DNA from: Gammaproteobacteria bacterium
GTDB lineage: Bacteria > Pseudomonadota > Gammaproteobacteria > DSM-19610
Length of the DNA: 64,000 nt
Assembly: GCA_026197075.1 (NCBI GenBank)
Contig: JAPHQV010000010.1
Location: 1 to 64,000, forward strand
Direction: 5' to 3'
A program made the position numbers and the translations under genes. Below, piece by piece: positions 1 to 64,000 of the stretch (positions within the stretch are counted from its first letter, which is position 1; each line of letters opens with the position of its first letter). Below the pieces are notes generated by a model, which saw nothing but the letters and a program-made list of their open reading frames with translations, was not told where the DNA came from and searched no databases.

Positions 1-53
1 CAGGTCTTGCAATCCAACATCGATACCCCGTCGATGTTGGATTGCAAGACCTG
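1..53. repeat. Perfect 23-bp inverted repeat
   Basis: Positions 1-23 are the exact reverse complement of 31-53, with a 7-base loop at 24-30. The right arm runs into ACCCCGCC at 54-61. It lies just past the 3' end of fxsA. It has the form of a dispersed palindromic intergenic element or a strong hairpin; no T-tract follows on either strand inside the window, so a terminator role is not clear. Confidence 0.85.
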
Positions 54-71
54 ACCCCGCCTCTCTGCGTC

Positions 72-518
72 TCAGTCGTCCTCGCGGCGGAACTCGCCCT
101 CGAGGGTGCGGGGGCCCCGATCCTCGGGGGGCCGGGGCCCGCCGGGGCCACGCGGCGGCACGATGAAACGCCGCAGCCAGGTCCGTACCAGGTGCTGGCG
201 CAGGGGCGGGATGAGCAGCAGGAACCCCAGGCTGTCGGTGACGAAGCCCGGCGTCAGCAACAGGGCGCCGGCCACCAGCAGCAGCGCCCCCTCCAGCATG
301 GGCACCGCCGGCACCTCGCCCCGGGCCAGGGTCGATTGCACCCGCTGCATGGTGCTGATGCCCTGAAAGCGCAGCAGCAGCACGCCCAGCATGGCGGTGA
401 AGACCACTAGGAAGACGGTCGGAATGGCCCCCACCAGCCCACCGACCTTGATGAGGAAATAGATCTCCACCAGGGGAACGCCGATGAACAGCAGGAACAA
501 TATGGCAAGCGGATTCAT
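72..518 (-). CDS. fxsA: FxsA family membrane protein
   Basis: A 148-residue integral membrane protein. FxsA relieves F-plasmid exclusion of phage T7 in E. coli when overproduced; its normal role is unclear. The N-terminus MNPLAILFLLF is followed by further hydrophobic segments (GAIPTVFLVVFTAMLGVLL and MLEGALLLVAGALLLTPGF), the usual FxsA pattern, then a basic, Pro/Gly-rich cytoplasmic tail. The ATG at 518 is preferred because the frame extends upstream by only 12 non-hydrophobic codons and family members start at MNP-like sequences. In many gammaproteobacteria fxsA lies beside groES-groEL, which would then lie left of this window (inference). Confidence 0.85.
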   Translation of the reverse strand: MNPLAILFLLFIGVPLVEIYFLIKVGGLVGAIPTVFLVVFTAMLGVLLLRFQGISTMQRVQSTLARGEVPAVPMLEGALLLVAGALLLTPGFVTDSLGFLLLIPPLRQHLVRTWLRRFIVPPRGPGGPRPPEDRGPRTLEGEFRREDD

Positions 519-565
519 GACTACGACGATACTGGAGGGCCTGGGGGTCGGCAAGCGACCGCTCC

Positions 566-638
566 CCCGTCATTCCCGCGAAGGCGGGAATCCAAGGACT
601 TAGAACCACTGGATTCCCGCCTTCGCGGGAATGACGGG
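566..638. repeat. dRS3-like inverted repeat pair (ATTCCCGC...GCGGGAAT)
   Basis: Two facing copies of a roughly 27-base unit (GTCATTCCCGCG-AAGG-CGGGAATCCA and its reverse complement) separated by about 15 bases. Each unit is itself a small palindrome. The unit resembles the neisserial dRS3 pattern ATTCCC-N8-GGGAAT. The same element recurs near 3448, 12141, 33473, 42342, 44154 and 49672, with single half elements at 39125 and 47386. Confidence 0.9.
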
Positions 639-643
639 AGTGC

Positions 644-800
644 CAGAAACTGGGGACAGACCCCATTTTCATTCACCTGCCGGAAATGAGAAACAAGGCA
701 TATGAAAACGGGGTCTGTCCCCAGTTTCTGTCCTCAATTTCCCCGCATATTTTCCTTTTTCCCGGGAAATGAATGAAAATGGGGTCTGTCCCCTATTTCG
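644..800. repeat. GGGGACAGACCCC repeat cluster (three copies)
   Basis: A first copy at 644-672 faces a second at 702-730 as a long near-perfect inverted repeat. A third copy at 771-800 has the orientation of the second and ends nine bases before the cutA ATG at 809. The same family reappears at 62792-62867, about 62 kb away. Short palindromes of this kind are often associated with REP-associated tyrosine transposases; no such gene lies in this window. Confidence 0.9.
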
Positions 801-808
801 TCGCCGCC

Positions 809-1138
809 ATGACCGATACCGCCCAGATGTTGCTCAGCACCGTGCCCGACCGGGAGACCGGCGAACGCATCGCCAGCACCCTGGTGACGGAGCGCCTGGC
901 CGCCTGCGTGAATATTCTCCCCGGTGTCACGTCTATCTATGAGTGGCAGGGCGAGGTGCAGCGCGATGTCGAGTGCCTGCTGCTGATCAAGACCCGCAAA
1001 TCGTTGTATTCCAGGCTGGAATCCCGCCTGCTGGCCCTGCACCCATACGAACTTCCGGAGCTGGTGGCAGTCCCACTGGAAGGCGGACTGGCGGGCTACC
1101 TCCAGTGGATTCAAGACAACACAGGTTCCGATACATGA
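809..1138 (+). CDS. cutA: Divalent-cation tolerance protein CutA
   Basis: A 109-residue CutA1 family protein, a small trimeric ferredoxin-like protein linked to metal tolerance. Recognised by LAACVNILPGVTSIYEWQGE, the KTR segment and HPYELPELVAVP, all typical of the family. The family start corresponds to the ATG at 809 (MTDTAQMLL), but no clear ribosome-binding site precedes it because the upstream DNA is repeat sequence. An in-frame ATG at 773, with GGGAAA about six bases before it, would add 12 residues encoded by the repeat. Its stop overlaps the dsbD start (ATGA), so the two are translationally coupled, as in E. coli cutA-dsbD. Confidence 0.9.
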   Translation: MTDTAQMLLSTVPDRETGERIASTLVTERLAACVNILPGVTSIYEWQGEVQRDVECLLLIKTRKSLYSRLESRLLALHPYELPELVAVPLEGGLAGYLQWIQDNTGSDT

Positions 1139-3429
1139 AAAAATGGTTCTGGCTGGTCGGGCTGCTGGCCCTTGGATCGCAGGCATGGGCACAATTCGGA
1201 CTCGGCGAGGAACTGTTGCCCCCGGAAGAGGCCTTTGCCCTGGAGGTGAGCGCCGACCGCGACACCCTGACCGCCCGCTGGACGGTGGCCGACGGCTACT
1301 ACCTGTACCGCGAGCGTATCCGCTTCGAGTCCGGCACCCCCGGCATCCGCCTCGGCACCCCGGCCATGCCCGACGGCAAGGTCAAGGAGGACGAGTTCTT
1401 CGGCAGGGTGGAAACCTATCGCGGCGAGCTCCTGGTCACCGTGCCCCTGGTGCGCGAGGCCGGCGCCCCCGACCGGCTGCAACTGATCGTCCACCACCAA
1501 GGCTGTGCCGACATCGGCGTCTGCTACCCGCCCCAGGTGGAGAACCGCGAACTGGACCTGCCGCAGCCGGTCAGCGCGTCACCCGCCAGCAGCACCCGTA
1601 ACGGTGCCCTGCAGGCCCTGAGCAAGCTCGGCGACCGCCTGGGCCTGGGTGGTGGCGACGAGGACCTGCTGCCCCCGGAACAGGCTTTCCCCTTCCAGGC
1701 CAGCCTGACCGCCGACGGCACCCTGACGGCCCGCTGGGACATCCCCAAGGGCTACTACCTGTATCTCGACAAGATCGCCTTCGAACTGCCCGCCGATGCC
1801 GGCGCCCGCTTCGGCACGCCCATCCTGCCGGCCGGCGAGGTCAAGCAGGACGAGTTCTTCGGTCGCGTGGAGGTCTACCACGGCGGTGGCGAGCCCCTGG
1901 TGGTGATCGTGCCCCTGCAACCCACCGGCAGCGCACCCGTCGATACCGTCGCCACGGTACGCTACCAGGGCTGCGCCGACCTCGGCGTCTGCTACCCGCC
2001 CCAGACCAGCAGCGTGCCGCTGCGCCTGGCGGCCAGCGACGGCAGCGTCCCGCCGCCGCCCGCGGCGACCGCGACCACAGCGCCGGACACCGTCACCGAT
2101 GTCCCGCTGAGCGAGCAGGATCGGATCGCCCGCAGCCTCGTCGAAGGGAACAAGCTGCTGGTCATCCTGACCTTCTTCGGCTTCGGCCTGCTGCTGGCCT
2201 TCACGCCCTGCGTGTTCCCCATGATCCCCATCCTGTCCTCCATCATCGTGGGACAGGGCGAGCACATCACCACCCGGCGCGCCTTCGTGCTGTCGCTGGT
2301 CTACGTGCTGGCCATGGCGCTCACCTACACGGTGGCCGGGGTACTGGCCGGCATGTTCGGCGCCAATCTGCAGGCCGCCTTCCAGAACCCCTGGATCCTG
2401 GGCAGCTTCGCCGCCGTGTTCGTACTGCTGTCCCTGTCCATGTTCGGTTTCTACGACCTGCAGATCCCCCAGTCCCTGCAGAGCAAGCTGGCGAGCCTGA
2501 GCAACAGCCAGCGCAGCGGCACCACCATCGGCGTGGCCATCATGGGCCTGCTGTCGGCACTGATCGTGGGACCCTGCGTGGCGGCGCCCCTGGCCGGGGC
2601 GCTGATCTACATCGGCCAGAGCGGCGACCCGGTGCTGGGCGGCCTGGCCCTGTTCGCCATGAGCATGGGCATGGGTGCGCCGCTGCTGGCCATCGGCACC
2701 GGGGCGGGCAAGCTGCTGCCGCGTGCCGGCGACTGGATGAACACCATCAAAGCGGTATTCGGCGTGTTGCTGCTGGCCGTGGCCCTGTGGATGCTGGAAC
2801 GCATCCTGCCGGCCGCCATCGCCCTGGGTCTGTGGGGTCTGCTGCTGATCGTGACTTCGATCTACATGGGTGCCCTCGACAGCCTGCCTCCCGACGCCAC
2901 CGGCTGGCGCCGCTTCTGGAAGGGTATCGGCCTGGCACTGCTGGTGTACGGCGCCCTGCTGCTGGTGGGCGCAGCCGCCGGCAGCAGCGACGCCACCCAG
3001 CCACTGCGCGGGGTGGTGAGCAACAGCACCGGCGTGGCGGGAGGCGGCGTCGAGGCCAAGGCCTCCTTCATTACCATCAAGAGCCTGGCGGATGTACAGA
3101 CCGCCGTGGCCAACGCCAGCCGCCAGGGGCGGCCGGTGATGCTGGATTTCTACGCCGACTGGTGCGTGGACTGCAAGAAGCTGGAGCGTTACACCTTCAG
3201 CGATGCCCAGGTGCAGGCGAACCTGGAAAACACCCTGCTGTTGAAGGCCGACGTCACCGCCAACGATCCCACCGACCGCGAGCTGATGCGCCACTTCGGC
3301 ATCATCGGCCCGCCGGCCATCCTGTTCTTCGATCCGAGCGGCGAGGAGCGCCGGGAATACCGGCTGGTGGGGTTCGTGGATGCCGGGGAATTCAGCGCCC
3401 ACCTGGGGCGGATGCCGTTTCATCAATAG
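1135..3429 (+). CDS. dsbD: Thiol:disulfide interchange protein DsbD with two N-terminal alpha domains
   Basis: A 764-residue inner-membrane protein that passes electrons from cytoplasmic thioredoxin to periplasmic disulfide isomerases and cytochrome c maturation proteins. It has a signal peptide (residues 1-19), then two DsbD-alpha domains in tandem, each with the GCAD-x-GVCYPP motif (C124/C130 and C280/C286). A multi-helix beta domain follows (TPCVFPM, C359; a second Cys in GPCVAAPL), then a C-terminal thioredoxin-like gamma domain with WCVDCK (C677/C680). E. coli DsbD is about 565 residues with one alpha domain, so the second alpha domain accounts for most of the extra length. The start is fixed by the signal peptide and the ATGA overlap with cutA. 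Confidence 0.93.
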   Translation: MKKWFWLVGLLALGSQAWAQFGLGEELLPPEEAFALEVSADRDTLTARWTVADGYYLYRERIRFESGTPGIRLGTPAMPDGKVKEDEFFGRVETYRGELLVTVPLVREAGAPDRLQLIVHHQGCADIGVCYPPQVENRELDLPQPVSASPASSTRNGALQALSKLGDRLGLGGGDEDLLPPEQAFPFQASLTADGTLTARWDIPKGYYLYLDKIAFELPADAGARFGTPILPAGEVKQDEFFGRVEVYHGGGEPLVVIVPLQPTGSAPVDTVATVRYQGCADLGVCYPPQTSSVPLRLAASDGSVPPPPAATATTAPDTVTDVPLSEQDRIARSLVEGNKLLVILTFFGFGLLLAFTPCVFPMIPILSSIIVGQGEHITTRRAFVLSLVYVLAMALTYTVAGVLAGMFGANLQAAFQNPWILGSFAAVFVLLSLSMFGFYDLQIPQSLQSKLASLSNSQRSGTTIGVAIMGLLSALIVGPCVAAPLAGALIYIGQSGDPVLGGLALFAMSMGMGAPLLAIGTGAGKLLPRAGDWMNTIKAVFGVLLLAVALWMLERILPAAIALGLWGLLLIVTSIYMGALDSLPPDATGWRRFWKGIGLALLVYGALLLVGAAAGSSDATQPLRGVVSNSTGVAGGGVEAKASFITIKSLADVQTAVANASRQGRPVMLDFYADWCVDCKKLERYTFSDAQVQANLENTLLLKADVTANDPTDRELMRHFGIIGPPAILFFDPSGEERREYRLVGFVDAGEFSAHLGRMPFHQ

Positions 3430-3447
3430 CATCATCATACCGAGGTT

Positions 3448-3520
3448 CCCGTCATTCCCGCGAAGGCGGGAATCCAGCGCTGTAAAACCCATGGATTCCC
3501 GCCTTCGCGGGAATGACGGG
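3448..3520. repeat. dRS3-like inverted repeat pair
   Basis: The same two facing units as at 566-638 (ATTCCCGCGAAGGCGGGAAT and complement). It lies between the convergent 3' ends of dsbD and prsR, where it could act as a bidirectional transcript end; no T-tract is seen. Confidence 0.9.
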
Positions 3521-3540
3521 ATTGCGGGACGGAGCTGGCG

Positions 3541-4896
<1,356 letters not shown>

Positions 4897-7210
4897 TCGG
4901 GTCCCTACTACCTTGCTCCCCAGCCACCAACTTTACGGGATTTTTCAATTCTTCGCTAATGGGCACGCTCATGCGGAAGGTGGTGCCCTCCCCGGGCCGG
5001 CTGAACACCTCCACCTCGCCGCCCAGGCCGCGGATGAACTCGCGTGTCTCGTAGGCGCCGATGCCCATGCCCGAGGCCCCCTTGGTGCTGACGAAGGGCC
5101 GGAACAGCTGTTCCTGGATGAAGGCCTGGTCCATGCCGGCGCCGGTGTCCTGGACCTCCACCACGGCCCGGTCATTCTGCTTGAACAGGCGCACCATGAG
5201 GCGGCCGTCGTCGGGGGTGGCGTCCTGGGCGTTGCGGATCACGTGGCCCACCACGGCGGCGAAACGGTCCAGGTTGCAGCGCACCCAGACGCCGGTCGCC
5301 TGGCAGTCCAGCTTCGGCGTCGGCAGCCCGGAAGACATGGTCTGGCAGACATCGAGCAGCATCTCGCACACGTCCACGTCCCTGGTCTCGCCGGCCTTGG
5401 AGCCACCGCTGCGGATGTGCGCCAGCAGGCTGCTCATCTTGTTCACGGAATTCTCCACGGTGGTGACCGCGTCCTCCATGAACTGGGGATTGTGCTTGTG
5501 TTTGGCGGCATTGGTCACCACCAGGGAAAGTTGGGCAATGAGGTTCTTGAGGTCGTGCATCACGTAGGCCGACAGCTGGCTGCAGGCCTCGAACTGCTTG
5601 GCGTCAGCCAGGGCCTTGGACACGTCCAGCTGCGCCAGATGGGCGGCCGCCTGCTGACCGACGGTGCGCAACAGGTCGTAGTCCTCCCAGTTGAACTCGC
5701 GCGCCACGGGGGAGCGGCTCAGCAACACGAACCCGGTCAGGCGTTCGTGCAACAGCAACGGAACGATCACCCAGGCCTCGGGGATACGATCGATGACCGC
5801 TGGCACCTGCAGGTCGCCATAATGCTTGCGGTCCTGCTCGAACTCCTCCAGGTTGACGACCCACTGCTCCTGCTCCAGGAAGCGGGTGAAATCACTGTCC
5901 GCCGGCAGGTTGCCGTCCTCCACCGGGCTCATGCACCAACCCGCCATGCACTCGTAGCGATCCGGGTCGCGACGCAGCCAGAGCAGACCGCCGGGACTGT
6001 CGAGAATATTGGCCATGGCCTGGATGACACGCTCGCGCAGGCCGTCATCGGCCGCCCCGGTGGACAGGGTGTGGATGAAGCGCAGCCATTCGTCGCGGTA
6101 TTCGTACTTGAAGTGGAAGAAATGCTTGCTGATGATCACCCGCAGCCGGGCGCGCAACTGGCCGGAGAACAACAGCACCGCCAGCAGCAGCAGGGCCGCG
6201 AACAGGAAGATCACCTGCGCGACTGCTCCCCAGCTGCCGCCATAGCTGCGCACGAAATAACCGCCCACGCCCATGGCCAGCAGGTAGGTGCCGGTACCCA
6301 GCAGGGCCACGGTGTGGAACACCGCCCGCCGCGACACATGCACCTCCAGGGACCAGTGCGGGTCGCGCATCATGGCGACGGCGATCACCGGGACCACCAG
6401 GGCATTGACGATGCCGCGCGCCTGGAAGGCCGCGCCATCGACGCGCTGGAACAGCAAGGCATCGGAATACAGGTAGAAGTCATATACGAACAGGCCGCCC
6501 AACCCCATGCACAGGTACTTCACGGCGCGGCGGGATTCGGGGCGCACATTGCGGATCAGCTGTTCCACCAGGATCAGGCCAAACACGGCCACGCCCATGT
6601 GACCGGCCAGCAGCCAATCGATGCCCCCGACATTGGAGATGAGCGCGCGTCCGGAGATATGGCGTTCCAGTCCCATGGCGGCCAGCAGCAACAGGAAGGC
6701 GCCGGTCATCAGCAACAGGGAGCGGAACCGGCGCAGGGCCAGCGCATCCTCGCCATGGCCGGTGCTCACGGCACGGGCCAGGAAGGCCAGCCAGGCGAAG
6801 TTACGCAGCAGTTCGAGGGAATGGGTGAGGAACAGGGAGTGCTGCAAGTGCAGTTGCAGGGCGACAGCCAGCAGCCAGACGAAACTGGCGGCGGCGGCCA
6901 GCAGCAGCAACTGCTTCTGCGGCTTGCCACGCTGGCCCGTGAGCAGCACCAGGCCCAGCACGAGGAAGGCCAGCGCGCCCGCGGAATAACTGTAAACCCC
7001 TACCAACGGCATACCCCCTGCCCCCTGAAACCCTGCCTATGCAAAACACCATTGCGTATCAGGGCGTTATATTTCGAATACAGGCATGGATGGAATTGCG
7101 GACGACCACTATAGCGCCGCCACCCATGGCTGCCAAGGGGCGCCAAGGCTACCCCCGGGCCACAGAAACTAGCGGCCGGCATTGTAACTTATTGAATCTG
7201 CAGGGGCAGT

Positions 7211-7264
7211 CTCGGGCCGCGAACCGGGTGCCACATCGGTTCGCGGCCCGGGGCCGCTCCTACG
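7211..7264. repeat. REP-like palindrome (GCGGCC...GGCCGCTCCTAC)
   Basis: A diverged inverted repeat between the start of prsK and the end of prsT, in a 281-base gap. The right arm TCGCGGCCCGGGGCCGCTCCTACG matches the family seen intact at 45296, 46703, 53928 and 55057; the left arm lacks the GTAGGAG end. It resembles the Pseudomonas putida REP unit that ends CCGCTCCTAC. Nothing else was recognised in the gap; the prsK promoter should lie on its right-hand part. Confidence 0.75.
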
Positions 7265-7293
7265 ATCGATTCATTTGCGAGGCATAGCTGAAA

Positions 7294-9927
7294 TCAAAGC
7301 CCGGCCAGGGCCTCCCGCGCCTGTTCCTCTTCGGCGAAATCGCCCAGCTCCAGTGCTCGACTCAGGTGGGTGCGGGCCTTGGCCTTGTCTCCGGCCCCCG
7401 CGTAGGCCATGCCCAGGTGGTAATGGAACACTGCCACCTGGGGCGCGGCCTCGACCACCGGCTCCAGCACCTCCACGGCGCGGGCGTGGTCGCCGCTGCG
7501 GTAATGGACCCAGCCGATGGTGTCCTGGAACACTGGGCGGTCCACGTTGATCAGCTTGGCGGCCAGCTCACGTGCCCGAGCCAAACTGGCTGGGTCCTGA
7601 CGATGATCCGCCAGCAGGGCCGCCAGGTTGTTGGTGGCCACGGCATTGTCCGCCTGCAGCTTCAGCACCCGCTCATAGCTGGCGATGGCGCCATCCATGT
7701 CGCCTTGCCGTTCCTGGAAGGAGGCCAGCCCGACCAGCAGACTGACGTCATCCCCGGCCGCTTCCAGGCCCTGGCGAATGGTGGCCATGGCGCCGGCGTC
7801 ATCCCCGCGCATGCCACGGACCGCCGCCAGCCGTGAATGATTGACGGCCAGGTTCGGTGCCAGTTCCACCTGGCGGGCATAGGCAGCCTCCGCCGCGGCA
7901 TAGTCCTTGCGGGCCGCCTGCACATTGCCCAGCAAACCATGCGCCGTGGGATGGTCGGGCTCCTCGCGCAGCATGGCCTGCAGCCGCGCCAGGGCCTGGT
8001 CGACCTGGCCGGCGGCCAGCTGGGTACTCACGATCTCGTTCAGCATGAGCTCCCTGCCGGCGTCCCGTGCCAGGGCATAGCCGCGCTCGTACTCGCGCAG
8101 CGCGCCCTCCACATCCCCCTGGCTGCGCAGCATGCGGCCCATGCGGAAATAGCCTTCCGGGTTGTCGGGCGCGGCGACCTTGAGCTGTTCAATGGTGGCG
8201 CGCAGGCCTTCCATGTCCTGGGCCGCGGCCAGGATATCCGTCTTCACCAGCAGGGCCGACACGTGCTTGGGATCCTTGCCGAGAACGGCATCCACCTCGG
8301 CCCGGGCCCCCTCGAGGTCTCGCTCCGCCAGCAGCACCCGCGCCATGCGCAGGAAGGCCTCGGGATTGTCCGGGTCGGCCAGCTTGAGCTTGGCGAGCTC
8401 GGTCTTGACCGCGCCCAGGTCGCCCTTGGCCGCCAGGATCTCCGCCTTGGCGGCCCGGGCATCGGCACTTTCCGGTGCCAAAGTCAGGGCCCGGTCCACC
8501 TGGTCCAAGGCACCGGGAATATCCCGGCGTGCCAGCAGGAAGCGGGCATATTTCACCCGAGCGTCGGCGTTGCCCGGAGCGGCCTCGGTGGCGCGGCGCA
8601 GGTTACTGGCCGCCAGTTCCATCTCGCCCTTGCGCAGGTGGGCCTCGGCCAGCAGGTGCAGCACGGTGACCGACTCGGGCTGGTCGCGAAGTACGGAACG
8701 AAAGTCCGCCACAGCGGCATCATTGTCTCCCTCCTGCATGGACATGCGGCCGCGGAACAGCAGCGCGTCGTTGTCCTTCGGGTTAACGGCCAGCACCGCC
8801 TCGGTCAGCTGTCGTGCCCGCTCCATGTCACCCTCAGCGGCGGCGTGCACCGCCAACCGGTTGCGCGCCTGCAGGCCCGGCGGTTCGTCCTTGAACTGGT
8901 CGATCACACCCTGGTAGACCTGTTTCGCGGCATCGCGTTGCTGGTCCTGCTCGTGGAGCTGGGCCAACCCGAAGCGAAGTTCGGAAAGCTCAGGACTGGC
9001 CTTGATGGCTTCCTGAAGGTATTCGATAGCGGCGGCGCGACTCTTGGTGCTGGCCAGAAGGTCCGCGAGCATCAGCTTGCGGCGGGGGTCGGCAGGGTCA
9101 GCGGCCACCGCCTCGCGCATGACGGCTTCCGCCTTGTCCTGCTGGCCGCGCTGGGACAGGAACTGCGCCAGGGAAACCCGATGTTGCAGCTCGTCGGGGC
9201 GGGCAGCGATGACCTCGCGCATGACCTGTTCCGCCTTTTCGGGCTGCTTGTCACGGGCATAGAGCTGGGCCAGGTGCAACTGCAGGGGAAGCGGCTCGCT
9301 GGACTTGGCAGCGCCTTCCACCAGCACCTTTTCCGCATCGGCGGTACGTCCCGCCTGTTCGTACAAGGCGGCCAGAAGACCCGCGGCAGCGGCATGGTCG
9401 GGGGCATCGCGCACCACGGTCTCGGCCAGTGCCAGGGCTTCCTGGGTCTTGCCTTCACGTGCGTGCATGGAGGCCTGCAGGGCACGGGCACCCGGGTGTT
9501 GGGCGTCGCGCTTCAGGATCTCATCAATCTCGTTCTGGGCCTGACCCAGGGCATTGGCCTCCTCGGTACGCTGATCCTGGCCACGGTGGGCATTGGCCTG
9601 CAGCATATAGAACTGGGCCAGGCGTTCACGAGCGGGCAGGTTATCGGGGTCCAGCTCCACGGCCTTGGAATAGGCGCCATAGGCACGTCGCCATTCCTGG
9701 CGTTTCTCCTCCACCTGGCCCAGCAGGTAGTGGGCCTCCGCCGTCTTGGGGTCGATCTGCAGCACGTTGCGGATTTCGACCCGCGCCTTGTCCCAGTCCT
9801 CCTCGGCGATATAGGCCTTGCCGCGCTCCAGGTACTTGGCCTTGCGCTCCTCGGCGCCCCCGCAGCCGAACAGCATGACTGTAACCAAAGTGGCCGCCAG
9901 CAGTTTCTTATGAGTTCCAATCGCCAT
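7294..9927 (-). CDS. prsT: PEP-CTERM system TPR-repeat lipoprotein PrsT
   Basis: An 877-residue protein built almost wholly of tetratricopeptide repeats behind a lipoprotein signal (basic MAIGTHKK, hydrophobic run, lipobox ending FGC). It is therefore probably lipid-anchored in the outer or inner membrane facing the periplasm. About 20 TPR units can be read, several with the A-xxx-Y/F-xxx-L-P spacing (for example AIASYERVLKL). A very long TPR lipoprotein beside PrsK/PrsR is the hallmark of PrsT. It is thought to scaffold export or assembly of exosortase-linked polysaccharide, though its role is unproven. The ATG at 9927 is chosen over an upstream codon because GGAGGAG lies six bases before it. 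Confidence 0.9.
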   Translation of the reverse strand: MAIGTHKKLLAATLVTVMLFGCGGAEERKAKYLERGKAYIAEEDWDKARVEIRNVLQIDPKTAEAHYLLGQVEEKRQEWRRAYGAYSKAVELDPDNLPARERLAQFYMLQANAHRGQDQRTEEANALGQAQNEIDEILKRDAQHPGARALQASMHAREGKTQEALALAETVVRDAPDHAAAAGLLAALYEQAGRTADAEKVLVEGAAKSSEPLPLQLHLAQLYARDKQPEKAEQVMREVIAARPDELQHRVSLAQFLSQRGQQDKAEAVMREAVAADPADPRRKLMLADLLASTKSRAAAIEYLQEAIKASPELSELRFGLAQLHEQDQQRDAAKQVYQGVIDQFKDEPPGLQARNRLAVHAAAEGDMERARQLTEAVLAVNPKDNDALLFRGRMSMQEGDNDAAVADFRSVLRDQPESVTVLHLLAEAHLRKGEMELAASNLRRATEAAPGNADARVKYARFLLARRDIPGALDQVDRALTLAPESADARAAKAEILAAKGDLGAVKTELAKLKLADPDNPEAFLRMARVLLAERDLEGARAEVDAVLGKDPKHVSALLVKTDILAAAQDMEGLRATIEQLKVAAPDNPEGYFRMGRMLRSQGDVEGALREYERGYALARDAGRELMLNEIVSTQLAAGQVDQALARLQAMLREEPDHPTAHGLLGNVQAARKDYAAAEAAYARQVELAPNLAVNHSRLAAVRGMRGDDAGAMATIRQGLEAAGDDVSLLVGLASFQERQGDMDGAIASYERVLKLQADNAVATNNLAALLADHRQDPASLARARELAAKLINVDRPVFQDTIGWVHYRSGDHARAVEVLEPVVEAAPQVAVFHYHLGMAYAGAGDKAKARTHLSRALELGDFAEEEQAREALAGL

Positions 9928-10012
9928 TGTTGTCTCCTCCAACCTCTTTATGTACTGATGTTATATCGTTTGTCACAGGGCGTTCACATTCCCGCGCCAT
10001 TCCCGTCATTCC

Positions 10013-10972
10013 TCAACTCATCCCCCGCATCAGCCCGGGTTCTGCTTCCACATGCTCCAGGAACCAGGCATAGGCATCGCGAATGCCCTCCTCCAGCCCG
10101 ATCCGCGGTTTCCAGCCCAGGGACGTAATACGCCCGGTATCCACCAACTTACGCGGTGTCCCGTCAGGCTTGCTGCTGTCGTAGACGATCTCACCCTCAT
10201 ATCCTACCGCCTGTTTCACCAGCCCCGCCAGATCGGCAATGCTGATGTCGGAACCAAAGCCGATGTTGACGATCTCGTTTCCTTCGTACTGTTCCATCAG
10301 AAACAGGCAAGCGGCGGCGCAGTCGTCCACGTGCAGGAACTCGCGCAGGGGCTTGCCACTGCCCCACACCGTGACCGTGGGTGCGCCACTAACCTTCGCC
10401 TCGTGGAACTTGCGGATCAGGGCTGGCATGACGTGGGACTTCTCCAGGTCGAAATTGTCCCCCGGGCCATAGAGATTGGTGGGCATGGCGGAGATGAACC
10501 TGGCGCCATATTGACGCTGGTAGGCCTGGCACAGCTTGATGCCGGCAATCTTGGCCACCGCGTACCACTCGTTTGTGGATTCCAGCGGCCCGGTGAGCAG
10601 ATATTTTTCCTTCAACGGCTGCGGCGCCATGCGCGGGTAGATGCAGGTGCTGCCCAGGAACAGCAGTTTCTGCACCCCGTTTCGGTACGCCGCATCGATG
10701 ACGTTGGCCTCCATCATCAGGTTGTCATAGAGAAATTCCGCCGGATAGGTATCGTTGGCCAGGATGCCACCCACCTTTGCTGCCGCCAGGAATACATACT
10801 CGGGCTTGTGCTCGGCGAAAAGGGCACGCACGGCCGCTTGTTCACGCAAGTCCAGTTCGCGGCTGGTAGCGGTGAGGAGGTTGGTAAAGCCGTCCGCCCG
10901 CAGGCGGCGCAGGATCGCTCCGCCCACCAGGCCACGGTGACCGGCGATGTAGATTTTCGCGTCCTTATTCAT
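10013..10972 (-). CDS. fcl: GDP-L-fucose synthase
   Basis: A 319-residue short-chain dehydrogenase that converts GDP-4-keto-6-deoxymannose to GDP-L-fucose by epimerisation and NADPH reduction. It has an N-terminal nucleotide-binding motif GHRGLVG, the active-site YAVAK with Lys four residues after Tyr, and the family signatures GSTCIYP and [10 protein letters not shown]. The ATG at 10972 overlaps the end of gmd by eight bases, so Gmd and Fcl are translated as a pair, giving the complete two-step route from GDP-mannose. This implies fucose or a related 6-deoxyhexose in the surface polysaccharide. Confidence 0.95.
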
Positions 10973-12056
10973 TGTAATTGTAGACTTGGAAGCCTTCCCG
11001 CTTACACATCTCGTCGCGCTCGGCGATGCGCAGGTCATCGCGCACCATCTCGGCTACCATGTCCTCCAGGGAAGTCTTGGCCACCCAGCCCAGCTTTTCC
11101 TTGGCCTTGGTGGGATCGCCCAGCAGGGTCTCCACCTCGGTGGGACGGAAATACCGGGTATCCACCTCCACCAGCAGGACACCACTGTCGGCGTTGTAGC
11201 CCTTCTCATCCACGCCCTCGCCTTCCCAGCGCACTGTGATGCCCACTTCCTTGAAGGCAGCGCTGACGAAGTCGCGCACGGAATACTGCTTGCCGGTGGC
11301 GATGACGAAATCCTCGGGCTGATCCTGCTGCAGGATCAGCCACTGGGCTTCCACGTAATCGCGGGCATGACCCCAGTCACGCTTGGCGTCCAGATTGCCG
11401 AGGTACAGCTTATCCTGCAGGCCCAGCTTAATACGTGCTACGGCGCGGGTGATCTTGCGGGTGACGAAAGTCTCTCCGCGGACCGGTGATTCATGGTTGA
11501 ACAGGATGCCGTTACAGGCATAGATGCCATAGGCCTCGCGGTAGTTCACCGTGATCCAATAGGAATAGAGCTTGGCCGCCGCGTACGGGCTGCGTGGATA
11601 GAAGGGCGTGGTCTCCTTCTGGGGGATCTCCTGCACCTTGCCGAACAGTTCGCTGGTGGAGGCCTGGTAGAAGCGGGTTTTCTTCTCCAGGCCCAGGATG
11701 CGGATCGCTTCCAGCAGGCGGAGGGTGCCGATGGCATCGGAATTGGCGGTGTATTCGGGGGTCTCGAAGGACACGGCCACATGACTCTGCGCAGCCAGGT
11801 TGTAGATCTCGTCCGGCTGCACCTCCTGGATGATACGGATCAGGTTGGTGGCGTCGGTCAGGTCGCCGTAGTGGAGAATGAACTTGCGCCCCTTCTCATG
11901 GGGATCCTTGTACAAGTGATCGATACGATCCGTATTGAAGGAAGAGGCGCGCCGCTTGATGCCGTGGACCTCGTAGCCCTTCTTGAGCAGCAGCTCCGCC
12001 AGGTAGGCACCGTCCTGGCCGGTGACGCCGGTGATGAGGGCCACTTTTTTTGTCAT
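10965..12056 (-). CDS. gmd: GDP-mannose 4,6-dehydratase
   Basis: A 363-residue NADP-dependent dehydratase producing GDP-4-keto-6-deoxymannose. Signatures: N-terminal [13 protein letters not shown], the arginine-rich [11 protein letters not shown] loop typical of Gmd, QASTSELFG with the catalytic Thr/Glu region, and the YAAAK Tyr/Lys pair. It directly precedes fcl with an eight-base overlap. A repeat-rich gap separates it from the upstream transferase gene, so it may have its own promoter. Confidence 0.96.
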
Positions 12057-12084
12057 TTTCTTACTCCGTCAAGCAAAATTAATA

Positions 12085-12110
12085 TTGTAGGGCTGAAGCC
12101 CGACCTACAA
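12085..12110. repeat. Short palindrome (TTGTAGG...CCTACAA)
   Basis: A 26-base near-perfect hairpin with inner stem GGGCT-GA-AGCCC, just upstream of gmd. It is distinct from the dRS3-like and REP-like families. It could attenuate transcription between the wecA-like gene and gmd, or simply be another dispersed repeat. Confidence 0.65.
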
Positions 12111-12121
12111 GCTTAAGGAAG

Positions 12122-12221
12122 CTCTGATTAGTGCCCATTTCGTCATTCCCGCGTAGGCGGGAATCCAGGTATTTCAAAAACATGGATGCCCGCCTACGCG
12201 GGCATGACAAATAAATCAGAG
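12122..12221. repeat. dRS3-like inverted repeat with CTCTGATT/AATCAGAG flanks
   Basis: Core facing units at 12141-12167 and 12183-12208. The arms are not identical: ATTCCCGC...GCGGGAAT on the left and ATGCCCGC...GCGGGCAT on the right, each internally self-complementary. An outer complementary pair, CTCTGATT and AATCAGAG, extends the palindrome to about 100 bases. A copy with similar inner spacer (ATTTCAAAAACATGGATGCC) occurs at 33473-33541. Confidence 0.88.
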
Positions 12222-12231
12222 TATACTTAAG

Positions 12232-13884
12232 TTAAATCAATCCCCGAACCGCCAGAATGCCCAGGGCACCAAGGGCCGCCAGCGGCAAGGGGCTCCAGCG
12301 GCTCTTCATGGCCTTCAAAATCAGCTCCGCACAGTAAAACAGGATCACCAACTTCACAACCACCGGGATCAGGTGATAAGCCTCGCGAATCTCAGCAGGG
12401 ATCATCCCCATAGACAACATACCGAGAATCAACAGGAAATCACTCGGCGTCGCGCGGAAACGATCACCCATTCGATAGCGGATGGAAAGCACCAGGGCAA
12501 CGCCCAGGACGGCAAAAAACGCCAGGCTGAACCGACGAACGCCATCCCCCTGCAGCAGGGGTGAAATCTCAAGCAGATACACTACAAAGGCAATGGTCAC
12601 GAACACGATCAGCCGGAGGAAGATGAACCAGACCCGAAAGCCCAACAGCAAGCGGATCAGCAGGAGCGTGGCAAACACCAGCGCCAGAATACCGAAATCC
12701 CCTGGCACCCGGGGAACCGCCAAACTGCCCACCACCAGGAACACCGGCACGGCAAAGGCCAGCAGCCACATGGGCCCTTCCACAAACCAGGGATGGTAAC
12801 GCACGATCGTGACCATATTGGCCAAGGTTGAACGATGCTCAACCGGCCCACCTGGCGCCATGCGTACGCGTTTCACCATCCAGATGAGCATCATGACAGC
12901 AAAGCAAATTACGCCATAAATCGCCAGCAGCAAGCTGTCCGACTCATAGCGCAGCAACAGCGCCGCGCCTATGAACAGGCCTTGCGACAAATAAATGGCT
13001 GAGACGGCCTCATAGTGATGAAGACCACTTGATAGAAACTTATGGTGCAGGTGATTTTTGTCGGGTGAAAATGGCGACCTGCCCTCGCGCAGGCGCTGGT
13101 ACATCACACTGGCGGTATCCAGAATCGGCAAGCCGAGAATCAAGATCAGCAACACCGGACTCAGCGCCGTGTTCACCGATTGCACCAGCATGATAGTCAG
13201 CACCCCCAACGAAAACCCCAAGAACTGGCTGCCGGTATCCCCCATGAAGATACTGGCCGGGTGGGTGTTGTAGCGCAGGAAACCGAATATGGCGCCAGAA
13301 ACCGCGAGGGCCATGACCATCAGCTCCTGACCGCCACCCAGATAAGCCAGCAGGCTGATCGCGATCAGGCTCAACAGGGCCACCCCACCCGCCAGACCAT
13401 CCAGGCCATCAGAAAGGTTCACTGCATTGGTGATACCAACCACAAACAACAAGGTCAGCGGATAGGCCACCAGGTCGGGCAGGCCCTCCGCCGGCCCAAA
13501 GGGTATGGTACGTATCACCACACCACCCAGAAACACCGGAATGGCCGCCGCGATGAACTGGCCGGCGAACTTGATACGGTAATTCAGGTCGGCGCGATCA
13601 TCCCAGATCCCGAACAGGGCAATCACGCCCGCGCCCAGGAGATATGCAAGCACCTGCATATCCAGCGATAGCCACACCAGCAGAGGCACCACGGTGCCAA
13701 CCACCATGGCCAATCCACCGATTCTTGGAATGGGGGCGACATGCACCTTGCGGGCATCAGGCGCATCGATGAATTCAAACCGGTAGGCCATCCTGATCAA
13801 GGGTGGGACCAGGATCAGGGAAAGCAGTGCAGCGGACAGGAATACTACAAACGCCACGGGGTCAGTCGGGAACGTAATTGGCAA
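12232..13884 (-). CDS. WecA/MraY-family polyprenyl-phosphate sugar-1-phosphate transferase with C-terminal extension
   Basis: A 550-residue polytopic membrane enzyme. It probably starts polysaccharide repeat-unit synthesis by moving a HexNAc-1-phosphate from a UDP-sugar to undecaprenyl phosphate. Family motifs: GIWDDRADL (Mg-binding aspartates), NLSDGLDGLAGG, FMGDTGS and the cytoplasmic loop NHLHHKF. These fall within about the first 300 residues, near the normal family length of about 350. The remaining roughly 200 residues are extra hydrophobic segments without a recognised motif. The frame opens at a TTG (13884) that overlaps the end of the exosortase gene by 23 bases; a later GTG is possible. 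The exact sugar substrate cannot be read from the sequence. Confidence 0.85.
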   Translation of the reverse strand: MPITFPTDPVAFVVFLSAALLSLILVPPLIRMAYRFEFIDAPDARKVHVAPIPRIGGLAMVVGTVVPLLVWLSLDMQVLAYLLGAGVIALFGIWDDRADLNYRIKFAGQFIAAAIPVFLGGVVIRTIPFGPAEGLPDLVAYPLTLLFVVGITNAVNLSDGLDGLAGGVALLSLIAISLLAYLGGGQELMVMALAVSGAIFGFLRYNTHPASIFMGDTGSQFLGFSLGVLTIMLVQSVNTALSPVLLILILGLPILDTASVMYQRLREGRSPFSPDKNHLHHKFLSSGLHHYEAVSAIYLSQGLFIGAALLLRYESDSLLLAIYGVICFAVMMLIWMVKRVRMAPGGPVEHRSTLANMVTIVRYHPWFVEGPMWLLAFAVPVFLVVGSLAVPRVPGDFGILALVFATLLLIRLLLGFRVWFIFLRLIVFVTIAFVVYLLEISPLLQGDGVRRFSLAFFAVLGVALVLSIRYRMGDRFRATPSDFLLILGMLSMGMIPAEIREAYHLIPVVVKLVILFYCAELILKAMKSRWSPLPLAALGALGILAVRGLI

Positions 13885-15418
13885 GCGGCTCTGTCACCAC
13901 AGAGGCGAACTCCCTCAGTCGCTTCTCGACTACCTCGATATCCTCACCAGGTCGGACCATGGAAGTCAGGCGTACCAATGCGCCATCGGTGCGGTTCCGG
14001 GTCAAGGCATCCCACAGCAGATACCATTTGACTGCAAATTCATTGGTGATATTTCGGTCACGCTGTTTGAACCAGTAGTAGACCAGTTGGCGATGCTCGC
14101 CCATAGAGATGACAAAGCGGTTGACCGGCAACCCGCCATTCAGCTCAATACGATTGCGTGACTCGACCCGCCAACCACCACCAGGCAGGCAGGAGGCAGG
14201 GGAGTGGGCAGCAGCGCCGGACCGCTGTGAATCGTAGTAAGCCACGTAGAAGTTCACCGACGCATTGCCGTTAACATAATCCGCCAGAATATAGTCATCC
14301 AGCTTGAGCACATCCTGCACGATGTTATCCATCGCCTTGTTATGTCCGCGCCAACCCCCATCCAACTCGTCTGGGAAGGTTACAAACTCGGGGCGTTCAG
14401 GAATGTATTCATCACGCCCCCCCAGCCCCAGGGACCCTGCCGCACCGAGGGCAAGGAAAGCCAGGCCCACCACAGCATGGGGCGAAACACCACGCTGGAT
14501 CCTGGGTGCCTCGTCTGGCGTTGGCTCGGGAAAATCCATGCCGAACACCTCCCGGAAGGGACGGCGATCCTTGCCAAACCGCGACAGAATCCACATTTCC
14601 AGGATCAGCAGCACCACACAGGCCATGAACACGATCCAACCTTCAAAATCATGGAGGAATCCTTCGGCCTGTTCGATCCCGTAATATTCCACCAGCACCC
14701 CAATAACGCCGATGCGAAAGCTGTTCATGAACACAGTCAGTGGAACACTGGACAGAATCACCACCACCTTCTTCCATACCGCGGCCTGGTAGAAATAGGA
14801 CGCAATGATCGCGAGGGCAATCAACGGGAAGAGGTAGCGCAGACCACTGCAGGCCTCCACCACCTGCAGCTTGTACACCCCCAGATCGATGACATTGCCT
14901 TCCAGGTAGACACTGATGTCGAACAGGCGGATCACGGCCACGCCGATCTGGGAGGAAATCAGCTGTAACTGGGAGGAAAGGTTGTTAAAGACAAACCCCG
15001 GCAAGGGCACCATCAAAAACAGCAGCAACAGGGGAATGGCAATGATCTTGAAGGCCGCCCAGCCCATCAGCGCATAGGCGGCACCGATCAGGGCGATGAC
15101 GAAGCCATACTGGCTCACGGTGTAAATGGTGCTCAGTTGCCCGATCAGGATGATGAGCACGCCCAGCAACAGCAATCCCGCGCCCCACCAGGACCCCGTG
15201 AAAGGCATGGCCTCAAGCTTGTCCTTGCGCTGCCAGATCAGGAACAGCGTAATGAGCGGGATCATGTAGCCGTAGCCGTATTCCTCGCTGGTCTGCCAGC
15301 GGCTTTCCATGTCGATCAGCGCATCGAAGCTGGAACCGATAACCAGTAAAAGCCCAACGGCGACGATGGCCCACAAGATAACAGGGAAGCGGTAGACAGG
15401 TAGTAGACTGGATGGCAT
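13862..15418 (-). CDS. xrtD: Exosortase fused to EpsI domain (XrtD-like)
   Basis: A 518-residue membrane protein. Residues 1-280 form the multi-helix exosortase core with the proposed catalytic triad: Cys190 in VVEACSGLRY, Arg235 in NSFRIGVIG and His256 in FLHDFEGW. After a linker (about 280-310) and one more hydrophobic segment, the C-terminal part (about 330-518) is an EpsI-type domain with the SCLPGGGW motif. Exosortase-EpsI fusions of about this size are the XrtD type, linked in family databases to substrates ending in VPLPA-CTERM signals. This agrees with the VPVPAAVWLLGTG tail of the protein at 41440-42228. It should cleave the sorting signal in the inner membrane and hand the protein to a surface or polysaccharide attachment step. 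Confidence 0.88.
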   Translation of the reverse strand: MPSSLLPVYRFPVILWAIVAVGLLLVIGSSFDALIDMESRWQTSEEYGYGYMIPLITLFLIWQRKDKLEAMPFTGSWWGAGLLLLGVLIILIGQLSTIYTVSQYGFVIALIGAAYALMGWAAFKIIAIPLLLLFLMVPLPGFVFNNLSSQLQLISSQIGVAVIRLFDISVYLEGNVIDLGVYKLQVVEACSGLRYLFPLIALAIIASYFYQAAVWKKVVVILSSVPLTVFMNSFRIGVIGVLVEYYGIEQAEGFLHDFEGWIVFMACVVLLILEMWILSRFGKDRRPFREVFGMDFPEPTPDEAPRIQRGVSPHAVVGLAFLALGAAGSLGLGGRDEYIPERPEFVTFPDELDGGWRGHNKAMDNIVQDVLKLDDYILADYVNGNASVNFYVAYYDSQRSGAAAHSPASCLPGGGWRVESRNRIELNGGLPVNRFVISMGEHRQLVYYWFKQRDRNITNEFAVKWYLLWDALTRNRTDGALVRLTSMVRPGEDIEVVEKRLREFASVVTEPLANYVPD

Positions 15419-15646
15419 GATCTTCGCCGACGATTCAAATGTTATTGATATGTATATAATTTATGAAAAAATGTAGCGCTTACGAACCATCTCATGATTT
15501 CTGTTCAACGCCATATAGTTATTCATAAAAACGGATGAAAACCATACCACAAACGGCCAGGTAAGTAGTGGAATGCATGGATTAAGAAACACGATAAATA
15601 AATTGATTAATGATTTAATATATTATAATTTACAGACTTATCATCG
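15419..15646. other. AT-rich intergenic region, no gene seen
   Basis: A 228-base gap that is strongly AT-rich compared with the GC-rich DNA to its left. It marks the left edge of the AT-rich polysaccharide island. It must contain the promoter of the exosortase unit on its left side. No open frame, tRNA or palindromic repeat of the families seen elsewhere was found. Confidence 0.6.
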
Positions 15647-16786
15647 CTAATCAGCATGTACATATTGCGCGGAGCGCACTAGAAATGCCGCAGTGCGCTC
15701 GATCATCCTGTCGAGAACAAATTTCTCCTCAAAACGCCTTCGTGCCGCAGCCCCCAACCGCACCCTCAAATCATCATCCTCGAACAACCTGCGCAATGCA
15801 GATTCAAGATCGGACTCAGATCCAGGGTCCACGATCAACCCCTCTTGCCCATCACGTATGGATTCGGTATTACCACCCACATTCGTAGCTACAATCGCAA
15901 TTCCAGAACGCATCGCCTCAAGCAATCCAATCGAATGAAACTCGGACAGCGAAGGAAGTGCAAAGACATCGAGTGCATCCATATAACGAGAGGCGTTCTG
16001 GCGAAATCCAGCGAAGGTGACCGCTTTCGTAATTCCGAGTCGTGATGCCAGATCCTGAAGTTCCCTTTCCTGCACACCAGCCCCTATGATAACCAGCCTG
16101 GCCGATGGCATATCCACCACCACGTTGCTGAAAGCCTTTAACAGAAAATCAATCCCCTTTATGGGTTCCAGCCTGGACACCACACCCACGACAAATGCAT
16201 CCGTTGGCAACCCGAGGTCACTTCGAAGTTCATCCCTATCCGCACTTCGTTTTACATCCTCAATTCCATTGTGAATAACTTCGATTTTTTCGGACGGAAC
16301 CCCCTTCGCAACCAGGTATTTCCTGCCCGATTCCGCGACACTGACAATGGATTTGGCCACATACCTCATATGCAGATCCGTCGTTTTGTTATATATCGGT
16401 TCCAATAATTTCTTCAGCTTGGTTGGCGGATGATATTGGCCATGATATGTAGCGACAAACACAGGTTTATCGAAAAGAAAGGCCAGCGCCACATCCGCAA
16501 TGATATGTCCATTAAATCCGTGAGTGATAATCAGATCTGGTTTCTGCGTTCTTACTATGGATCTAAGGGTATTAATCCAGCGAAAATCGAAGGGGGCTTT
16601 TCTATGGATGACAACATGATTTTTCAGCCCCTGAATCGCAACGTCGTCAAAATGGCGATTTTCAGTGACAATGCATACACTCATCATGTTGATGGGCGCG
16701 AATTCACCAACCCTATCAATTGCAATGGCGTATTGAGTGACACCACCAAAGGAAAACCCCCAGTGTATATTTATTATTTTAACCAA
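15647..16786 (-). CDS. Glycosyltransferase family 4 protein
   Basis: A 379-residue GT-B fold enzyme with an N-terminal GGVTQYA loop for acceptor binding. The GT4 donor-site region reads VVSRLEPIKGIDFLLKAF, then PSLSEFHSIGLLEAMRSGIAIVATN, whose E-x7-E spacing is the retaining GT4 signature. It probably adds one sugar to the lipid-linked repeat unit; donor and linkage are unknown. The frame opens with TTG at 16786, supported by AGAGGAG six bases upstream. Confidence 0.88.
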   Translation of the reverse strand: MVKIINIHWGFSFGGVTQYAIAIDRVGEFAPINMMSVCIVTENRHFDDVAIQGLKNHVVIHRKAPFDFRWINTLRSIVRTQKPDLIITHGFNGHIIADVALAFLFDKPVFVATYHGQYHPPTKLKKLLEPIYNKTTDLHMRYVAKSIVSVAESGRKYLVAKGVPSEKIEVIHNGIEDVKRSADRDELRSDLGLPTDAFVVGVVSRLEPIKGIDFLLKAFSNVVVDMPSARLVIIGAGVQERELQDLASRLGITKAVTFAGFRQNASRYMDALDVFALPSLSEFHSIGLLEAMRSGIAIVATNVGGNTESIRDGQEGLIVDPGSESDLESALRRLFEDDDLRVRLGAAARRRFEEKFVLDRMIERTAAFLVRSAQYVHAD

Positions 16787-16957
16787 AATACACTCCTCTT
16801 AGAGTGGCTGCGAATGATTCCGTGCAATTCTCCGCCTATTACAGATGATTGGGGATGCAGCCAGTGAATAAGAAAAACTGGAAAGTAAGCTGATTAAGGC
16901 TCAATGGACGAGATAGTTGTAACCATTTTGAAACTATCTAGAGATAAAACCCGTCAC

Positions 16958-17590
16958 TCAGCACTTCCTTTTATAAATAAAAAAACGGTGGTAGGGTATT
17001 TCAGGAACTCGGTATGTATTAGCTAGTTCGAATCCTTGAGCAGCATCTAATAACCATTTTTGAATACTATTCAACTCATAGCCTTTTTTGTTGATTTCCC
17101 AGTAATGCTCGCCATCAAACTCATGTTTTTTGATTTTTAAAAATGGATTTTTTATATGAAAGCTCTTTTGACCAACCCTGGGGATATAAATACTATAAGG
17201 CCAGCAGGGTTCAGCATCCGGCAAACTAATAACCAGAGTATTTCTTGAAACTCTTGCCATTTCCTTAAATGCGGCAAGGCTCATTTCAATGGGCAAGTGC
17301 TCTAACATCTGAAAAGAGCAAACCAAATCGTAGCTGTTATCCGCTATAGGCATTTCAGTAGCCGAGGCAACAATATCAGGATTTAAATCCTCTGAGATAT
17401 CAAGAGTGTCGACATTTAGGCCAAATTTCTCAGCAACGACCTTGAACATGCCAGACCCAGGACCCACTTCTAACACCTTATCAGGCTGTAAACTCAGAAC
17501 CTCATCGAGCTGATGCCATACGCTGCACCATCGCCGCTTGTTCATATATTTCGAGAACAAATAATGTTCTTTTTCAACTTGTTTTTTCAT
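16958..17590 (-). CDS. Class I SAM-dependent methyltransferase
   Basis: A 210-residue protein with the SAM-binding motif I VLEVGPGSGMF, an acidic motif II region (LDISEDLNPD), and YDLVCSFQMLEHLP, typical of the Methyltransf_11/UbiE-like group. In a glycan island it may methylate a sugar, but small-molecule or lipid targets are possible. The ATG at 17590 touches the stop of the upstream flippase gene (TAATG), so translation is coupled. It is AT-rich like its neighbours. Confidence 0.85.
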   Translation of the reverse strand: MKKQVEKEHYLFSKYMNKRRWCSVWHQLDEVLSLQPDKVLEVGPGSGMFKVVAEKFGLNVDTLDISEDLNPDIVASATEMPIADNSYDLVCSFQMLEHLPIEMSLAAFKEMARVSRNTLVISLPDAEPCWPYSIYIPRVGQKSFHIKNPFLKIKKHEFDGEHYWEINKKGYELNSIQKWLLDAAQGFELANTYRVPEIPYHRFFIYKRKC

Positions 17591-18852
17591 TATCGTCTTC
17601 CCACAAGGTATGATTTTTTCAACACTGCCAATATGAGCACAAGATATGCCACGACACCAAACACACACATCAATGCAATTGCCAGCAAATCATCATTCCA
17701 GTAAACAAATCCTATCAATAGAGCAACAACCTTTGAGCCTGTACTAACAAGTTCATAGAGCAACAGCCATGGCTGCATGTTTAAAGAAGGCATAGCTGCA
17801 ACGCTGGGTTTATTGATGAATCCAAAAAAAAACCACAAGGCCAGCCACTGCGCATACTCCCCAGCAGTTACCCATTCCCCTCCAAAAACAAACGAGAAGA
17901 GCCACGGTCCAAAGGCAATCACTAACAAAAAAGGGATAGAACCAACCGCTGCAAGCGCCAGTGTTGCCCTCAAGATCAATCGAAAGAGGTTTTCCTTATT
18001 ATGCGCAGCTTCTGTTATACGTGGGTAGAAAACATCACCTACTGATTTTCCAATCAGAGCGGAAGGCACGCCCATCACTGTTTTACTCAGAGTGTAAAAA
18101 CCTGCCGCTGCCGGCCCAAAGAAGCTGGCCAGCATCAGGATGGGAAGGCTTTGGGATAGAGCATTTATTGTGACTTGGGGTGCTCGATAAAGTGGGAAAT
18201 CCCGGTGCCTTCTTGCCAACTCACTCAGGCTAGTATTATTTTCGCCATCCTTCTTCGGCATTGTTTTGCTTTTGCGGATTCCCGCCCACAACAACATCGC
18301 ATGAAAGGCTGATCCAAATGCCGCTACTACCACCAGCACAGCACCCACAGGGTGGAATAACCCCACTCCCGATTTTGTACTATTTATTAACAGCGCCTGA
18401 ATTACCGCAACTCTTGCGGTAATGCTGAAAAGTTTTTTACGAATGAGCCATTGCTGCGCAATCTCCGTACAGGCAACAAACAACATGGACAATGGGATCA
18501 GCATCACATAGGGTGCAATAGCTTCGGAGCCAAGCAACTCCATCAAGAGTTCACCGCTAGTAAGAAACATCACCGCTATCGCCATGGCTACCATCATTGC
18601 AATAAAAAAAGACAGCTTTGCTAATCCTTTAGCATCCCTGTCATCTTTTGGCAGAACGATAGCAATGGGGTAAGTCAACGCAGCAACAGGTGTTAAAATC
18701 GACACCAATGCCATAAACACCCCATAAAGCCCAAACGCTTCCGGATCGTACAAACGGGTGATTACCGGAGAAAAGGCCAGAGTGATTGCCTGCGCTGCGG
18801 CGGTGCCGCTGGCGACAATCGCAACATTTCGGGCAAATTTGCTTTGGATCAT
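17590..18852 (-). CDS. Oligosaccharide flippase family protein (Wzx-like)
   Basis: A 420-residue membrane protein of the polysaccharide transporter/MATE-like fold. It has about 12 hydrophobic segments, the start FARNVAIVASGTAAAQ, and the early loop SPVITRLYDPEAFGLYGVF that is common in Wzx-type flippases. It should move the lipid-linked repeat unit across the inner membrane. Low sequence conservation prevents naming a subtype. No clear ribosome-binding site precedes the ATG; the region upstream carries a transposase remnant. Confidence 0.88.
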   Translation of the reverse strand: MIQSKFARNVAIVASGTAAAQAITLAFSPVITRLYDPEAFGLYGVFMALVSILTPVAALTYPIAIVLPKDDRDAKGLAKLSFFIAMMVAMAIAVMFLTSGELLMELLGSEAIAPYVMLIPLSMLFVACTEIAQQWLIRKKLFSITARVAVIQALLINSTKSGVGLFHPVGAVLVVVAAFGSAFHAMLLWAGIRKSKTMPKKDGENNTSLSELARRHRDFPLYRAPQVTINALSQSLPILMLASFFGPAAAGFYTLSKTVMGVPSALIGKSVGDVFYPRITEAAHNKENLFRLILRATLALAAVGSIPFLLVIAFGPWLFSFVFGGEWVTAGEYAQWLALWFFFGFINKPSVAAMPSLNMQPWLLLYELVSTGSKVVALLIGFVYWNDDLLAIALMCVFGVVAYLVLILAVLKKSYLVGRR

Positions 18853-18858
18853 GACTAG

Positions 18859-19005
18859 TTAAGGGGCCACGTTGCATCGGAGGTCGAACCTATACTCACT
18901 CTCTTCCAAATGAAGCGAGGACACATGCTTGTTCATGCCACGAAATCTTTTAGCGAAGCCCCAGACGTCTCCAATTTCATTATATGCTCTCTCTCCCGGG
19001 AATAT
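18859..19005 (-). pseudogene. Remnant of an IS1595-like transposase C-terminus
   Basis: A 48-codon open stretch without a start codon lies between the flippase and the next glycosyltransferase. Read on the minus strand it contains NEIGDVWGFAKRFRGMN, then LHLEESEYRFDLRCN. This parallels the C-terminal N-x-IE-x-FWG-x-AK ... KFRG ... LHLKECEFRFNHR pattern of IS1595-family transposases, with a short internal deletion. A stop codon precedes it. It is too short and decayed to be active. Identification is from memory of the family pattern, not a search. Confidence 0.5.
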
Positions 19006-19040
19006 TCATCGCTCATGATCGGCAGCGCAAAATGAGGCAA

Positions 19041-20021
19041 CTAAATATTCGTCGATTTTATCCATTGCCTTGGCTTGATCTGGGACAAGAGCCTAACCAT
19101 CACTGTTGGTGTAAAAGTCAAAACAAGTAACAGGTATTTTTCAACCACGTATTTTGGTTCAATGGGATGAGTATCTGAAAGTATTTCTCTAGCCTCAGAT
19201 GGCTTGCCAAGATGAAGCAAGAACACCCTGGCACGCTGCATCTGGCAAACGGCAAGATACGTCTTGAAATCTCTGATTATGCTCTCGGCTAATTCCTTGT
19301 TTCTAATCGCAGCCTTGCCAATTTCGATGAATGGCCGCGGTCTTTCCTTTGCTTTATTTCGATTACAGGATCTGTTGCTTGCATCAAGGTAATATGTAGC
19401 CCCGATTTTGTTTGTAAATGCTATCTTGAATTTCATGGCAACGCGTTCCCAAACTTCCTTGTCCTGCCCGAGCACAACTCCTTCTGGAAAGCCGCCAACC
19501 ACATCAAAAACTTTTTTTGGGATCGTAACCGCGGACGTCCATACCGGTGGCACTCCTAACGCTGATTTGAAATAACTGGGTATATATCCTTCCCATGGCG
19601 CTTCCGGGATGGATTTATACTTGGGAATGGACACCATCTTGTCAGTGCCTACCATTTCATATGCAGTGGCGAATGCGCCCGCTTCGGGGTATTGCAAAAT
19701 CAAATTTCTGACCGTTTCCAGATAATGCGTCTTCCATTCATCGTCAGCATCCAGGAAAGATATATACTCGTAGGCAGCTTCTGCTATCCCCCTGTTCCTG
19801 GCAACTGACGCGCCGCCGTTCTCCTGGGAGACCAGCCGAATCCTTTCATCGGAAAACCGCCTGACAATCTCAGGGCCATTGTCTGTAGATCCATCATCGA
19901 CGACGACAACTTCATAATCCGTATACGTTTGTGCGAGTATGGAATTCAATGCTCGCGCAATTTCATCGCCCTTGTTATAAAGGGGCACTACGATGCTGAA
20001 CCTAATGTCATGATTTTTCAT
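19041..20021 (-). CDS. Glycosyltransferase family 2 protein
   Basis: A 326-residue GT-A enzyme. Its N-terminal domain shows FSIVVPLYNKGDEI, VVVDDGSTDNG (UDP-sugar contacts), ARNRGI and SFLDADDEW, whose D-x-D coordinates the metal and nucleotide. A region with GQDKEVWERVAMK follows, near the expected catalytic base. The C-terminal 60 residues carry one hydrophobic stretch. ATG at 20021 has GAGG seven bases upstream. Sugar specificity is unknown. Confidence 0.9.
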   Translation of the reverse strand: MKNHDIRFSIVVPLYNKGDEIARALNSILAQTYTDYEVVVVDDGSTDNGPEIVRRFSDERIRLVSQENGGASVARNRGIAEAAYEYISFLDADDEWKTHYLETVRNLILQYPEAGAFATAYEMVGTDKMVSIPKYKSIPEAPWEGYIPSYFKSALGVPPVWTSAVTIPKKVFDVVGGFPEGVVLGQDKEVWERVAMKFKIAFTNKIGATYYLDASNRSCNRNKAKERPRPFIEIGKAAIRNKELAESIIRDFKTYLAVCQMQRARVFLLHLGKPSEAREILSDTHPIEPKYVVEKYLLLVLTFTPTVMVRLLSQIKPRQWIKSTNI

Positions 20022-20111
20022 AAGAAGGCCTCACTATAAACGTGTTGCGCCAACTGCCAAATCGGGTGCGGCATGTGCGCGAACAAGACCAACCAAGATC
20101 CGGCTTGCTCA

Positions 20112-22544
20112 TTATACTGGCAAGTCTTGCAACTCTCGTCGTATGGCCGAAAAATCCGGGGCAATCAATTGCCATTGGGGATGCTTTTGTTTATTGGTGT
20201 AATCCCGAAATACCCAAGGCTCGTCATCGATTTCCTTCATCATGGATTTATATTGGGTCTCATTATCGTCCGCTTGCTGCAAAGCAAGCAGGCGCAAGGC
20301 TCTTGCATCCTCAACTCGCCCGTCGCGGGCCAGATTCTGGATCAAGATTTTGAACTGGTTCATGTCAGCATATGCCTTGGCAGCCTTGGTCATTGCCCAG
20401 TATTGTATAAAGTAAGGGTATGAAAAGTCGTCAAATATTTTCCTTCCAAGCGCCTGCTGTTCGCCATGGTACTCCCAAAGGTCATCCATCGCCTTTACAG
20501 CCCGGTCTATCGCCTGTTGGTTTCGCTCAACAAGTTCCGGGACAATGCTGCGATTGAGTTTTTTCGTTGCCTCATAAGGATCTACCGCGACCTTCCAGCT
20601 CATATGCCCGTTGAAAACTTCCTTCATATACTGCCCAGCCTCGCCGCCCCAAAGACCAACGGCGGCACGCTCTGCCAGTATGTCCAAGGCCTCCTGGTCA
20701 TCCACATGTACACCACCGCTGGCTCGATATGCGGGATCATAATCACTCCAGCCGGGGAACTTCGTATTCCATGAAAATTCCGCGCCAGTCACTTGGATCT
20801 GCTCATCGAACCACTGGTAGTCCAGCGTGTTGACCCAAACCATATCATCTTGGCGTGCCTCGAAATATCCGCTACCCAGGCTTCTGACGGCGCTCGCGAT
20901 CAGCGGCCGTATACTTCTCGTATAATGCGCGGTCTCCCAATAAATCCACATCGGTCTGCCTTGGTACATATCGAAGTATGCACCAAGACGATCCCTGTTA
21001 TCTTCACGCACACACATCCGAACAGAAGGATCTATTGCGGCATTTATCTCTCTCATCCAGTTTTTTAGCTCATCAATCGCGATTGACACCTTCTTTTCTG
21101 CAGAAGGCCCAGCACCCAGCCGGAGCAATTTCATTGTTTCGGCCGGATCAAGGTATACCGCACTATACGGGTACGCCACTAGTACAACTTCCTTATCGCG
21201 CTTCTTGAACTCCTGCACATAGATATTAAACATATCGATATCGGCCTGAGCGCGATTATTTCCATACTTTTCTCGCGTGAGCCGATCACGTTTTGACCAC
21301 ATTTCAGGATCAGCGATGCCTCCCGCATCGACTGCATGTACAAAGGCCAAATCAAAACCAGCCCTGCGCAGGAATTCGCTCATATTTGCCGCTTTGTTTT
21401 TGTGCAGATCATGCCGTGCCCATGAATGATAATTCCCGCGCCTCTTGTCCACCATCATGTCACGAAATCCAGGTCGGTCATCATCCTGACCAACCCTGCC
21501 TAGCCTTACCTTGCCATTGTGCATCGTCCTTATACCCCTGATGTGGGCATATTCGCTTACCATATTGGCCATTTCCATTTCTTTTGCCGACACGGGAAGT
21601 GTATCTGGTTTGCTGGAGAATTCTTTATGTCCAGTCGTATGACGAAACACCGCGTTTCCCTTCATCCGGAACATCCAATCCATGTATTTTTTCATTTGTT
21701 CCAGATGAGCGGAAGCGTTCCCGCTGGAAACATAACGCGTGTGGTACAGGCTTTGAAACTGCCCAAGCTGACGGTGCTTGTAATCGGGCCAATCCAGAAC
21801 ACTGGCCGGGAAAAGAATGACTTTTCCATTTTCTTCTGTCATTAGATAACGCAGGGTCACGGCAGCATACATCATCCCCATTTCACCGCGCCCGGAAAGG
21901 ACAATCCCGTCATCCTGTGGGTAGATACCATAGGATTGATCCGTCTTGGTAAGCACCGAGTCGTCCGGCTGATCCATTGTAAAGATATTAGGCCAGTGAT
22001 TTTCAATCACAATGTTGTAGGCGCCCGCCTTTTTTGTACTGGATACCGCAAACTTCTTTTGAATCTGCTTAGAAAAATCGTCCATCCGTGATTGAATTTC
22101 ATTCACCGCAACATCGCTTCGGGCGGTCCGTGTGTCGACAACGATAACGACTTCCTTCTCGCCAACACCCGACAAGACCACTGGATCCTGTTCGAAGGCT
22201 ATTCGTTTGGGGACGGGCAACAGCCTTAAATTGCGTTTCTTCAATTCTTGCCAATTTTCTTGGAGTATCTGGGTGCCCGGGTCCCCCTTCCATGTTTGTG
22301 ATGGTATCGAGTCTTGATTGATTTCTCCCTCGCCTGCAATACTTGCATACGGAAAGAGCACTGTCATGAGTAGCATCGAAAACAAAAATGCCATGATGAT
22401 CGTGCTTATATAAGGCGACGATAGAAACGCCGATAATCGATATATAAAGTCTTGCCCCTTGACTTGCATGCCAGTTAACGCGCCCCCACCACCACAAGAT
22501 GCGCTCGAGATGCCAAATACAACCTTTACCATATTAATTTTCAT
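20112..22544 (-). CDS. Secreted GH20/GH84-like glycoside hydrolase superfamily protein
   Basis: A large protein (810 residues from the ATG at 22544). The first 75 residues contain one strong hydrophobic segment, a signal or membrane anchor. The next region (YGIYPQDDGIVLSGRGEMGMMYAAVTLRYL, then LDWPDYKHRQLG) resembles the N-terminal beta domain and domain junction of GH20 and GH84 hexosaminidases. The middle has barrel-like blocks (LAFVHAVDAGG, IYWETAHY) and a late block GAEFSWNTKFPG like the end of a GH84 barrel, then a helical tail. The exact catalytic pair could not be assigned. It probably trims or degrades the periplasmic polysaccharide. An ATG at 22469 is an alternative start; 22544 has GAGG about eight bases upstream. 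Confidence 0.6.
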   Translation of the reverse strand: MKINMVKVVFGISSASCGGGGALTGMQVKGQDFIYRLSAFLSSPYISTIIMAFLFSMLLMTVLFPYASIAGEGEINQDSIPSQTWKGDPGTQILQENWQELKKRNLRLLPVPKRIAFEQDPVVLSGVGEKEVVIVVDTRTARSDVAVNEIQSRMDDFSKQIQKKFAVSSTKKAGAYNIVIENHWPNIFTMDQPDDSVLTKTDQSYGIYPQDDGIVLSGRGEMGMMYAAVTLRYLMTEENGKVILFPASVLDWPDYKHRQLGQFQSLYHTRYVSSGNASAHLEQMKKYMDWMFRMKGNAVFRHTTGHKEFSSKPDTLPVSAKEMEMANMVSEYAHIRGIRTMHNGKVRLGRVGQDDDRPGFRDMMVDKRRGNYHSWARHDLHKNKAANMSEFLRRAGFDLAFVHAVDAGGIADPEMWSKRDRLTREKYGNNRAQADIDMFNIYVQEFKKRDKEVVLVAYPYSAVYLDPAETMKLLRLGAGPSAEKKVSIAIDELKNWMREINAAIDPSVRMCVREDNRDRLGAYFDMYQGRPMWIYWETAHYTRSIRPLIASAVRSLGSGYFEARQDDMVWVNTLDYQWFDEQIQVTGAEFSWNTKFPGWSDYDPAYRASGGVHVDDQEALDILAERAAVGLWGGEAGQYMKEVFNGHMSWKVAVDPYEATKKLNRSIVPELVERNQQAIDRAVKAMDDLWEYHGEQQALGRKIFDDFSYPYFIQYWAMTKAAKAYADMNQFKILIQNLARDGRVEDARALRLLALQQADDNETQYKSMMKEIDDEPWVFRDYTNKQKHPQWQLIAPDFSAIRRELQDLPV

Positions 22545-22749
22545 GCACAACCTCGACATAACAGATGGTGTGCTCAAACTCCAAGCGCAACCAGTGCAGG
22601 TGTCACCCGACAGTCGACCAGAATAGATAAAGGCCGTTCGTATATATGACACCGATAATACTTCCAATAAGGAACTCAATGATTAACAACAGAGCAATTT
22701 CAATGCCAAACAACTTGTCCGGCGAAATACCAGACATGAACCCCGGAAT
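22545..22749. other. Gap with no supported gene
   Basis: About 205 bases between the GH-like gene start and the small frame at 22750. The GH-like frame stays open leftwards to 22679 but without family similarity, so this part is more likely leader DNA. No repeat of the known families, tRNA or strong terminator was seen. Confidence 0.45.
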
Positions 22750-22869
22750 TTAACCCAGCAATTTTCTTCTTGCATGAAGAAAATTCTGGCTATGAGCCAA
22801 AAGCGCAAGCGCGACTGCAGCCGCCCACAACATTTGATGCATGTATATTGACAGATAATTTCTCTTCAT
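22750..22869 (-). CDS. Possible small membrane protein, 39 residues
   Basis: A short frame begins five bases after the stop of the O-antigen-ligase-like gene: MKRNYLSIYMHQ, then a hydrophobic segment LWAAAVALALLA, then a basic tail HARRKLLG. The positive-hydrophobic-positive pattern would suit a single-span protein, and the spacing suits an operon. Against it, there is no strong ribosome-binding site and no known homologue comes to mind. It may be chance. Confidence 0.3.
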   Translation of the reverse strand: MKRNYLSIYMHQMLWAAAVALALLAHSQNFLHARRKLLG

Positions 22870-22873
22870 AGCG

Positions 22874-24343
22874 TTACCCGCCCATGCCAATGCGACCATC
22901 GCGCTTCGGCCTCAGGATACGCGCCTTCCCAGGAGCCCCGTCGTCGCATTCCATCGCAACGCTAGGTGTGACTAAATCCGCCCTGCCTGTCACTGCGCGA
23001 TTCATACCGGCGCGCTCCCTGGCATAGATATATACAAGAACAGACAGAAACAGCAGCATTGAATATGAATGGATTGTAATATCCTGACCAGTAATGGTTC
23101 TAAAGAACTGTACGATCATGACGGCCAGGATTTCCATATAATAGGCATTCTGTGCGCTGTACTGACGCCATGACCGCCTGAGAAAGCGGCTAAAGATTAC
23201 CCAAAAACCCACAACCACGCCAAGCAGCCAAGGCATGAACCCCAATATCCCTCCATTCAGCAAAACCGTAAGGTACGCATTATGCGGCGCCAGTATTGAC
23301 TTGCCAGTCGCGTAAAATCCGTGCCCCAAAATCGGGGACTTGAGAAATAGATTCCACGAGGTAGACCACGCCCCAATCCTGCCACTCATGGTTTCCAGCT
23401 GCTGATCATCCACGCCTCGTCGCATGTATTCGGAAAATCCATCGATCCAGTCGCCGACGGAACCTGTAAGCGTGAACAGCGCCAGAAAAAAGGCCGATGT
23501 TCCAACGATTGCATAACGAAAAGGCCTCATTTCCCTCACAAAGAAAGCCATAAACAAAACAGCGATTAATGCGCTTATAATCGACGTTCGACCTTGCGAA
23601 AGCACCAATGTAATAGCGCCGGCTGAGCCCAAGCCAAGGTAAAGCATTTTCCGACGGAGCTGCTGTACCGATAACATTCGGCGCAGTGAAATAACAAAAA
23701 CCACTGCCCCGACATAACTAAGGGTATTTGGCCCAAGATCCGGCCAGCCCCTTAGCATGAAGCCAAATACTCCAGCGCTTGCCATATGCGTAGCATCGGG
23801 GGCCAGCAACCCGCCAAGCATTGCTAAAAAAGATAGGAGTGCGAAGTAGACATACACCAAGTTGAACAACAACTCAGGGTATTTTGCATTAATGAGGGGC
23901 TTCGTCGCCATGACTGCGAGCACTACAGCCACGATCACAGAAGCCGCCTTGAACAGGAAAAGTGCAGGATAAACTGATACCGGCGAAGTAAGCACGCCCA
24001 CAGTGGAAAACATCAGTAGCATTATAAAAGGAAAGCGTAAATTACGAATATCAAATGATCGGCTCGCCATAAGCAACATGATCAAACCTGCGATGGCTAT
24101 AGAAGCAATCTGCAACATTGATGAAGCATCTATACTTACAGCCCCTGCCGTGCCACTTGAACGACCAAGCCAGTTCCCAAGCCCGAATAACATCACTAGC
24201 CAAACCATCGCGGCCCACCTGGCATCGCGTGGAACTCTTCCGGGCAATGTCAATACATACTTCAAATTGAGTGCAACGCCGAGACAGCATAGTGCAATCG
24301 CAAAATAGAACAGTAAGTCGGCTAGTGCGGACATAGGTGTCAA
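22874..24343 (-). CDS. O-antigen ligase/polymerase family membrane protein
   Basis: A 489-residue protein with about 12 hydrophobic helices and a large periplasmic loop. After helix-rich sequence the motif SQGRTSIISALIAV appears, followed by the loop ending GHGFYATGKSILAPHNAYLT. This matches the Wzy_C/O-antigen-ligase pattern with conserved Arg, Gly-His-Gly and HN residues. In this cluster it could be a Wzy-type polymerase or a ligase joining the glycan to a protein or lipid; sequence alone cannot decide. The frame opens with TTG at 24343 (GAGG five bases before); an ATG at 24334 is also possible. Confidence 0.85.
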   Translation of the reverse strand: MTPMSALADLLFYFAIALCCLGVALNLKYVLTLPGRVPRDARWAAMVWLVMLFGLGNWLGRSSGTAGAVSIDASSMLQIASIAIAGLIMLLMASRSFDIRNLRFPFIMLLMFSTVGVLTSPVSVYPALFLFKAASVIVAVVLAVMATKPLINAKYPELLFNLVYVYFALLSFLAMLGGLLAPDATHMASAGVFGFMLRGWPDLGPNTLSYVGAVVFVISLRRMLSVQQLRRKMLYLGLGSAGAITLVLSQGRTSIISALIAVLFMAFFVREMRPFRYAIVGTSAFFLALFTLTGSVGDWIDGFSEYMRRGVDDQQLETMSGRIGAWSTSWNLFLKSPILGHGFYATGKSILAPHNAYLTVLLNGGILGFMPWLLGVVVGFWVIFSRFLRRSWRQYSAQNAYYMEILAVMIVQFFRTITGQDITIHSYSMLLFLSVLVYIYARERAGMNRAVTGRADLVTPSVAMECDDGAPGKARILRPKRDGRIGMGG

Positions 24344-24467
24344 TACATCCTCATGCTAATTCGGCCATCTACAAACACAACCACACCCCTTGGCGCATAG
24401 GGCGAGGCAACTGTCTGGAAATACCCATATTTCGAAAAGCGGACGCGTCTTCGATTTGCCGATCCTT

Positions 24468-25274
24468 TCATTCATGCTTTGGCGCTGAAAGCCCGAATTT
24501 TATAAAGTACTTAGCCATGCTTTTCACATGCATCCTCACGTGCTTTGAAAACAGGCTAAAGACCCCTCCCTGTATGCTTTTATGCTGACCGGAATGCACA
24601 ACTACTGATTGAGGGCAGTACATTACCTTTAGACCTAAGCTCCATGCGGTGTGGCACCAGTCAACGTCCTCCATATAGAGAAAGTATCTTTCATCCATGC
24701 CACCGAGTTTTTTTAATAGCGAAACCTTGACAAGCATTGCTCCACCAGAAACCCAGTCAACCGGACCTGTAACATCATGATCATACGAAGTCATCAAGTA
24801 CCGAACCTGTTCCGAATGAGCCATTGGAAGTCTGGAAAAAAAGCTCCTCACCAGAATAAATGTCCATGGTCGCGGAAAGCGTCGACATGAAGGTTGGACA
24901 GACCCATTATCATCGATGACTTTTGGTCCAGATATCACCCACTTCGGATCGCTCTCCATTTGTTCAATAATCGAAACTACACCAGCATCTGTCAGCAGGC
25001 AATCCGGGTTCAGGATGTAGACGTACTCGCCACGAGTTTCCTTGAGTGCGGCATTGACGCCACCTGCATAACCCAGGTTTCCCTGCGCCGCAACCAGCCT
25101 TGCTGCGCCCTCCATACGTCCCTCGTAAGTGTTTATTTGATCTTGTTTGTAGCAGGAATTGGAGAGCACAATCGACTCATGCTCTAACGAGCCAAGGTGC
25201 TCTTCGACAGACTCAATGCAGCGCAGCACATCATCCATGCAATGATATTCAATGATTATGATGCTTAACATCAT
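24468..25274 (-). CDS. Glycosyltransferase family 2 protein (rhamnosyltransferase-like)
   Basis: A 268-residue GT-A enzyme with N-terminus LSIIIIEYHCMDDVLRCI, GNLGYAGGVNAAL, YILNPDC (D-x-C/D metal site) and VDWVSGGAMLV, then ERYFLYMEDVDWC with the catalytic ED-x-D. This pattern is typical of WbbL-like rhamnosyltransferases, which fits the dTDP-rhamnose genes at 30-33 kb. It starts one base inside the stop of the Alg13-like gene (TAATG), so it ends the tightly packed six-gene unit. Confidence 0.9.
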   Translation of the reverse strand: MMLSIIIIEYHCMDDVLRCIESVEEHLGSLEHESIVLSNSCYKQDQINTYEGRMEGAARLVAAQGNLGYAGGVNAALKETRGEYVYILNPDCLLTDAGVVSIIEQMESDPKWVISGPKVIDDNGSVQPSCRRFPRPWTFILVRSFFSRLPMAHSEQVRYLMTSYDHDVTGPVDWVSGGAMLVKVSLLKKLGGMDERYFLYMEDVDWCHTAWSLGLKVMYCPQSVVVHSGQHKSIQGGVFSLFSKHVRMHVKSMAKYFIKFGLSAPKHE

Positions 25275-25753
25275 TATCGAACCCCGCCGGCCAGCATGCT
25301 TTGTATCGTATTGGAAATGTGCATAGGCAATGCCGATGTATCCAATTTTTTTACAGACATGCCACGGGCATTTTCGATCGCATCCAGAAGATCTTTTACA
25401 TCATACACGGGCGTGACCAAACCCTCTTGGGCGAATGCCTGCACCAACTCTTTTTGATCATCGACGCATTCGCCAAGATCATTTCTACGGGGCACCGCAA
25501 CTATTCTTGCTTCCTGGGAAATACAGTCGCTCAGACTCCCGTACCCACCTTGGCACACAACCACATCCGCAGCATTGATCAGCGTTAAAAGCTCCCCATG
25601 ATTCATAAAGGGACGGCAATCTATATGCTCATGAACTGACGTATTGCCTGATTGAGCGATCACCTTCTCCCCTGTGCGCTGGGCATACTGGCTCATCTCC
25701 GCAAGCAACCGGTCGAAAGGATATGGATTCGTCCCCAACAACACCAGGATCAT
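25274..25753 (-). CDS. Alg13-like glycosyltransferase catalytic subunit
   Basis: A 159-residue GT28 C-terminal-domain protein: MILVLLGTNPYPFDRL at the start and the donor-site region NAADVVVCQGGYGSLSDCI, as in Alg13, PssE and the C-terminal half of MurG. It should bind the UDP-sugar and form one active GT with the Alg14-like protein encoded just before it. The ATG at 25753 gives a four-base ATGA overlap with that gene and removes 18 non-conserved upstream codons. Confidence 0.88.
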   Translation of the reverse strand: MILVLLGTNPYPFDRLLAEMSQYAQRTGEKVIAQSGNTSVHEHIDCRPFMNHGELLTLINAADVVVCQGGYGSLSDCISQEARIVAVPRRNDLGECVDDQKELVQAFAQEGLVTPVYDVKDLLDAIENARGMSVKKLDTSALPMHISNTIQSMLAGGVR

Positions 25754-26208
25754 CCCAGCCGTCCTACATATATGGATTTTGGATATTGTTTTTGTAATGA
25801 ATGCCACTGCACATACGAAACATCGGCCAAACGATAAAGCAGCCTTCCGGTCTTAGACATCGTGGTAACACGAGCGCCTGACTCTACAAAAATGATCTTC
25901 GATCCATATATCCATCCGAACAGACAGGTCGGCAGGGCGATTCCCGCCCCTGTCGTCAGGATGACTCTTGGCCGCTCGCGCATAAAGATCCACAGGGACT
26001 GCACAGCGTTCTTCATATACCCAGGGATGCTTGTGTGGGGATCTTCCACATAATAGATCCTGTAGTCTTCAAGCCTATCCTTGATATGGGCATCCTGCTT
26101 GGTGACGAAGTAGCGATCCACATCGGTCTCCCTGGTCGCGGCCAGGGCTTCGGCAAGATGCCCGCCAGCAGAGCAGATCACGCACATCTGTTCCCTGAAA
26201 CGCCTCAT
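25750..26208 (-). CDS. Alg14-like glycosyltransferase membrane-recruiting subunit
   Basis: A 152-residue protein with CVICSAGGHLAEAL at the N-terminus, VILTTGAGIALPTCL, KIIFVESGARV, and a C-terminal YVQWHSLQKQYP. These are hallmarks of Alg14/PssD proteins, which bind acceptor lipid and recruit the Alg13 partner. The genes on either side overlap it by four bases each. The pair probably transfers a sugar to an undecaprenyl-linked acceptor on the cytoplasmic face. Confidence 0.9.
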   Translation of the reverse strand: MRRFREQMCVICSAGGHLAEALAATRETDVDRYFVTKQDAHIKDRLEDYRIYYVEDPHTSIPGYMKNAVQSLWIFMRERPRVILTTGAGIALPTCLFGWIYGSKIIFVESGARVTTMSKTGRLLYRLADVSYVQWHSLQKQYPKSIYVGRLG

Positions 26209-26861
26209 GATTGCCTGTGTGCCGTCACATGGCCGTAGCGATTATCCAGTAGCCCCGATCGGTCCTGTAGAATGACCGGGTGCTCATCTTCCCGCAGTCG
26301 TTCCAGGCCACGTGTACCGATACAGCAGTAAACATCCAATGGAAACACCATGAATAACGCCATGAAGCGCTCACGAAGGCAAAACCACGCCCCTGCCACG
26401 CCATTAATGAATCCACTACGCACGATCACCCTTACATCCAGGTCTGAGAACTCATGCAATTGCCCCCTACAGAAACTACCGTATATTGCCACACCATCGA
26501 TAAACCTCGATCGTGCAGCTTGCTCTTTTAGCCTTTGCACATAGCGGTCAAAATCCTCCTCGGTCTTCGGCACCGGGTAAACATAGCGCATAAGCACAAA
26601 AAAATGCCCATTAAATATCCAGTTAAGACTGTGAGCCGCCAACAGGCAAGACAGGATCATTCCCGGCCTGCCCCACCAATCGAAAATCCAGACAAGCAAA
26701 AGAGTCGCCAGGACATCCAGTGCCAGCTTCATGCCTATCTCGTAGGCATTCATGTAGCGCATGCCCTGCAACAGCCAGTTGGAAGCGATCACGCCCGCGC
26801 GCGACTGTGCCAGCACACCTAGCCAACTACCTTCCAGTCGTCCCTGCGGCTTCAGCTTCAT
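26205..26861 (-). CDS. Membrane-embedded nucleotidyltransferase-fold protein
   Basis: A 218-residue protein that joins a predicted two-helix membrane segment (about residues 43-93) to a minimal nucleotidyltransferase domain. The motif GSFCRG (128-133) followed by SDLDVRV (139-145) is the G-S-x(10)-D-x-D pattern of polymerase-beta-type transferases, and LDVY near 175 could give the third acidic residue. It lies between the Alg14-like and kinase genes with four-base overlaps on both sides. Its substrate is unknown; a membrane lipid or lipid-linked sugar is possible from the architecture. No named family was recognised. Confidence 0.7.
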   Translation of the reverse strand: MKLKPQGRLEGSWLGVLAQSRAGVIASNWLLQGMRYMNAYEIGMKLALDVLATLLLVWIFDWWGRPGMILSCLLAAHSLNWIFNGHFFVLMRYVYPVPKTEEDFDRYVQRLKEQAARSRFIDGVAIYGSFCRGQLHEFSDLDVRVIVRSGFINGVAGAWFCLRERFMALFMVFPLDVYCCIGTRGLERLREDEHPVILQDRSGLLDNRYGHVTAHRQS

Positions 26862-27529
26862 TGACTCAATCCTGCATGTATTTCGGCCTGCCGCAGCAAA
26901 TTACTCAATTGCCCGTTGTTATCAATCGTATGCACATTCGCGCGTGATGATATAGCCTGGTAATGCTGGTAGCGCTTAATGAAATTCTGGTCCACACGAC
27001 CTTCTGGCCGAGCTTCAAGCACCTTATCCAGATCACGATTGACCAGGATAAGTCGCGAGCCAAGCGGCAAAAGCCGCAGGAATGCCTGACCGATCCGGCT
27101 TTCATGCAGAGTATCCATGCCAGTATCCACCATCACATCCACCAGTATGTCGTAAACATAGCGATCCAGTATCAGCACACTGCTGTCATTCCTGATTCTT
27201 GGCATGATCTTAAGATACTTGACTCGAAGTGTGTCCAGGTATTGAAAAAGGACGAACAACCAAGAAATCACCCTGGAGCGGTGGAAATCATGGTAGCCAA
27301 CCCGGATACCGTCATGGGTTTCATAGCGAGTCAACCCGATCAAACGACACAGTCCGAGCAAGGGCTTGGAAAGCACATGATTGAAGCGCAACCATTCCAC
27401 ATGAACCTTGAAGCCCTGTTCGCGCAGCTTTTTGGCAAGATGCTCCGAGACCGTCGACTTTCCCGAACCATCGATACCCATCACATAGATCACCCTCGGG
27501 ATGGATTGCCTGGAATGGGTGTCGATCAT
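26858..27529 (-). CDS. Thymidylate-kinase-like P-loop kinase
   Basis: A 223-residue P-loop NTPase with Walker A GIDGSGKST (18-26), then LILDRYVYD where thymidylate kinases have the DRY/DRW motif, and RPEGRVD in the lid area. Overall size and motif order match thymidylate kinase, but a glycan-operon location and otherwise divergent sequence argue against a housekeeping dTMP kinase. It may phosphorylate a sugar, nucleoside or lipid-linked intermediate. Four-base ATGA overlaps tie it to the GT4 gene before it and the nucleotidyltransferase after it. Confidence 0.75.
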   Translation of the reverse strand: MIDTHSRQSIPRVIYVMGIDGSGKSTVSEHLAKKLREQGFKVHVEWLRFNHVLSKPLLGLCRLIGLTRYETHDGIRVGYHDFHRSRVISWLFVLFQYLDTLRVKYLKIMPRIRNDSSVLILDRYVYDILVDVMVDTGMDTLHESRIGQAFLRLLPLGSRLILVNRDLDKVLEARPEGRVDQNFIKRYQHYQAISSRANVHTIDNNGQLSNLLRQAEIHAGLSQ

Positions 27530-28713
27530 GCCAATAGCGCCTCAGTCACTGCCTGTCTACCCACCGATTCCCAGTCAGGATAGTTGCGCATGAAATCACG
27601 GGCATTCTGGCCAAGCCGTTCACGCAGGTCTTTGTCCTCTACCAACACCAGCATCGCATCAGAGAAGGCTTGTGTGTCCAACGGGTCGACAACCAACCCT
27701 CTGTCCTCGATCAATTCGGGAATACCATCGATTGGTGTACCGATTACAGGCTTACCGCGCGCCAATGCTTCGAGTATGGCAATAGGGACATCCGATGGCA
27801 CGATCACGAATGGCAGCACCGCAACATCGCACGCTTCCACATGGGCTCGCACCTGTTCACGGCTCAACCATCCACCAATCACGGTTACGTTATCCGTCAA
27901 ACCAGCCTGATCAAGTTGGGTGCCGATCTGCTGCATTTTATGTTCATCCGCGCCACGTGCCAGGACTACCAATCTCGCATTGGCCGCGGTCTTGGAAATG
28001 CGTGAAAAGGCTCCCATCACGGCATCGAATCCGCGGATCCTACGCACTGCCCCAAAATACAGGAAGGACACATCGCCTTCTCGATGGCCGAGCCGAGCCT
28101 GTTCTCCCTGCAAGGTTTCTGGCGCAACGGTTTTCCGGTCTTCGGCATCGATGCCTACGCGCAGTAAGCTTAGTTTTTCCGACCGCACTCCGATTGCGCG
28201 CAGAACCTGCTGATTGGCTATGCTTTGTACAAATATTTTATTAATCAACTTATCGTTTAGCATGCGCGCGAACAAGTAACGCGGCACCAAGCGTTGCTTC
28301 CACAACATCCCAAGCTCATCGAATGGTACACCCGCACGGCTGGCCCGTAGCAGCTGCCGATACTCGTACAGCGGACAGGTAATGAGCGCATATTTTTCGC
28401 AACCAATTTTCTTCAAGGTTGGCCAATATGCTATCGTTCGCGGCGTCACGCTCCACCAGAGTTGTTGCGGCGTATAGCTTTCAATAAGGCCTTGGAGCTC
28501 TGTTTGTCGACGTATCGATAGGAGGTTTGTTTTGACAACAGAAAAACCTTCCTCCCACCATTCCTCGCCCCTTGGTTCCGGCCCTTCCGTAATCATGACG
28601 ACCTTGTGACCGACCGAAATATAGCGCGCAATTTCATATAAGTAGCGCCATGGCTGCAGACGGACGTTTTCCCGTGATAGCCCGTTGGCGACAATAACAA
28701 TGCAATTCTTCAT
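27526..28713 (-). CDS. Glycosyltransferase family 4 protein
   Basis: A 395-residue GT-B enzyme. The C-terminal domain shows FLYFGAVRRIRGFDAVM, VTVIGGWLSREQV, and PSDVPIAILEALARGKPVIGT, the GT4 donor site with its distal Glu, then GIPELI. The N-terminal domain is divergent. It is the first gene of a six-gene unit running to 24468, in which most neighbours overlap by four bases. About 240 bases of non-coding DNA lie upstream, so the operon promoter should be there. Confidence 0.88.
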   Translation of the reverse strand: MKNCIVIVANGLSRENVRLQPWRYLYEIARYISVGHKVVMITEGPEPRGEEWWEEGFSVVKTNLLSIRRQTELQGLIESYTPQQLWWSVTPRTIAYWPTLKKIGCEKYALITCPLYEYRQLLRASRAGVPFDELGMLWKQRLVPRYLFARMLNDKLINKIFVQSIANQQVLRAIGVRSEKLSLLRVGIDAEDRKTVAPETLQGEQARLGHREGDVSFLYFGAVRRIRGFDAVMGAFSRISKTAANARLVVLARGADEHKMQQIGTQLDQAGLTDNVTVIGGWLSREQVRAHVEACDVAVLPFVIVPSDVPIAILEALARGKPVIGTPIDGIPELIEDRGLVVDPLDTQAFSDAMLVLVEDKDLRERLGQNARDFMRNYPDWESVGRQAVTEALLA

Positions 28714-28911
28714 GAGTTGGTGTGTTGCTATACTTCCGCGAATTCGTCGCTGGTTACGATAGAAACGATGGGTTGATAATTGACCATTTACCTATCCATA
28801 TTGTCGAAATTTTATTTGGTGTCTGGATACTTTCTGGAGACACTCTTGAGTTCCTACCAAGGAATGCCACCAGTTCTTTAGCAAAAAACTAAATGTGTTG
28901 CCTTGGTCCGA

Positions 28912-28937
28912 CCCCATGCCGCAGCCCCATGCCGCAG
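28912..28937. repeat. 13-bp tandem duplication
   Basis: CCCCATGCCGCAG occurs twice head to tail at 28912-28924 and 28925-28937, in the non-coding gap between the hypothetical gene at 28955 and the GT4 gene. It directly follows CCTTGGTCCGA, which resembles other short palindromic intergenic elements. No gene was seen in the 28714-28954 gap. Confidence 0.8.
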
Positions 28938-28954
28938 CAATGATGCGGGCGTAT

Positions 28955-29851
28955 CTATAGAGCCCTGGATTGCTGAAGCAGCATGCTCATAAGATAGACT
29001 CCTTGAGAAGTCGCATGGAAGTCATCATCCACTTTTCTGACCCCGACGCCCCTGTATGTAAAACCAAACGCGCGATTGCCAGGCAGAGTCACGATTTCGC
29101 TTAAATCATTCCACCCCCCCTCCTGGCTCTGCGCGCCGATTACTCTTTTTACCCACACCGGTTTGACCAGATCATCTCGTTCCGACTCAACGAGAAGCAA
29201 GGTTCTCTGGATATAGATATCCAGCACTCTGGGATCCCAAAACAATTGACTTCTTATTTTCGACTCCAGACCGCGCTCAATCTGTTCGATATCCGGCAAC
29301 AGACCGCACTCGCTTCGCTTCATCATTCGGATCCCCATCAACTGATGAGTTACACAGGCCTGGCGGAATGGATGGCTATCACAAAATTCAGGGGCGTTCT
29401 GCTCCGAGATATCTGCATACTCACCCAGACCCTCATCACAGCTTATCGCATAGATGAAATGCTTGTTGTAGTAAGGCATCCCCTCAATATCCTGATATCG
29501 AACGGGAACCCATGCCGCTTTATAGAACAGCATTCGCCATACATTGTTAATGTTATTTTCCAGATACTGGCTTTCATACTTTGCGAAAAGGGTTTCGAGA
29601 TAGTCGTCTTTTGTCAACTCGGCGCTTCGCTTGACCATCCACCACAGAACCGGACTCGGGACACGAAGAATCTCGGCCTCATTTCTCTTCAACCAGCCTA
29701 TGCCTAATCGCAGCGATTCCTCGACCTCTTCATAACTCAGATCTTCAACCGACCTGTTGTTCCACCAAAGCGCATACCCATACATCATGCTTATAACGAT
29801 CAGGGCAGCAAGAATAATCGTGGCAATTCTTGACAACATATACCGCCTCAT
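28955..29851 (-). CDS. Unrecognised membrane-anchored protein in polysaccharide island
   Basis: A 298-residue protein with a short basic N-terminus and one hydrophobic helix (IATIILAALIVISMMYGYALWW), so it is probably anchored in the inner membrane with its bulk in the periplasm. The body is helix-rich with many aromatic residues. The C-terminal third has QSQEGGWNDL and DDDFHATSQGVYLMSMLL, which recall the Q-x-x-GGW and H-x-T repeats of alpha/alpha-barrel proteins such as polyprenyl cyclases and some polysaccharide lyases. That is only a resemblance. The start codon is ATG at 29851, just inside a TTG. No function is assigned. Confidence 0.7.
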   Translation of the reverse strand: MRRYMLSRIATIILAALIVISMMYGYALWWNNRSVEDLSYEEVEESLRLGIGWLKRNEAEILRVPSPVLWWMVKRSAELTKDDYLETLFAKYESQYLENNINNVWRMLFYKAAWVPVRYQDIEGMPYYNKHFIYAISCDEGLGEYADISEQNAPEFCDSHPFRQACVTHQLMGIRMMKRSECGLLPDIEQIERGLESKIRSQLFWDPRVLDIYIQRTLLLVESERDDLVKPVWVKRVIGAQSQEGGWNDLSEIVTLPGNRAFGFTYRGVGVRKVDDDFHATSQGVYLMSMLLQQSRAL

Positions 29852-29939
29852 CAATAGACGGGCTCAGACATCCAGCCCCCACATTTCACACTATTAATCC
29901 AAGTTGTGCTCCCCCGGGGTGTTGGTGGAGCAACAACCG

Positions 29940-30986
29940 CTACGATGCATACTGCCTTTCATAATATTCCCGATACACCCCATCCCGGACCCGCCCACAC
30001 CACGCCTGGTTATCCAGGTACCATCCCACCGTCTCCCGGATCCCCTGCTCGAAGGTGTGTGCCGGCACCCAACCCAGCTCCCGCTCGATCTTGCCTGCGT
30101 TTATGGCATAGCGCCGGTCGTGGCCGGGGCGGTCCTTGACGAAGCTGATCAGTTCCTCGCGCGGTCGGTCAGCGGGGATCCCCTCATCCAGGATGCGGCA
30201 CACGGTCTTCACGATGTCGAGGTTGCGGATCTCGTTCTTGCCGCCGATGTTGTAGGTTTCGCCCAGGCGGCCGCCCTGCAGCACGGCGTCGATGGCGCGG
30301 CAGTGGTCTTCCACGTACAGCCAGTCGCGGATGTTCTGGCCGTCACCGTAGACGGGTAGCGGCTTGTTCTCCAGGGCATTGAGGATGACCAGGGGGATGA
30401 GCTTTTCCGGGAACTGGTAGGGGCCGTAGTTGTTGGAGCAGTTGGTGGTGAGCACCGGCAGCCCGTAGGTGTGGTGGTAGGCGCGCACCAGGTGGTCCGA
30501 GGCGGCCTTGGAGGCGGAGTACGGGCTGTTGGGGGCGAAGGGGGTGGTCTCGGTGAAGGCCGGATCCTGCTCGCCCAGGCTGCCGTACACCTCGTCGGTG
30601 GACACATGCAGGAAGCGGCAGGTTTGGTCGCCGTCCCAGCGCTGGCGGGCCACGTCCAGCAGGGTGAAGGTACCGTGCACATTGGTACGGATGAAGGCCT
30701 CGGGGCCCAGAATGGAGCGGTCCACGTGGGACTCTGCAGCGAAATTCACCACGATATCAATACCTTCAGCTTCGAACAGGCCCGCCACGAGGGCGCGGTC
30801 ACAGATATCGCCCTGCACGAAGCGGTACTGGGGGTCGGCCTCGATGTCGCGCAGGTTCTCCAGGTTGCCGGCGTAAGTGAGGGCGTCCAGGTTGATAACC
30901 CGGTCCCGGGGGTGCTGGGAGAGCCAGTAGCGCACGAAATTTGAGCCGATGAAGCCTGCGCCACCGGTTACGAGTAGTGTTTTCAT
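29940..30986 (-). CDS. rfbB: dTDP-glucose 4,6-dehydratase
   Basis: A 348-residue NAD-dependent dehydratase, second step of dTDP-L-rhamnose synthesis. Motifs: [15 protein letters not shown] (NAD binding), [10 protein letters not shown] with the catalytic Asp-Glu pair, the YSASK Tyr/Lys pair, and [17 protein letters not shown] at 30986 has GGAGGA nine bases upstream, while the frame upstream is not conserved. It follows rfbD after about 130 non-coding bases. The GC-rich base composition differs sharply from the island just to its left. Confidence 0.96.
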
Positions 30987-31115
30987 GTTGTTATGTCCTC
31001 CAACTGCAAGGGTGGCGGCCGTGGCCACGCCCTTCTGGTGCCGATGGGTATCGGTCTGTTTCGGGTATTGTGCGGGTTATGGGGGGGTTTGGCCACTGGG
31101 TCTGTGCAACGAGGA

Positions 31116-31988
31116 CTATCCTGGGTCCGTCCCCGCAGTCAGCATGGCCCGCAGGCTAGTACGCCAGTGGGGGATGGGAGCGGGAAGCAGGGGGCGGATT
31201 TTTTCCTTGCTCAGGACCGAGTAGGCGGGACGGCGGGCGGGGGTGGGGTAGTCGCGGGTGGGGATGGGCAGCAGGCGCTGCAGGCACAGGTCCTGACCCA
31301 GCGCCCTCGCCTCTTCCACCACCGCCAGGGCGAAGTCGTACCAGGAGGCGACACCTTCGTTGGTGAAGTGGTAGGTGCCGCTGGCGTCCTGGCGCATCAG
31401 CGCCAGCAAGGCGGTGGCAATGTCGCGGGTCCAGCTCGGGGTGCCGATCTGGTCGTCCACCACCTTCAACTCCTCGCGCTCGCCGGCCAGGCGCAGGATG
31501 GTCTTGACGAAATTATGGCCATGTTCGCCATACACCCAGGCGGTGCGCAGGATCAGCGCCTCAGGCAAGACCTCGCGCACGGCCCGTTCGCCGGCCTCCT
31601 TGCTGGAGCCGTAGGTACCCAACGGTTTAACGGCATCCTCTTCCCGGTAGGGGTTGGACTGGTCGCCGCCGAACACGAAGTCGGTGGAGACCTGCAGCAT
31701 GCGCCCGCCATAGTCCTGCACGGCGCGGGCAATCGCGCCGGCGGCGACGGCATTCACGGCATGAGCCAGTCCGGGTTCGCTTTCCGCCTTGTCCACCTGG
31801 GTGTAGGCGGCACAGTTGACCACCCAGTCGGCCCGGTGGCGGGCAATGGTGGCGGTGATGGCATCGCCGGGGCCGGACAGGTCCAGTTCGTGGCGGGTCA
31901 GGGCGACGGTGTCGATCCCCTCCTCCGCCAGCAGCAGGCACAGCTCATGACCCAGCTGGCCGGCTGCGCCGGTGACCAGTACCTTCAT
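31116..31988 (-). CDS. rfbD: dTDP-4-dehydrorhamnose reductase
   Basis: A 290-residue SDR-fold enzyme catalysing the final NADPH reduction to dTDP-L-rhamnose. VTGAAGQLGHEL marks the nucleotide site; STDFVFGG, YGSSKEAGE (Tyr/Lys pair) and LRTAWVYG are characteristic of RfbD/RmlD. The start overlaps the stop of rfbC by four bases. Confidence 0.95.
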   Translation of the reverse strand: MKVLVTGAAGQLGHELCLLLAEEGIDTVALTRHELDLSGPGDAITATIARHRADWVVNCAAYTQVDKAESEPGLAHAVNAVAAGAIARAVQDYGGRMLQVSTDFVFGGDQSNPYREEDAVKPLGTYGSSKEAGERAVREVLPEALILRTAWVYGEHGHNFVKTILRLAGEREELKVVDDQIGTPSWTRDIATALLALMRQDASGTYHFTNEGVASWYDFALAVVEEARALGQDLCLQRLLPIPTRDYPTPARRPAYSVLSKEKIRPLLPAPIPHWRTSLRAMLTAGTDPG

Positions 31989-32545
31989 GTATTCGCCTCG
32001 TATCGCGGCAGTTCCGCGTCCAGCTCGCGCAACAACTTGTTGGCCGCGTCCTTCTCCGATACCTGGAAGTTATCGCCCGGCCAGGCGATGCCGATGTCCG
32101 GGTCATCCCAGCGCACGCCATGTTCGGTTTCAGGGGCGTAGTAGTTGGTGCACTTATAAAGGAAATCGGCGGATTCGCTCAGTACGCAAAAGCCATGGGC
32201 GAATCCGGGTGGCACGTAGAGCTGGCGATGGTTCTGCCCGGTCAGCTCGTAGCCGACCCACTGGCCGAAGGTCGGCGAGCCCTTGCGGATGTCCACGGCC
32301 ACGTCGAACACGGCGCCCGCTGTCACCCGCACCAGCTTGCCCTGGGGCACCTGCAGCTGGTAGTGCAGGCCACGCAGCACGCCCTGGCGCGAGCGCGAGT
32401 GGTTGTCCTGCACGAAGATCGCGTCCAGGCCCTGCTCGGCATACTTGCGTGCATGCCAGCTTTCCATAAAGAAGCCCCGCTCGTCGCCGAACACATCGGG
32501 CTCGATGAGCAGCACCTCGGGTATACGGGTCGGGATGATCTTCAT
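31985..32545 (-). CDS. rfbC: dTDP-4-dehydrorhamnose 3,5-epimerase
   Basis: A 186-residue cupin-fold epimerase. It contains [20 protein letters not shown] with the catalytic His, [16 protein letters not shown], and [13 protein letters not shown], all standard for RfbC/RmlC. It is sandwiched between rfbA and rfbD with four-base overlaps on each side, so the three are one translational unit. Confidence 0.96.
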
Positions 32546-33426
32546 GACAGTTGCCCGTCTTCCTCGAGCACCTGCATGAGGTAGCGGCCGTAGTTGCTCT
32601 TCATCAGTGGCGTGGCCAGGGCTTCCAGCGCGGCGGCATCGATATAGCCCATGCGGTAGGCGATCTCCTCCACGCAGGAGATCTTCAGGCCCTGGCGCTG
32701 CTCGATGGCCTCGATGAAGGTGGCCGCCTGCAGCAGGGAATCATGGGTGCCTGTATCCAGCCAGGCGGTGCCGCGGCCCAGCTGTTCCACGTTGAGCTGA
32801 TTCTGTTCCAGGTAGACGCGGTTGACATCGGTGATCTCCAGTTCGCCACGCGCCGAGGGCTTCAGGTCCCGGGCGATGTCGAGTACCTGGTTGTCGTAGA
32901 AATACAGCCCGGTGACCGCGTGATGGGAACGCGGTCTTTCCGGTTTTTCCTCGATGCTGATCGCCTTTCCGGATGCATCGAATTCCACCACGCCATAGCG
33001 CTCGGGATCGCGCACCCGGTAGGCGAACACAGTGGCGCCCTGTTCGCGCTCGGCGGCCTTACGCAGGTTGGTGCCCAGGCCATGTCCGTAGAAAATATTG
33101 TCCCCCAGTACCAGGCTGCTGCTGTCGCGGCCGACGAAGTCGCGGCCGATAAGGAAGGCCTGCGCCAGGCCTTCCGGCTGCGGCTGTTCCGCGTAGGCGA
33201 TGTTCAGGCCGAACTGTGCGCCGTCGCCGAGCAAACGCTGGAAGTTGGGCAGGTCCACGGGCGTGGAGATGAGCAGGATGTCACGGATGCCCGCCAGCAT
33301 GAGCGTGGACAGCGGGTAATAGATCATCGGCTTGTCGTACACCGGCATGAGCTGCTTGCTCACCGCGTGGGTGAGCGGGTACAGACGTGTGCCGGAACCG
33401 CCGGCGAGGATGATGCCCTTCATCAT
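32542..33426 (-). CDS. rfbA: Glucose-1-phosphate thymidylyltransferase
   Basis: A 294-residue nucleotidyltransferase making dTDP-glucose, the first step to dTDP-rhamnose. Signature [11 protein letters not shown], then [15 protein letters not shown] and [10 protein letters not shown], followed by [20 protein letters not shown] and [10 protein letters not shown]. The start is ATG 33426 or 33423 (adjacent ATG codons); GGGT lies seven bases before the first. It heads the rfbA-C-D-B run; a dRS3-like repeat separates it from the upstream sulfate-activation gene. Confidence 0.95.
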
Positions 33427-33472
33427 GTATTTACCCAATCATTGCAAAATTTCTTCTGATTAATGTCCTTTC

Positions 33473-33541
33473 CGTCATTCCCGCGAATGCGGGAATCCAG
33501 GTATTTCAAAAACATGGATGCCCGCCTACGCGGGCATGACG
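33473..33541. repeat. dRS3-like inverted repeat pair
   Basis: Facing units with the same spacer as the 12141 copy. The left unit (ATTCCCGCGAATGCGGGAAT) and right unit (ATGCCCGCCTACGCGGGCAT) differ from each other but each is self-complementary. It lies between rfbA and the ATP sulfurylase/APS kinase gene. Confidence 0.88.
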
Positions 33542-33571
33542 AATAAAGCAGAGGTTCCTTAACTATCGCGT

Positions 33572-35314
33572 TCACTCCGCCAGGTAGCCTTCGCGCAGCA
33601 GGTAGAGATACAGCTCCTGCACCGCCTCCATTGCGCTGTACTGCGAAGTGTCGATGCGCAGCTCCGGCGTCTCCGGTATCTCGTAGGGATCGCTGATGCC
33701 GGTGAACTCCGGAATCTCGCCACGCCGAGCCTTGGCGTAGAGTCCCTTGCGGTCGCGCGCCTCGCACACCTCCAACGGGGTGGCCACGTGGATCTCGATG
33801 AAGGCGCCCTGCTCCTCGATCATTTCGCGCACGGCGCGGCGGGTGCTGTGGTAGGGCGCAATGGGCGCACAGATGGCGATGCCGCCGTTCTTGGTGATTT
33901 CGCTGGCGACGAAGCCGATGCGACGAATGTTGAGGTCGCGGTGGGCCTTGGAGAAACCCAGCTCGCTGGACAGATTCTGGCGCACGATGTCGCCGTCGAG
34001 CAGCGACACGGGGCGGCCGCCCGCCTCCACCAGCTTGGCGTAGATAATCTTGGCGAGCGTGGATTTGCCCGATCCGGACAGGCCGGTGAAGAACAGGGTG
34101 AAACCCTGTCGGCTGCGCGGTGGGTATACCTTGCGCAGTTCGCGCACCACCTCGGGATAGCTGAACCACTCCGGTATGTCGTTGCCGTGGGCCAGGTCTT
34201 GTTTCAACTGGGCGTCGGTATATTCGTTGCAGTCCAGGCGCTGCTTCTCGATCTGCGAGACGGGCAGGAAGCGGTCCTTGCTGGGCACGTAGCACTGGGC
34301 CTCGACGGGAATCATCTGGATGTGCAGCTCATCCTGGTGCCGGGCAAGCAGTTCCTGGGAGGCATAGGGGGCGTAGAAGCCCTCGCCTGGATTGGCGCCG
34401 CCGTTGCCGTTGCTGCGCGGCGGTGGCGGGTAGGCGTGTTTGGGCCCCACGATCAGGTGCGAGCAACCATGGTTCTGGTGCACGATGGCATGCCACAGGG
34501 ATTCGCGCGGGCCGGCCATGCGCATGGCCAGCGGCAGCAGCGACAGGGCGGCGAGATTGTGGGGGAAATAGCGGCGGATGGCCTGGTAGCAGTGCACACG
34601 TGCGTAGTAGTGCAGGTCGCCGGGCTTGGTCATGCCCACGGTGGGGTGCAGCAGGATGTGGCCGCCGATCTCCTTGGCCGCCTGCAGGGTGATGTCGCGC
34701 TGCAGGCGGTGCATTGGCTTGCTGGTCTGGAAGGCCACCACCTTGCGCCAGCCCATCTTGGCGAACAGGGCGCGCAGTTCCTCGGGGGTGTCCCACAGGG
34801 TCTGAAATTCAAAGTGCACCGGTAGCTGGATCCCCTCCAGGGTGCCGCTGATGTAGGTGTCCTTCACCTGTTCGTAGAGATAACGCACGCCGGGGTGCTG
34901 GTCGGAGGTGGTGCCGTACACCGCCTCGGCCTCGCGGCGCTTGTCCGGCTGCCAGATGTCCCACACCTTGAGCACGGCGGGCATGAAGCCCTCGGCATCG
35001 CGCAGGGCGATGCGCAGGCCGGGCTGCAGCTTGGCGGCAAATGCCGCCGGCACATCCAGCACGATAGGCATGGGCCAGAGGGTGCCGTCGGGCAGGCGCA
35101 TGTTGTCCACCACGCCCTCGTAGGCCGCCTTGTCCATGAAGCTTTCCAAAGGCGAGAAACCGCCGCTCAGCAGCAGTTCCAGGTCGCAGGTCTGGCGCTG
35201 GGTCAGGGTCAGGGAGGGAAAATCCTTGGATTCGTCCTTCAGGTGCTCGGCGCCATCGGCGTCCACCAGCCGGCTGACCAGCCGGCCGCCATGGGGCGGT
35301 ACGAAATACTCCAT
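33572..35314 (-). CDS. APS kinase fused to a degenerate ATP sulfurylase domain
   Basis: A 580-residue protein with an N-terminal ATP-sulfurylase-like domain (about 1-395) and a C-terminal adenylylsulfate kinase domain (about 403-580). The kinase looks intact: GLSGSGKST (411-419), DGD (440-442), HRDLNIRRIGF, ICAPIAPY and GLYAKARRGEIPEFTGI. The sulfurylase part keeps PLAMRMAGPRE and IPEWFSYPEV. But the usual QTRNPxHRAH reads QTSKPMHRLQ (196-205), and GRDHAG reads GPKHAY followed by prolines (290-299). Residues that normally bind ATP and sulfate are therefore changed, and ATP sulfurylase activity is doubtful. The likely product of the kinase is PAPS. ATG 35314 follows GAGG. Confidence 0.85.
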   Translation of the reverse strand: MEYFVPPHGGRLVSRLVDADGAEHLKDESKDFPSLTLTQRQTCDLELLLSGGFSPLESFMDKAAYEGVVDNMRLPDGTLWPMPIVLDVPAAFAAKLQPGLRIALRDAEGFMPAVLKVWDIWQPDKRREAEAVYGTTSDQHPGVRYLYEQVKDTYISGTLEGIQLPVHFEFQTLWDTPEELRALFAKMGWRKVVAFQTSKPMHRLQRDITLQAAKEIGGHILLHPTVGMTKPGDLHYYARVHCYQAIRRYFPHNLAALSLLPLAMRMAGPRESLWHAIVHQNHGCSHLIVGPKHAYPPPPRSNGNGGANPGEGFYAPYASQELLARHQDELHIQMIPVEAQCYVPSKDRFLPVSQIEKQRLDCNEYTDAQLKQDLAHGNDIPEWFSYPEVVRELRKVYPPRSRQGFTLFFTGLSGSGKSTLAKIIYAKLVEAGGRPVSLLDGDIVRQNLSSELGFSKAHRDLNIRRIGFVASEITKNGGIAICAPIAPYHSTRRAVREMIEEQGAFIEIHVATPLEVCEARDRKGLYAKARRGEIPEFTGISDPYEIPETPELRIDTSQYSAMEAVQELYLYLLREGYLAE

Positions 35315-35459
35315 ATGCCTCAATCTCTTATTGGTTATGTTGCCCATCCTGGGACGGGGCGGGGCCAGGGACCTCGGGGTCCTCTTCCTGCGATTGTGAC
35401 GCTATCGGCCCAGAGACGCTTGATATTAGGGGGAATGGCGGGGCGGGTAAAGCCGGCGG

Positions 35460-36914
35460 CTAAGGGATCCCTTTCAGGATCTGCAGGCAGGCCCGGTTCA
35501 GCTCCCCGGCCCGCGCCTCCGAGGCGGCTTCGTTGTAGCAGCGGAACTCCGGGGCGTTGCCCGAGGGGCGCAGGTGGACGATCTCGTCGTTTTCGAAGCG
35601 CAGGCGCAGGCCGTCGGTGGTGTCGATGTCCTGAATCGTGCCGCACAGGTCCCCGAACAAGGCCTCCATGGCGGGCGCGCCGCCGGCCTGCAGCCGTTCC
35701 AGCAGGGCCCGGGATTGTTCCGTGGGGAAATCCTTGAGCCGGTCGCTGGCGGTGAAGCGCGGCGGCAGACGGGCGGGCAGGGCGCTCAAGGGCACGCCTT
35801 CCTTCCGGGCGCGCGTCAGCAAGGCCAGGATGGGCAGCAAGGCGTCGCGGGTGGGCAGCGGTGTGAGTACACGGCCCTCGCGCTCGATGGGGGTGGCGAG
35901 CAGGAAGCCGCCGTTGGCCTCGTAGCCGGCCACGCCGGGCTGGCCCGCCGCCTGCAGTGCCTGCATGCCGGCGATCACGTAGGGCGAGCCGATGCGGGTG
36001 CGCGTCACGGCGGCGAAGCGACCACAGGCCTCCACCACCGTATTGCTGCTCACCGGCGTGGCCAGTGCCTGGATGCCCAGCGCATCGGCACAGAGCACCC
36101 CCACCACATCGCCGCGCAGCCATTCCCCGCGCTCGGTGCCGATCAGCGGCCGGTCGGCGTCGCCATCGGTGGAGACGATGGCGTTGAAGCCGGGGTCGGC
36201 GGCCCAGGCGCGCGCCAGTTCCACATCCTCGGGGCGGATGGCCTCGGTATCCACGGGCATGAAGATATCGGAACGGCCGAGGCGGATGACCTCGGCGCCG
36301 AGGCCGGCGAGCACCTCGCCGAGCAGGTCGCGGGCCACGCCGGAATGCTCGTAGACGGCAACCCGCATCCCCGCCAGCGCCGTGGCGCCGAAGAAATCGA
36401 GATATCGTTGCAGGTAGCGGGCGAGCGGCTCGGGATCGACGGGCGGCAGGGCATTGTCGGAAATGCGTTCCGGCACCACGACCATCTGTGCACGGATACC
36501 TTCCTCATCGGCCTTGAGGATCTCGCCCGCGGCGGTGTTGAACTTGATGCCGTTGCGGTCGTCGGGGATGTGGCTGCCGGTGACCATGAGGGAGGGGATG
36601 CCACGTTCCAGGCCATGGAGGGCAATGGCCGGCGAGGGAATGAAGCCGCCGTTCAGCGGCCGGTGACCGGCATCGACGACGGCAGCGGCGCAGGCCGCCA
36701 TGATGGCCGGCGTGCTGGGCCGCAGGTCGCCGGCCAGGGCCACGGCACTGCCCGGTTGCAGGCCATGGTGTTCGGAAAGGTGCTGCAGGAATGCCAGGGT
36801 ATAGGCGTAACACACCGGCGCGCCCATGTCGGCGACACGCCCGCGCGCGCCGCTGGTGCCGAAGCCCACGCCGCTGCGCGCCATCAGGTCGGCGATCTGG
36901 ATCTCATCGGACAC
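35460..36914 (-). CDS. Phosphohexomutase (phosphomannomutase/phosphoglucomutase family)
   Basis: A 484-residue alpha-D-phosphohexomutase, probably interconverting mannose or glucose 1- and 6-phosphates for GDP-mannose or dTDP-glucose supply. It has FGTSGARG near the start, the phosphoserine loop VTGSHIPDDRNG, the metal loop STDGDADRP, and the phosphate-binding SGNAPEFRCY at the C-terminus. The phosphoserine loop (usually TASHNP) is slightly atypical but keeps Ser-His. The start is GTG at 36914 with GGGG six bases before. About 145 bases separate its end from the sulfate-activation gene. Confidence 0.87.
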   Translation of the reverse strand: MSDEIQIADLMARSGVGFGTSGARGRVADMGAPVCYAYTLAFLQHLSEHHGLQPGSAVALAGDLRPSTPAIMAACAAAVVDAGHRPLNGGFIPSPAIALHGLERGIPSLMVTGSHIPDDRNGIKFNTAAGEILKADEEGIRAQMVVVPERISDNALPPVDPEPLARYLQRYLDFFGATALAGMRVAVYEHSGVARDLLGEVLAGLGAEVIRLGRSDIFMPVDTEAIRPEDVELARAWAADPGFNAIVSTDGDADRPLIGTERGEWLRGDVVGVLCADALGIQALATPVSSNTVVEACGRFAAVTRTRIGSPYVIAGMQALQAAGQPGVAGYEANGGFLLATPIEREGRVLTPLPTRDALLPILALLTRARKEGVPLSALPARLPPRFTASDRLKDFPTEQSRALLERLQAGGAPAMEALFGDLCGTIQDIDTTDGLRLRFENDEIVHLRPSGNAPEFRCYNEAASEARAGELNRACLQILKGIP

Positions 36915-37054
36915 TGGATTCCCCTGTTCTTGTGATGACGGAGGCTATGATACGGGCTTTGCCGGTCTGAATCAGTGCTAGGGATGATCGGTGCCATCAT
37001 ACCGAGGCAATGAGCAATTGCGCCCTTCCCGCGACTGTCCCATCATCGCCTCGC

Positions 37055-38194
37055 ATGGCACATCCCCCCGTCATTCTCATCGCCCCCAACGCCCTGAAGG
37101 GCAGCCTCTCCGCCCCGGCCGCGGCGCGGGCCATTGCGGCCGGCGTGCGCCGTACGCTGCCCCAGGCGGAACTGCGCCTGCTGCCCGTGGCCGATGGCGG
37201 CGATGGGGTGCTGGAGGTATTGGAGGAGGCCCTGGCCGGGGAGCGGATGATGGCGCGAGTGCCTGGGCCGCTGGGTACCCTGCTGGATACCCACTATATA
37301 TATGTACCCGGCCGCCGCCTGGCCCTGCTGGAGATGGCCCGGGTCGCCGGGCTGGCGCTGCTGCGGCCTGCGCAATACGACCCGCTGCAGGCCAGCACCC
37401 GGGGCCTGGGCGAATTGCTCCGTGCCGCCCTGGACCACGGGGCGGAGGAGATCCTGCTCGGCATTGGCGGCAGCGCCAGCAACGATGGCGGCATCGGCAT
37501 GGCCGCTGCCCTGGGAGTACGGTTTTGGGACGGTGACGGCCAAGCGGTGGAACCCCTGGCCTGCAATCTGGTCCGTATCCAGCAGATCGACACCAGCGGC
37601 CTCGATCCTCGCCTGAAGCAGACCCGTATACAGCTGATCTGCGATGTGGATAATCCCCTGCTCGGCGCGCATGGCGCCACCCGGGTGTTCGGCCCCCAGA
37701 AGGGCGCCGGGCCGACGGAGCTGGAGCGGCTGGAGGCAGGGCTCGCCCACCTGGCGGACCTGATGGAGCAGCAGCTGGACGTCGCGGTGCGCGAACTGCC
37801 GGGCGCCGGCGCGGCCGGCGGCCTGGGGGCCGGGGCCGTGGCCTTCCTCGGCGCGGAACTGCGCCCCGGCACGGAGCTGGTACTGGAACTGCTGGATTTC
37901 GATGCGGCGCTGCAGGGTGCCGACCTGGTGATCACCGCCGAAGGCCACCTGGACACCCAGACCCTGAACGGCAAGGCACCGGTGGTGGTTGCGCGGCACG
38001 CCACGGCGCGCGGCATCCCCTGCATGGTCCTGGCGGGTGGTGTGGATGCGGACCCCGCCGCGCTGCGCGAGGCCGGTTTCAGCGGCTGGCAGGTCATCCG
38101 CCCCGAAGGCATGCCGCTGGCGGATTCCATGCGCCAGGCGGAACAACTGCTGGCCGAGGCCGCGGAGCGGCTGGTGCGAGAATGCCTGCTCTAG
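37055..38194 (+). CDS. glxK: Glycerate kinase
   Basis: A 379-residue GlxK/GarK-type kinase phosphorylating D-glycerate, usually to 2-phosphoglycerate. Conserved sequences: IAPNALKGSLSA at the start, VADGGDGVLEVL, ILLGIGGSASNDGGIGMAAALG, FGPQKGAG, and GAGAAGGLGAG, then TAEGHLDTQTLNGKAP. ATG 37055 is chosen because 15 upstream codons are not conserved. It is divergent from the phosphohexomutase gene, with both promoters in the 140-base gap. It has no obvious link to the polysaccharide genes. Confidence 0.93.
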   Translation: MAHPPVILIAPNALKGSLSAPAAARAIAAGVRRTLPQAELRLLPVADGGDGVLEVLEEALAGERMMARVPGPLGTLLDTHYIYVPGRRLALLEMARVAGLALLRPAQYDPLQASTRGLGELLRAALDHGAEEILLGIGGSASNDGGIGMAAALGVRFWDGDGQAVEPLACNLVRIQQIDTSGLDPRLKQTRIQLICDVDNPLLGAHGATRVFGPQKGAGPTELERLEAGLAHLADLMEQQLDVAVRELPGAGAAGGLGAGAVAFLGAELRPGTELVLELLDFDAALQGADLVITAEGHLDTQTLNGKAPVVVARHATARGIPCMVLAGGVDADPAALREAGFSGWQVIRPEGMPLADSMRQAEQLLAEAAERLVRECLL

Positions 38195-38272
38195 TCTGTC
38201 CCCAGGCCGGGCATTCACTTTCATCCCCGCTCCTACCGATACACACCATCATTCTTGTTTACGGAGTACAAC

Positions 38273-39118
38273 ATGCAACCACTGGAAACCGGACGAGAGA
38301 GCCTCTCTTTCCGCCAGACCCTCGGCACCTGGGTGGAAAATCCCCGGGTGCAGAATGTCATCATCGCGCTGATCATCCTCAACGCCGTGATCCTCGGCAT
38401 GGAGACCTCGCCGTCCATCATGGAACGGATCGGCCCCCTCCTCATCACCCTGGACAGCCTCATTCTCGGCGTGTTCGTGGTGGAAATCGCCATGAAGCTC
38501 ATCGCCCAGGGGCCGGCCTTTTTCCGCCGCGGCTGGAACATCTTCGACTTCCTGGTGGTGGGCATCGCCCTGGTGCCCGCCAGCGGGCCGCTGGCCATCC
38601 TGCGCGCACTGCGCATCCTGCGTGTATTGCGCCTGCTGTCCATGCTGCCACGCCTGCGCTTCGTGGTGGAGGCATTGCTGCACTCCCTGCCGGGCATCGG
38701 TTCCATCGCCCTGCTGATGGTGGTGGTCTACTACGTGGCCGCGGTCATGGCCACCGGCCTGTTCGGCACCAGTCACCCGCAGTGGTTCGGGGATATCGGC
38801 AGTTCCATGTATACCCTGTTCCAGATCATGACCCTGGAGAGCTGGTCCATGGGTATCGTGCGCCCGGTGATGGAAAGCCACCCCTACGCCTGGCTGTTCT
38901 TCATCCCCTTTATCCTGATCGCCACCTTCACGGTACTGAACCTGTTCATCGCCATCATCGTCGATGCCATGCAGACCATGCACGAGGCGGTGGTACAGAA
39001 GGAAGAAGCCGTGATCACCGGGGTGGTGCACAGCGAAGGCGCGCAGATCGAACAGGAGCTGCGGGCGGTGCGCGAGGAATTGCGGGCCCTGCAGACGATG
39101 CTGCTCGGGAAAAAATGA
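38273..39118 (+). CDS. NaChBac-type voltage-gated sodium channel
   Basis: A 281-residue protein with six transmembrane segments. S4 reads ILRALRILRVLRLLSMLPRLR, with arginines every third residue as in voltage sensors. The pore loop has the selectivity filter TLESWSM, the same as in NaChBac/NavAb channels, which assemble as tetramers and pass Na+. S6 (FTVLNLFIAIIVDAM) precedes a C-terminal coiled coil (IEQELRAVREELRAL). ATG 38273 has GGAG six bases upstream. Such channels occur in halophilic and alkaliphilic bacteria; here it stands alone as a single gene. Confidence 0.92.
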   Translation: MQPLETGRESLSFRQTLGTWVENPRVQNVIIALIILNAVILGMETSPSIMERIGPLLITLDSLILGVFVVEIAMKLIAQGPAFFRRGWNIFDFLVVGIALVPASGPLAILRALRILRVLRLLSMLPRLRFVVEALLHSLPGIGSIALLMVVVYYVAAVMATGLFGTSHPQWFGDIGSSMYTLFQIMTLESWSMGIVRPVMESHPYAWLFFIPFILIATFTVLNLFIAIIVDAMQTMHEAVVQKEEAVITGVVHSEGAQIEQELRAVREELRALQTMLLGKK

Positions 39119-39124
39119 TTTCTT

Positions 39125-39152
39125 CGTCATTCCGGCGCTTGCCGGAATGACG
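39125..39152. repeat. Single dRS3-like unit (ATTCCGGCGCTTGCCGGAAT)
   Basis: A single palindromic unit of the CCGGC subtype immediately after the sodium channel stop codon. On the plus strand it could fold into a hairpin ending the transcript, but no T-run follows. Confidence 0.85.
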
Positions 39153-39248
39153 GGTTACGCAGGCCACGACCTCAAAGGATCCAGGGTCACTGCCGCTATC
39201 CTGTGACACAACCGGGTTGCCCGCCAACCCGGCCCAGGGTTCACAGGG

Positions 39249-41354
39249 ATGGACGAGGGTATGCCGCCTGCACACCGCCGATTTCTGCCGCGGCCCGGCC
39301 CCGCTTTGCGGGCCGGTGGGCGTGTGGCGGCCATTTATGCGCTGGCGGGGGCCTTGTGGATCCTGTTTTCCGATCGTTTCCTGGCCCGGCTCGTGGTCGA
39401 TCCTGGCCAATGGATCGAGCTGCAGACCTACAAGGGCTGGGTCTTTGTCGCCGTCACGGCCCTGTTGCTGGCCTGGCTGGTGACCCGCCTGGTCAACAGG
39501 CTATACGAAAAACATTATCAAATACAGCGCCTTAATCGAACACACCGCTTGCTCAGCAGCATCAACGGCACCATCGTGCGGGTGCGTGATCGCGACGAAC
39601 TGCTGCGCACGGCCTGCGAGCTGGCGGTGCGGCGTGGAGGCTACCAGTTCGCCCGTATCCTGCTCAGCCCCGCCCCCGGTGAACCCCCGGTCCTGGCTGG
39701 CCAGGTATTGCCCGCGGGGCTGGACGCCGGCTGGTCCGCACCGCCCTTGTCGGTCCCGGGCCGCGGCAACGAATCCACCGAAGCCATTCATCTCCAGGAC
39801 CTGGAAAACCTCGGAGGTCAGCCGGCCTGGCGCCAACTCGCCGACCAGGCCGGGTTGCGCTCCCTGGCCGCCCTGCCGATCCCCGACTGGGCCAAGGGGG
39901 TGGCCGCCCGGGGCTGGCTGGAACTGGGCAGTGGCACTGCGAAGCAGTTCGACGCCGCGGAACTGGAGCTGCTGCGCGAAATCGCGGCGGACATCGGCCT
40001 GGGCCTGGAAACCATCGACAAATCCGCCAGCCTGGACGCCCTCGCCCACTTCGACCCCCTGACCGGTCTGCCCAACGAGGCCCTGTTGCGCGACCGCATG
40101 CAGCAGGCCGTGGCGCGTGCGTCCCACGACAAGCGGGTGGTGGGACTGCTGCTCGCGGATGTCCCCGAGCTGATTCGCCTGAACGACCTGCACGGCAGCC
40201 AGGTGGGCGACCGCCTGCGCAAGGAAGTGGCCGACTTCCTGGGCGAGGCCATACGCGACGGCGATACGGTGGCACGCACCGGACGCTATTCCTTTGCCGT
40301 CCTGCTGGCGGACATGGCCCGTAGCGAGGACATGGTGGAACTCGCCGAGCGGCTGCTGCGCGGGCCCGAGGTTTGCATCGAGGGCGAGGAATTGCCCATC
40401 CGCCTGGCCTTGCGCGGTGGGGTTGCCCTGTTTCCCACCGACAGTGCACAAGGCGAGCAGCTGAGCCGCCATGCGGCCCTGGCGCTGCACAATAACACCC
40501 GGGGTCCCGGCACCTGCGCCTTCTATTCGCCGGACATGAACCAGATCGCCCAGTCCCGCCTGCGTGTTGCCCATGGCCTGGAACACGCCATCGAACGCGA
40601 GGAGCTGGAACTGCACTACCAGATGCTGGTGGACGCCCAGAACCGCGAACCCCGCGGGGCCGAGGCCTTGTTGCGCTGGGAAAGCGCCCGCTACGGCAAG
40701 ATCAGCCCCGCCGAATTCATTCCCATCGCCGAGGAAGGCGAGGTCATCCATCCCATTGGTGACTGGGTGTTGCAACAGGCCTGCCGCCAGTTGCGGCACT
40801 GGATGGATGAGGGCATCGAACACTTCCATGTATCCGTCAACGTCGCCACGCCACAGTTACAGCGTGAAGGCTTCGCCGCCCATCTGCGCGAGATCATGGA
40901 AAGGAACGGTGTATTGCCCATCGCCTCCGCACTGGCCATCGAGGTGACGGAAACCGCCTTCATGAATGACCTGGATCGCGCCGAGCAGGTGCTGACGGAG
41001 GTTCGGGATCTTGGGGTACAGGTATACCTGGACGATTTCGGTACCGGTTTTTCCTCCCTCAGCTACCTCAGCCGCTTGCCCGTGGATGTGCTGAAGATCG
41101 ACCGCGCCTTCATCCACGACCTGCCCGACGATGCCCGGGCCGGCTCGCTGGTGCGAGCCATCATCGCCCTTGCCCACAGCCTGGGTTTGAAGGTGATCGC
41201 GGAGGGGGTGGAAACACGAGAGCAGGCCGACTGGTTGCAGGCGCGTGGTTGCGACCTGCTGCAGGGCTTTCTCTACAGCCGGCCAGTGCCGGCCGCTGAT
41301 ATGGAGATGGCCAACGTGCGCCACCGCCACGCATTCCGGGCGCGACGCAGTTGA
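39249..41354 (+). CDS. Membrane GAF/degenerate GGDEF/EAL protein, probable c-di-GMP phosphodiesterase
   Basis: A 701-residue protein with two N-terminal membrane helices (about 27-45 and 62-80), a GAF-like domain (about 95-250), a GGDEF domain and an EAL domain. The GGDEF signature is replaced by TGRYSF, so diguanylate cyclase activity is unlikely. The EAL part keeps the catalytic set: AEALLRW, VSVNVATPQL, EVTETAF, DDFGTGFSSL, LKIDRAFI and IAEGVETREQ. It should hydrolyse c-di-GMP, whose level usually controls polysaccharide production. The first ATG is used; an in-frame ATG four codons later, with GAGG before it, is possible. Confidence 0.9.
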   Translation: MDEGMPPAHRRFLPRPGPALRAGGRVAAIYALAGALWILFSDRFLARLVVDPGQWIELQTYKGWVFVAVTALLLAWLVTRLVNRLYEKHYQIQRLNRTHRLLSSINGTIVRVRDRDELLRTACELAVRRGGYQFARILLSPAPGEPPVLAGQVLPAGLDAGWSAPPLSVPGRGNESTEAIHLQDLENLGGQPAWRQLADQAGLRSLAALPIPDWAKGVAARGWLELGSGTAKQFDAAELELLREIAADIGLGLETIDKSASLDALAHFDPLTGLPNEALLRDRMQQAVARASHDKRVVGLLLADVPELIRLNDLHGSQVGDRLRKEVADFLGEAIRDGDTVARTGRYSFAVLLADMARSEDMVELAERLLRGPEVCIEGEELPIRLALRGGVALFPTDSAQGEQLSRHAALALHNNTRGPGTCAFYSPDMNQIAQSRLRVAHGLEHAIEREELELHYQMLVDAQNREPRGAEALLRWESARYGKISPAEFIPIAEEGEVIHPIGDWVLQQACRQLRHWMDEGIEHFHVSVNVATPQLQREGFAAHLREIMERNGVLPIASALAIEVTETAFMNDLDRAEQVLTEVRDLGVQVYLDDFGTGFSSLSYLSRLPVDVLKIDRAFIHDLPDDARAGSLVRAIIALAHSLGLKVIAEGVETREQADWLQARGCDLLQGFLYSRPVPAADMEMANVRHRHAFRARRS

Positions 41355-41395
41355 GTTCCGTGTGGGGAGCCGGGCTGACCCGCTAGCAAGCAAAA

Positions 41396-41413
41396 CCCCG
41401 CTCGAAAGCGGGG
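41396..41413 (-). terminator. Rho-independent terminator of the sorted-protein gene
   Basis: A 7-bp perfect GC stem (CCCCGCT / AGCGGGG) with a CGAA loop lies between the convergent EAL gene and the sorted-protein gene at 41440. On the minus strand the stem is followed by TTTTG, a short T-run, so it best terminates the minus-strand gene; it could also weakly stop the plus-strand transcript. Confidence 0.75.
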
Positions 41414-41439
41414 CTCATGGCGAGTTCAGACTTGAAGGA

Positions 41440-42228
41440 TCAGATACGGGGTTTGCGGCGCACGACACCGAACAGGCCGATCAGGCCGGTGCCGAGCAAC
41501 CACACCGCCGCGGGCACCGGCACCTCACTGACACTGAGGACGGTGAGGCTGTTGCCGCTGCCGATATCGAAGTTAATGTTCAAGCCCGTGAATGGTCCAT
41601 CGATCAATGGCGAGCCGCCAATCCCATCATCGCTGAAGGGGGCACCACCCGAAAGCGCATTGCCCATGCAATCAACACTCGGTGTACAGAGTGTCGTGGT
41701 GTTCCAGGTGGTAACCGCAAGCGGCGCAGGGCCCTGGTTAAGACCCAGCGCATCCGAGGCCGGGGTTGCACTGCCGACGTCCGCGATGATCTGCCCATCA
41801 CGTTTCAAATTAGTGCCGCTGATGACATCCCCCGCCTGCAAGCCAAGATCGATGGCATTGAACAGGCCCGTGGCATCCCACACCATCGAGATCGGCATGC
41901 CGGCAGTCACATTCCAATCCACCAGCATGTTGCCGATGACCAGGTTGGTGGTCCCGTAGCGCTGCAGCGAAATGTCGTGGACCGTGGCTGTGGCACCGAA
42001 GGTATCGAAGTTCTCGATGCTCAGGTTCGCGGAAAAGCCGGCACCCAGGCTGTCATCGTATGTCAGCGTGGAACTGATGGACTGTTGGTCCATGAAGCCG
42101 CCGACGGGGTCCAGTAACGTAAACTTTCCGGTAAAGTGAAATTCATAAACGGCGGCGGATACCGGTGCTGCCAGCAACACGCTGGATAACACCGCAGTGG
42201 AAATTACAGCCTTATAGGTATTCTTCAT
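41440..42228 (-). CDS. Secreted protein with VPLPA/PEP-CTERM-type sorting signal
   Basis: A 262-residue exported protein: a signal peptide (MKNTYKAVISTAVLSSVLLAAPVSAA), a beta-rich, Asn/Thr/Ser-rich body with few charges, and a C-terminal tripartite sorting tail. The tail is the motif VPVPAAVWLLG, a hydrophobic helix and RRKPRI. VPxPA followed by AVWLLGTGLIGL is typical of the VPLPA variant, matching the XrtD-type exosortase at 13862-15418. The mature protein is likely a surface or extracellular matrix component; the body belongs to no named domain that I recognise. A sigma-54-like promoter lies upstream, as expected for a PrsR target. Confidence 0.88.
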   Translation of the reverse strand: MKNTYKAVISTAVLSSVLLAAPVSAAVYEFHFTGKFTLLDPVGGFMDQQSISSTLTYDDSLGAGFSANLSIENFDTFGATATVHDISLQRYGTTNLVIGNMLVDWNVTAGMPISMVWDATGLFNAIDLGLQAGDVISGTNLKRDGQIIADVGSATPASDALGLNQGPAPLAVTTWNTTTLCTPSVDCMGNALSGGAPFSDDGIGGSPLIDGPFTGLNINFDIGSGNSLTVLSVSEVPVPAAVWLLGTGLIGLFGVVRRKPRI

Positions 42229-42303
42229 GGGCTAGGCTCCTTGGTACATGGATACCCCGGCGGTCCTGAATCCGGGGCAGTCGAATGTGCGCAAGGAAAT
42301 ATA

Positions 42304-42320
42304 AGCAAATTTCGTGCGCA
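42304..42320 (-). promoter_or_regulatory. Candidate sigma-54 promoter
   Basis: On the minus strand the sequence GCACG-AAAT-TTGCT matches the sigma-54 pattern (GCACG-N4-TTGCT), except that the first G of the -24 GG is not conserved (GCGCACG rather than TGGCACG). It would start transcription about 65 bases before the ATG of the sorted-protein gene. PrsR is a sigma-54 activator, so the location fits. No activator site could be confirmed; a dRS3-like repeat begins about 22 bases upstream. Confidence 0.5.
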
Positions 42321-42341
42321 ATCTTTGAGTTACGTCTTATC

Positions 42342-42410
42342 CGTCATTCCCGCGTAGGCGGGAATCCAGGTATTTCAAAGACATGGATGCCCGCCTGCGC
42401 GGGTATGACG
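42342..42410. repeat. dRS3-like inverted repeat pair
   Basis: Facing units of the GCGTAGGCGG and GCCTGCGCGG subtype with the ATTTCAAAGACATGGATGCC spacer seen in other copies. It occupies the upstream region of the sorted-protein gene, between its candidate promoter and the tRNA-Phe gene. The rest of the 42229-42587 gap contains no gene that I can support. Confidence 0.88.
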
Positions 42411-42587
42411 AATTGATTCAAAGTTTCCCTGAAAGTTATGCACAAGTGGGAACCCTGACCCCGGAAAAATCCGTAAAGTCTCCCGAATGATTTCTTGATT
42501 TATTTACTAAACGATGTGATGTGCGCATGCGACGCCCGCCAGGAAGGCAATGCGTCACGGTCGGCAGGCGCGGAGAATGGAAAATAA

Positions 42588-42663
<76 letters not shown>

Positions 42664-42766
42664 AAAAGAGAAGGCGTATTAGAGCCGCAGCGCCCGAAAC
42701 AGTCAAGCGATCCCGCAGGAAAATTTCAGAATCAGCAGCTTAGGGGCTTTCGGGCGGAAGCCTGGC

Positions 42767-43039
42767 CTACTTGTCCGTGGGCACGAACTGCTCGGGCAGG
42801 GTCGAGCCCTCGCCGAAGAAGAACTTTTCCATCTCGGTTTCCAGCAGCTGGCGGTGGCGCGGATCCACGGGGCTGAGGCGGTTTTCGTTGATGAGAATGG
42901 TCTGGTGCTTGAGCCAGGCCTGCCAGGCTTCCTTCGAAACGTTCTCGAAGATCTTCTTGCCCAGTTCACCGGGATAGGTGAGCCGTTCCAGGCCTTCAGC
43001 CTCTTTGTTGAGTTTTACGCAATGCACCATACGGGCCAT
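42767..43039 (-). CDS. yggX: Fe(2+)-trafficking/oxidative damage protection protein YggX
   Basis: A 90-residue protein of the YggX family, which protects iron-sulfur proteins from oxidants. It shows the family N-terminus [17 protein letters not shown] with the conserved Cys7, [17 protein letters not shown], and ILINENRLS. It follows mutY by 18 bases, as in E. coli and Pseudomonas. MutY itself has an iron-sulfur cluster, which fits the pairing. Confidence 0.96.
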
Positions 43040-43057
43040 GGATCTTTCCTCGTGGTT

Positions 43058-44107
43058 TCAGTGGGCCAGGCGCTCGAGCAGGCGTTGCACGGGAGCGGCC
43101 AGACCGCGGGAATCGGGTTGGGCGCAGTTATACCAGACCGTGTCCGCGCCTTCCAACACAGAAAGCCGCGGGTTATCCACGCAAACCCGCAGCGGCGTGA
43201 TGTCGAGGTGAAAGTGGCTGAAGGTGTGGCGTAGCGAGGGCCATTCCTCCACCTGGCGCGGTGTGCAGCCCAGCTGTTCCCGACACCAGGACTCGATGTC
43301 CTGTTCCGGGGCCGGTTCCGGCAGGCCCCACAGCCCGCCCCACAGCCCCGTGGGCGGGCGCTGGCGCAGCAATACCCGCGCCTCGGCGTCCTGCACCAGC
43401 AACATGCGGGTCTCGCGCACCGGCAGGGTCTTTTTCGGGCGCGGCGTGGGGAAGTCCGCTGTCCGGCCCTGGGCGTGGGCGGCGCAGGCAGCGGCCAGCG
43501 GGCAACTCGTGCACTCCGGCCGGCCGCGGGTACAGAGGGTCGCCCCCAGGTCCATCATGGCCTGGTTGTACTCGTCCACCCGTCGCGTGGGGGTGTAGCG
43601 CTCCGCGTGCTCCCATAACCGGTTCGCCACCGCCGGTTGCCCGGGCCAGCCCTCCAGGGCATGGAACCGCGCCAGCACACGCTTCACATTGCCATCGAGG
43701 ATGGCGTGACGCTGGCCGCAGCCCAGGGACAGGATGGCGCCGGCGGTGGAACGGCCGATGCCGGGCAGGGCCAGTACGGCCTCGAAGTCCTCGGGAAAGT
43801 ATCCATCGTGCTTATCACGGATGTCCCGGGCCGCCTGGTGCAGGTTGCGGGCACGGGCGTAGTAGCCCAGCCCGGACCAGTGATGCAGGACCTCGTCGAG
43901 GTGCGCGTCGCCCAGGGTGGTAACGTCGGGAAACCGCGCCAGGAAACGCTCGAAATAGGGAATGACCGTGGCCACCCGGGTCTGCTGCAGCATGATCTCC
44001 GAGATCCATACCCGGTAGGGATCGCCACTGCCCTGCCAGGGCAGGTCGTGGCGGCCATGGCGGTCGAACCAGTCGAGGACCTTGCGTTGGAATTGTGCTG
44101 GCGTCAT
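43058..44107 (-). CDS. mutY: A/G-specific adenine DNA glycosylase MutY
   Basis: A 349-residue base-excision repair enzyme removing adenine paired with 8-oxoguanine. It has the catalytic region [10 protein letters not shown], helix-hairpin-helix [12 protein letters not shown], catalytic Asp in ILDGNVKRV, and a [4Fe-4S] cluster ligand set C-x6-C-x2-C-x5-C ([17 protein letters not shown]). The C-terminal NUDIX-like domain recognises 8-oxoG. ATG 44107 is the family start ([14 protein letters not shown]); the frame upstream is only translated repeat DNA. Confidence 0.95.
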
Positions 44108-44153
44108 GTAAATGATAATGACATATAAAGCACCGTCTTCCCCGCGGTACGTT

Positions 44154-44230
44154 GTCATCCCCGCGAATGCGGGGATCCAGGTTTTCGCACTTCCTTCAGA
44201 ACCTGGATTCCGGCATACGCCGGAATGACG
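44154..44230. repeat. dRS3-like pair with two different arm subtypes
   Basis: The left unit (GTCATCCCCGCGAATGCGGGGATCC) and right unit (GGATTCCGGCATACGCCGGAATGAC) belong to different sequence subtypes, yet each is internally self-complementary. It lies exactly between mutY and the nucleotide-sugar epimerase. Confidence 0.88.
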
Positions 44231-44238
44231 TCCCGAAC

Positions 44239-45246
44239 TTATACCTTGTAGAAGTCTCGGTACCAGGCCACGAAGTTGGCGATGCCTTGTTCCACGGAGG
44301 TATCGGGGCGGTAGCCCGTGTCGCGCACCAGGTCTTCCACGTTGGCATAGGTGTCGGGCACGTCGCCGGGCTGCAGGGGCAGCAGGTTCTGGATGGCCTT
44401 CTTGCCCAGACATTCCTCCAGCACCTCGATGTAGCGCTTCAGTTCCACCGGCTGCTGGTTGCCGATGTTGTACAGGGCATAGGGAGAATTGCTGGTGGCG
44501 GAGTCAGGATGATCGCCGCTCCACTCGGGGTTCGGCTGGGGGATGCGGTCGAGCACGCGGATCACGCCCTCGACGATGTCATCGATGTAGGTGAAGTCGC
44601 GGCGGTGATTGCCGTAGTTGAAGACATCGATGGGTTCGCCGGCGAGGATCTTGCGGGTGAACAGGAACAGGGCCATATCGGGCCGACCCCAGGGACCGTA
44701 GACGGTGAAGAAGCGCAGGCCGGTGGTGGGCAGACGATAGAGATGACTGTAGGTGTGGGCCATCAGCTCGTTGGCCTTCTTGGTGGCGGCGTAGATGCTC
44801 ACCGGGTGGTCCACGTTGTCATGCACCGAGAAGGGCATGGTGGTGTTGGAACCGTACACCGAGCTGCTGGAGGCATACACCAGGTGCTCGACGCCGTTGT
44901 GGCGGCAGCCCTCGAGGATGTTCATGAAGCCCACCAGGTTGGTGTCCACGTAGGCCAGCGGGTTCTCCAGGGAATAGCGCACCCCGGCCTGGGCGGCGAG
45001 GTTCACCACTCGATCGGGCTTGTGTGTTGCGAACACGTCAGCGATGCCGGCGCGGTCCTCCAGGTCGATGCGCACATCGGTGAAGTTGGGATGATCGACG
45101 GTGCGCGCCAGGCGGGCCTTCTTCAGGTTCACGTCGTAGTAGTCGTTGAGGTTATCGATGCCGATGACCTCGTCGCCGCGCGCCAGCAAGCGCAGGGAGA
45201 GATTGGAACCGATGAAGCCGGCGGCGCCGGTGATCAGGATTTTCAT
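44239..45246 (-). CDS. UDP-glucuronate 4-epimerase-like NAD-dependent epimerase
   Basis: A 335-residue extended SDR enzyme with [13 protein letters not shown] (NAD binding), [20 protein letters not shown] (Tyr/Lys) and [15 protein letters not shown]. It also has [20 protein letters not shown], the pattern shared by CapI-type UDP-glucuronate/UDP-galacturonate epimerases. It should provide UDP-galacturonate, or the N-acetyl equivalent, for polysaccharide synthesis together with the dehydrogenase gene upstream. ATG 45246 is the conserved start ([10 protein letters not shown]). A REP-like repeat separates the two genes. Confidence 0.88.
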
Positions 45247-45295
45247 GGAATTCCTTCCTGTTATTTGATTTACACGATCACAAAATTGCGAGGCA

Positions 45296-45367
45296 CCCGT
45301 AGGAGCGGCCTCTGGCCGCGAACGGTCCGTGGCACACCCGTTCGCGGCCACAGGCCGCTCCTACGGG
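45296..45367. repeat. REP-like inverted repeat (GTAGGAGCGGCC)
   Basis: Facing units starting CCCGTAGGAGCGGCC and ending GGCCGCTCCTACGGG, each containing an inner GGCC...GGCC pairing, separated by a short spacer. It lies between the epimerase and dehydrogenase genes. Same family as at 46703, 53928 and 55057. Confidence 0.92.
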
Positions 45368-45380
45368 TGGGGACTGGGCA

Positions 45381-46658
<1,278 letters not shown>

Positions 46659-46702
46659 GATGTCCTTCGCTATGATTGTTAATTCTGAATATGGTGAAAC
46701 GA

Positions 46703-46780
46703 CCCTGCAGGAGCGGCCTTCGGGCGCAAACGGCCTGGGGTGCCCCAGACGGTTCGCGGCCGAAGGCCGCTCCTACAGGG
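46703..46780. repeat. REP-like inverted repeat (GCAGGAGCGGCC)
   Basis: Facing units with left arm CCTGCAGGAGCGGCCTTCGGGC and right arm GCGGCCGAAGGCCGCTCCTACAGGG. The inner part carries TTCGG/CCGAA instead of TCTGG/CCAGA seen in other copies, again with complementary changes inside the right unit. Confidence 0.9.
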
Positions 46781-46784
46781 CAGG

Positions 46785-47366
46785 TTATTGCCGACCCGGT
46801 CCGGCCAGTCGTTCCACGTTGCGCATGGTCTCCAGGGTCTCGGATTGTAACTTGCGGCTGATGATCCAGGGACCGATCAGGGGTGGGATCCAGAAATCCG
46901 GTTCCACCTCGGCCAGCACCCGGATCCGGGTATATGCCCCTTCCGGCCAGATGTAGGCCCGCGCCACGCCATGACGAAAATCGCTCAGGGCGGGCAACAC
47001 CGATGCGGAAATATACCGCCCCGGCACTTCGGTTACATCCTGTACCTGGGTGACGGTCTTGCAGAAGAAATACACGCAGGCCCGGGTTACGGTACGCACC
47101 CGGTAGCTGCCCGGGCCCTGCTGACGCAGGATCTCGCTTTCCTTGATGGCATTGTTGAGCTGGCCATAGTGGGGATAGTCGGTCAGCAGGCGCCATACAT
47201 GGCCCTTGCCGGCGTCCAGGCGCATATCGAGTTCGATGCGGTACAGGCCCCGGTCATGGTCCACCTGGACCACCAGGATCTCGCCGGCCTGGCTGGTCTG
47301 GGCGCCCAGCGTCAGCCATAGCAGGAACAGCATGCGCCGTGGCACCCAGGACCTCATCCGGCCCAT
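46785..47366 (-). CDS. Exported SRPBCC (START-like) domain protein
   Basis: A 193-residue protein with an N-terminal signal peptide (basic RSWVPRR, then MLFLLWLTLGAQTSQA). The following domain contains GHVWRLLTDYPHYGQLNNAIKESEIL and YIWPEGAYTRIRVLAEVEPD, the pattern of the polyketide cyclase/Coq10-like SRPBCC hydrophobic-ligand fold. Family members bind lipids or other hydrophobic molecules; the ligand here is unknown. The start is placed at ATG 47366; the frame extends upstream through a dRS3-like unit but those codons only translate repeat DNA. Confidence 0.75.
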   Translation of the reverse strand: MGRMRSWVPRRMLFLLWLTLGAQTSQAGEILVVQVDHDRGLYRIELDMRLDAGKGHVWRLLTDYPHYGQLNNAIKESEILRQQGPGSYRVRTVTRACVYFFCKTVTQVQDVTEVPGRYISASVLPALSDFRHGVARAYIWPEGAYTRIRVLAEVEPDFWIPPLIGPWIISRKLQSETLETMRNVERLAGPGRQ

Positions 47367-47385
47367 CGCCCAGGAATTTAAAACC

Positions 47386-47413
47386 ATGGATTCCGGCCTG
47401 CGCCGGAATGACG
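47386..47413. repeat. Single dRS3-like unit (ATTCCGGCCTGCGCCGGAAT)
   Basis: A single palindromic unit between asmA and the SRPBCC gene, of the CCGGC subtype. With the pair at 44154-44230 it brackets the 44239-47366 gene set. Confidence 0.88.
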
Positions 47414-47438
47414 AAAATGGAAAGTCATCGGACACCCC

Positions 47439-49547
47439 CTAACGGAACAGACCCTTGGGCAATTTATCCTGCAATTGTTGCTTGAGCTTGTCTTCCACTT
47501 CCTGCTTCCTCTCCTCCACCTTTTCCTTCACCTCGGACTCGATGCGCTGCTTGAGCGCCTCGTCGAGCCGTACCCGGTAGCGGGGTTCGCTGTAGGTGCC
47601 ACCGATATGCACCGGTATCGTCAGGCCACGCAGTTCATCGAGGCTCTTCCCGCCCTGACCCTCCGGGCTGGCCACGATGGCGGTCCGGACCAGGTAGTCG
47701 ATGGTCTCCTCGGCAAGGTGGGTGGTCCCTGCGCCGGTCACCCGGAAGAAGGGGCTGTTGGCCGTCAGGTCCTCGTTGCGCACCAGGCCGTTGGTGACCG
47801 TGGCGGTGCCACGCACCTCCGTGAAACGGGTCTCTCCAGTACCCGTATCGGTCGGCGCCGGCTGCCCCTTGAGCAGGGCGTTGGCCCGGTCGAGCAGTGC
47901 CACCAGGTCGAAGCCCTGCACCGCGCCGTCGGTGAAGGCGAAGGACAGGTTGCCGTTGAGGGTGGGGCGGATGACCTCGGGGGTGGCGCCGCTGCCGCTC
48001 AGCTTGACCTGCACATTGGCCTGGCCGGTGAGTCGTTCCTCGCCCATGAGGTCGGCGAGCAGAGGCCCGGCCTGCACGCCCGTGACCCGCTCGTCCATGC
48101 TGATGCGCGGGGTATCGCGACGCACGTCGAAGGTCATATCGCCCTGGTAGCTGCCTTCATAGAGCTTGGCCTGGGCCGGATGCACCCGCACCAGGCCATC
48201 CTTCGCCTTGAGGGTGAAGAGCACGTCGCGGCTGCGCAGCTGGAAGGCCTTGAGGGTCTGGATGCGGAAACTGCCGGCCAGGTCGAGGGCGCGCAGGGTT
48301 TCCAGCGGCAGCTCGTTGGCGGCGGCGGCGGCTGCGGCGGTGGGTGGCACGGGCGTGGCCTGGGCGTCGGGCGCCGGCGGCGGCAGGTAGCGGTCGGCAT
48401 CGATCTGGTCGAGGGTCAGGTCGAAGCGGATGGCCGGTTTGGCGAAGTTGGCCAGGCTGAACTGCCCGGTGATGGCGCTGTCGTCGAGCCGCAGGCGGAT
48501 ATCACTCAGCTTCATCTCATTGGGCGTGGCGGCCAGCTTGAGCTCGGCGTCGGCCTTGCCCAGGACCGCCGGGTCGGCGGTCTCCGGGGCGTCGATGGCC
48601 AGCCTGGCCATGACCTCGCGGGGCACGAATTCGCGCAGCTTGAGGCTGCCCGTGAAGCGGGGCACCTCGGCCTGCAGGTCCGTGCCCTGCAATTCGCCGT
48701 CGATGCGCAGGCCGAGTGCCGTCAGGTTGAAGGACGGGATGGTCAGGGTCTGGCCCTCCAGATCCAGCTCCAGGGTGTTGCTGGTCAGGGCGGCATCCAG
48801 GGCGCCACCGGGCAACCCCTCGCCCTCCAGGTCCAGGCGCAATTCCAGGTCACTCAGGGTGAGCTGCCGCAGGGAGTCGGCAATCAGCACCTCCCCGCCG
48901 AAGTTCACCTCACCCGCCATGGCCGGTTCCGAGGCGCGCAGCCGCAGGGAAAGGTCCAGTTCCACCGGCTCACCGGGTGCGATGGCGCCGGTGGTGAGGT
49001 TCAGCTGCTCGATGTCGTAGCGCACCCCGGCGGCGCGGTCGTCGTAGCTCACCTGGGCATCGGACAGGCGAATGCCGCCGATGGCCAGCCCGGCCAGGGC
49101 CTGGCCGCCGTCTCCCGGTCCGCCCTCGTCCACGTCCTTTTCCCCGCCCGCCAGGTCGGCCCAGTTGCTGGTGCCCTGCGCATCGATCATCAGGCGCAGG
49201 CGCAGGCCCTCCAGCACCAGGGTGTCCATCTCCACCTCCTGGCGCAGCAGGGGCAGCAGCTTGAGGCGCGCCTGCACGGCGCCGATCTCGGCAAAGGGCT
49301 GGTCGCCGAAACCCGGGGCATTGCCCAGGCGGGTGGCGCCGATGTCGAAACCCAGCCAGGGGAAGACCGACAGGCCGATGTCGCCCTCGATCACCAGCTC
49401 GCGGCCGGTCTGCTCGCGCACGGCGTCGGCGATGCGGCCCTTGTAGTCGTTGGGGTCGATGATGAGGGGCAGGACGATGGCGGCAATGACCACCAGGCCC
49501 ACCAGGCTGCCCAGCAGAATCAAGAAGATGCGCAATGCTTTGCCCAT
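47439..49547 (-). CDS. asmA: AsmA family protein
   Basis: A 702-residue protein of the AsmA-like group, bridge-like inner-membrane-anchored proteins linked to outer-membrane lipid and protein homeostasis. It has one N-terminal membrane helix (LRIFLILLGSLVGLVVIAAIVLPLII) followed by DPNDYKGRIADAVREQTGRELVIEGDI, the AsmA signature. A long beta-rich periplasmic region follows, and a C-terminal AsmA-like block (FAFTDGAVQGFDLVALL). The last 40 residues are a charged coiled coil (EVKEKVEERKQEVEDKLKQQ). It lies next to mutY/yggX in related genomes; here other genes are interposed. Confidence 0.92.
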   Translation of the reverse strand: MGKALRIFLILLGSLVGLVVIAAIVLPLIIDPNDYKGRIADAVREQTGRELVIEGDIGLSVFPWLGFDIGATRLGNAPGFGDQPFAEIGAVQARLKLLPLLRQEVEMDTLVLEGLRLRLMIDAQGTSNWADLAGGEKDVDEGGPGDGGQALAGLAIGGIRLSDAQVSYDDRAAGVRYDIEQLNLTTGAIAPGEPVELDLSLRLRASEPAMAGEVNFGGEVLIADSLRQLTLSDLELRLDLEGEGLPGGALDAALTSNTLELDLEGQTLTIPSFNLTALGLRIDGELQGTDLQAEVPRFTGSLKLREFVPREVMARLAIDAPETADPAVLGKADAELKLAATPNEMKLSDIRLRLDDSAITGQFSLANFAKPAIRFDLTLDQIDADRYLPPPAPDAQATPVPPTAAAAAAANELPLETLRALDLAGSFRIQTLKAFQLRSRDVLFTLKAKDGLVRVHPAQAKLYEGSYQGDMTFDVRRDTPRISMDERVTGVQAGPLLADLMGEERLTGQANVQVKLSGSGATPEVIRPTLNGNLSFAFTDGAVQGFDLVALLDRANALLKGQPAPTDTGTGETRFTEVRGTATVTNGLVRNEDLTANSPFFRVTGAGTTHLAEETIDYLVRTAIVASPEGQGGKSLDELRGLTIPVHIGGTYSEPRYRVRLDEALKQRIESEVKEKVEERKQEVEDKLKQQLQDKLPKGLFR

Positions 49548-49671
49548 GGGATGAATCCTTCCGGTATTGGCCGCGCACAGGCGGGAGTGCCCAGTATAGT
49601 GGCTTCCCCCTGCCCTGCCCAGCCTGATTTTCTTTTGAATAACAAATGACTAAGGATTGCCACGGGTCACC

Positions 49672-49739
49672 CGTCATTCCGGCGCATGCCGGAATCCATA
49701 GGAATCAGGCACATGGATTCCGGCATGCGCCGGAATGAC
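49672..49739. repeat. dRS3-like inverted repeat pair (CCGGC subtype)
   Basis: Facing units GTCATTCCGGCGCATGCCGGAATCC and GGATTCCGGCATGCGCCGGAATGAC lie in the divergent gap between asmA and the host-attachment gene. The 49548-49944 gap otherwise holds only candidate regulatory sites and no gene. Confidence 0.9.
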
Positions 49740-49774
49740 AAAATTACCCCCCGACAGGCAGTGTCAATGCACCA

Positions 49775-49788
49775 CTGACCTGGGTCAA
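49775..49788 (+). promoter_or_regulatory. Candidate FNR/ANR/DNR-type operator
   Basis: CTGAC-CTGG-GTCAA matches the inverted-repeat pattern TTGAC/T-N4-A/GTCAA of the FNR/CRP family at nine of ten arm positions. Its centre lies about 60 bases before the start predicted from the promoter at 49808-49835, a typical activating distance. No FNR-like regulator is encoded in the window, so this is a pattern match only. Confidence 0.35.
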
Positions 49789-49807
49789 TGCGCGTCCCGC
49801 CGCCCCC

Positions 49808-49835
49808 TTGCATATTCGGCTACAGGCACTATCAC
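49808..49835 (+). promoter_or_regulatory. Candidate sigma-70 promoter for host-attachment gene
   Basis: TTGCAT (49808-49813) and TATCAC (49830-49835) are separated by 16 bases. Both are imperfect matches. A 7-bp hairpin (GACAGAG-GGGA-CTCTGTC, 49837-49854) follows in the leader of roughly 100 bases before the ATG at 49945. Confidence 0.35.
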
Positions 49836-49944
49836 TGACAGAGGGGACTCTGTCGCGAGCGGAAAGTGCCCGGAGATTCCCGCGGCGAGGACAGGGGAAC
49901 CGTCCCCACCGCATCCTGACTTTCGTCACACAGGAGTATCGCCT

Positions 49945-50445
49945 ATGAACCGTGACTGTGTCGTTGTCGCCGACGGCGCCCGCGCCCGTTTCTTCACCCT
50001 GCGCGAAGCCGATCACCCCGAACTCGAATCCAGCCCCAACCTCATCGAAGTGAACGATCTCGTGCAGCCGGAGAAAGAGCTGCACAACGGGGAATTGTGG
50101 GCGGAAAGCCGTCCCAGCCGCAGCCGGGGCCGGAATGGCGGCCCCGCCCACGGCTTCGACGATCATCGCAATGAACATACGGAGGAACAGGACCGGCGCT
50201 TCGCCCGCAGCGTGACCGAGGAGGCGGCACGCCTGGCACTCAGCGAGAAGACCCGCAATGTGATCCTGGTGGCCCAGAAGCGCATGCTGGGATTGCTGCG
50301 CGAGTGCATGGATCCGCTGGCCAAGGCCGGCGTGGAGGTGCGGGAACTGGCCAAGGACCTGAGCAAGCTCCAGCCCCTGGAATTGCACGAACACCTGGCG
50401 CGGGAACAGCTCATCCCGCGGCGGCGCACGCCGGTGGGCAGCTGA
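49945..50445 (+). CDS. Host attachment family protein
   Basis: A 166-residue protein of the Host_attach family (the AtsC type first linked to Agrobacterium attachment to plants). Recognised by the N-terminal VVVADGARARFFTL, LVQPEKELHNGELW, and the C-terminal VILVAQKRMLGLLRE with LSKLQPLELHEHL. A basic, disordered linker (SRPSRSRGRNGG) lies in the middle, where the family is variable. The fold and true function are unclear; most carriers are not plant pathogens. ATG 49945 has AGGAG nine bases upstream. Confidence 0.85.
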   Translation: MNRDCVVVADGARARFFTLREADHPELESSPNLIEVNDLVQPEKELHNGELWAESRPSRSRGRNGGPAHGFDDHRNEHTEEQDRRFARSVTEEAARLALSEKTRNVILVAQKRMLGLLRECMDPLAKAGVEVRELAKDLSKLQPLELHEHLAREQLIPRRRTPVGS

Positions 50446-50454
50446 CCGGGGCCC

Positions 50455-52572
50455 CTACTCCAGACGTACGCGATAGGCCTCGGCCAGGGAGATGGCGCCG
50501 GTGCGTGCCAGCTCGATGGCATTGGTGGTGAGTGGCACCATGCCATCACGAACGGCCTGCTCGCGCAGGGTATCGGCCGCCACGGTGGGCGTGAGCAGGG
50601 CGCGCAGCGCCGGGGTCAGCAGCAACAGCTCATAGACCGCCTTGCGCCCGTGATAACCGGTCTGGTTGCATTCGGGGCAACCGGTGGCGTGGTGGAAGAT
50701 TTCGTCCTTGGACACACCCAGCGCCTTGCGCATCAGCGGGTCCACGGGTTCCCGGGTCTGGCAGTGGGGGCAGTTGAGACGCACCAGCCGCTGCGCCAGC
50801 ACACCGAGCAGGGAGGACTTCACCAGGAAGCTCTCCACCCCCATCTCGATCAGGCGCGTCACTGAAGTGGGGGCATCGTTGGTGTGCAGGGTGCTGAGCA
50901 CCAGGTGACCGGTCAGAGCGCTCTCCACCGCGATCTTGGCGGTCTCCTGGTCGCGGATCTCGCCCACCATGACCACGTCGGGGTCGTGGCGCAGGATATT
51001 GCGCAAGGCGCGCGCGAAGGTGAAACCGGGAGCAGTATTCACCTGGATCTGCTGCACATCCTCCACGTGATACTCCACCGGATCCTCGATGGTGATGATG
51101 TTGACGTTCTGCTTCTTCACCTCCTGTAAGGCGGCGTACAGGGTGGTGGACTTCCCCGAGCCCGTCGGACCGGTCACCAGCAACATGCCGTAGCTCTTGT
51201 GCAGCAGGTCGGTGAACACCTCGGCATCGCGGGGGTTGAACCCCAGCTCATCGATGGTGCGCAGCCCGGCGCTGGCATTGAGCAGGCGAATGACCACGCT
51301 CTCGCCATCCACGGTGGGGATGACGGAGATACGCATGTCCACCACCGTACCCCGCTCCACCATGCGCGCGCGGCCATCCTGGGGCAGGCGCCGTTCGGCA
51401 ATGTTCATGCGACCGATGATCTTGATGCGCGCCACCACCGCCGGCAACAGCATCTTGGCCAGGTCGCGCACATGCACCAGGGTGCCGTCCTGACGGAACA
51501 GCAGCTCCACCTTCTTCTCCCCGGGACGCAGGTGAATGTCGGATGCACCACGGTGGATGGCGTCGAGCAGGATACTGTTCACCAGCCGCACCACTGGCTT
51601 TTCCTTGCCCAGGCGTTCCACTTCCTGCACCGGAAGGCTGTGCTCCAGCTCGCGCTGGGCGACGGTTTCCAGCTCGTCCAGGGTACCGCTGTCCTCATGC
51701 ACGCCGTAGTAGCGGTCGATGGCGCCCTGCAGGTCCGCGTCCTCGGCCACCACGCTATCCACGCTGCGGCCACTGACCAGGTGCAGCATGCTCAGCAGTT
51801 CCGGATCGGCCGGGTTGCCCATGGCCACCACCAGCCGGCCATGCAGGAACAGCAGCGGCAGCACGCGATGGGTGCGGGCGAATTCCTCCGGCACCAGGGA
51901 CAGGGCATGGACGTCCACATCGAATTCGCGCAGGTCCACGAACGGCAGGCCGAGACGCTGCGCCAGTTCCCGGGGGGAATGGCCGGGAGACTGTTCCAGC
52001 TGGCGGAAGGCACGTTCCGTGCCGCGTGGTGGGCCCACGCGGCCACTGGCAAAACGGCTCAGTAACTCCTGGGCGGTCCTGGCCGGGGCATCGGCATCGG
52101 CTTCCGCCGGCGACGCGGACGGGGCGGTGCCACCCTGACCCTGGTAACCGCCCACCCGGTAGCGGTCCACCGACGCCAGCGGTACGAACAGGCGACGAAT
52201 GCCGCCGTCCTCCTGGCCGGCCAGCAGGTGCAGTCCGCTGCTGTCATGGCGAAATTCATAGCAGCTGCCCTGTAAACGCCCCTGGTCCTGGTACTGGATG
52301 TCGAACAGTTCCCCCTCTCCGTGGTGGGCGCGAAGTGATTCCAGGGGGGATTCGAAACGCAACCAGCGCATGCGCGCGAAGGGCACCGAGGTGTCGATGC
52401 TGGCATCGGCGGCGCGGATCAGACAGCGTTGACGGTCGGCCTGGAAAGTACGCAATTCTCCATCCAGCTGCTTGCCATCGAGCATTTCCAGGCACACGGT
52501 CGCCCCCGTGCCGGGTGCGGGCAGGGCCTCGGCGGAGAAATGCTCGGGGGACAGACTCAACAACTTGCTCAT
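50455..52572 (-). CDS. GspE/PulE-family secretion or pilus ATPase
   Basis: A 705-residue ATPase with an unusual N-terminal region of about 180 residues, then an MSHA/GspE N-terminal domain (PRELAQRLGLPFVDL) and the ATPase core. Core motifs: GPTGSGKSTTLYAAL (Walker A), IEDPVEY (Asp box), VGEIRDQETA (Walker B) and STLHTNDAP (His box). A zinc-binding CPHC...CPEC set completes it. It powers assembly of type II secretion pseudopili or type IV pili in relatives. No other secretion or pilus gene is nearby, so its partner system is unknown. Confidence 0.88.
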   Translation of the reverse strand: MSKLLSLSPEHFSAEALPAPGTGATVCLEMLDGKQLDGELRTFQADRQRCLIRAADASIDTSVPFARMRWLRFESPLESLRAHHGEGELFDIQYQDQGRLQGSCYEFRHDSSGLHLLAGQEDGGIRRLFVPLASVDRYRVGGYQGQGGTAPSASPAEADADAPARTAQELLSRFASGRVGPPRGTERAFRQLEQSPGHSPRELAQRLGLPFVDLREFDVDVHALSLVPEEFARTHRVLPLLFLHGRLVVAMGNPADPELLSMLHLVSGRSVDSVVAEDADLQGAIDRYYGVHEDSGTLDELETVAQRELEHSLPVQEVERLGKEKPVVRLVNSILLDAIHRGASDIHLRPGEKKVELLFRQDGTLVHVRDLAKMLLPAVVARIKIIGRMNIAERRLPQDGRARMVERGTVVDMRISVIPTVDGESVVIRLLNASAGLRTIDELGFNPRDAEVFTDLLHKSYGMLLVTGPTGSGKSTTLYAALQEVKKQNVNIITIEDPVEYHVEDVQQIQVNTAPGFTFARALRNILRHDPDVVMVGEIRDQETAKIAVESALTGHLVLSTLHTNDAPTSVTRLIEMGVESFLVKSSLLGVLAQRLVRLNCPHCQTREPVDPLMRKALGVSKDEIFHHATGCPECNQTGYHGRKAVYELLLLTPALRALLTPTVAADTLREQAVRDGMVPLTTNAIELARTGAISLAEAYRVRLE

Positions 52573-52648
52573 GGAACGATTCCGCTAGGGGGGTCTCCAC
52601 TATTACGGCCGCTAGGGCGGGAGATAAAGCATCGGGCGGACGGGAAAA

Positions 52649-52722
52649 TGGAGCGGGTGATGGGAATCGAACCCACGTAGTCAGCTTGGGAAGCTGAAGT
52701 TCTACCATTGAACTACACCCGC
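52649..52722 (-). tRNA. tRNA-Gly (CCC)
   Basis: A 74-base tRNA with encoded CCA. Acceptor stem GCGGGTG/CACCCGC, anticodon arm TCAGC-TTCCCAA-GCTGA giving anticodon CCC, and T-arm GGGTTCGATTCCC. The sequence closely follows the bacterial glyU type. Confidence 0.95.
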
Positions 52723-52746
52723 CTGAGCAGGTGATTCTACTGCCAA

Positions 52747-52771
52747 GGGGACGGATTTGAAATCCGTCCCC
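52747..52771. repeat. Perfect 12-bp palindrome (GGGGACGGATTT)
   Basis: GGGGACGGATTT at 52747-52758 pairs perfectly with 52760-52771 across a single base. It lies between the tRNA-Gly 5' end and thiS. It is different in sequence from the GGGGACAGACCCC family but similar in style. Confidence 0.85.
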
Positions 52772-52866
52772 GGCATGAAAATCCGCGCCGGATGGGGGGA
52801 AGAATCCGCCGCCCTGGCGGTTTTGCGGTAGAATGCGCACTTTCAGACTTACGATTGCGCGCCATC

Positions 52867-53067
52867 ATGCAAATCACCGTCAATGGCGAAAGCCGCGAAA
52901 TCCCCGATGACCTCAGTGCCGCATCCCTGGTGGAGAACCTGGGTCTGGGCGGCAAACGGCTGGCCATGGAGGTCAACCAGGAGATCCTGCCACGCGGCCG
53001 TTTCGAGCAGCACCGTTTCCAGCCAGGCGACCGGGTGGAGATCGTGCAGGCCATCGGCGGCGGCTGA
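52867..53067 (+). CDS. thiS: Sulfur carrier protein ThiS
   Basis: A 66-residue ubiquitin-fold sulfur carrier for the thiazole part of thiamine. It starts [15 protein letters not shown] and ends AIGGG, with the terminal Gly-Gly that becomes the thiocarboxylate. It is followed 23 bases later by thiG. No TPP riboswitch motif was seen in the 130 bases upstream. Confidence 0.95.
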
Positions 53068-53090
53068 GCGCCCCCCAGGAGAACAGCAGT

Positions 53091-53900
53091 ATGTCCAGTG
53101 TAATGAAAGCACAACCGGAAGCCGATGACGGCCTGGTCATCGCCGGGCGCACCTACCGTTCCCGCCTGCTGGTGGGCACCGGCAAGTACCGGGACATGGC
53201 ACAGACCCGCGCCGCCGTGGAGGCCTCGGGCGCCGAGATCATCACCGTGGCCATTCGCCGCACCAACATCGGCCAGACCCCGGGCGAGGCCAACCTGCTC
53301 GATACCCTGCCGCCCTCGGAATTCACCTACCTGCCCAACACCGCCGGCTGCTACAGCGCCGAGGACGCGGTGCGCACCTGCCGCCTGGCGCGCGAACTGC
53401 TCGACGGCCACGACCTGGTGAAGCTGGAGGTACTGGGCGACGAAAAGACCCTGTTCCCCGACATCGTACAGACCCTGGCCGCCGCCGAGACGCTGATCGC
53501 GGATGGCTTCAAGGTCATGGTCTACACCAATGATGACCCCATCATCGCCAAACGCTTCGAGGAGATGGGCTGTGTCGCGGTGATGCCGCTGGCGGCCCCC
53601 ATCGGCTCCGGGCTGGGCATCCGCAACCCCTACAACATCCGCACCATCGTCGAGAACGCCGGCGTGCCCATCCTGGTGGACGCCGGCGTGGGCTGCGCCT
53701 CCGACGCCGCCATCGCCATGGAACTGGGCTGCGATGGTGTACTGATGAACACCGCCATCGCGGGCGCGCAGAATCCCGTGCTCATGGCCTCGGCCATGAA
53801 GAAGGCCATCGAGGCCGGGCGCGAGTCCTTCCTGGCCGGGCGCATTCCGCGCAAGCGCTTCGCCAGTGCGTCCTCGCCGCTGGAAGGGACGTTTTTCTAG
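53091..53900 (+). CDS. thiG: Thiazole synthase ThiG
   Basis: A 269-residue TIM-barrel enzyme that builds the thiazole phosphate from 1-deoxy-xylulose 5-phosphate, dehydroglycine and ThiS-thiocarboxylate. Motifs: [49 protein letters not shown] with the catalytic Lys, and [16 protein letters not shown] 53091 has AGGAG upstream. Confidence 0.97.
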
Positions 53901-53927
53901 CAGACGGCGCGACCCTGGGGATACCTG

Positions 53928-54060
53928 CCCTGTAGGAGCGGCCTCTGGCCGCGAACGGGATGTGCCGCGACGGTTCGCGGCCAGAGGCCGCTCCTACAAG
54001 GGTGTGACATCTTTGTTGCGGTTCCTGCCACGACCTTCGCGGCCAGAGGCCGCTCCTACG
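53928..54060. repeat. REP-like cluster (one pair plus one single unit)
   Basis: A facing pair at 53928-54002 (CCTGTAGGAGCGGCC to GGCCGCTCCTACAAGG) and a single right-hand unit at 54034-54060. They fill the gap between thiG and the corA-like gene. Confidence 0.92.
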
Positions 54061-54080
54061 AAATGCTTGCCGGGAGATTC

Positions 54081-55043
54081 ATGGAGATCCTCTATTTTCT
54101 AAATCGCGCCAAGCCCATCGTCCTCAATAGACTGGAGGAACTGCCCGCCGAGGGCTTCGTGTGGCTGGACCTGATACGCGGCGAGGATCCGGACTGGCCG
54201 ATGCTGGTGCAAAGGCTCACGGGCGCCAGTATCCACGAACGCCATGTGCGCGACGCCGACAACCTCCAGCATCCTTCCTATTACGATTCCACCCGCGATT
54301 ACGAAATGCTGGTGTTCCGTGGCCTGGCCGCCACCGACGACGACCAGCCACTGACCAGCCGGCCCACGGTCATCTTTCTCTTCGACCGCCTGCTGGTCAC
54401 CGTTCGCGCGGCGGAGAGCCGTTCCATTCCGCTCACCAAGGACCGGCTGCAGAACACCCAGGGACGCATCCCCCAGCGACAGGTCGGACTGATGCACCTG
54501 ATCCTCAATGCCCTGGTGGACCGTTTCCTGGAACTGCGCGAACCCCTGTCTTTGCAGTTGGAGACCTGGCGCCTGCACCTGCTCGATCCGAGCCACCCCT
54601 TCGATGACTGGATGACGCTGATGGACCACCGATACCAGCTGCGTACCCTGGAGATGCTGTGCGAGGAACAGGAAGACGCCATCATCCAGTGGCGCGACAA
54701 CACCGATATCGAAATGGATGATCACCTGCAGGTGCGCTACAACGACCTGCTGGAGCACATCCGCCGCGTCACCCGCTTTGCCGCCGAGCAACAGAGTTCC
54801 ATCGAGTCCCTGGTGCAGTTGCATTTCTCCGCCGTGGCGCACCGCACCAACGAGATCATGCGGGTGCTGACCATCCTCTCCGCCATCTTCCTGCCCCTGA
54901 GCCTGATCGCAGGCATCTATGGCATGAATTTCGAGCGCATGCCGGAGTTGGGCTTCGAGTATGGCTACTTCATGGTACTGGGCGGCATGCTGGTCCTGGC
55001 GCTGGGCATGCTGGCGCTGTTCAAGTGGAAGCGCTGGTTCTAG
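54081..55043 (+). CDS. CorA/ZntB-family divalent metal transporter
   Basis: A 320-residue protein of the CorA superfamily. The large N-terminal cytoplasmic domain includes GFVWLDLIRG, and a long helix precedes two C-terminal membrane helices. The hallmark GMN occurs as IYGMNFERMPEL at the end of the first. The extracellular loop is short, with family-typical acidic residues. It may transport Mg2+, Co2+/Ni2+ or, as in ZntB, Zn2+; the sequence does not settle which. ATG 54081 has GGGAG before it. It is flanked on both sides by REP-like repeats. Confidence 0.9.
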   Translation: MEILYFLNRAKPIVLNRLEELPAEGFVWLDLIRGEDPDWPMLVQRLTGASIHERHVRDADNLQHPSYYDSTRDYEMLVFRGLAATDDDQPLTSRPTVIFLFDRLLVTVRAAESRSIPLTKDRLQNTQGRIPQRQVGLMHLILNALVDRFLELREPLSLQLETWRLHLLDPSHPFDDWMTLMDHRYQLRTLEMLCEEQEDAIIQWRDNTDIEMDDHLQVRYNDLLEHIRRVTRFAAEQQSSIESLVQLHFSAVAHRTNEIMRVLTILSAIFLPLSLIAGIYGMNFERMPELGFEYGYFMVLGGMLVLALGMLALFKWKRWF

Positions 55044-55056
55044 AAGTGGCATCAAC

Positions 55057-55171
55057 CCTGTAGGAGCGGCCTCTGGCCGCGAACCGGGGGTGCCACGACC
55101 TTCGCGGCCAGAGGCCGCTCCTACAGGGGGTCGGTGCCGCAATTGTTCGCGGCCAGAGGCCGCTCCTACGG
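55057..55171. repeat. REP-like cluster overlapping the mscS stop codon
   Basis: A facing pair at 55057-55129 and a single unit at 55146-55171, same family as 53928-54060. The last unit supplies the TAG stop codon of the minus-strand mscS-like gene (bases 55166-55168). Confidence 0.92.
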
Positions 55172-56446
55172 GCTCATGTCGTCTGGCATCTTCTTGATAT
55201 AGAGGTCGCGCTGCGGGAAGGGGATGGTGATACCGGCCTCCTTGAAGCGGCGCCAGATACCCAGGTTGATATCGGAACGCACGCTGCCGAGCCCGCTCTG
55301 GGGATCGGCGACCCATACCCGCACCTCCAGATGGATGCCGTTGTCACCGAACTCCAGCAGGCGGCACACGGACGGAGGATCGGTCAGCACGCGCGGATGC
55401 TCGACGGCCGCCTCCAGCATGAGGGCCATGGCCTGCTCGGGATCGTCGCCATAGCTGATGGACACGGGCACCTTCAGGCGGAAGTTCGGATCGCTGTAGC
55501 TCCAGTTGATCACTTCGGTGGTGATCAGGTTCTCATTGGGAATCAGGGTCTCCACCCCGTCACGATCACGCACCACCACGTAGCGGGCATGCAGTTCCTG
55601 CACCCAGCCGAACTTGGTGCCGACGCTGATCACGTCGCCGGGGCGGATGGAGCGATCGAATACCAGGATGAAGCCGCTGATGAAGTTACTGGCGATGCGC
55701 TGCAGGCCAAAACCAAGACCGACGCCGAGGGCACCACCGAACACGGTCAGGGCGGTCAAATCGATGCCCACGGCATTGAGGCCGATCAGGATGGCCACGG
55801 TAATGAGCACGACCTTGCTGACCTTGGACAGGCCGGCCGCCACGCCGGCGCTCAGATGCGCGGACCCTGCCACACGCCGATCGATGACGCTGGACAACCA
55901 CATGGCCAGCAACAGCAGCAGTGCCAACAGCAGCAACAGCTTGACGATGGCGAGCAGGGAGATGCGCACGGTTCCCAGGTTGAAGGCCAGGCCTTCCATG
56001 GCCTGCAACACGCCCGGCAGCCAATCCAGGAGGTGCAGGGCCACCACCAGCCAGATGCCGGTGCTGATGATGTGCTCCCAGGCCTTCACCAGCGGGCCAC
56101 TGCGGAAACCCTTGCGCAACACATACACCAGGATGCGGATGATGGCCAGGGACACCAGCAGCGGCACGGCGAGATCCAGCGCCCAGACCGCGTACCCCAG
56201 GGCTGCCACGGCTTCGCGGTTCAGCAGCACCACCAGCAGCATGCTGAACGGAAAGGCGATGCGCTGCACGGCGCGCAGGGTCATGCGGCGCACGCCCGTT
56301 GTATCCGCACCACCGAGACGACCCAGGGCCCGGTGCACCAGGCCCGCCACGCCGGCGGCCAGCAGCAGGGCCAGCAGTTGTGGCACCAGGTCACGCGGCT
56401 GGAGATCAGCCAGTGCCGTCAACCATGCCTGCCAGATTTCCACCAT
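55166..56446 (-). CDS. MscS-family mechanosensitive channel
   Basis: A 426-residue protein with several N-terminal membrane helices and a core MscS domain. The pore helix region reads LTVFGGALGVGLGFGLQRIASNFISGFIL, then DRSIRPGDVISVG and the beta domain (VVVRDRDGVETLIPNENLIT). It ends with a cytoplasmic domain including VPVSISYGDDPEQA. These are standard for small- to mid-sized MscS homologues that release solutes under osmotic downshift. The last few residues (DDMSP) and stop codon come from a REP-like repeat. Confidence 0.93.
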   Translation of the reverse strand: MVEIWQAWLTALADLQPRDLVPQLLALLLAAGVAGLVHRALGRLGGADTTGVRRMTLRAVQRIAFPFSMLLVVLLNREAVAALGYAVWALDLAVPLLVSLAIIRILVYVLRKGFRSGPLVKAWEHIISTGIWLVVALHLLDWLPGVLQAMEGLAFNLGTVRISLLAIVKLLLLLALLLLLAMWLSSVIDRRVAGSAHLSAGVAAGLSKVSKVVLITVAILIGLNAVGIDLTALTVFGGALGVGLGFGLQRIASNFISGFILVFDRSIRPGDVISVGTKFGWVQELHARYVVVRDRDGVETLIPNENLITTEVINWSYSDPNFRLKVPVSISYGDDPEQAMALMLEAAVEHPRVLTDPPSVCRLLEFGDNGIHLEVRVWVADPQSGLGSVRSDINLGIWRRFKEAGITIPFPQRDLYIKKMPDDMSP

Positions 56447-56511
56447 TCATCATTCCTCATTCAAGGATGCAAGGATGCTTTGCTTTATTCGTCATGCCGG
56501 CGCATGACGGA

Positions 56512-59500
56512 TTAATCCAGGCTGAACAGCAGGTCCGCACCGCTTTCCGCACCGGTCTCGGTCTGCAGGGTCCAGCGGCGACTCATCTGGTAGCGCACCC
56601 GGAAGGTGCTGACCGGCTCCAGCAGGCCCACACTGTACTGTACATACAGGCGCGGTGACAGGTACTTGCCCACCAGCAACGCGGCTTCCTCTAAGCCCGC
56701 GCCACTGCCACCGATCTCCACCTCGTCGAAGCCGAAGGTCTCACCGATCTGCGCCGCCAGCAGGCCACCGCCACCCAGGCCGAGGGCGGAGGCGGCCTGC
56801 ATCATACTCGCCCCCTCCGCGTCGCTGGCCTGCTGCATGGGACGGCCGAACAACAGATAGGACAGGGTGTCCGACTCGGACATGGCCGGATCGGAATAGA
56901 GCGACAGCACGGGGTCACGCAATTGCCCGCCGACACGGATGCCGGCGACGATCTCATTCACATGGCGGGCGGCACGGATGTCCAGGCCGGGATTATCCAG
57001 GGGACTGTCGGTGTACAGCAGCCGGCCGGTCTCGATGCGCAGGTCCTGCCCGTAGGCACGGTAGCGGCCGTCACGGATCGCCAGGGCACCACGTCCCCGG
57101 GTGGGCTGCCCGGGTTCCTCGATCAGCCGCAAGCCACCGTCGATGAAGCCGCGCAGTCCGAATGCGTCGACCTGCACATCCTTGCCTAAGCGCAGCAGCA
57201 GGTTGGCGTGGACGGCCCATGGCGACACCGGCTCGGACTCCACGCCGTTTCCCACCAGCACCACATCGCGCGAGGGTCCCACGGCACCGCTGAAATCCCG
57301 GGGCTGCAGCCGGGCCTGGGGCACCAGCACCTCCCCCGTGAGGTCGACCCGCCGTGGGATTACCTCGAGTTGCAGATCCGGTGTGAACCGCACCTGGTAC
57401 TCGGGAATATCCACCACCAGGAAGCGCTCGCCCTGGATACCCAGCTGCAGGCGCCAGTCGGAGCTCTGGGCGTCGCGCAGCAATCCCTCGACGCGCAATT
57501 CGCCCTCGGGGCCGGAACGGGCGCCACCCTGGATGCGAATGCGGGCGGCGTCCTCGGCATCGAGCACCAGGCGCAGATCCTCGAGACGAATGCCCGCGGC
57601 CGGCACCGCAACCTGGCCCTGCTCCAGGCGCAGGCGGCCGGCGATCTGCGGTTCCCGCAGGGGACCCTGCGTGCGTAGATCGATCATCAGGTGGCCGCGC
57701 ACTCCTTCCACTTCCCCGGTGAAGGCCTCTACCAGGGCCAGTTCGCGCAGTTCGCCGCGCAGACCACCGCTCAGTTGCGCTGCCTGGCTGCCAATGCCGG
57801 TAACCACCCAGTCTCCCTGCAGGCGATCATTGCCGGCCAGGGACAGCTCCAACCCCAGCTCGGCCCGGTCGTTCTTCAGATGACCTTCCAATCGGCCACC
57901 CCCGAATTCCAGCACCTGGTCCTCCACCTGGCCGAGGCGTAGCTGTCCCGGCGACAGGGTTGCCTGCAGGCGGCCTTCGACGGGCCCGAAATCGGGACCC
58001 AACCGCGCCTGCAACCGGGCATCCAGCTGACCTTGCACCTGGCGTCCCGGCGGCAGCAGGAATTCCAGCCAGGCCAGGGGCAGACGCTCCATACCCAGCT
58101 CCGTGGTCCAGCCCTGCTCCCGGTCTCCCTCCCCGGTGAGACAAAGCGCCGCCGTCTCGCGCTGCCAGCACAGGGTTTCGAGGCGCCCCCCCGTGGCACT
58201 GGCCTGCAGGCCGGCGGGCTGGAGCAGTGACCAGGCGCCCAGGGGCTCCTGCCGCCAGTCCGCCTGCAGGATCCGGCCCTGCCATTGCGCCTCCCGCCAA
58301 CGGCCCGCCAGGACCAGGTCCAGGGCGGCATCGCTGCACCGGGCCGCCAGTTCCAGGCGGTGATCCGCCGCGGTGCCCTGGACGCCCGCCGTCAGGCTGG
58401 CCAGGGTTTCAGCGCCATGACGCAGTTCCATGGCCTCGAGCCGGAGGTCCCAGCGGCCCTGGATATCCCAGTCCAGGTCCAGCGCCAACCTCTCGACGGC
58501 CTGGCGCTCCCAGGCCAGCCCGGCGCCCTCCAGGCGGGCCTGCAAGCGTGGCTGCTGGCGCGGGCCCTTCGCCTGCCCGCTGCCGACCAGGCGTCCCTGC
58601 CCTCCGGGCAGCAGCTCGGCGAGATCAGGGATGTCCAACGTCCAGTTCGCCCGCCATTGCTCACCCAGCGAACCCTGCAAGGCCAGGCGCCCCTGCCCGG
58701 AGCGCAATTCCAGGTCCTCCACCGCCAGCTGCTCGCCCTGCTGAATCAGCAGGCCCTGGCCCTGCAGGGCCTGGCCGCGCAATTCTCCCTCCAGCCCCTG
58801 AAGTTGCAGGCGGTTGTGCAACCGCTCTCCACGCAGGCTGCCCGTGGCTTGCACGGTCGCGGCCAGCCGGCCCGGCCAGTCGGGGTACCAGGCACCGGGG
58901 TTGATCCCATCCATCGCCAGCGTCAGATCCCAGCCCGGTTCCGGCTGCCAGCGCAGCTCCCCCTGACCGCGCACCGTCCCGTCCAGCAGGTCGAGGCGCA
59001 GTTCGGCAAGGCGCATGCCTTCCCGGTCGCCGTCGCCTTCCAGGAGCAGGTCCAGCTCGCCCCGGTCCTGGACCTGCAGCAGGCCCGCCAGCCGGTAGCG
59101 CCAGGCCGCCGGGGTGCCCGACCAGTCCAGCTCGCCGCGCGGGCTCAGGGCCAGGGGAGCCGCCGGCAGGGGCGGCCAGCGCAGCGCCTGCCAGGCGAGG
59201 TGGAGCTCACTGAAACCGCCATACACCCCTTGCCCCTGCGCTTCCAGCACACCACCGCCGTCCACCTGTTCCAGGCGCGCCTCCTCCAGTACCCAGCCAT
59301 CCCCGGTATCGCGAGCCCGGGCCGACAGCCGCAGGGGGTAGAGCTCCCCGGCGCCGGCATCGGTAGACAGTTCCGTGCGCAGCTCGGCCTGGCGCAGATC
59401 GCCTTCGGCCTGCAGGTCCGCGGCCAGAAGCAGCGTCGGTGCGTCACGGGAAAAACGTTGCAGGGACACTTCCGGCACCTGCAGGGCCAGGGACCAGGTC

Positions 59501-60234
59501 AGGGCGCCGAAGGGTTCACGGACCTGCAGCTGCAGGTTCGCGGGCGCCGGCTCCAGCACCTGGTAGTCGAGGCGCAAGTGGCGCCAGTCGCCCGTCAGCC
59601 GGGCCTTGCCCTGCAGGGGTTCCAGGGTGGCGACCCGGGCCGACCAGCGCAGGTCGAGGTCGGTTGGGGTATCCGCGCCGAGGCCGATGTCACCGCTGAC
59701 CTGCAGGCGTCCCTGCGGGAGCACCAGTTCCAGCACTCCGAGCCGCAGGGACTCCTCCTCCGCACGCGCCTCCAGGTGAATATGGTCGAGTTGCAGCAGG
59801 GGCTCGCCCAGGCGCTCGATCTTCACCTCGCGGATGTCCAGGCTGCCGATGCGCACGCCCAGGGGCAGGCTCAGACCCGGGGTGATGGGGCCGGCCTCTT
59901 CATTCGTTGCCCCGCTCCCAGGCCCCAGTTCCAGCGCCACGCCCTGCACGCGCAGTTCGAGGATATCCAGGGTGCCGCGCAGCAGGGCCTGTGGGCGCCA
60001 GTCGAAATACAACTCCTCGACGGCATGGCGCTGGCCATTGCGCGCATATCGAAACCCTGTCACCCGCACCGGCCCCAGCCAGCGGCCTTCCAGTTCCCGC
60101 ACCTGCATATCACCGGGGACATAGGTGCGCGCCACCTGCCAGGCCAGCTGCAAACCGAGCGGGGTGGCCAGCAACAGATAGATACCGCCGCACAACAGCA
60201 GCAGGAAGCTGATGGCACGCCAGTGCCGGCGCAT
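56512..60234 (-). CDS. tamB: Translocation and assembly module inner membrane protein TamB
   Basis: A 1240-residue protein with one N-terminal membrane helix (AISFLLLLCGGIYLLLATPLG), then a very long beta-rich periplasmic region. The conserved C-terminal TamB (DUF490) domain contains GRLLYTDSPLDNPGLDIRAAR, SDTLSYLLFGRPM and GLGGGGLLAAQIGETFGFDEVEIG. It spans the periplasm and works with TamA in outer-membrane protein and lipid transport. The ATG at 60234 overlaps the tamA stop codon (TGATG), so the pair is translationally coupled. It is close to the E. coli length (1259). Confidence 0.95.
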   Translation of the reverse strand: MRRHWRAISFLLLLCGGIYLLLATPLGLQLAWQVARTYVPGDMQVRELEGRWLGPVRVTGFRYARNGQRHAVEELYFDWRPQALLRGTLDILELRVQGVALELGPGSGATNEEAGPITPGLSLPLGVRIGSLDIREVKIERLGEPLLQLDHIHLEARAEEESLRLGVLELVLPQGRLQVSGDIGLGADTPTDLDLRWSARVATLEPLQGKARLTGDWRHLRLDYQVLEPAPANLQLQVREPFGALTWSLALQVPEVSLQRFSRDAPTLLLAADLQAEGDLRQAELRTELSTDAGAGELYPLRLSARARDTGDGWVLEEARLEQVDGGGVLEAQGQGVYGGFSELHLAWQALRWPPLPAAPLALSPRGELDWSGTPAAWRYRLAGLLQVQDRGELDLLLEGDGDREGMRLAELRLDLLDGTVRGQGELRWQPEPGWDLTLAMDGINPGAWYPDWPGRLAATVQATGSLRGERLHNRLQLQGLEGELRGQALQGQGLLIQQGEQLAVEDLELRSGQGRLALQGSLGEQWRANWTLDIPDLAELLPGGQGRLVGSGQAKGPRQQPRLQARLEGAGLAWERQAVERLALDLDWDIQGRWDLRLEAMELRHGAETLASLTAGVQGTAADHRLELAARCSDAALDLVLAGRWREAQWQGRILQADWRQEPLGAWSLLQPAGLQASATGGRLETLCWQRETAALCLTGEGDREQGWTTELGMERLPLAWLEFLLPPGRQVQGQLDARLQARLGPDFGPVEGRLQATLSPGQLRLGQVEDQVLEFGGGRLEGHLKNDRAELGLELSLAGNDRLQGDWVVTGIGSQAAQLSGGLRGELRELALVEAFTGEVEGVRGHLMIDLRTQGPLREPQIAGRLRLEQGQVAVPAAGIRLEDLRLVLDAEDAARIRIQGGARSGPEGELRVEGLLRDAQSSDWRLQLGIQGERFLVVDIPEYQVRFTPDLQLEVIPRRVDLTGEVLVPQARLQPRDFSGAVGPSRDVVLVGNGVESEPVSPWAVHANLLLRLGKDVQVDAFGLRGFIDGGLRLIEEPGQPTRGRGALAIRDGRYRAYGQDLRIETGRLLYTDSPLDNPGLDIRAARHVNEIVAGIRVGGQLRDPVLSLYSDPAMSESDTLSYLLFGRPMQQASDAEGASMMQAASALGLGGGGLLAAQIGETFGFDEVEIGGSGAGLEEAALLVGKYLSPRLYVQYSVGLLEPVSTFRVRYQMSRRWTLQTETGAESGADLLFSLD

Positions 60235-61985
60235 CACAGGTCCGGCCCCAGGGTCAGGTGCAAGCGCCAGGGGTTGCCGTCCTCGCTCAGGGCCGTGGCC
60301 AGGTCCACCCGCACCAGGCCGATGGGGGTCTCCCAGCGCAGGCCTGCCCCGACACCCTGCTTGAGGGATTCATCCCAGCGATCGAGGGCGTTGCCCGTGT
60401 CGAAGAACAGGGCCGCACGCCAGTTGCCGCGGATATGCCGTTCCAGCTCCAGGCTGCCCACCACCAGGTAGCGGCCCCCGATCACCTCGCCGCTGGCATC
60501 GCGAGGCCCAAGGCTGTTGTAGTCGTAACCGCGCACACTCTGATCACCGCCGGCGAAGTAGCGGATGCTGGGCGGCAAGCGTTCGAAGTCTTCGGTATAA
60601 ATGCCGCCCAGAGTACCGCGGGAGATGAGCCGCAAGTCCTCGCCGAGGGGCATGATCAGCTTGGCATCGACCTGGCTCTGCAGGAAGCTCACATCGGACA
60701 GCGCACCCTCCTGCGCACCCTTGAGGTCGAGCTGCAGGCGCGCGCCACGTGCCGCGATCAGGCGCTCGCGCCCCCACACCCGCTGCATATTGATGCCCGG
60801 CATGAGCAGGGCGGTGTTCTCGTCGGTGAGGCCGATGGTGAAATCTTCCTGCTGGAAGGTGAGGGACAGCACCCGCCGCCAGCGTTTCCACAGGACACTG
60901 TGGCTGGCGCCCAGCACATACTGTTTACTCTCCGCGTCGCGGATATCCTCGCGACCATAGAGACTATGGAATTCCAGGAAATCGGACTGGGGGCGGGCCA
61001 GGAGGGGGATGCGGTAGCGGCCGGTGACGGTTTCACGGATTTCCGACACCCGGTACTCGGCGCCCATCTGGTGACCGGAACGGTTGAGGCGCCGGTTCTC
61101 CCAGCCGAGGCGAAAACGCGCTCCCGTGTCGGTGCCATAGCCGATCCCGGCGGTGTACTTGTTGGGACGGCGCGGCGTCAGCTCGACACTGACGGGGATA
61201 CGTCGATCCTGCGCCTGGTCGCGTTCGGGCTGCACCTGCACGCGCGCGAAATAGTCGCTGTCCTCCAGGCTCCGTTGCAGGTCCAGCAACTGGCGGGTGC
61301 TGTATTCGGCGCCGGGCTCGAACCGTACATAGGCCTGCAGCAACTCCTCCCTGAGGTTGCCACCCTGGAAGCTCACCGCCCCCAGTTCGTAGCGCACCCC
61401 CGTTTCCAGCACCAGCACGACCCGCGCGCGGTTGCGGTCCACGTCCACTTCCAGGCGATGGGTACTGTAACGGGCATCGAGGTAGCCAAGGCCCAGGGCC
61501 TGCTGCAGCAGACCGCGACGCGCCTCTTCATAGCGGCTGTGCAGCAGGGGTTGTCCGCGACGCAGGGGCAAGGCATCCAGGGCCGCCTGCAGGCGCGCAT
61601 CCGCCTCGCCTTCGCCGCGCAGCCGGACATCCACCTCTTCCAGCTCCACCCGGGGGCCGGGATCGATCACATAGCGGGCCAGCCAGCCATCTCCCTGCTG
61701 GCTCAGCTCCGCCCTTACGCCAACCTGGTAATGACCAAAGGGCTCCAGGGCGGTTTGAATCTCCTCCTCCGCCCGCCCATGCAGGCGGCGGATGCGCAGG
61801 GGTGTAAGCCCCTGCTCCTGGCGCTGCCGTTCCACGCCCAGCAGGGCGCGCACGTTATCCAGCCGCTCGCCTTCCACGCCCTCGATCTGGACGCGCAGGG
61901 TCGTCTCCTGCGCCAATACGAGCATCGGCAGCAGGCAGAGTGCTATCAACCATGTCCAGCGCCACCGGCTCGGTATCAGTTGCAT
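60234..61985 (-). CDS. tamA: Outer membrane assembly protein TamA (Omp85 family)
   Basis: A 583-residue outer-membrane protein. A signal peptide (WTWLIALCLLPMLVLA) is followed by three POTRA domains (to about residue 265), then a 16-strand Omp85 barrel (bacterial surface antigen domain). The barrel carries the lid-loop motif VRGYDYNSLGPRD and the terminal strand LVRVDLATALS...WRLHLTLGPDL ending near the C-terminus. It partners with TamB. The start ATG 61985 is supported by the signal peptide; no strong ribosome-binding site was seen. Confidence 0.95.
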   Translation of the reverse strand: MQLIPSRWRWTWLIALCLLPMLVLAQETTLRVQIEGVEGERLDNVRALLGVERQRQEQGLTPLRIRRLHGRAEEEIQTALEPFGHYQVGVRAELSQQGDGWLARYVIDPGPRVELEEVDVRLRGEGEADARLQAALDALPLRRGQPLLHSRYEEARRGLLQQALGLGYLDARYSTHRLEVDVDRNRARVVLVLETGVRYELGAVSFQGGNLREELLQAYVRFEPGAEYSTRQLLDLQRSLEDSDYFARVQVQPERDQAQDRRIPVSVELTPRRPNKYTAGIGYGTDTGARFRLGWENRRLNRSGHQMGAEYRVSEIRETVTGRYRIPLLARPQSDFLEFHSLYGREDIRDAESKQYVLGASHSVLWKRWRRVLSLTFQQEDFTIGLTDENTALLMPGINMQRVWGRERLIAARGARLQLDLKGAQEGALSDVSFLQSQVDAKLIMPLGEDLRLISRGTLGGIYTEDFERLPPSIRYFAGGDQSVRGYDYNSLGPRDASGEVIGGRYLVVGSLELERHIRGNWRAALFFDTGNALDRWDESLKQGVGAGLRWETPIGLVRVDLATALSEDGNPWRLHLTLGPDL

Positions 61986-62099
61986 ATCCGGGAGTATAAA
62001 TAATGGTTGGGTGCGCATGCAGGGAATTGCGTGGCCAATAGGGTTTTGCGTCCAGGCTCCGCTACAATGCCGTCCCGTTCCCTGTCTCACGAGGTCGCC

Positions 62100-62792
62100 G
62101 TGACCGACCAGCCGCACCGCCGTATCCGCTCCTTCGTTCGCCGCGAGGGCCGCCTGACCGCCGGCCAGCGCCGTGCCCTCGAGGTCCTGTGGCCACTATA
62201 CGGCATCGCGACAGAGGATCCCCTCGAACTAAACGGGGAATTCGGGCGTCAGGCGCCGCGCACCCTGGAGATCGGCTTCGGCAATGGGGACAGCCTGGCG
62301 CAGATGGCGGAGGCGGCGCCGGAGGAGGATTTCCTCGGCATCGAGGTACATCGTCCCGGCATCGGCCACCTGCTGCAGGAGATCGAGGCACGCGGGCTGC
62401 GCAATGTGCGCGTGATGAACCGGGACGCGGTGGAGGTACTGGAACGGCAGATCCCCGTCGCCAGCCTGGACCGGGTACTGCTGTTCTTTCCCGATCCCTG
62501 GCACAAGAAGAAACATCACAAGCGGCGCATCCTGCAACCCCGCTTCATCGAACTGCTGGGCCGGGCGCTACGACCGGGCGGACGCTTTCACATGGCCACC
62601 GACTGGCAGGACTACGCGGAACACATGCGGGCGGAAATGGAGCAGGCGGCACAATTCCGCAATGTCGCGGGACCGGGCCGGTATGCCGAAAAACCCGCCT
62701 ACCGTCCCACCACCAAGTTCGAACGCCGCGGCCAGCGCCTCGGCCACGGGGTATGGGACCTGGTGTATGAACGGGTGGAGGAACAGAAATAG
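62100..62792 (+). CDS. trmB: tRNA (guanine-N7-)-methyltransferase TrmB
   Basis: A 230-residue SAM-dependent enzyme making m7G46 in tRNA variable loops. It has LEIGFGNGDSLAQM (SAM site), FFPDPWHKKKHHKRR (catalytic Asp and RNA-binding basic run), and ATDWQDYAEHM. The GTG at 62100 (VTDQPHRRIRSFVRR) is chosen because GAGG lies about five bases before and family members start here; an ATG at 62067 would add 11 codons. The stop TAG adjoins a GGGGACAGACCCC repeat. Confidence 0.94.
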   Translation: MTDQPHRRIRSFVRREGRLTAGQRRALEVLWPLYGIATEDPLELNGEFGRQAPRTLEIGFGNGDSLAQMAEAAPEEDFLGIEVHRPGIGHLLQEIEARGLRNVRVMNRDAVEVLERQIPVASLDRVLLFFPDPWHKKKHHKRRILQPRFIELLGRALRPGGRFHMATDWQDYAEHMRAEMEQAAQFRNVAGPGRYAEKPAYRPTTKFERRGQRLGHGVWDLVYERVEEQK

Positions 62793-62867
62793 GGGACAGA
62801 CCCCATTTTCTCTATGCTGCGGCGGTGTTATTGGTGGAAACCGCAGGAGAAAATGGGGTCTGTCCCC
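62792..62867. repeat. GGGGACAGACCCC inverted repeat pair
   Basis: The left unit (GGGGACAGACCCCATTTTCT, 62792-62811) faces the right unit (62847-62867), the same family as at 644-800. It lies between the convergent ends of trmB and the SulP gene, beginning at the base after the trmB stop codon. Confidence 0.92.
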
Positions 62868-62872
62868 AGTGT

Positions 62873-64000
62873 CTAGGCCTTGGCCGGGGCATCGTCGCCG
62901 GGTTCTTCCTCGACCTTCTCCTCTTCCTCGGCGGCGGCACGGGCGGCGGCGGTGAGCGCCTTGGTGGCGGCTTCGTTGGGGTCGCTGAAACGGGCACGCA
63001 ACGGGGAGTCGGCCGGGAGCTCGTCGCCCAGCAGTCGGCGCACGGCATTGATGGCCTCGGTGCGGGTACGGAAGAAGTAGTCCATGCCCAGGTGTTCCAT
63101 GAAGCCACTTTCACGGAAGATATCCAGCACCTGCTTCTTGGCGCGGGCGAACATCAGGGTCACGCCCCCGGTATCGAGGCGGTGAGTCAGGCCCTCGATC
63201 ATCTCCATGCCGGAGGCATCGATCTCATTGATACCCTCGCAATCGATGATCAGGTACTTGAGCCGTTCCTTGCCCGCCACATGGGACAGGATGCGGGTTT
63301 CGAAGTAGCCGGAATTGGCGAAGTAGAGCGAACCGTCGAAGCGCATGATGGACATGACCTCGTCGGTGGGCAGGTTGTAGAGCGAGGCGGCGCGCAGGGT
63401 GCCGTCCTCGTGCAGGGACAGTTCCACGAAGCGCGGCCGCATGGTGCGATACAGGTACAGGCCCAGCGACAGCAGCACGCCGACGATGATGGCCTGGTCC
63501 AGGTGCGGCGCCACTACCAGGGTCAGCACGAAGGTGATGATGGCCACCCAGCCGTCATGGGGCTGGATCTTCATGGCGTGACGGATGGGGGCGATCTTCA
63601 CCAGGTTGACCACCGCCATCATGATCACCGCCGCCAGGGTGGCCTGGGGCAGGTGGTAGAGCAGCGGGGTCAGGAACAGCAGGGTGATGGCCACCACGGC
63701 ACCGGTGACCACGGCGGCAAAGCCGGTACGGGCGCCGGCGGAGAAATTCACCGCCGAGCGGGAGAAGGATCCGGACACCGGGTAGGCCTGGAACAGGCCG
63801 GCCGTGATATTGGCCATGCCCTGGCCCACCAGCTCCTGGTTGGTGTCCAGGCGCTGACGGGTCTGGCCGGCCATGGCCTTGGCGATGGCGATGGCCTCCA
63901 TGAAGCCGATCAGGGCAATGGTGACGGCCGAGGCCAGCAGCTGGCCGGTCACGGTCCAGTTGAACTCGGGGATACTGAGACCGGGCAGACCACTGGGCAC
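62873..64000 (-). CDS. SulP-family anion transporter, partial (N-terminus beyond window)
   Basis: The C-terminal 375 residues of a SulP (SLC26-type) permease; the gene runs off the right edge. Membrane segments include SGSFSRSAVNFSAGARTG, a SulP landmark, and the helices after it. A STAS domain (about residues 210-330 of this part) has LIIDCEGINEIDASGMEMIEGL. A charged Ala/Glu-rich tail (EEEEKVEEEPGDD) ends the protein. Substrates in the family are sulfate, bicarbonate and other anions; it cannot be assigned here, though the SLC26-like stretch and STAS are clear. Confidence 0.9.
   Translation of the reverse strand: MPSGLPGLSIPEFNWTVTGQLLASAVTIALIGFMEAIAIAKAMAGQTRQRLDTNQELVGQGMANITAGLFQAYPVSGSFSRSAVNFSAGARTGFAAVVTGAVVAITLLFLTPLLYHLPQATLAAVIMMAVVNLVKIAPIRHAMKIQPHDGWVAIITFVLTLVVAPHLDQAIIVGVLLSLGLYLYRTMRPRFVELSLHEDGTLRAASLYNLPTDEVMSIMRFDGSLYFANSGYFETRILSHVAGKERLKYLIIDCEGINEIDASGMEMIEGLTHRLDTGGVTLMFARAKKQVLDIFRESGFMEHLGMDYFFRTRTEAINAVRRLLGDELPADSPLRARFSDPNEAATKALTAAARAAAEEEEKVEEEPGDDAPAKA

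Follow-up and report, generated by a model that had tools for sequence, protein, structure and literature searches.

A thymidylate kinase-fold protein and a membrane-anchored nucleotidyltransferase form a conserved unit with a GT4 glycosyltransferase: a possible modification of lipid-linked exopolysaccharide units

A divergent P-loop kinase and a membrane-anchored nucleotidyltransferase (NTase) constitute one conserved unit with a GT4-family glycosyltransferase, and usually also with an Alg13/Alg14-like split glycosyltransferase. In the 64,000-nucleotide stretch of DNA analysed here (the window), the genes lie in a Wzx/Wzy-type, XrtD-associated exopolysaccharide (EPS) locus, where the kinase and then the NTase may modify the lipid-linked repeat unit, a reading whose chemistry we infer and to which we assign a probability of roughly 0.4. 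All six open reading frames of the cassette were found on the minus strand between 24468 and 28713, and their order, families and coordinates agree with those given in the preliminary description of this DNA:

27526-28713, minus strand: GT4-family glycosyltransferase, cassette gene 1, 395 aa (PF00534, 83 bits)
26858-27529, minus strand: thymidylate-kinase-like P-loop kinase, 223 aa (Walker A motif, AlphaFold2 model, invariant residues)
26205-26861, minus strand: membrane-anchored pol-beta-fold NTase, 218 aa (PF01909, 21.9 bits; catalytic residues, model)
25750-26208, minus strand: Alg14/PssD-like half of a split GT-B glycosyltransferase, 152 aa (PF08660, 79.5 bits; NF041549 PssD, 129.3 bits)
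25274-25753, minus strand: Alg13/PssE-like catalytic half, 159 aa (PF04101, 27.3 bits; NF041548 PssE, 81 bits)
24468-25274, minus strand: GT2-family glycosyltransferase, 268 aa (PF00535, 45 bits), with a weak rhamnosyltransferase match (TIGR01556, 35.6 bits)

The four junctions among the first five genes read ATGA, as had been noted from the sequence: GT4/kinase (27526-27529), kinase/NTase (26858-26861), NTase/Alg14 (26205-26208) and, taking an internal ATG as the Alg13 start, Alg14/Alg13 (25750-25753). The sixth gene likewise starts in the expected TAATG, with an overlap of 1 base at 25274. These overlaps, taken earlier to imply a tightly coordinated pathway, are unremarkable by themselves, since elsewhere in the window rmlD/rmlC (31985-31988) and rmlC/rmlA (32542-32545) also overlap by 4 bases. 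In related cassettes the gene order was kept and the overlap lengths varied.

The rmlBDCA genes lie directly upstream of the cassette, and the window also encodes the following components of the EPS locus:

22874-24343, minus strand: O-antigen ligase/Wzy-type polymerase (PF04932, 56 bits)
17590-18852, minus strand: Wzx-type flippase (PF13440, 67 bits)
13862-15418, minus strand: XrtD-type exosortase (TIGR04152, 578 bits, cut-off 400)
12232-13884, minus strand: WecA/MraY-type initiating phosphoglycosyltransferase (PF00953, 136 bits; TIGR02380, 170 bits, below cut-off)

The GC content of this island (43-57%, versus 60-72% in its surroundings) is low, and the island was probably acquired by horizontal transfer.

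Strong matches to the kinase and to the NTase were confined to the same 8 of the 369 genomes of the class, carriers that span seven families (hypergeometric probability of about 1e-16, kinship ignored). Each protein matched one of 72,556 plasmids, the same Herpetosiphon plasmid, in which they are encoded by adjacent genes next to those for Alg14, Alg13 and GT4. The pair was present in Pseudomonadota, Mariprofundus, Desulfocapsa, Bacteroidota and Chloroflexota. The full six-gene order was found in four genomes of the class (L013-L016), with GT4 relatives adjoining the kinase, and two Mariprofundus loci (L022 and L026) showed the outline of the cassette, while Desulfocapsa (L024) and Bacteroidota (L077, L081 and L082) carried kinase-NTase pairs. 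When extra genomes were searched for both proteins, the kinase was present in every genome with a strong NTase match. The distance matrices of the two families correlated with an r of 0.64, a value reached in 0 of 9,999 permutations. A single-sequence NTase scan of genome contigs and an NTase-alignment scan of viral contigs gave no match, and the defence and phage libraries yielded nothing beyond weak P-loop or DxD matches.

Gene fusions were observed for both enzymes. The NTase is joined to Alg14 in a 378-aa protein in one genome (L019, 8912-10048), and the kinase is joined to GT4 in three alphaproteobacteria (L025, L028 and L099). The preliminary description had made much depend on whether kinase and NTase co-occur across phyla; the pairs in the groups named above show that they do and, with the shared plasmid and these fusions, indicate a conserved functional unit with glycosyltransferases. 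In these alphaproteobacteria, the GT4::kinase gene lies at a different locus from the NTase-Alg14-Alg13 set, so that two separate tasks fit as well as one pathway. The NTase may be able to function without the kinase, since in genome G206 a weak NTase match is accompanied by Alg14/Alg13 but not by a kinase. In L088, the N-terminal half of a 456-aa kinase protein resembled a second nucleotidyltransferase; it was set aside, as its profile comparison with the cassette NTase family failed.

The XrtD exosortase passed its cut-off not only in the window but also in seven of the eight class genomes with strong matches, a feature shared with the PEP-CTERM/exosortase EPS loci of the XrtD class. However, XrtD (31 of 274 genomes) is commoner than the module, which for its part also occurs in genomes with no match to the XrtD model.

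The kinase carries a Walker A motif (G18xDGSGK24), and the best structural matches of its AlphaFold2 model (pLDDT of 91) were thymidylate kinases (Foldseek TM of 0.6-0.7, E of 1e-8; VIA Z of 18.7, rmsd of 2.9 over 186 residues). Its sequence scored below the curated Tmk cut-offs (PF02223, 23.8 bits versus 27; TIGR00041, 25.6 versus 83.25), in keeping with its first characterisation as divergent and thymidylate-kinase-like. A housekeeping tmk is located elsewhere in the genome (C32:56546-57115), scoring 163 bits versus 22 for the cassette kinase, and the profile alignment between the two spans only the N-terminal 35 residues, that is, the P-loop region, with different conserved residues beyond it. 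That the cassette gene might itself be the housekeeping tmk, an outcome that would have undermined the preliminary description, is ruled out by this separate gene together with the sub-cut-off model scores. W46, R48, D99, R123, D127 and D131 were invariant among 18 relatives. The family resembles Tmk (PF02223/TIGR00041) in its fold, its GxDGSGK Walker A and its [DE]R motif, but differs from it in a conserved acceptor-side set (W-x-R, H80, D99, D127 and D131), which may stand in place of recognisable dTMP-binding motifs, and in adjoining, or being fused to, GT4.

The NTase consists of two N-terminal membrane helices, predicted in its model at residues 39-59 and 66-83 and coinciding with hydrophobic stretches, followed by a C-terminal catalytic domain, the arrangement proposed for it earlier. 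It passed PF01909 narrowly (21.9 bits, cut-off 21), and the catalytic GS/DxD/D set is kept among its relatives (G128, D140 and D142 in 19 of 19; S129 and D176 in 18 of 19). Conservation of catalytic residues in both proteins suggests that kinase and NTase are probably both active enzymes. Fold searches with the NTase model (pLDDT of 70) ranked the pol-beta NTases LinB, ANT and MNT highest, with weak scores (E of 2e-3 or worse); these enzymes add AMP to sugar-like hydroxyls or to protein. The cassette NTase shares with MNT/MntA, LinB and ANT the GS...DxD...D set and perhaps, as predicted, the core fold, but is distinguished from them by its two-helix membrane domain and its glycan-assembly context. 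Within that domain W29, Q32, E41, H77, N80 and N84 are conserved, and the position of the last three, in or beside the second helix, is consistent with a membrane-bound substrate. A type VII MNT-HEPN antitoxin is not indicated: the NTase scored 16.2 bits against the MntA model NF047752 (cut-off 60), and its neighbours are the kinase and Alg14, with no HEPN partner. Among antibiotic-resistance nucleotidyltransferases, it passed none of the curated ANT and Lnu models (best, 11.8 bits; cut-offs of at least 340). No LicD (LicD/fukutin) family appeared among its Pfam matches up to an E of 1.

The two halves of the split glycosyltransferase are encoded by overlapping genes, as in PssD/PssE (Cps14F/G, Alg14/Alg13). 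The Alg14 half passed the PssD model (cut-off of 110 bits), whereas the Alg13 half failed the PssE model (cut-off of 120), passing PF04101 (cut-off of 22); a further difference from PssD/PssE is the placement within the kinase-NTase module, with one case of fusion to the NTase. The pairing of kinase and NTase with Alg13/Alg14, as originally described, held for most loci, in which Alg13/Alg14 accompany kinase, NTase and GT4, but not for L017, L018, L024, L081 and L082, from which they are missing. The invariable core is thus kinase, NTase and GT4, and Alg13/14 is a frequent, not an obligatory, partner.

We propose that a WecA-type enzyme would begin the repeat unit on polyprenyl phosphate, and that Alg13/14, GT4 and GT2 would lengthen it at the inner membrane face. 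The kinase, docked on GT4 (and fused to it in some species), might place phosphate on a hydroxyl group, either of the GT4 donor or of the lipid-linked glycan as it grows. The NTase, held beside Alg14 by its two helices, could then add a nucleotidyl or phospho-sugar group at the kinase-phosphorylated site or at a neighbouring hydroxyl, which would leave the polymer, once exported, with a phosphate, phosphodiester or nucleotidyl-type substituent. By sequence, a glycan substrate and a soluble one look alike. A precedent by analogy, in which a kinase and a nucleotidyltransferase act in sequence, is found in pseudomycoidin and similar lasso peptides, where PsmK and PsmN yield a phosphorylated, hexose-decorated serine (PMC9266682, PMC8498205). 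However, PsmK is an HPr-kinase-type enzyme with a peptide substrate, and the likeness is one of functional analogy only. No description of the kinase-NTase module was found in the literature searched.

Among the other explanations, one would have the pair supply a donor, following the logic of LicA-LicC in phosphocholine decoration: the kinase would phosphorylate a sugar, polyol or amino alcohol, from which the NTase would then make an NDP-linked donor for GT4 or Alg13/14. The co-occurrence of the two enzymes agrees with this, the GT4::kinase fusion suits a kinase that feeds a glycosyltransferase, and the Asp-rich acceptor-side residues D99, D127 and D131 would suit a polyol. Nevertheless, we regard it as unlikely, given that donor synthesis is usually soluble while the NTase has a pair of membrane helices in which polar residues are conserved, that the NTase is fused to Alg14 and not to GT4, and that known NDP-sugar and CDP-alcohol synthases have other folds. 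Regulation is a less probable explanation still: the NTase would nucleotidylylate Alg14/Alg13 or GT4, and the kinase would reverse, gate or sense this, so tuning EPS output. MntA AMPylates HepT, and GlnE/GlnD likewise act on protein targets; the MNT antitoxins are among the nearest folds of the NTase, and the Alg14 fusion places it on a possible protein target, but by its fold the kinase belongs with small-molecule kinases, and both the missing HEPN partner and the low MntA score speak against it.

The thymidylate kinase fold and the adjoining rmlBDCA genes might point to nucleotide housekeeping, with the kinase as a second dTMP/NMP kinase that supplies dTTP for rmlBDCA or recycles NMP, and the NTase as incidental. 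This seems improbable in view of the separate true tmk, of the lack of rml genes within the 19 kb examined in carriers L014 and L015, and of the restriction of the NTase to the same 8 of 369 genomes and the same plasmid as the kinase. Finally, kinase and NTase might share no function and be merely co-located in a variable sugar island which, having probably moved horizontally, allows genes to hitch-hike. We give this very little credence; it is already largely refuted by the matched plasmid record, by the fusion of both enzymes to glycosyltransferases and by the fact that they are paired, amid varied surroundings, in no fewer than five phylum-level groups.

Modification of the lipid-linked repeat unit may extend beyond this locus. 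We tentatively suggest, with some doubt, a glycan-modifying module in at least five phylum-level groups, in which a Tmk-fold kinase of lipid-linked sugars and a two-helix membrane pol-beta NTase would install a phosphodiester or nucleotidyl substituent while EPS is assembled. If this is true, a small-molecule-type kinase would work on lipid-linked glycans in partnership with a membrane nucleotidyltransferase, a chemistry for which the literature search found no EPS description. Two protein families that lack a name, and are at present annotated as thymidylate kinase-like at best or missed, would thereby gain a function, and phosphate-bearing EPS would become predictable from genomes, those of XrtD/PEP-CTERM organisms included.

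All six genes were found where the preliminary description had placed them, on the minus strand and in the order GT4-kinase-NTase-Alg14-Alg13-GT2, and the cassette proved to be real and a stronger finding than a reader of the sequence alone could know. The features concerned are as follows:

24468-28713, minus strand: six-gene cassette
26858-27529, minus strand: thymidylate-kinase-like P-loop protein (kinase)
26205-26861, minus strand: membrane-anchored nucleotidyltransferase of the pol-beta fold (NTase)
28955-29854, minus strand: 299-amino-acid ORF lying immediately upstream of the cassette, with a hydrophobic stretch at its N terminus and no Pfam or NCBIfam family match
20112-22679, minus strand: 855-amino-acid ORF in the EPS locus, with no Pfam or NCBIfam hit within the limits applied
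33572-35347, minus strand: bifunctional sulfate adenylyltransferase/APS kinase (820 bits)

The four ATGA junctions and the TAATG junction are present as described and directly indicate a tight operon. They are no peculiarity of the cassette, since rmlD/rmlC and rmlC/rmlA, a few kilobases away, share the same type of overlap and related cassettes keep the gene order with variable overlap length. The full order also occurs in related loci L013 to L016 and, in outline, in the Mariprofundus loci L026 and L022, the latter with an inserted acyltransferase. The Bacteroidota loci L081 and L082 carry GT4-kinase-NTase, overlapping or abutting, and L017, L018 and the Desulfocapsa locus L024 contain NTase, kinase and GT4 genes, with no Alg13/14 found in the stretch fetched. 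In a Prevotellaceae locus (L029:9980-11623, plus strand), an in-frame stop splits the kinase gene, after which that frame encodes an acyltransferase-like protein; a second kinase copy in that genome (L077) reads through.

The GT4, Alg14 and GT2 proteins passed standard models, Alg14 also passing the NCBI PssD model, and the Alg13 half fell below the PssE cut-off, yet above that of PF04101. The NTase lay barely above the PF01909 cut-off, and no closer named family was found.

Kinase and NTase alignments were searched against 369 evenly drawn genomes of the class, with E below 1e-80 (kinase) and 1e-70 (NTase) taken as strong. Strong matches to both fell in the same 8 genomes, representing seven families by the tool's labels, with the window's family counted once; weaker matches (kinase in three other genomes, NTase in two) did not overlap. 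In a set of 72,556 plasmids, kinase and NTase each matched exactly one, the same Herpetosiphon plasmid, on which GT2, Alg14, Alg13, GT4 and GT4 genes are followed by a 'Thymidylate kinase-like' gene and the NTase frame. This frame (pHAU01, L084:12566-13222, plus strand) is conserved, yet absent from the plasmid's gene table. Starting from the kinase, retrieval from named genomes recovered the pair from Mariprofundus, Desulfocapsa, a Prevotellaceae MAG and an uncultured bacterium, besides two alphaproteobacterial genomes whose NTase lies at a separate locus. When NTase-positive genomes were searched for the kinase, every genome with a strong NTase had it; the two exceptions, G206 and G009, match the NTase weakly. 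Conversely, the NTase was not found in a kinase-bearing gammaproteobacterial MAG (L023), nor in a Sulfolobales MAG (L027) with a more distant kinase. Kinase and NTase distances over 17 pairs correlated (r = 0.64, a value reached in none of 9,999 permutations). A chance neighbourhood is unlikely.

Fusions were also found. A single 378-amino-acid protein in L019 joins the NTase (residues 1-209) to Alg14 (226-378), and in the alphaproteobacterial loci L025, L028 and L099 GT4 and kinase share a single reading frame, their genomes keeping an NTase-Alg14-Alg13 set at another site. Judged by these gene structures, GT4 is the partner of the kinase, and Alg14/Alg13 that of the NTase. Co-occurrence and fusions together show coupling of kinase and NTase.

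Over the full length of the chain, the kinase model (8 sequences, pLDDT 91) matched thymidylate kinases, with a Foldseek TM of 0.64 by query length and a VIA Z of 18.7 (rmsd 2.9 over 186 residues), as a nucleotide housekeeping role would have it. Such a role is unlikely, as the genome carries a separate, clear tmk (163 bits) and the kinase stays under every thymidylate kinase model cut-off. Across 18 relatives that range from Pseudomonadota to Chloroflexota, the P-loop, W46-x-R48, R62, H80, D99, R123, D127 and D131 hardly vary, and this Asp-rich set suggests an acceptor other than thymidylate. Model confidence was lower for the NTase (5 sequences, pLDDT 70), whose C-terminal domain is similar to MNT, LinB and ANT nucleotidyltransferases at E values of 2e-3 and worse. 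GS, DxD and a third carboxylate are kept in 18-19 of 19 relatives, and W29, Q32, E41, H77, N80 and N84 are conserved in the membrane part.

Related kinases also occur outside the cassette. A sister group adjoins a GT4 gene (L085:6990-10172, L086:4003-5688, L087:2419-5647). L085 and L087 have, in addition, a neighbouring PF01663-type phosphodiesterase/pyrophosphatase gene (a Pfam match in L085, similar N-terminal sequence in L087). The genomes of this sister group have XrtD and lack the cassette NTase. A 456-amino-acid protein (L088:8427-9797, minus strand) carries a related kinase domain at its C terminus and, in its N-terminal half, a GGSDIDI motif that recalls another nucleotidyltransferase family; profile comparison gave no relation of this half to the cassette NTase.

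We favour a reading, for which we infer substrate, product and step order, in which kinase and NTase would modify the lipid-linked repeat unit one after the other on the inner side of the membrane. The kinase, linked to GT4, would phosphorylate it first, and the NTase, next to Alg13/14, would then transfer a nucleotidyl or phospho-sugar group. The logic, with no homology claimed, is like that of lasso peptides, in which a kinase and a nucleotidyltransferase phosphorylate serine and then place hexose onto the phosphate (reviews PMC9266682, PMC8498205). That the pair instead makes a donor for the glycosyltransferases is less probable, and tuning of polysaccharide output by NTase and kinase less probable again.

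Alongside the cassette, the window holds a WecA-type initiating enzyme, XrtD exosortase, Wzx flippase, Wzy/ligase, more glycosyltransferases, rmlBDCA and the sulfate adenylyltransferase/APS kinase. Of the 8 strong carriers, 7 had XrtD above cut-off, against 31 of 274 genomes drawn from the class (enrichment about 1e-5 for 6 of 7, uncorrected for kinship). Proteins similar to the sulfate adenylyltransferase/APS kinase lie near the cassettes of L013, L015 and L016, the last two with sulfotransferase-like genes, hinting that the EPS of cassette loci may be sulfated. The GC content of 12000-30000 is 43-57%, against 60-72% in the flanks, and the EPS locus is thus probably foreign and horizontally acquired.
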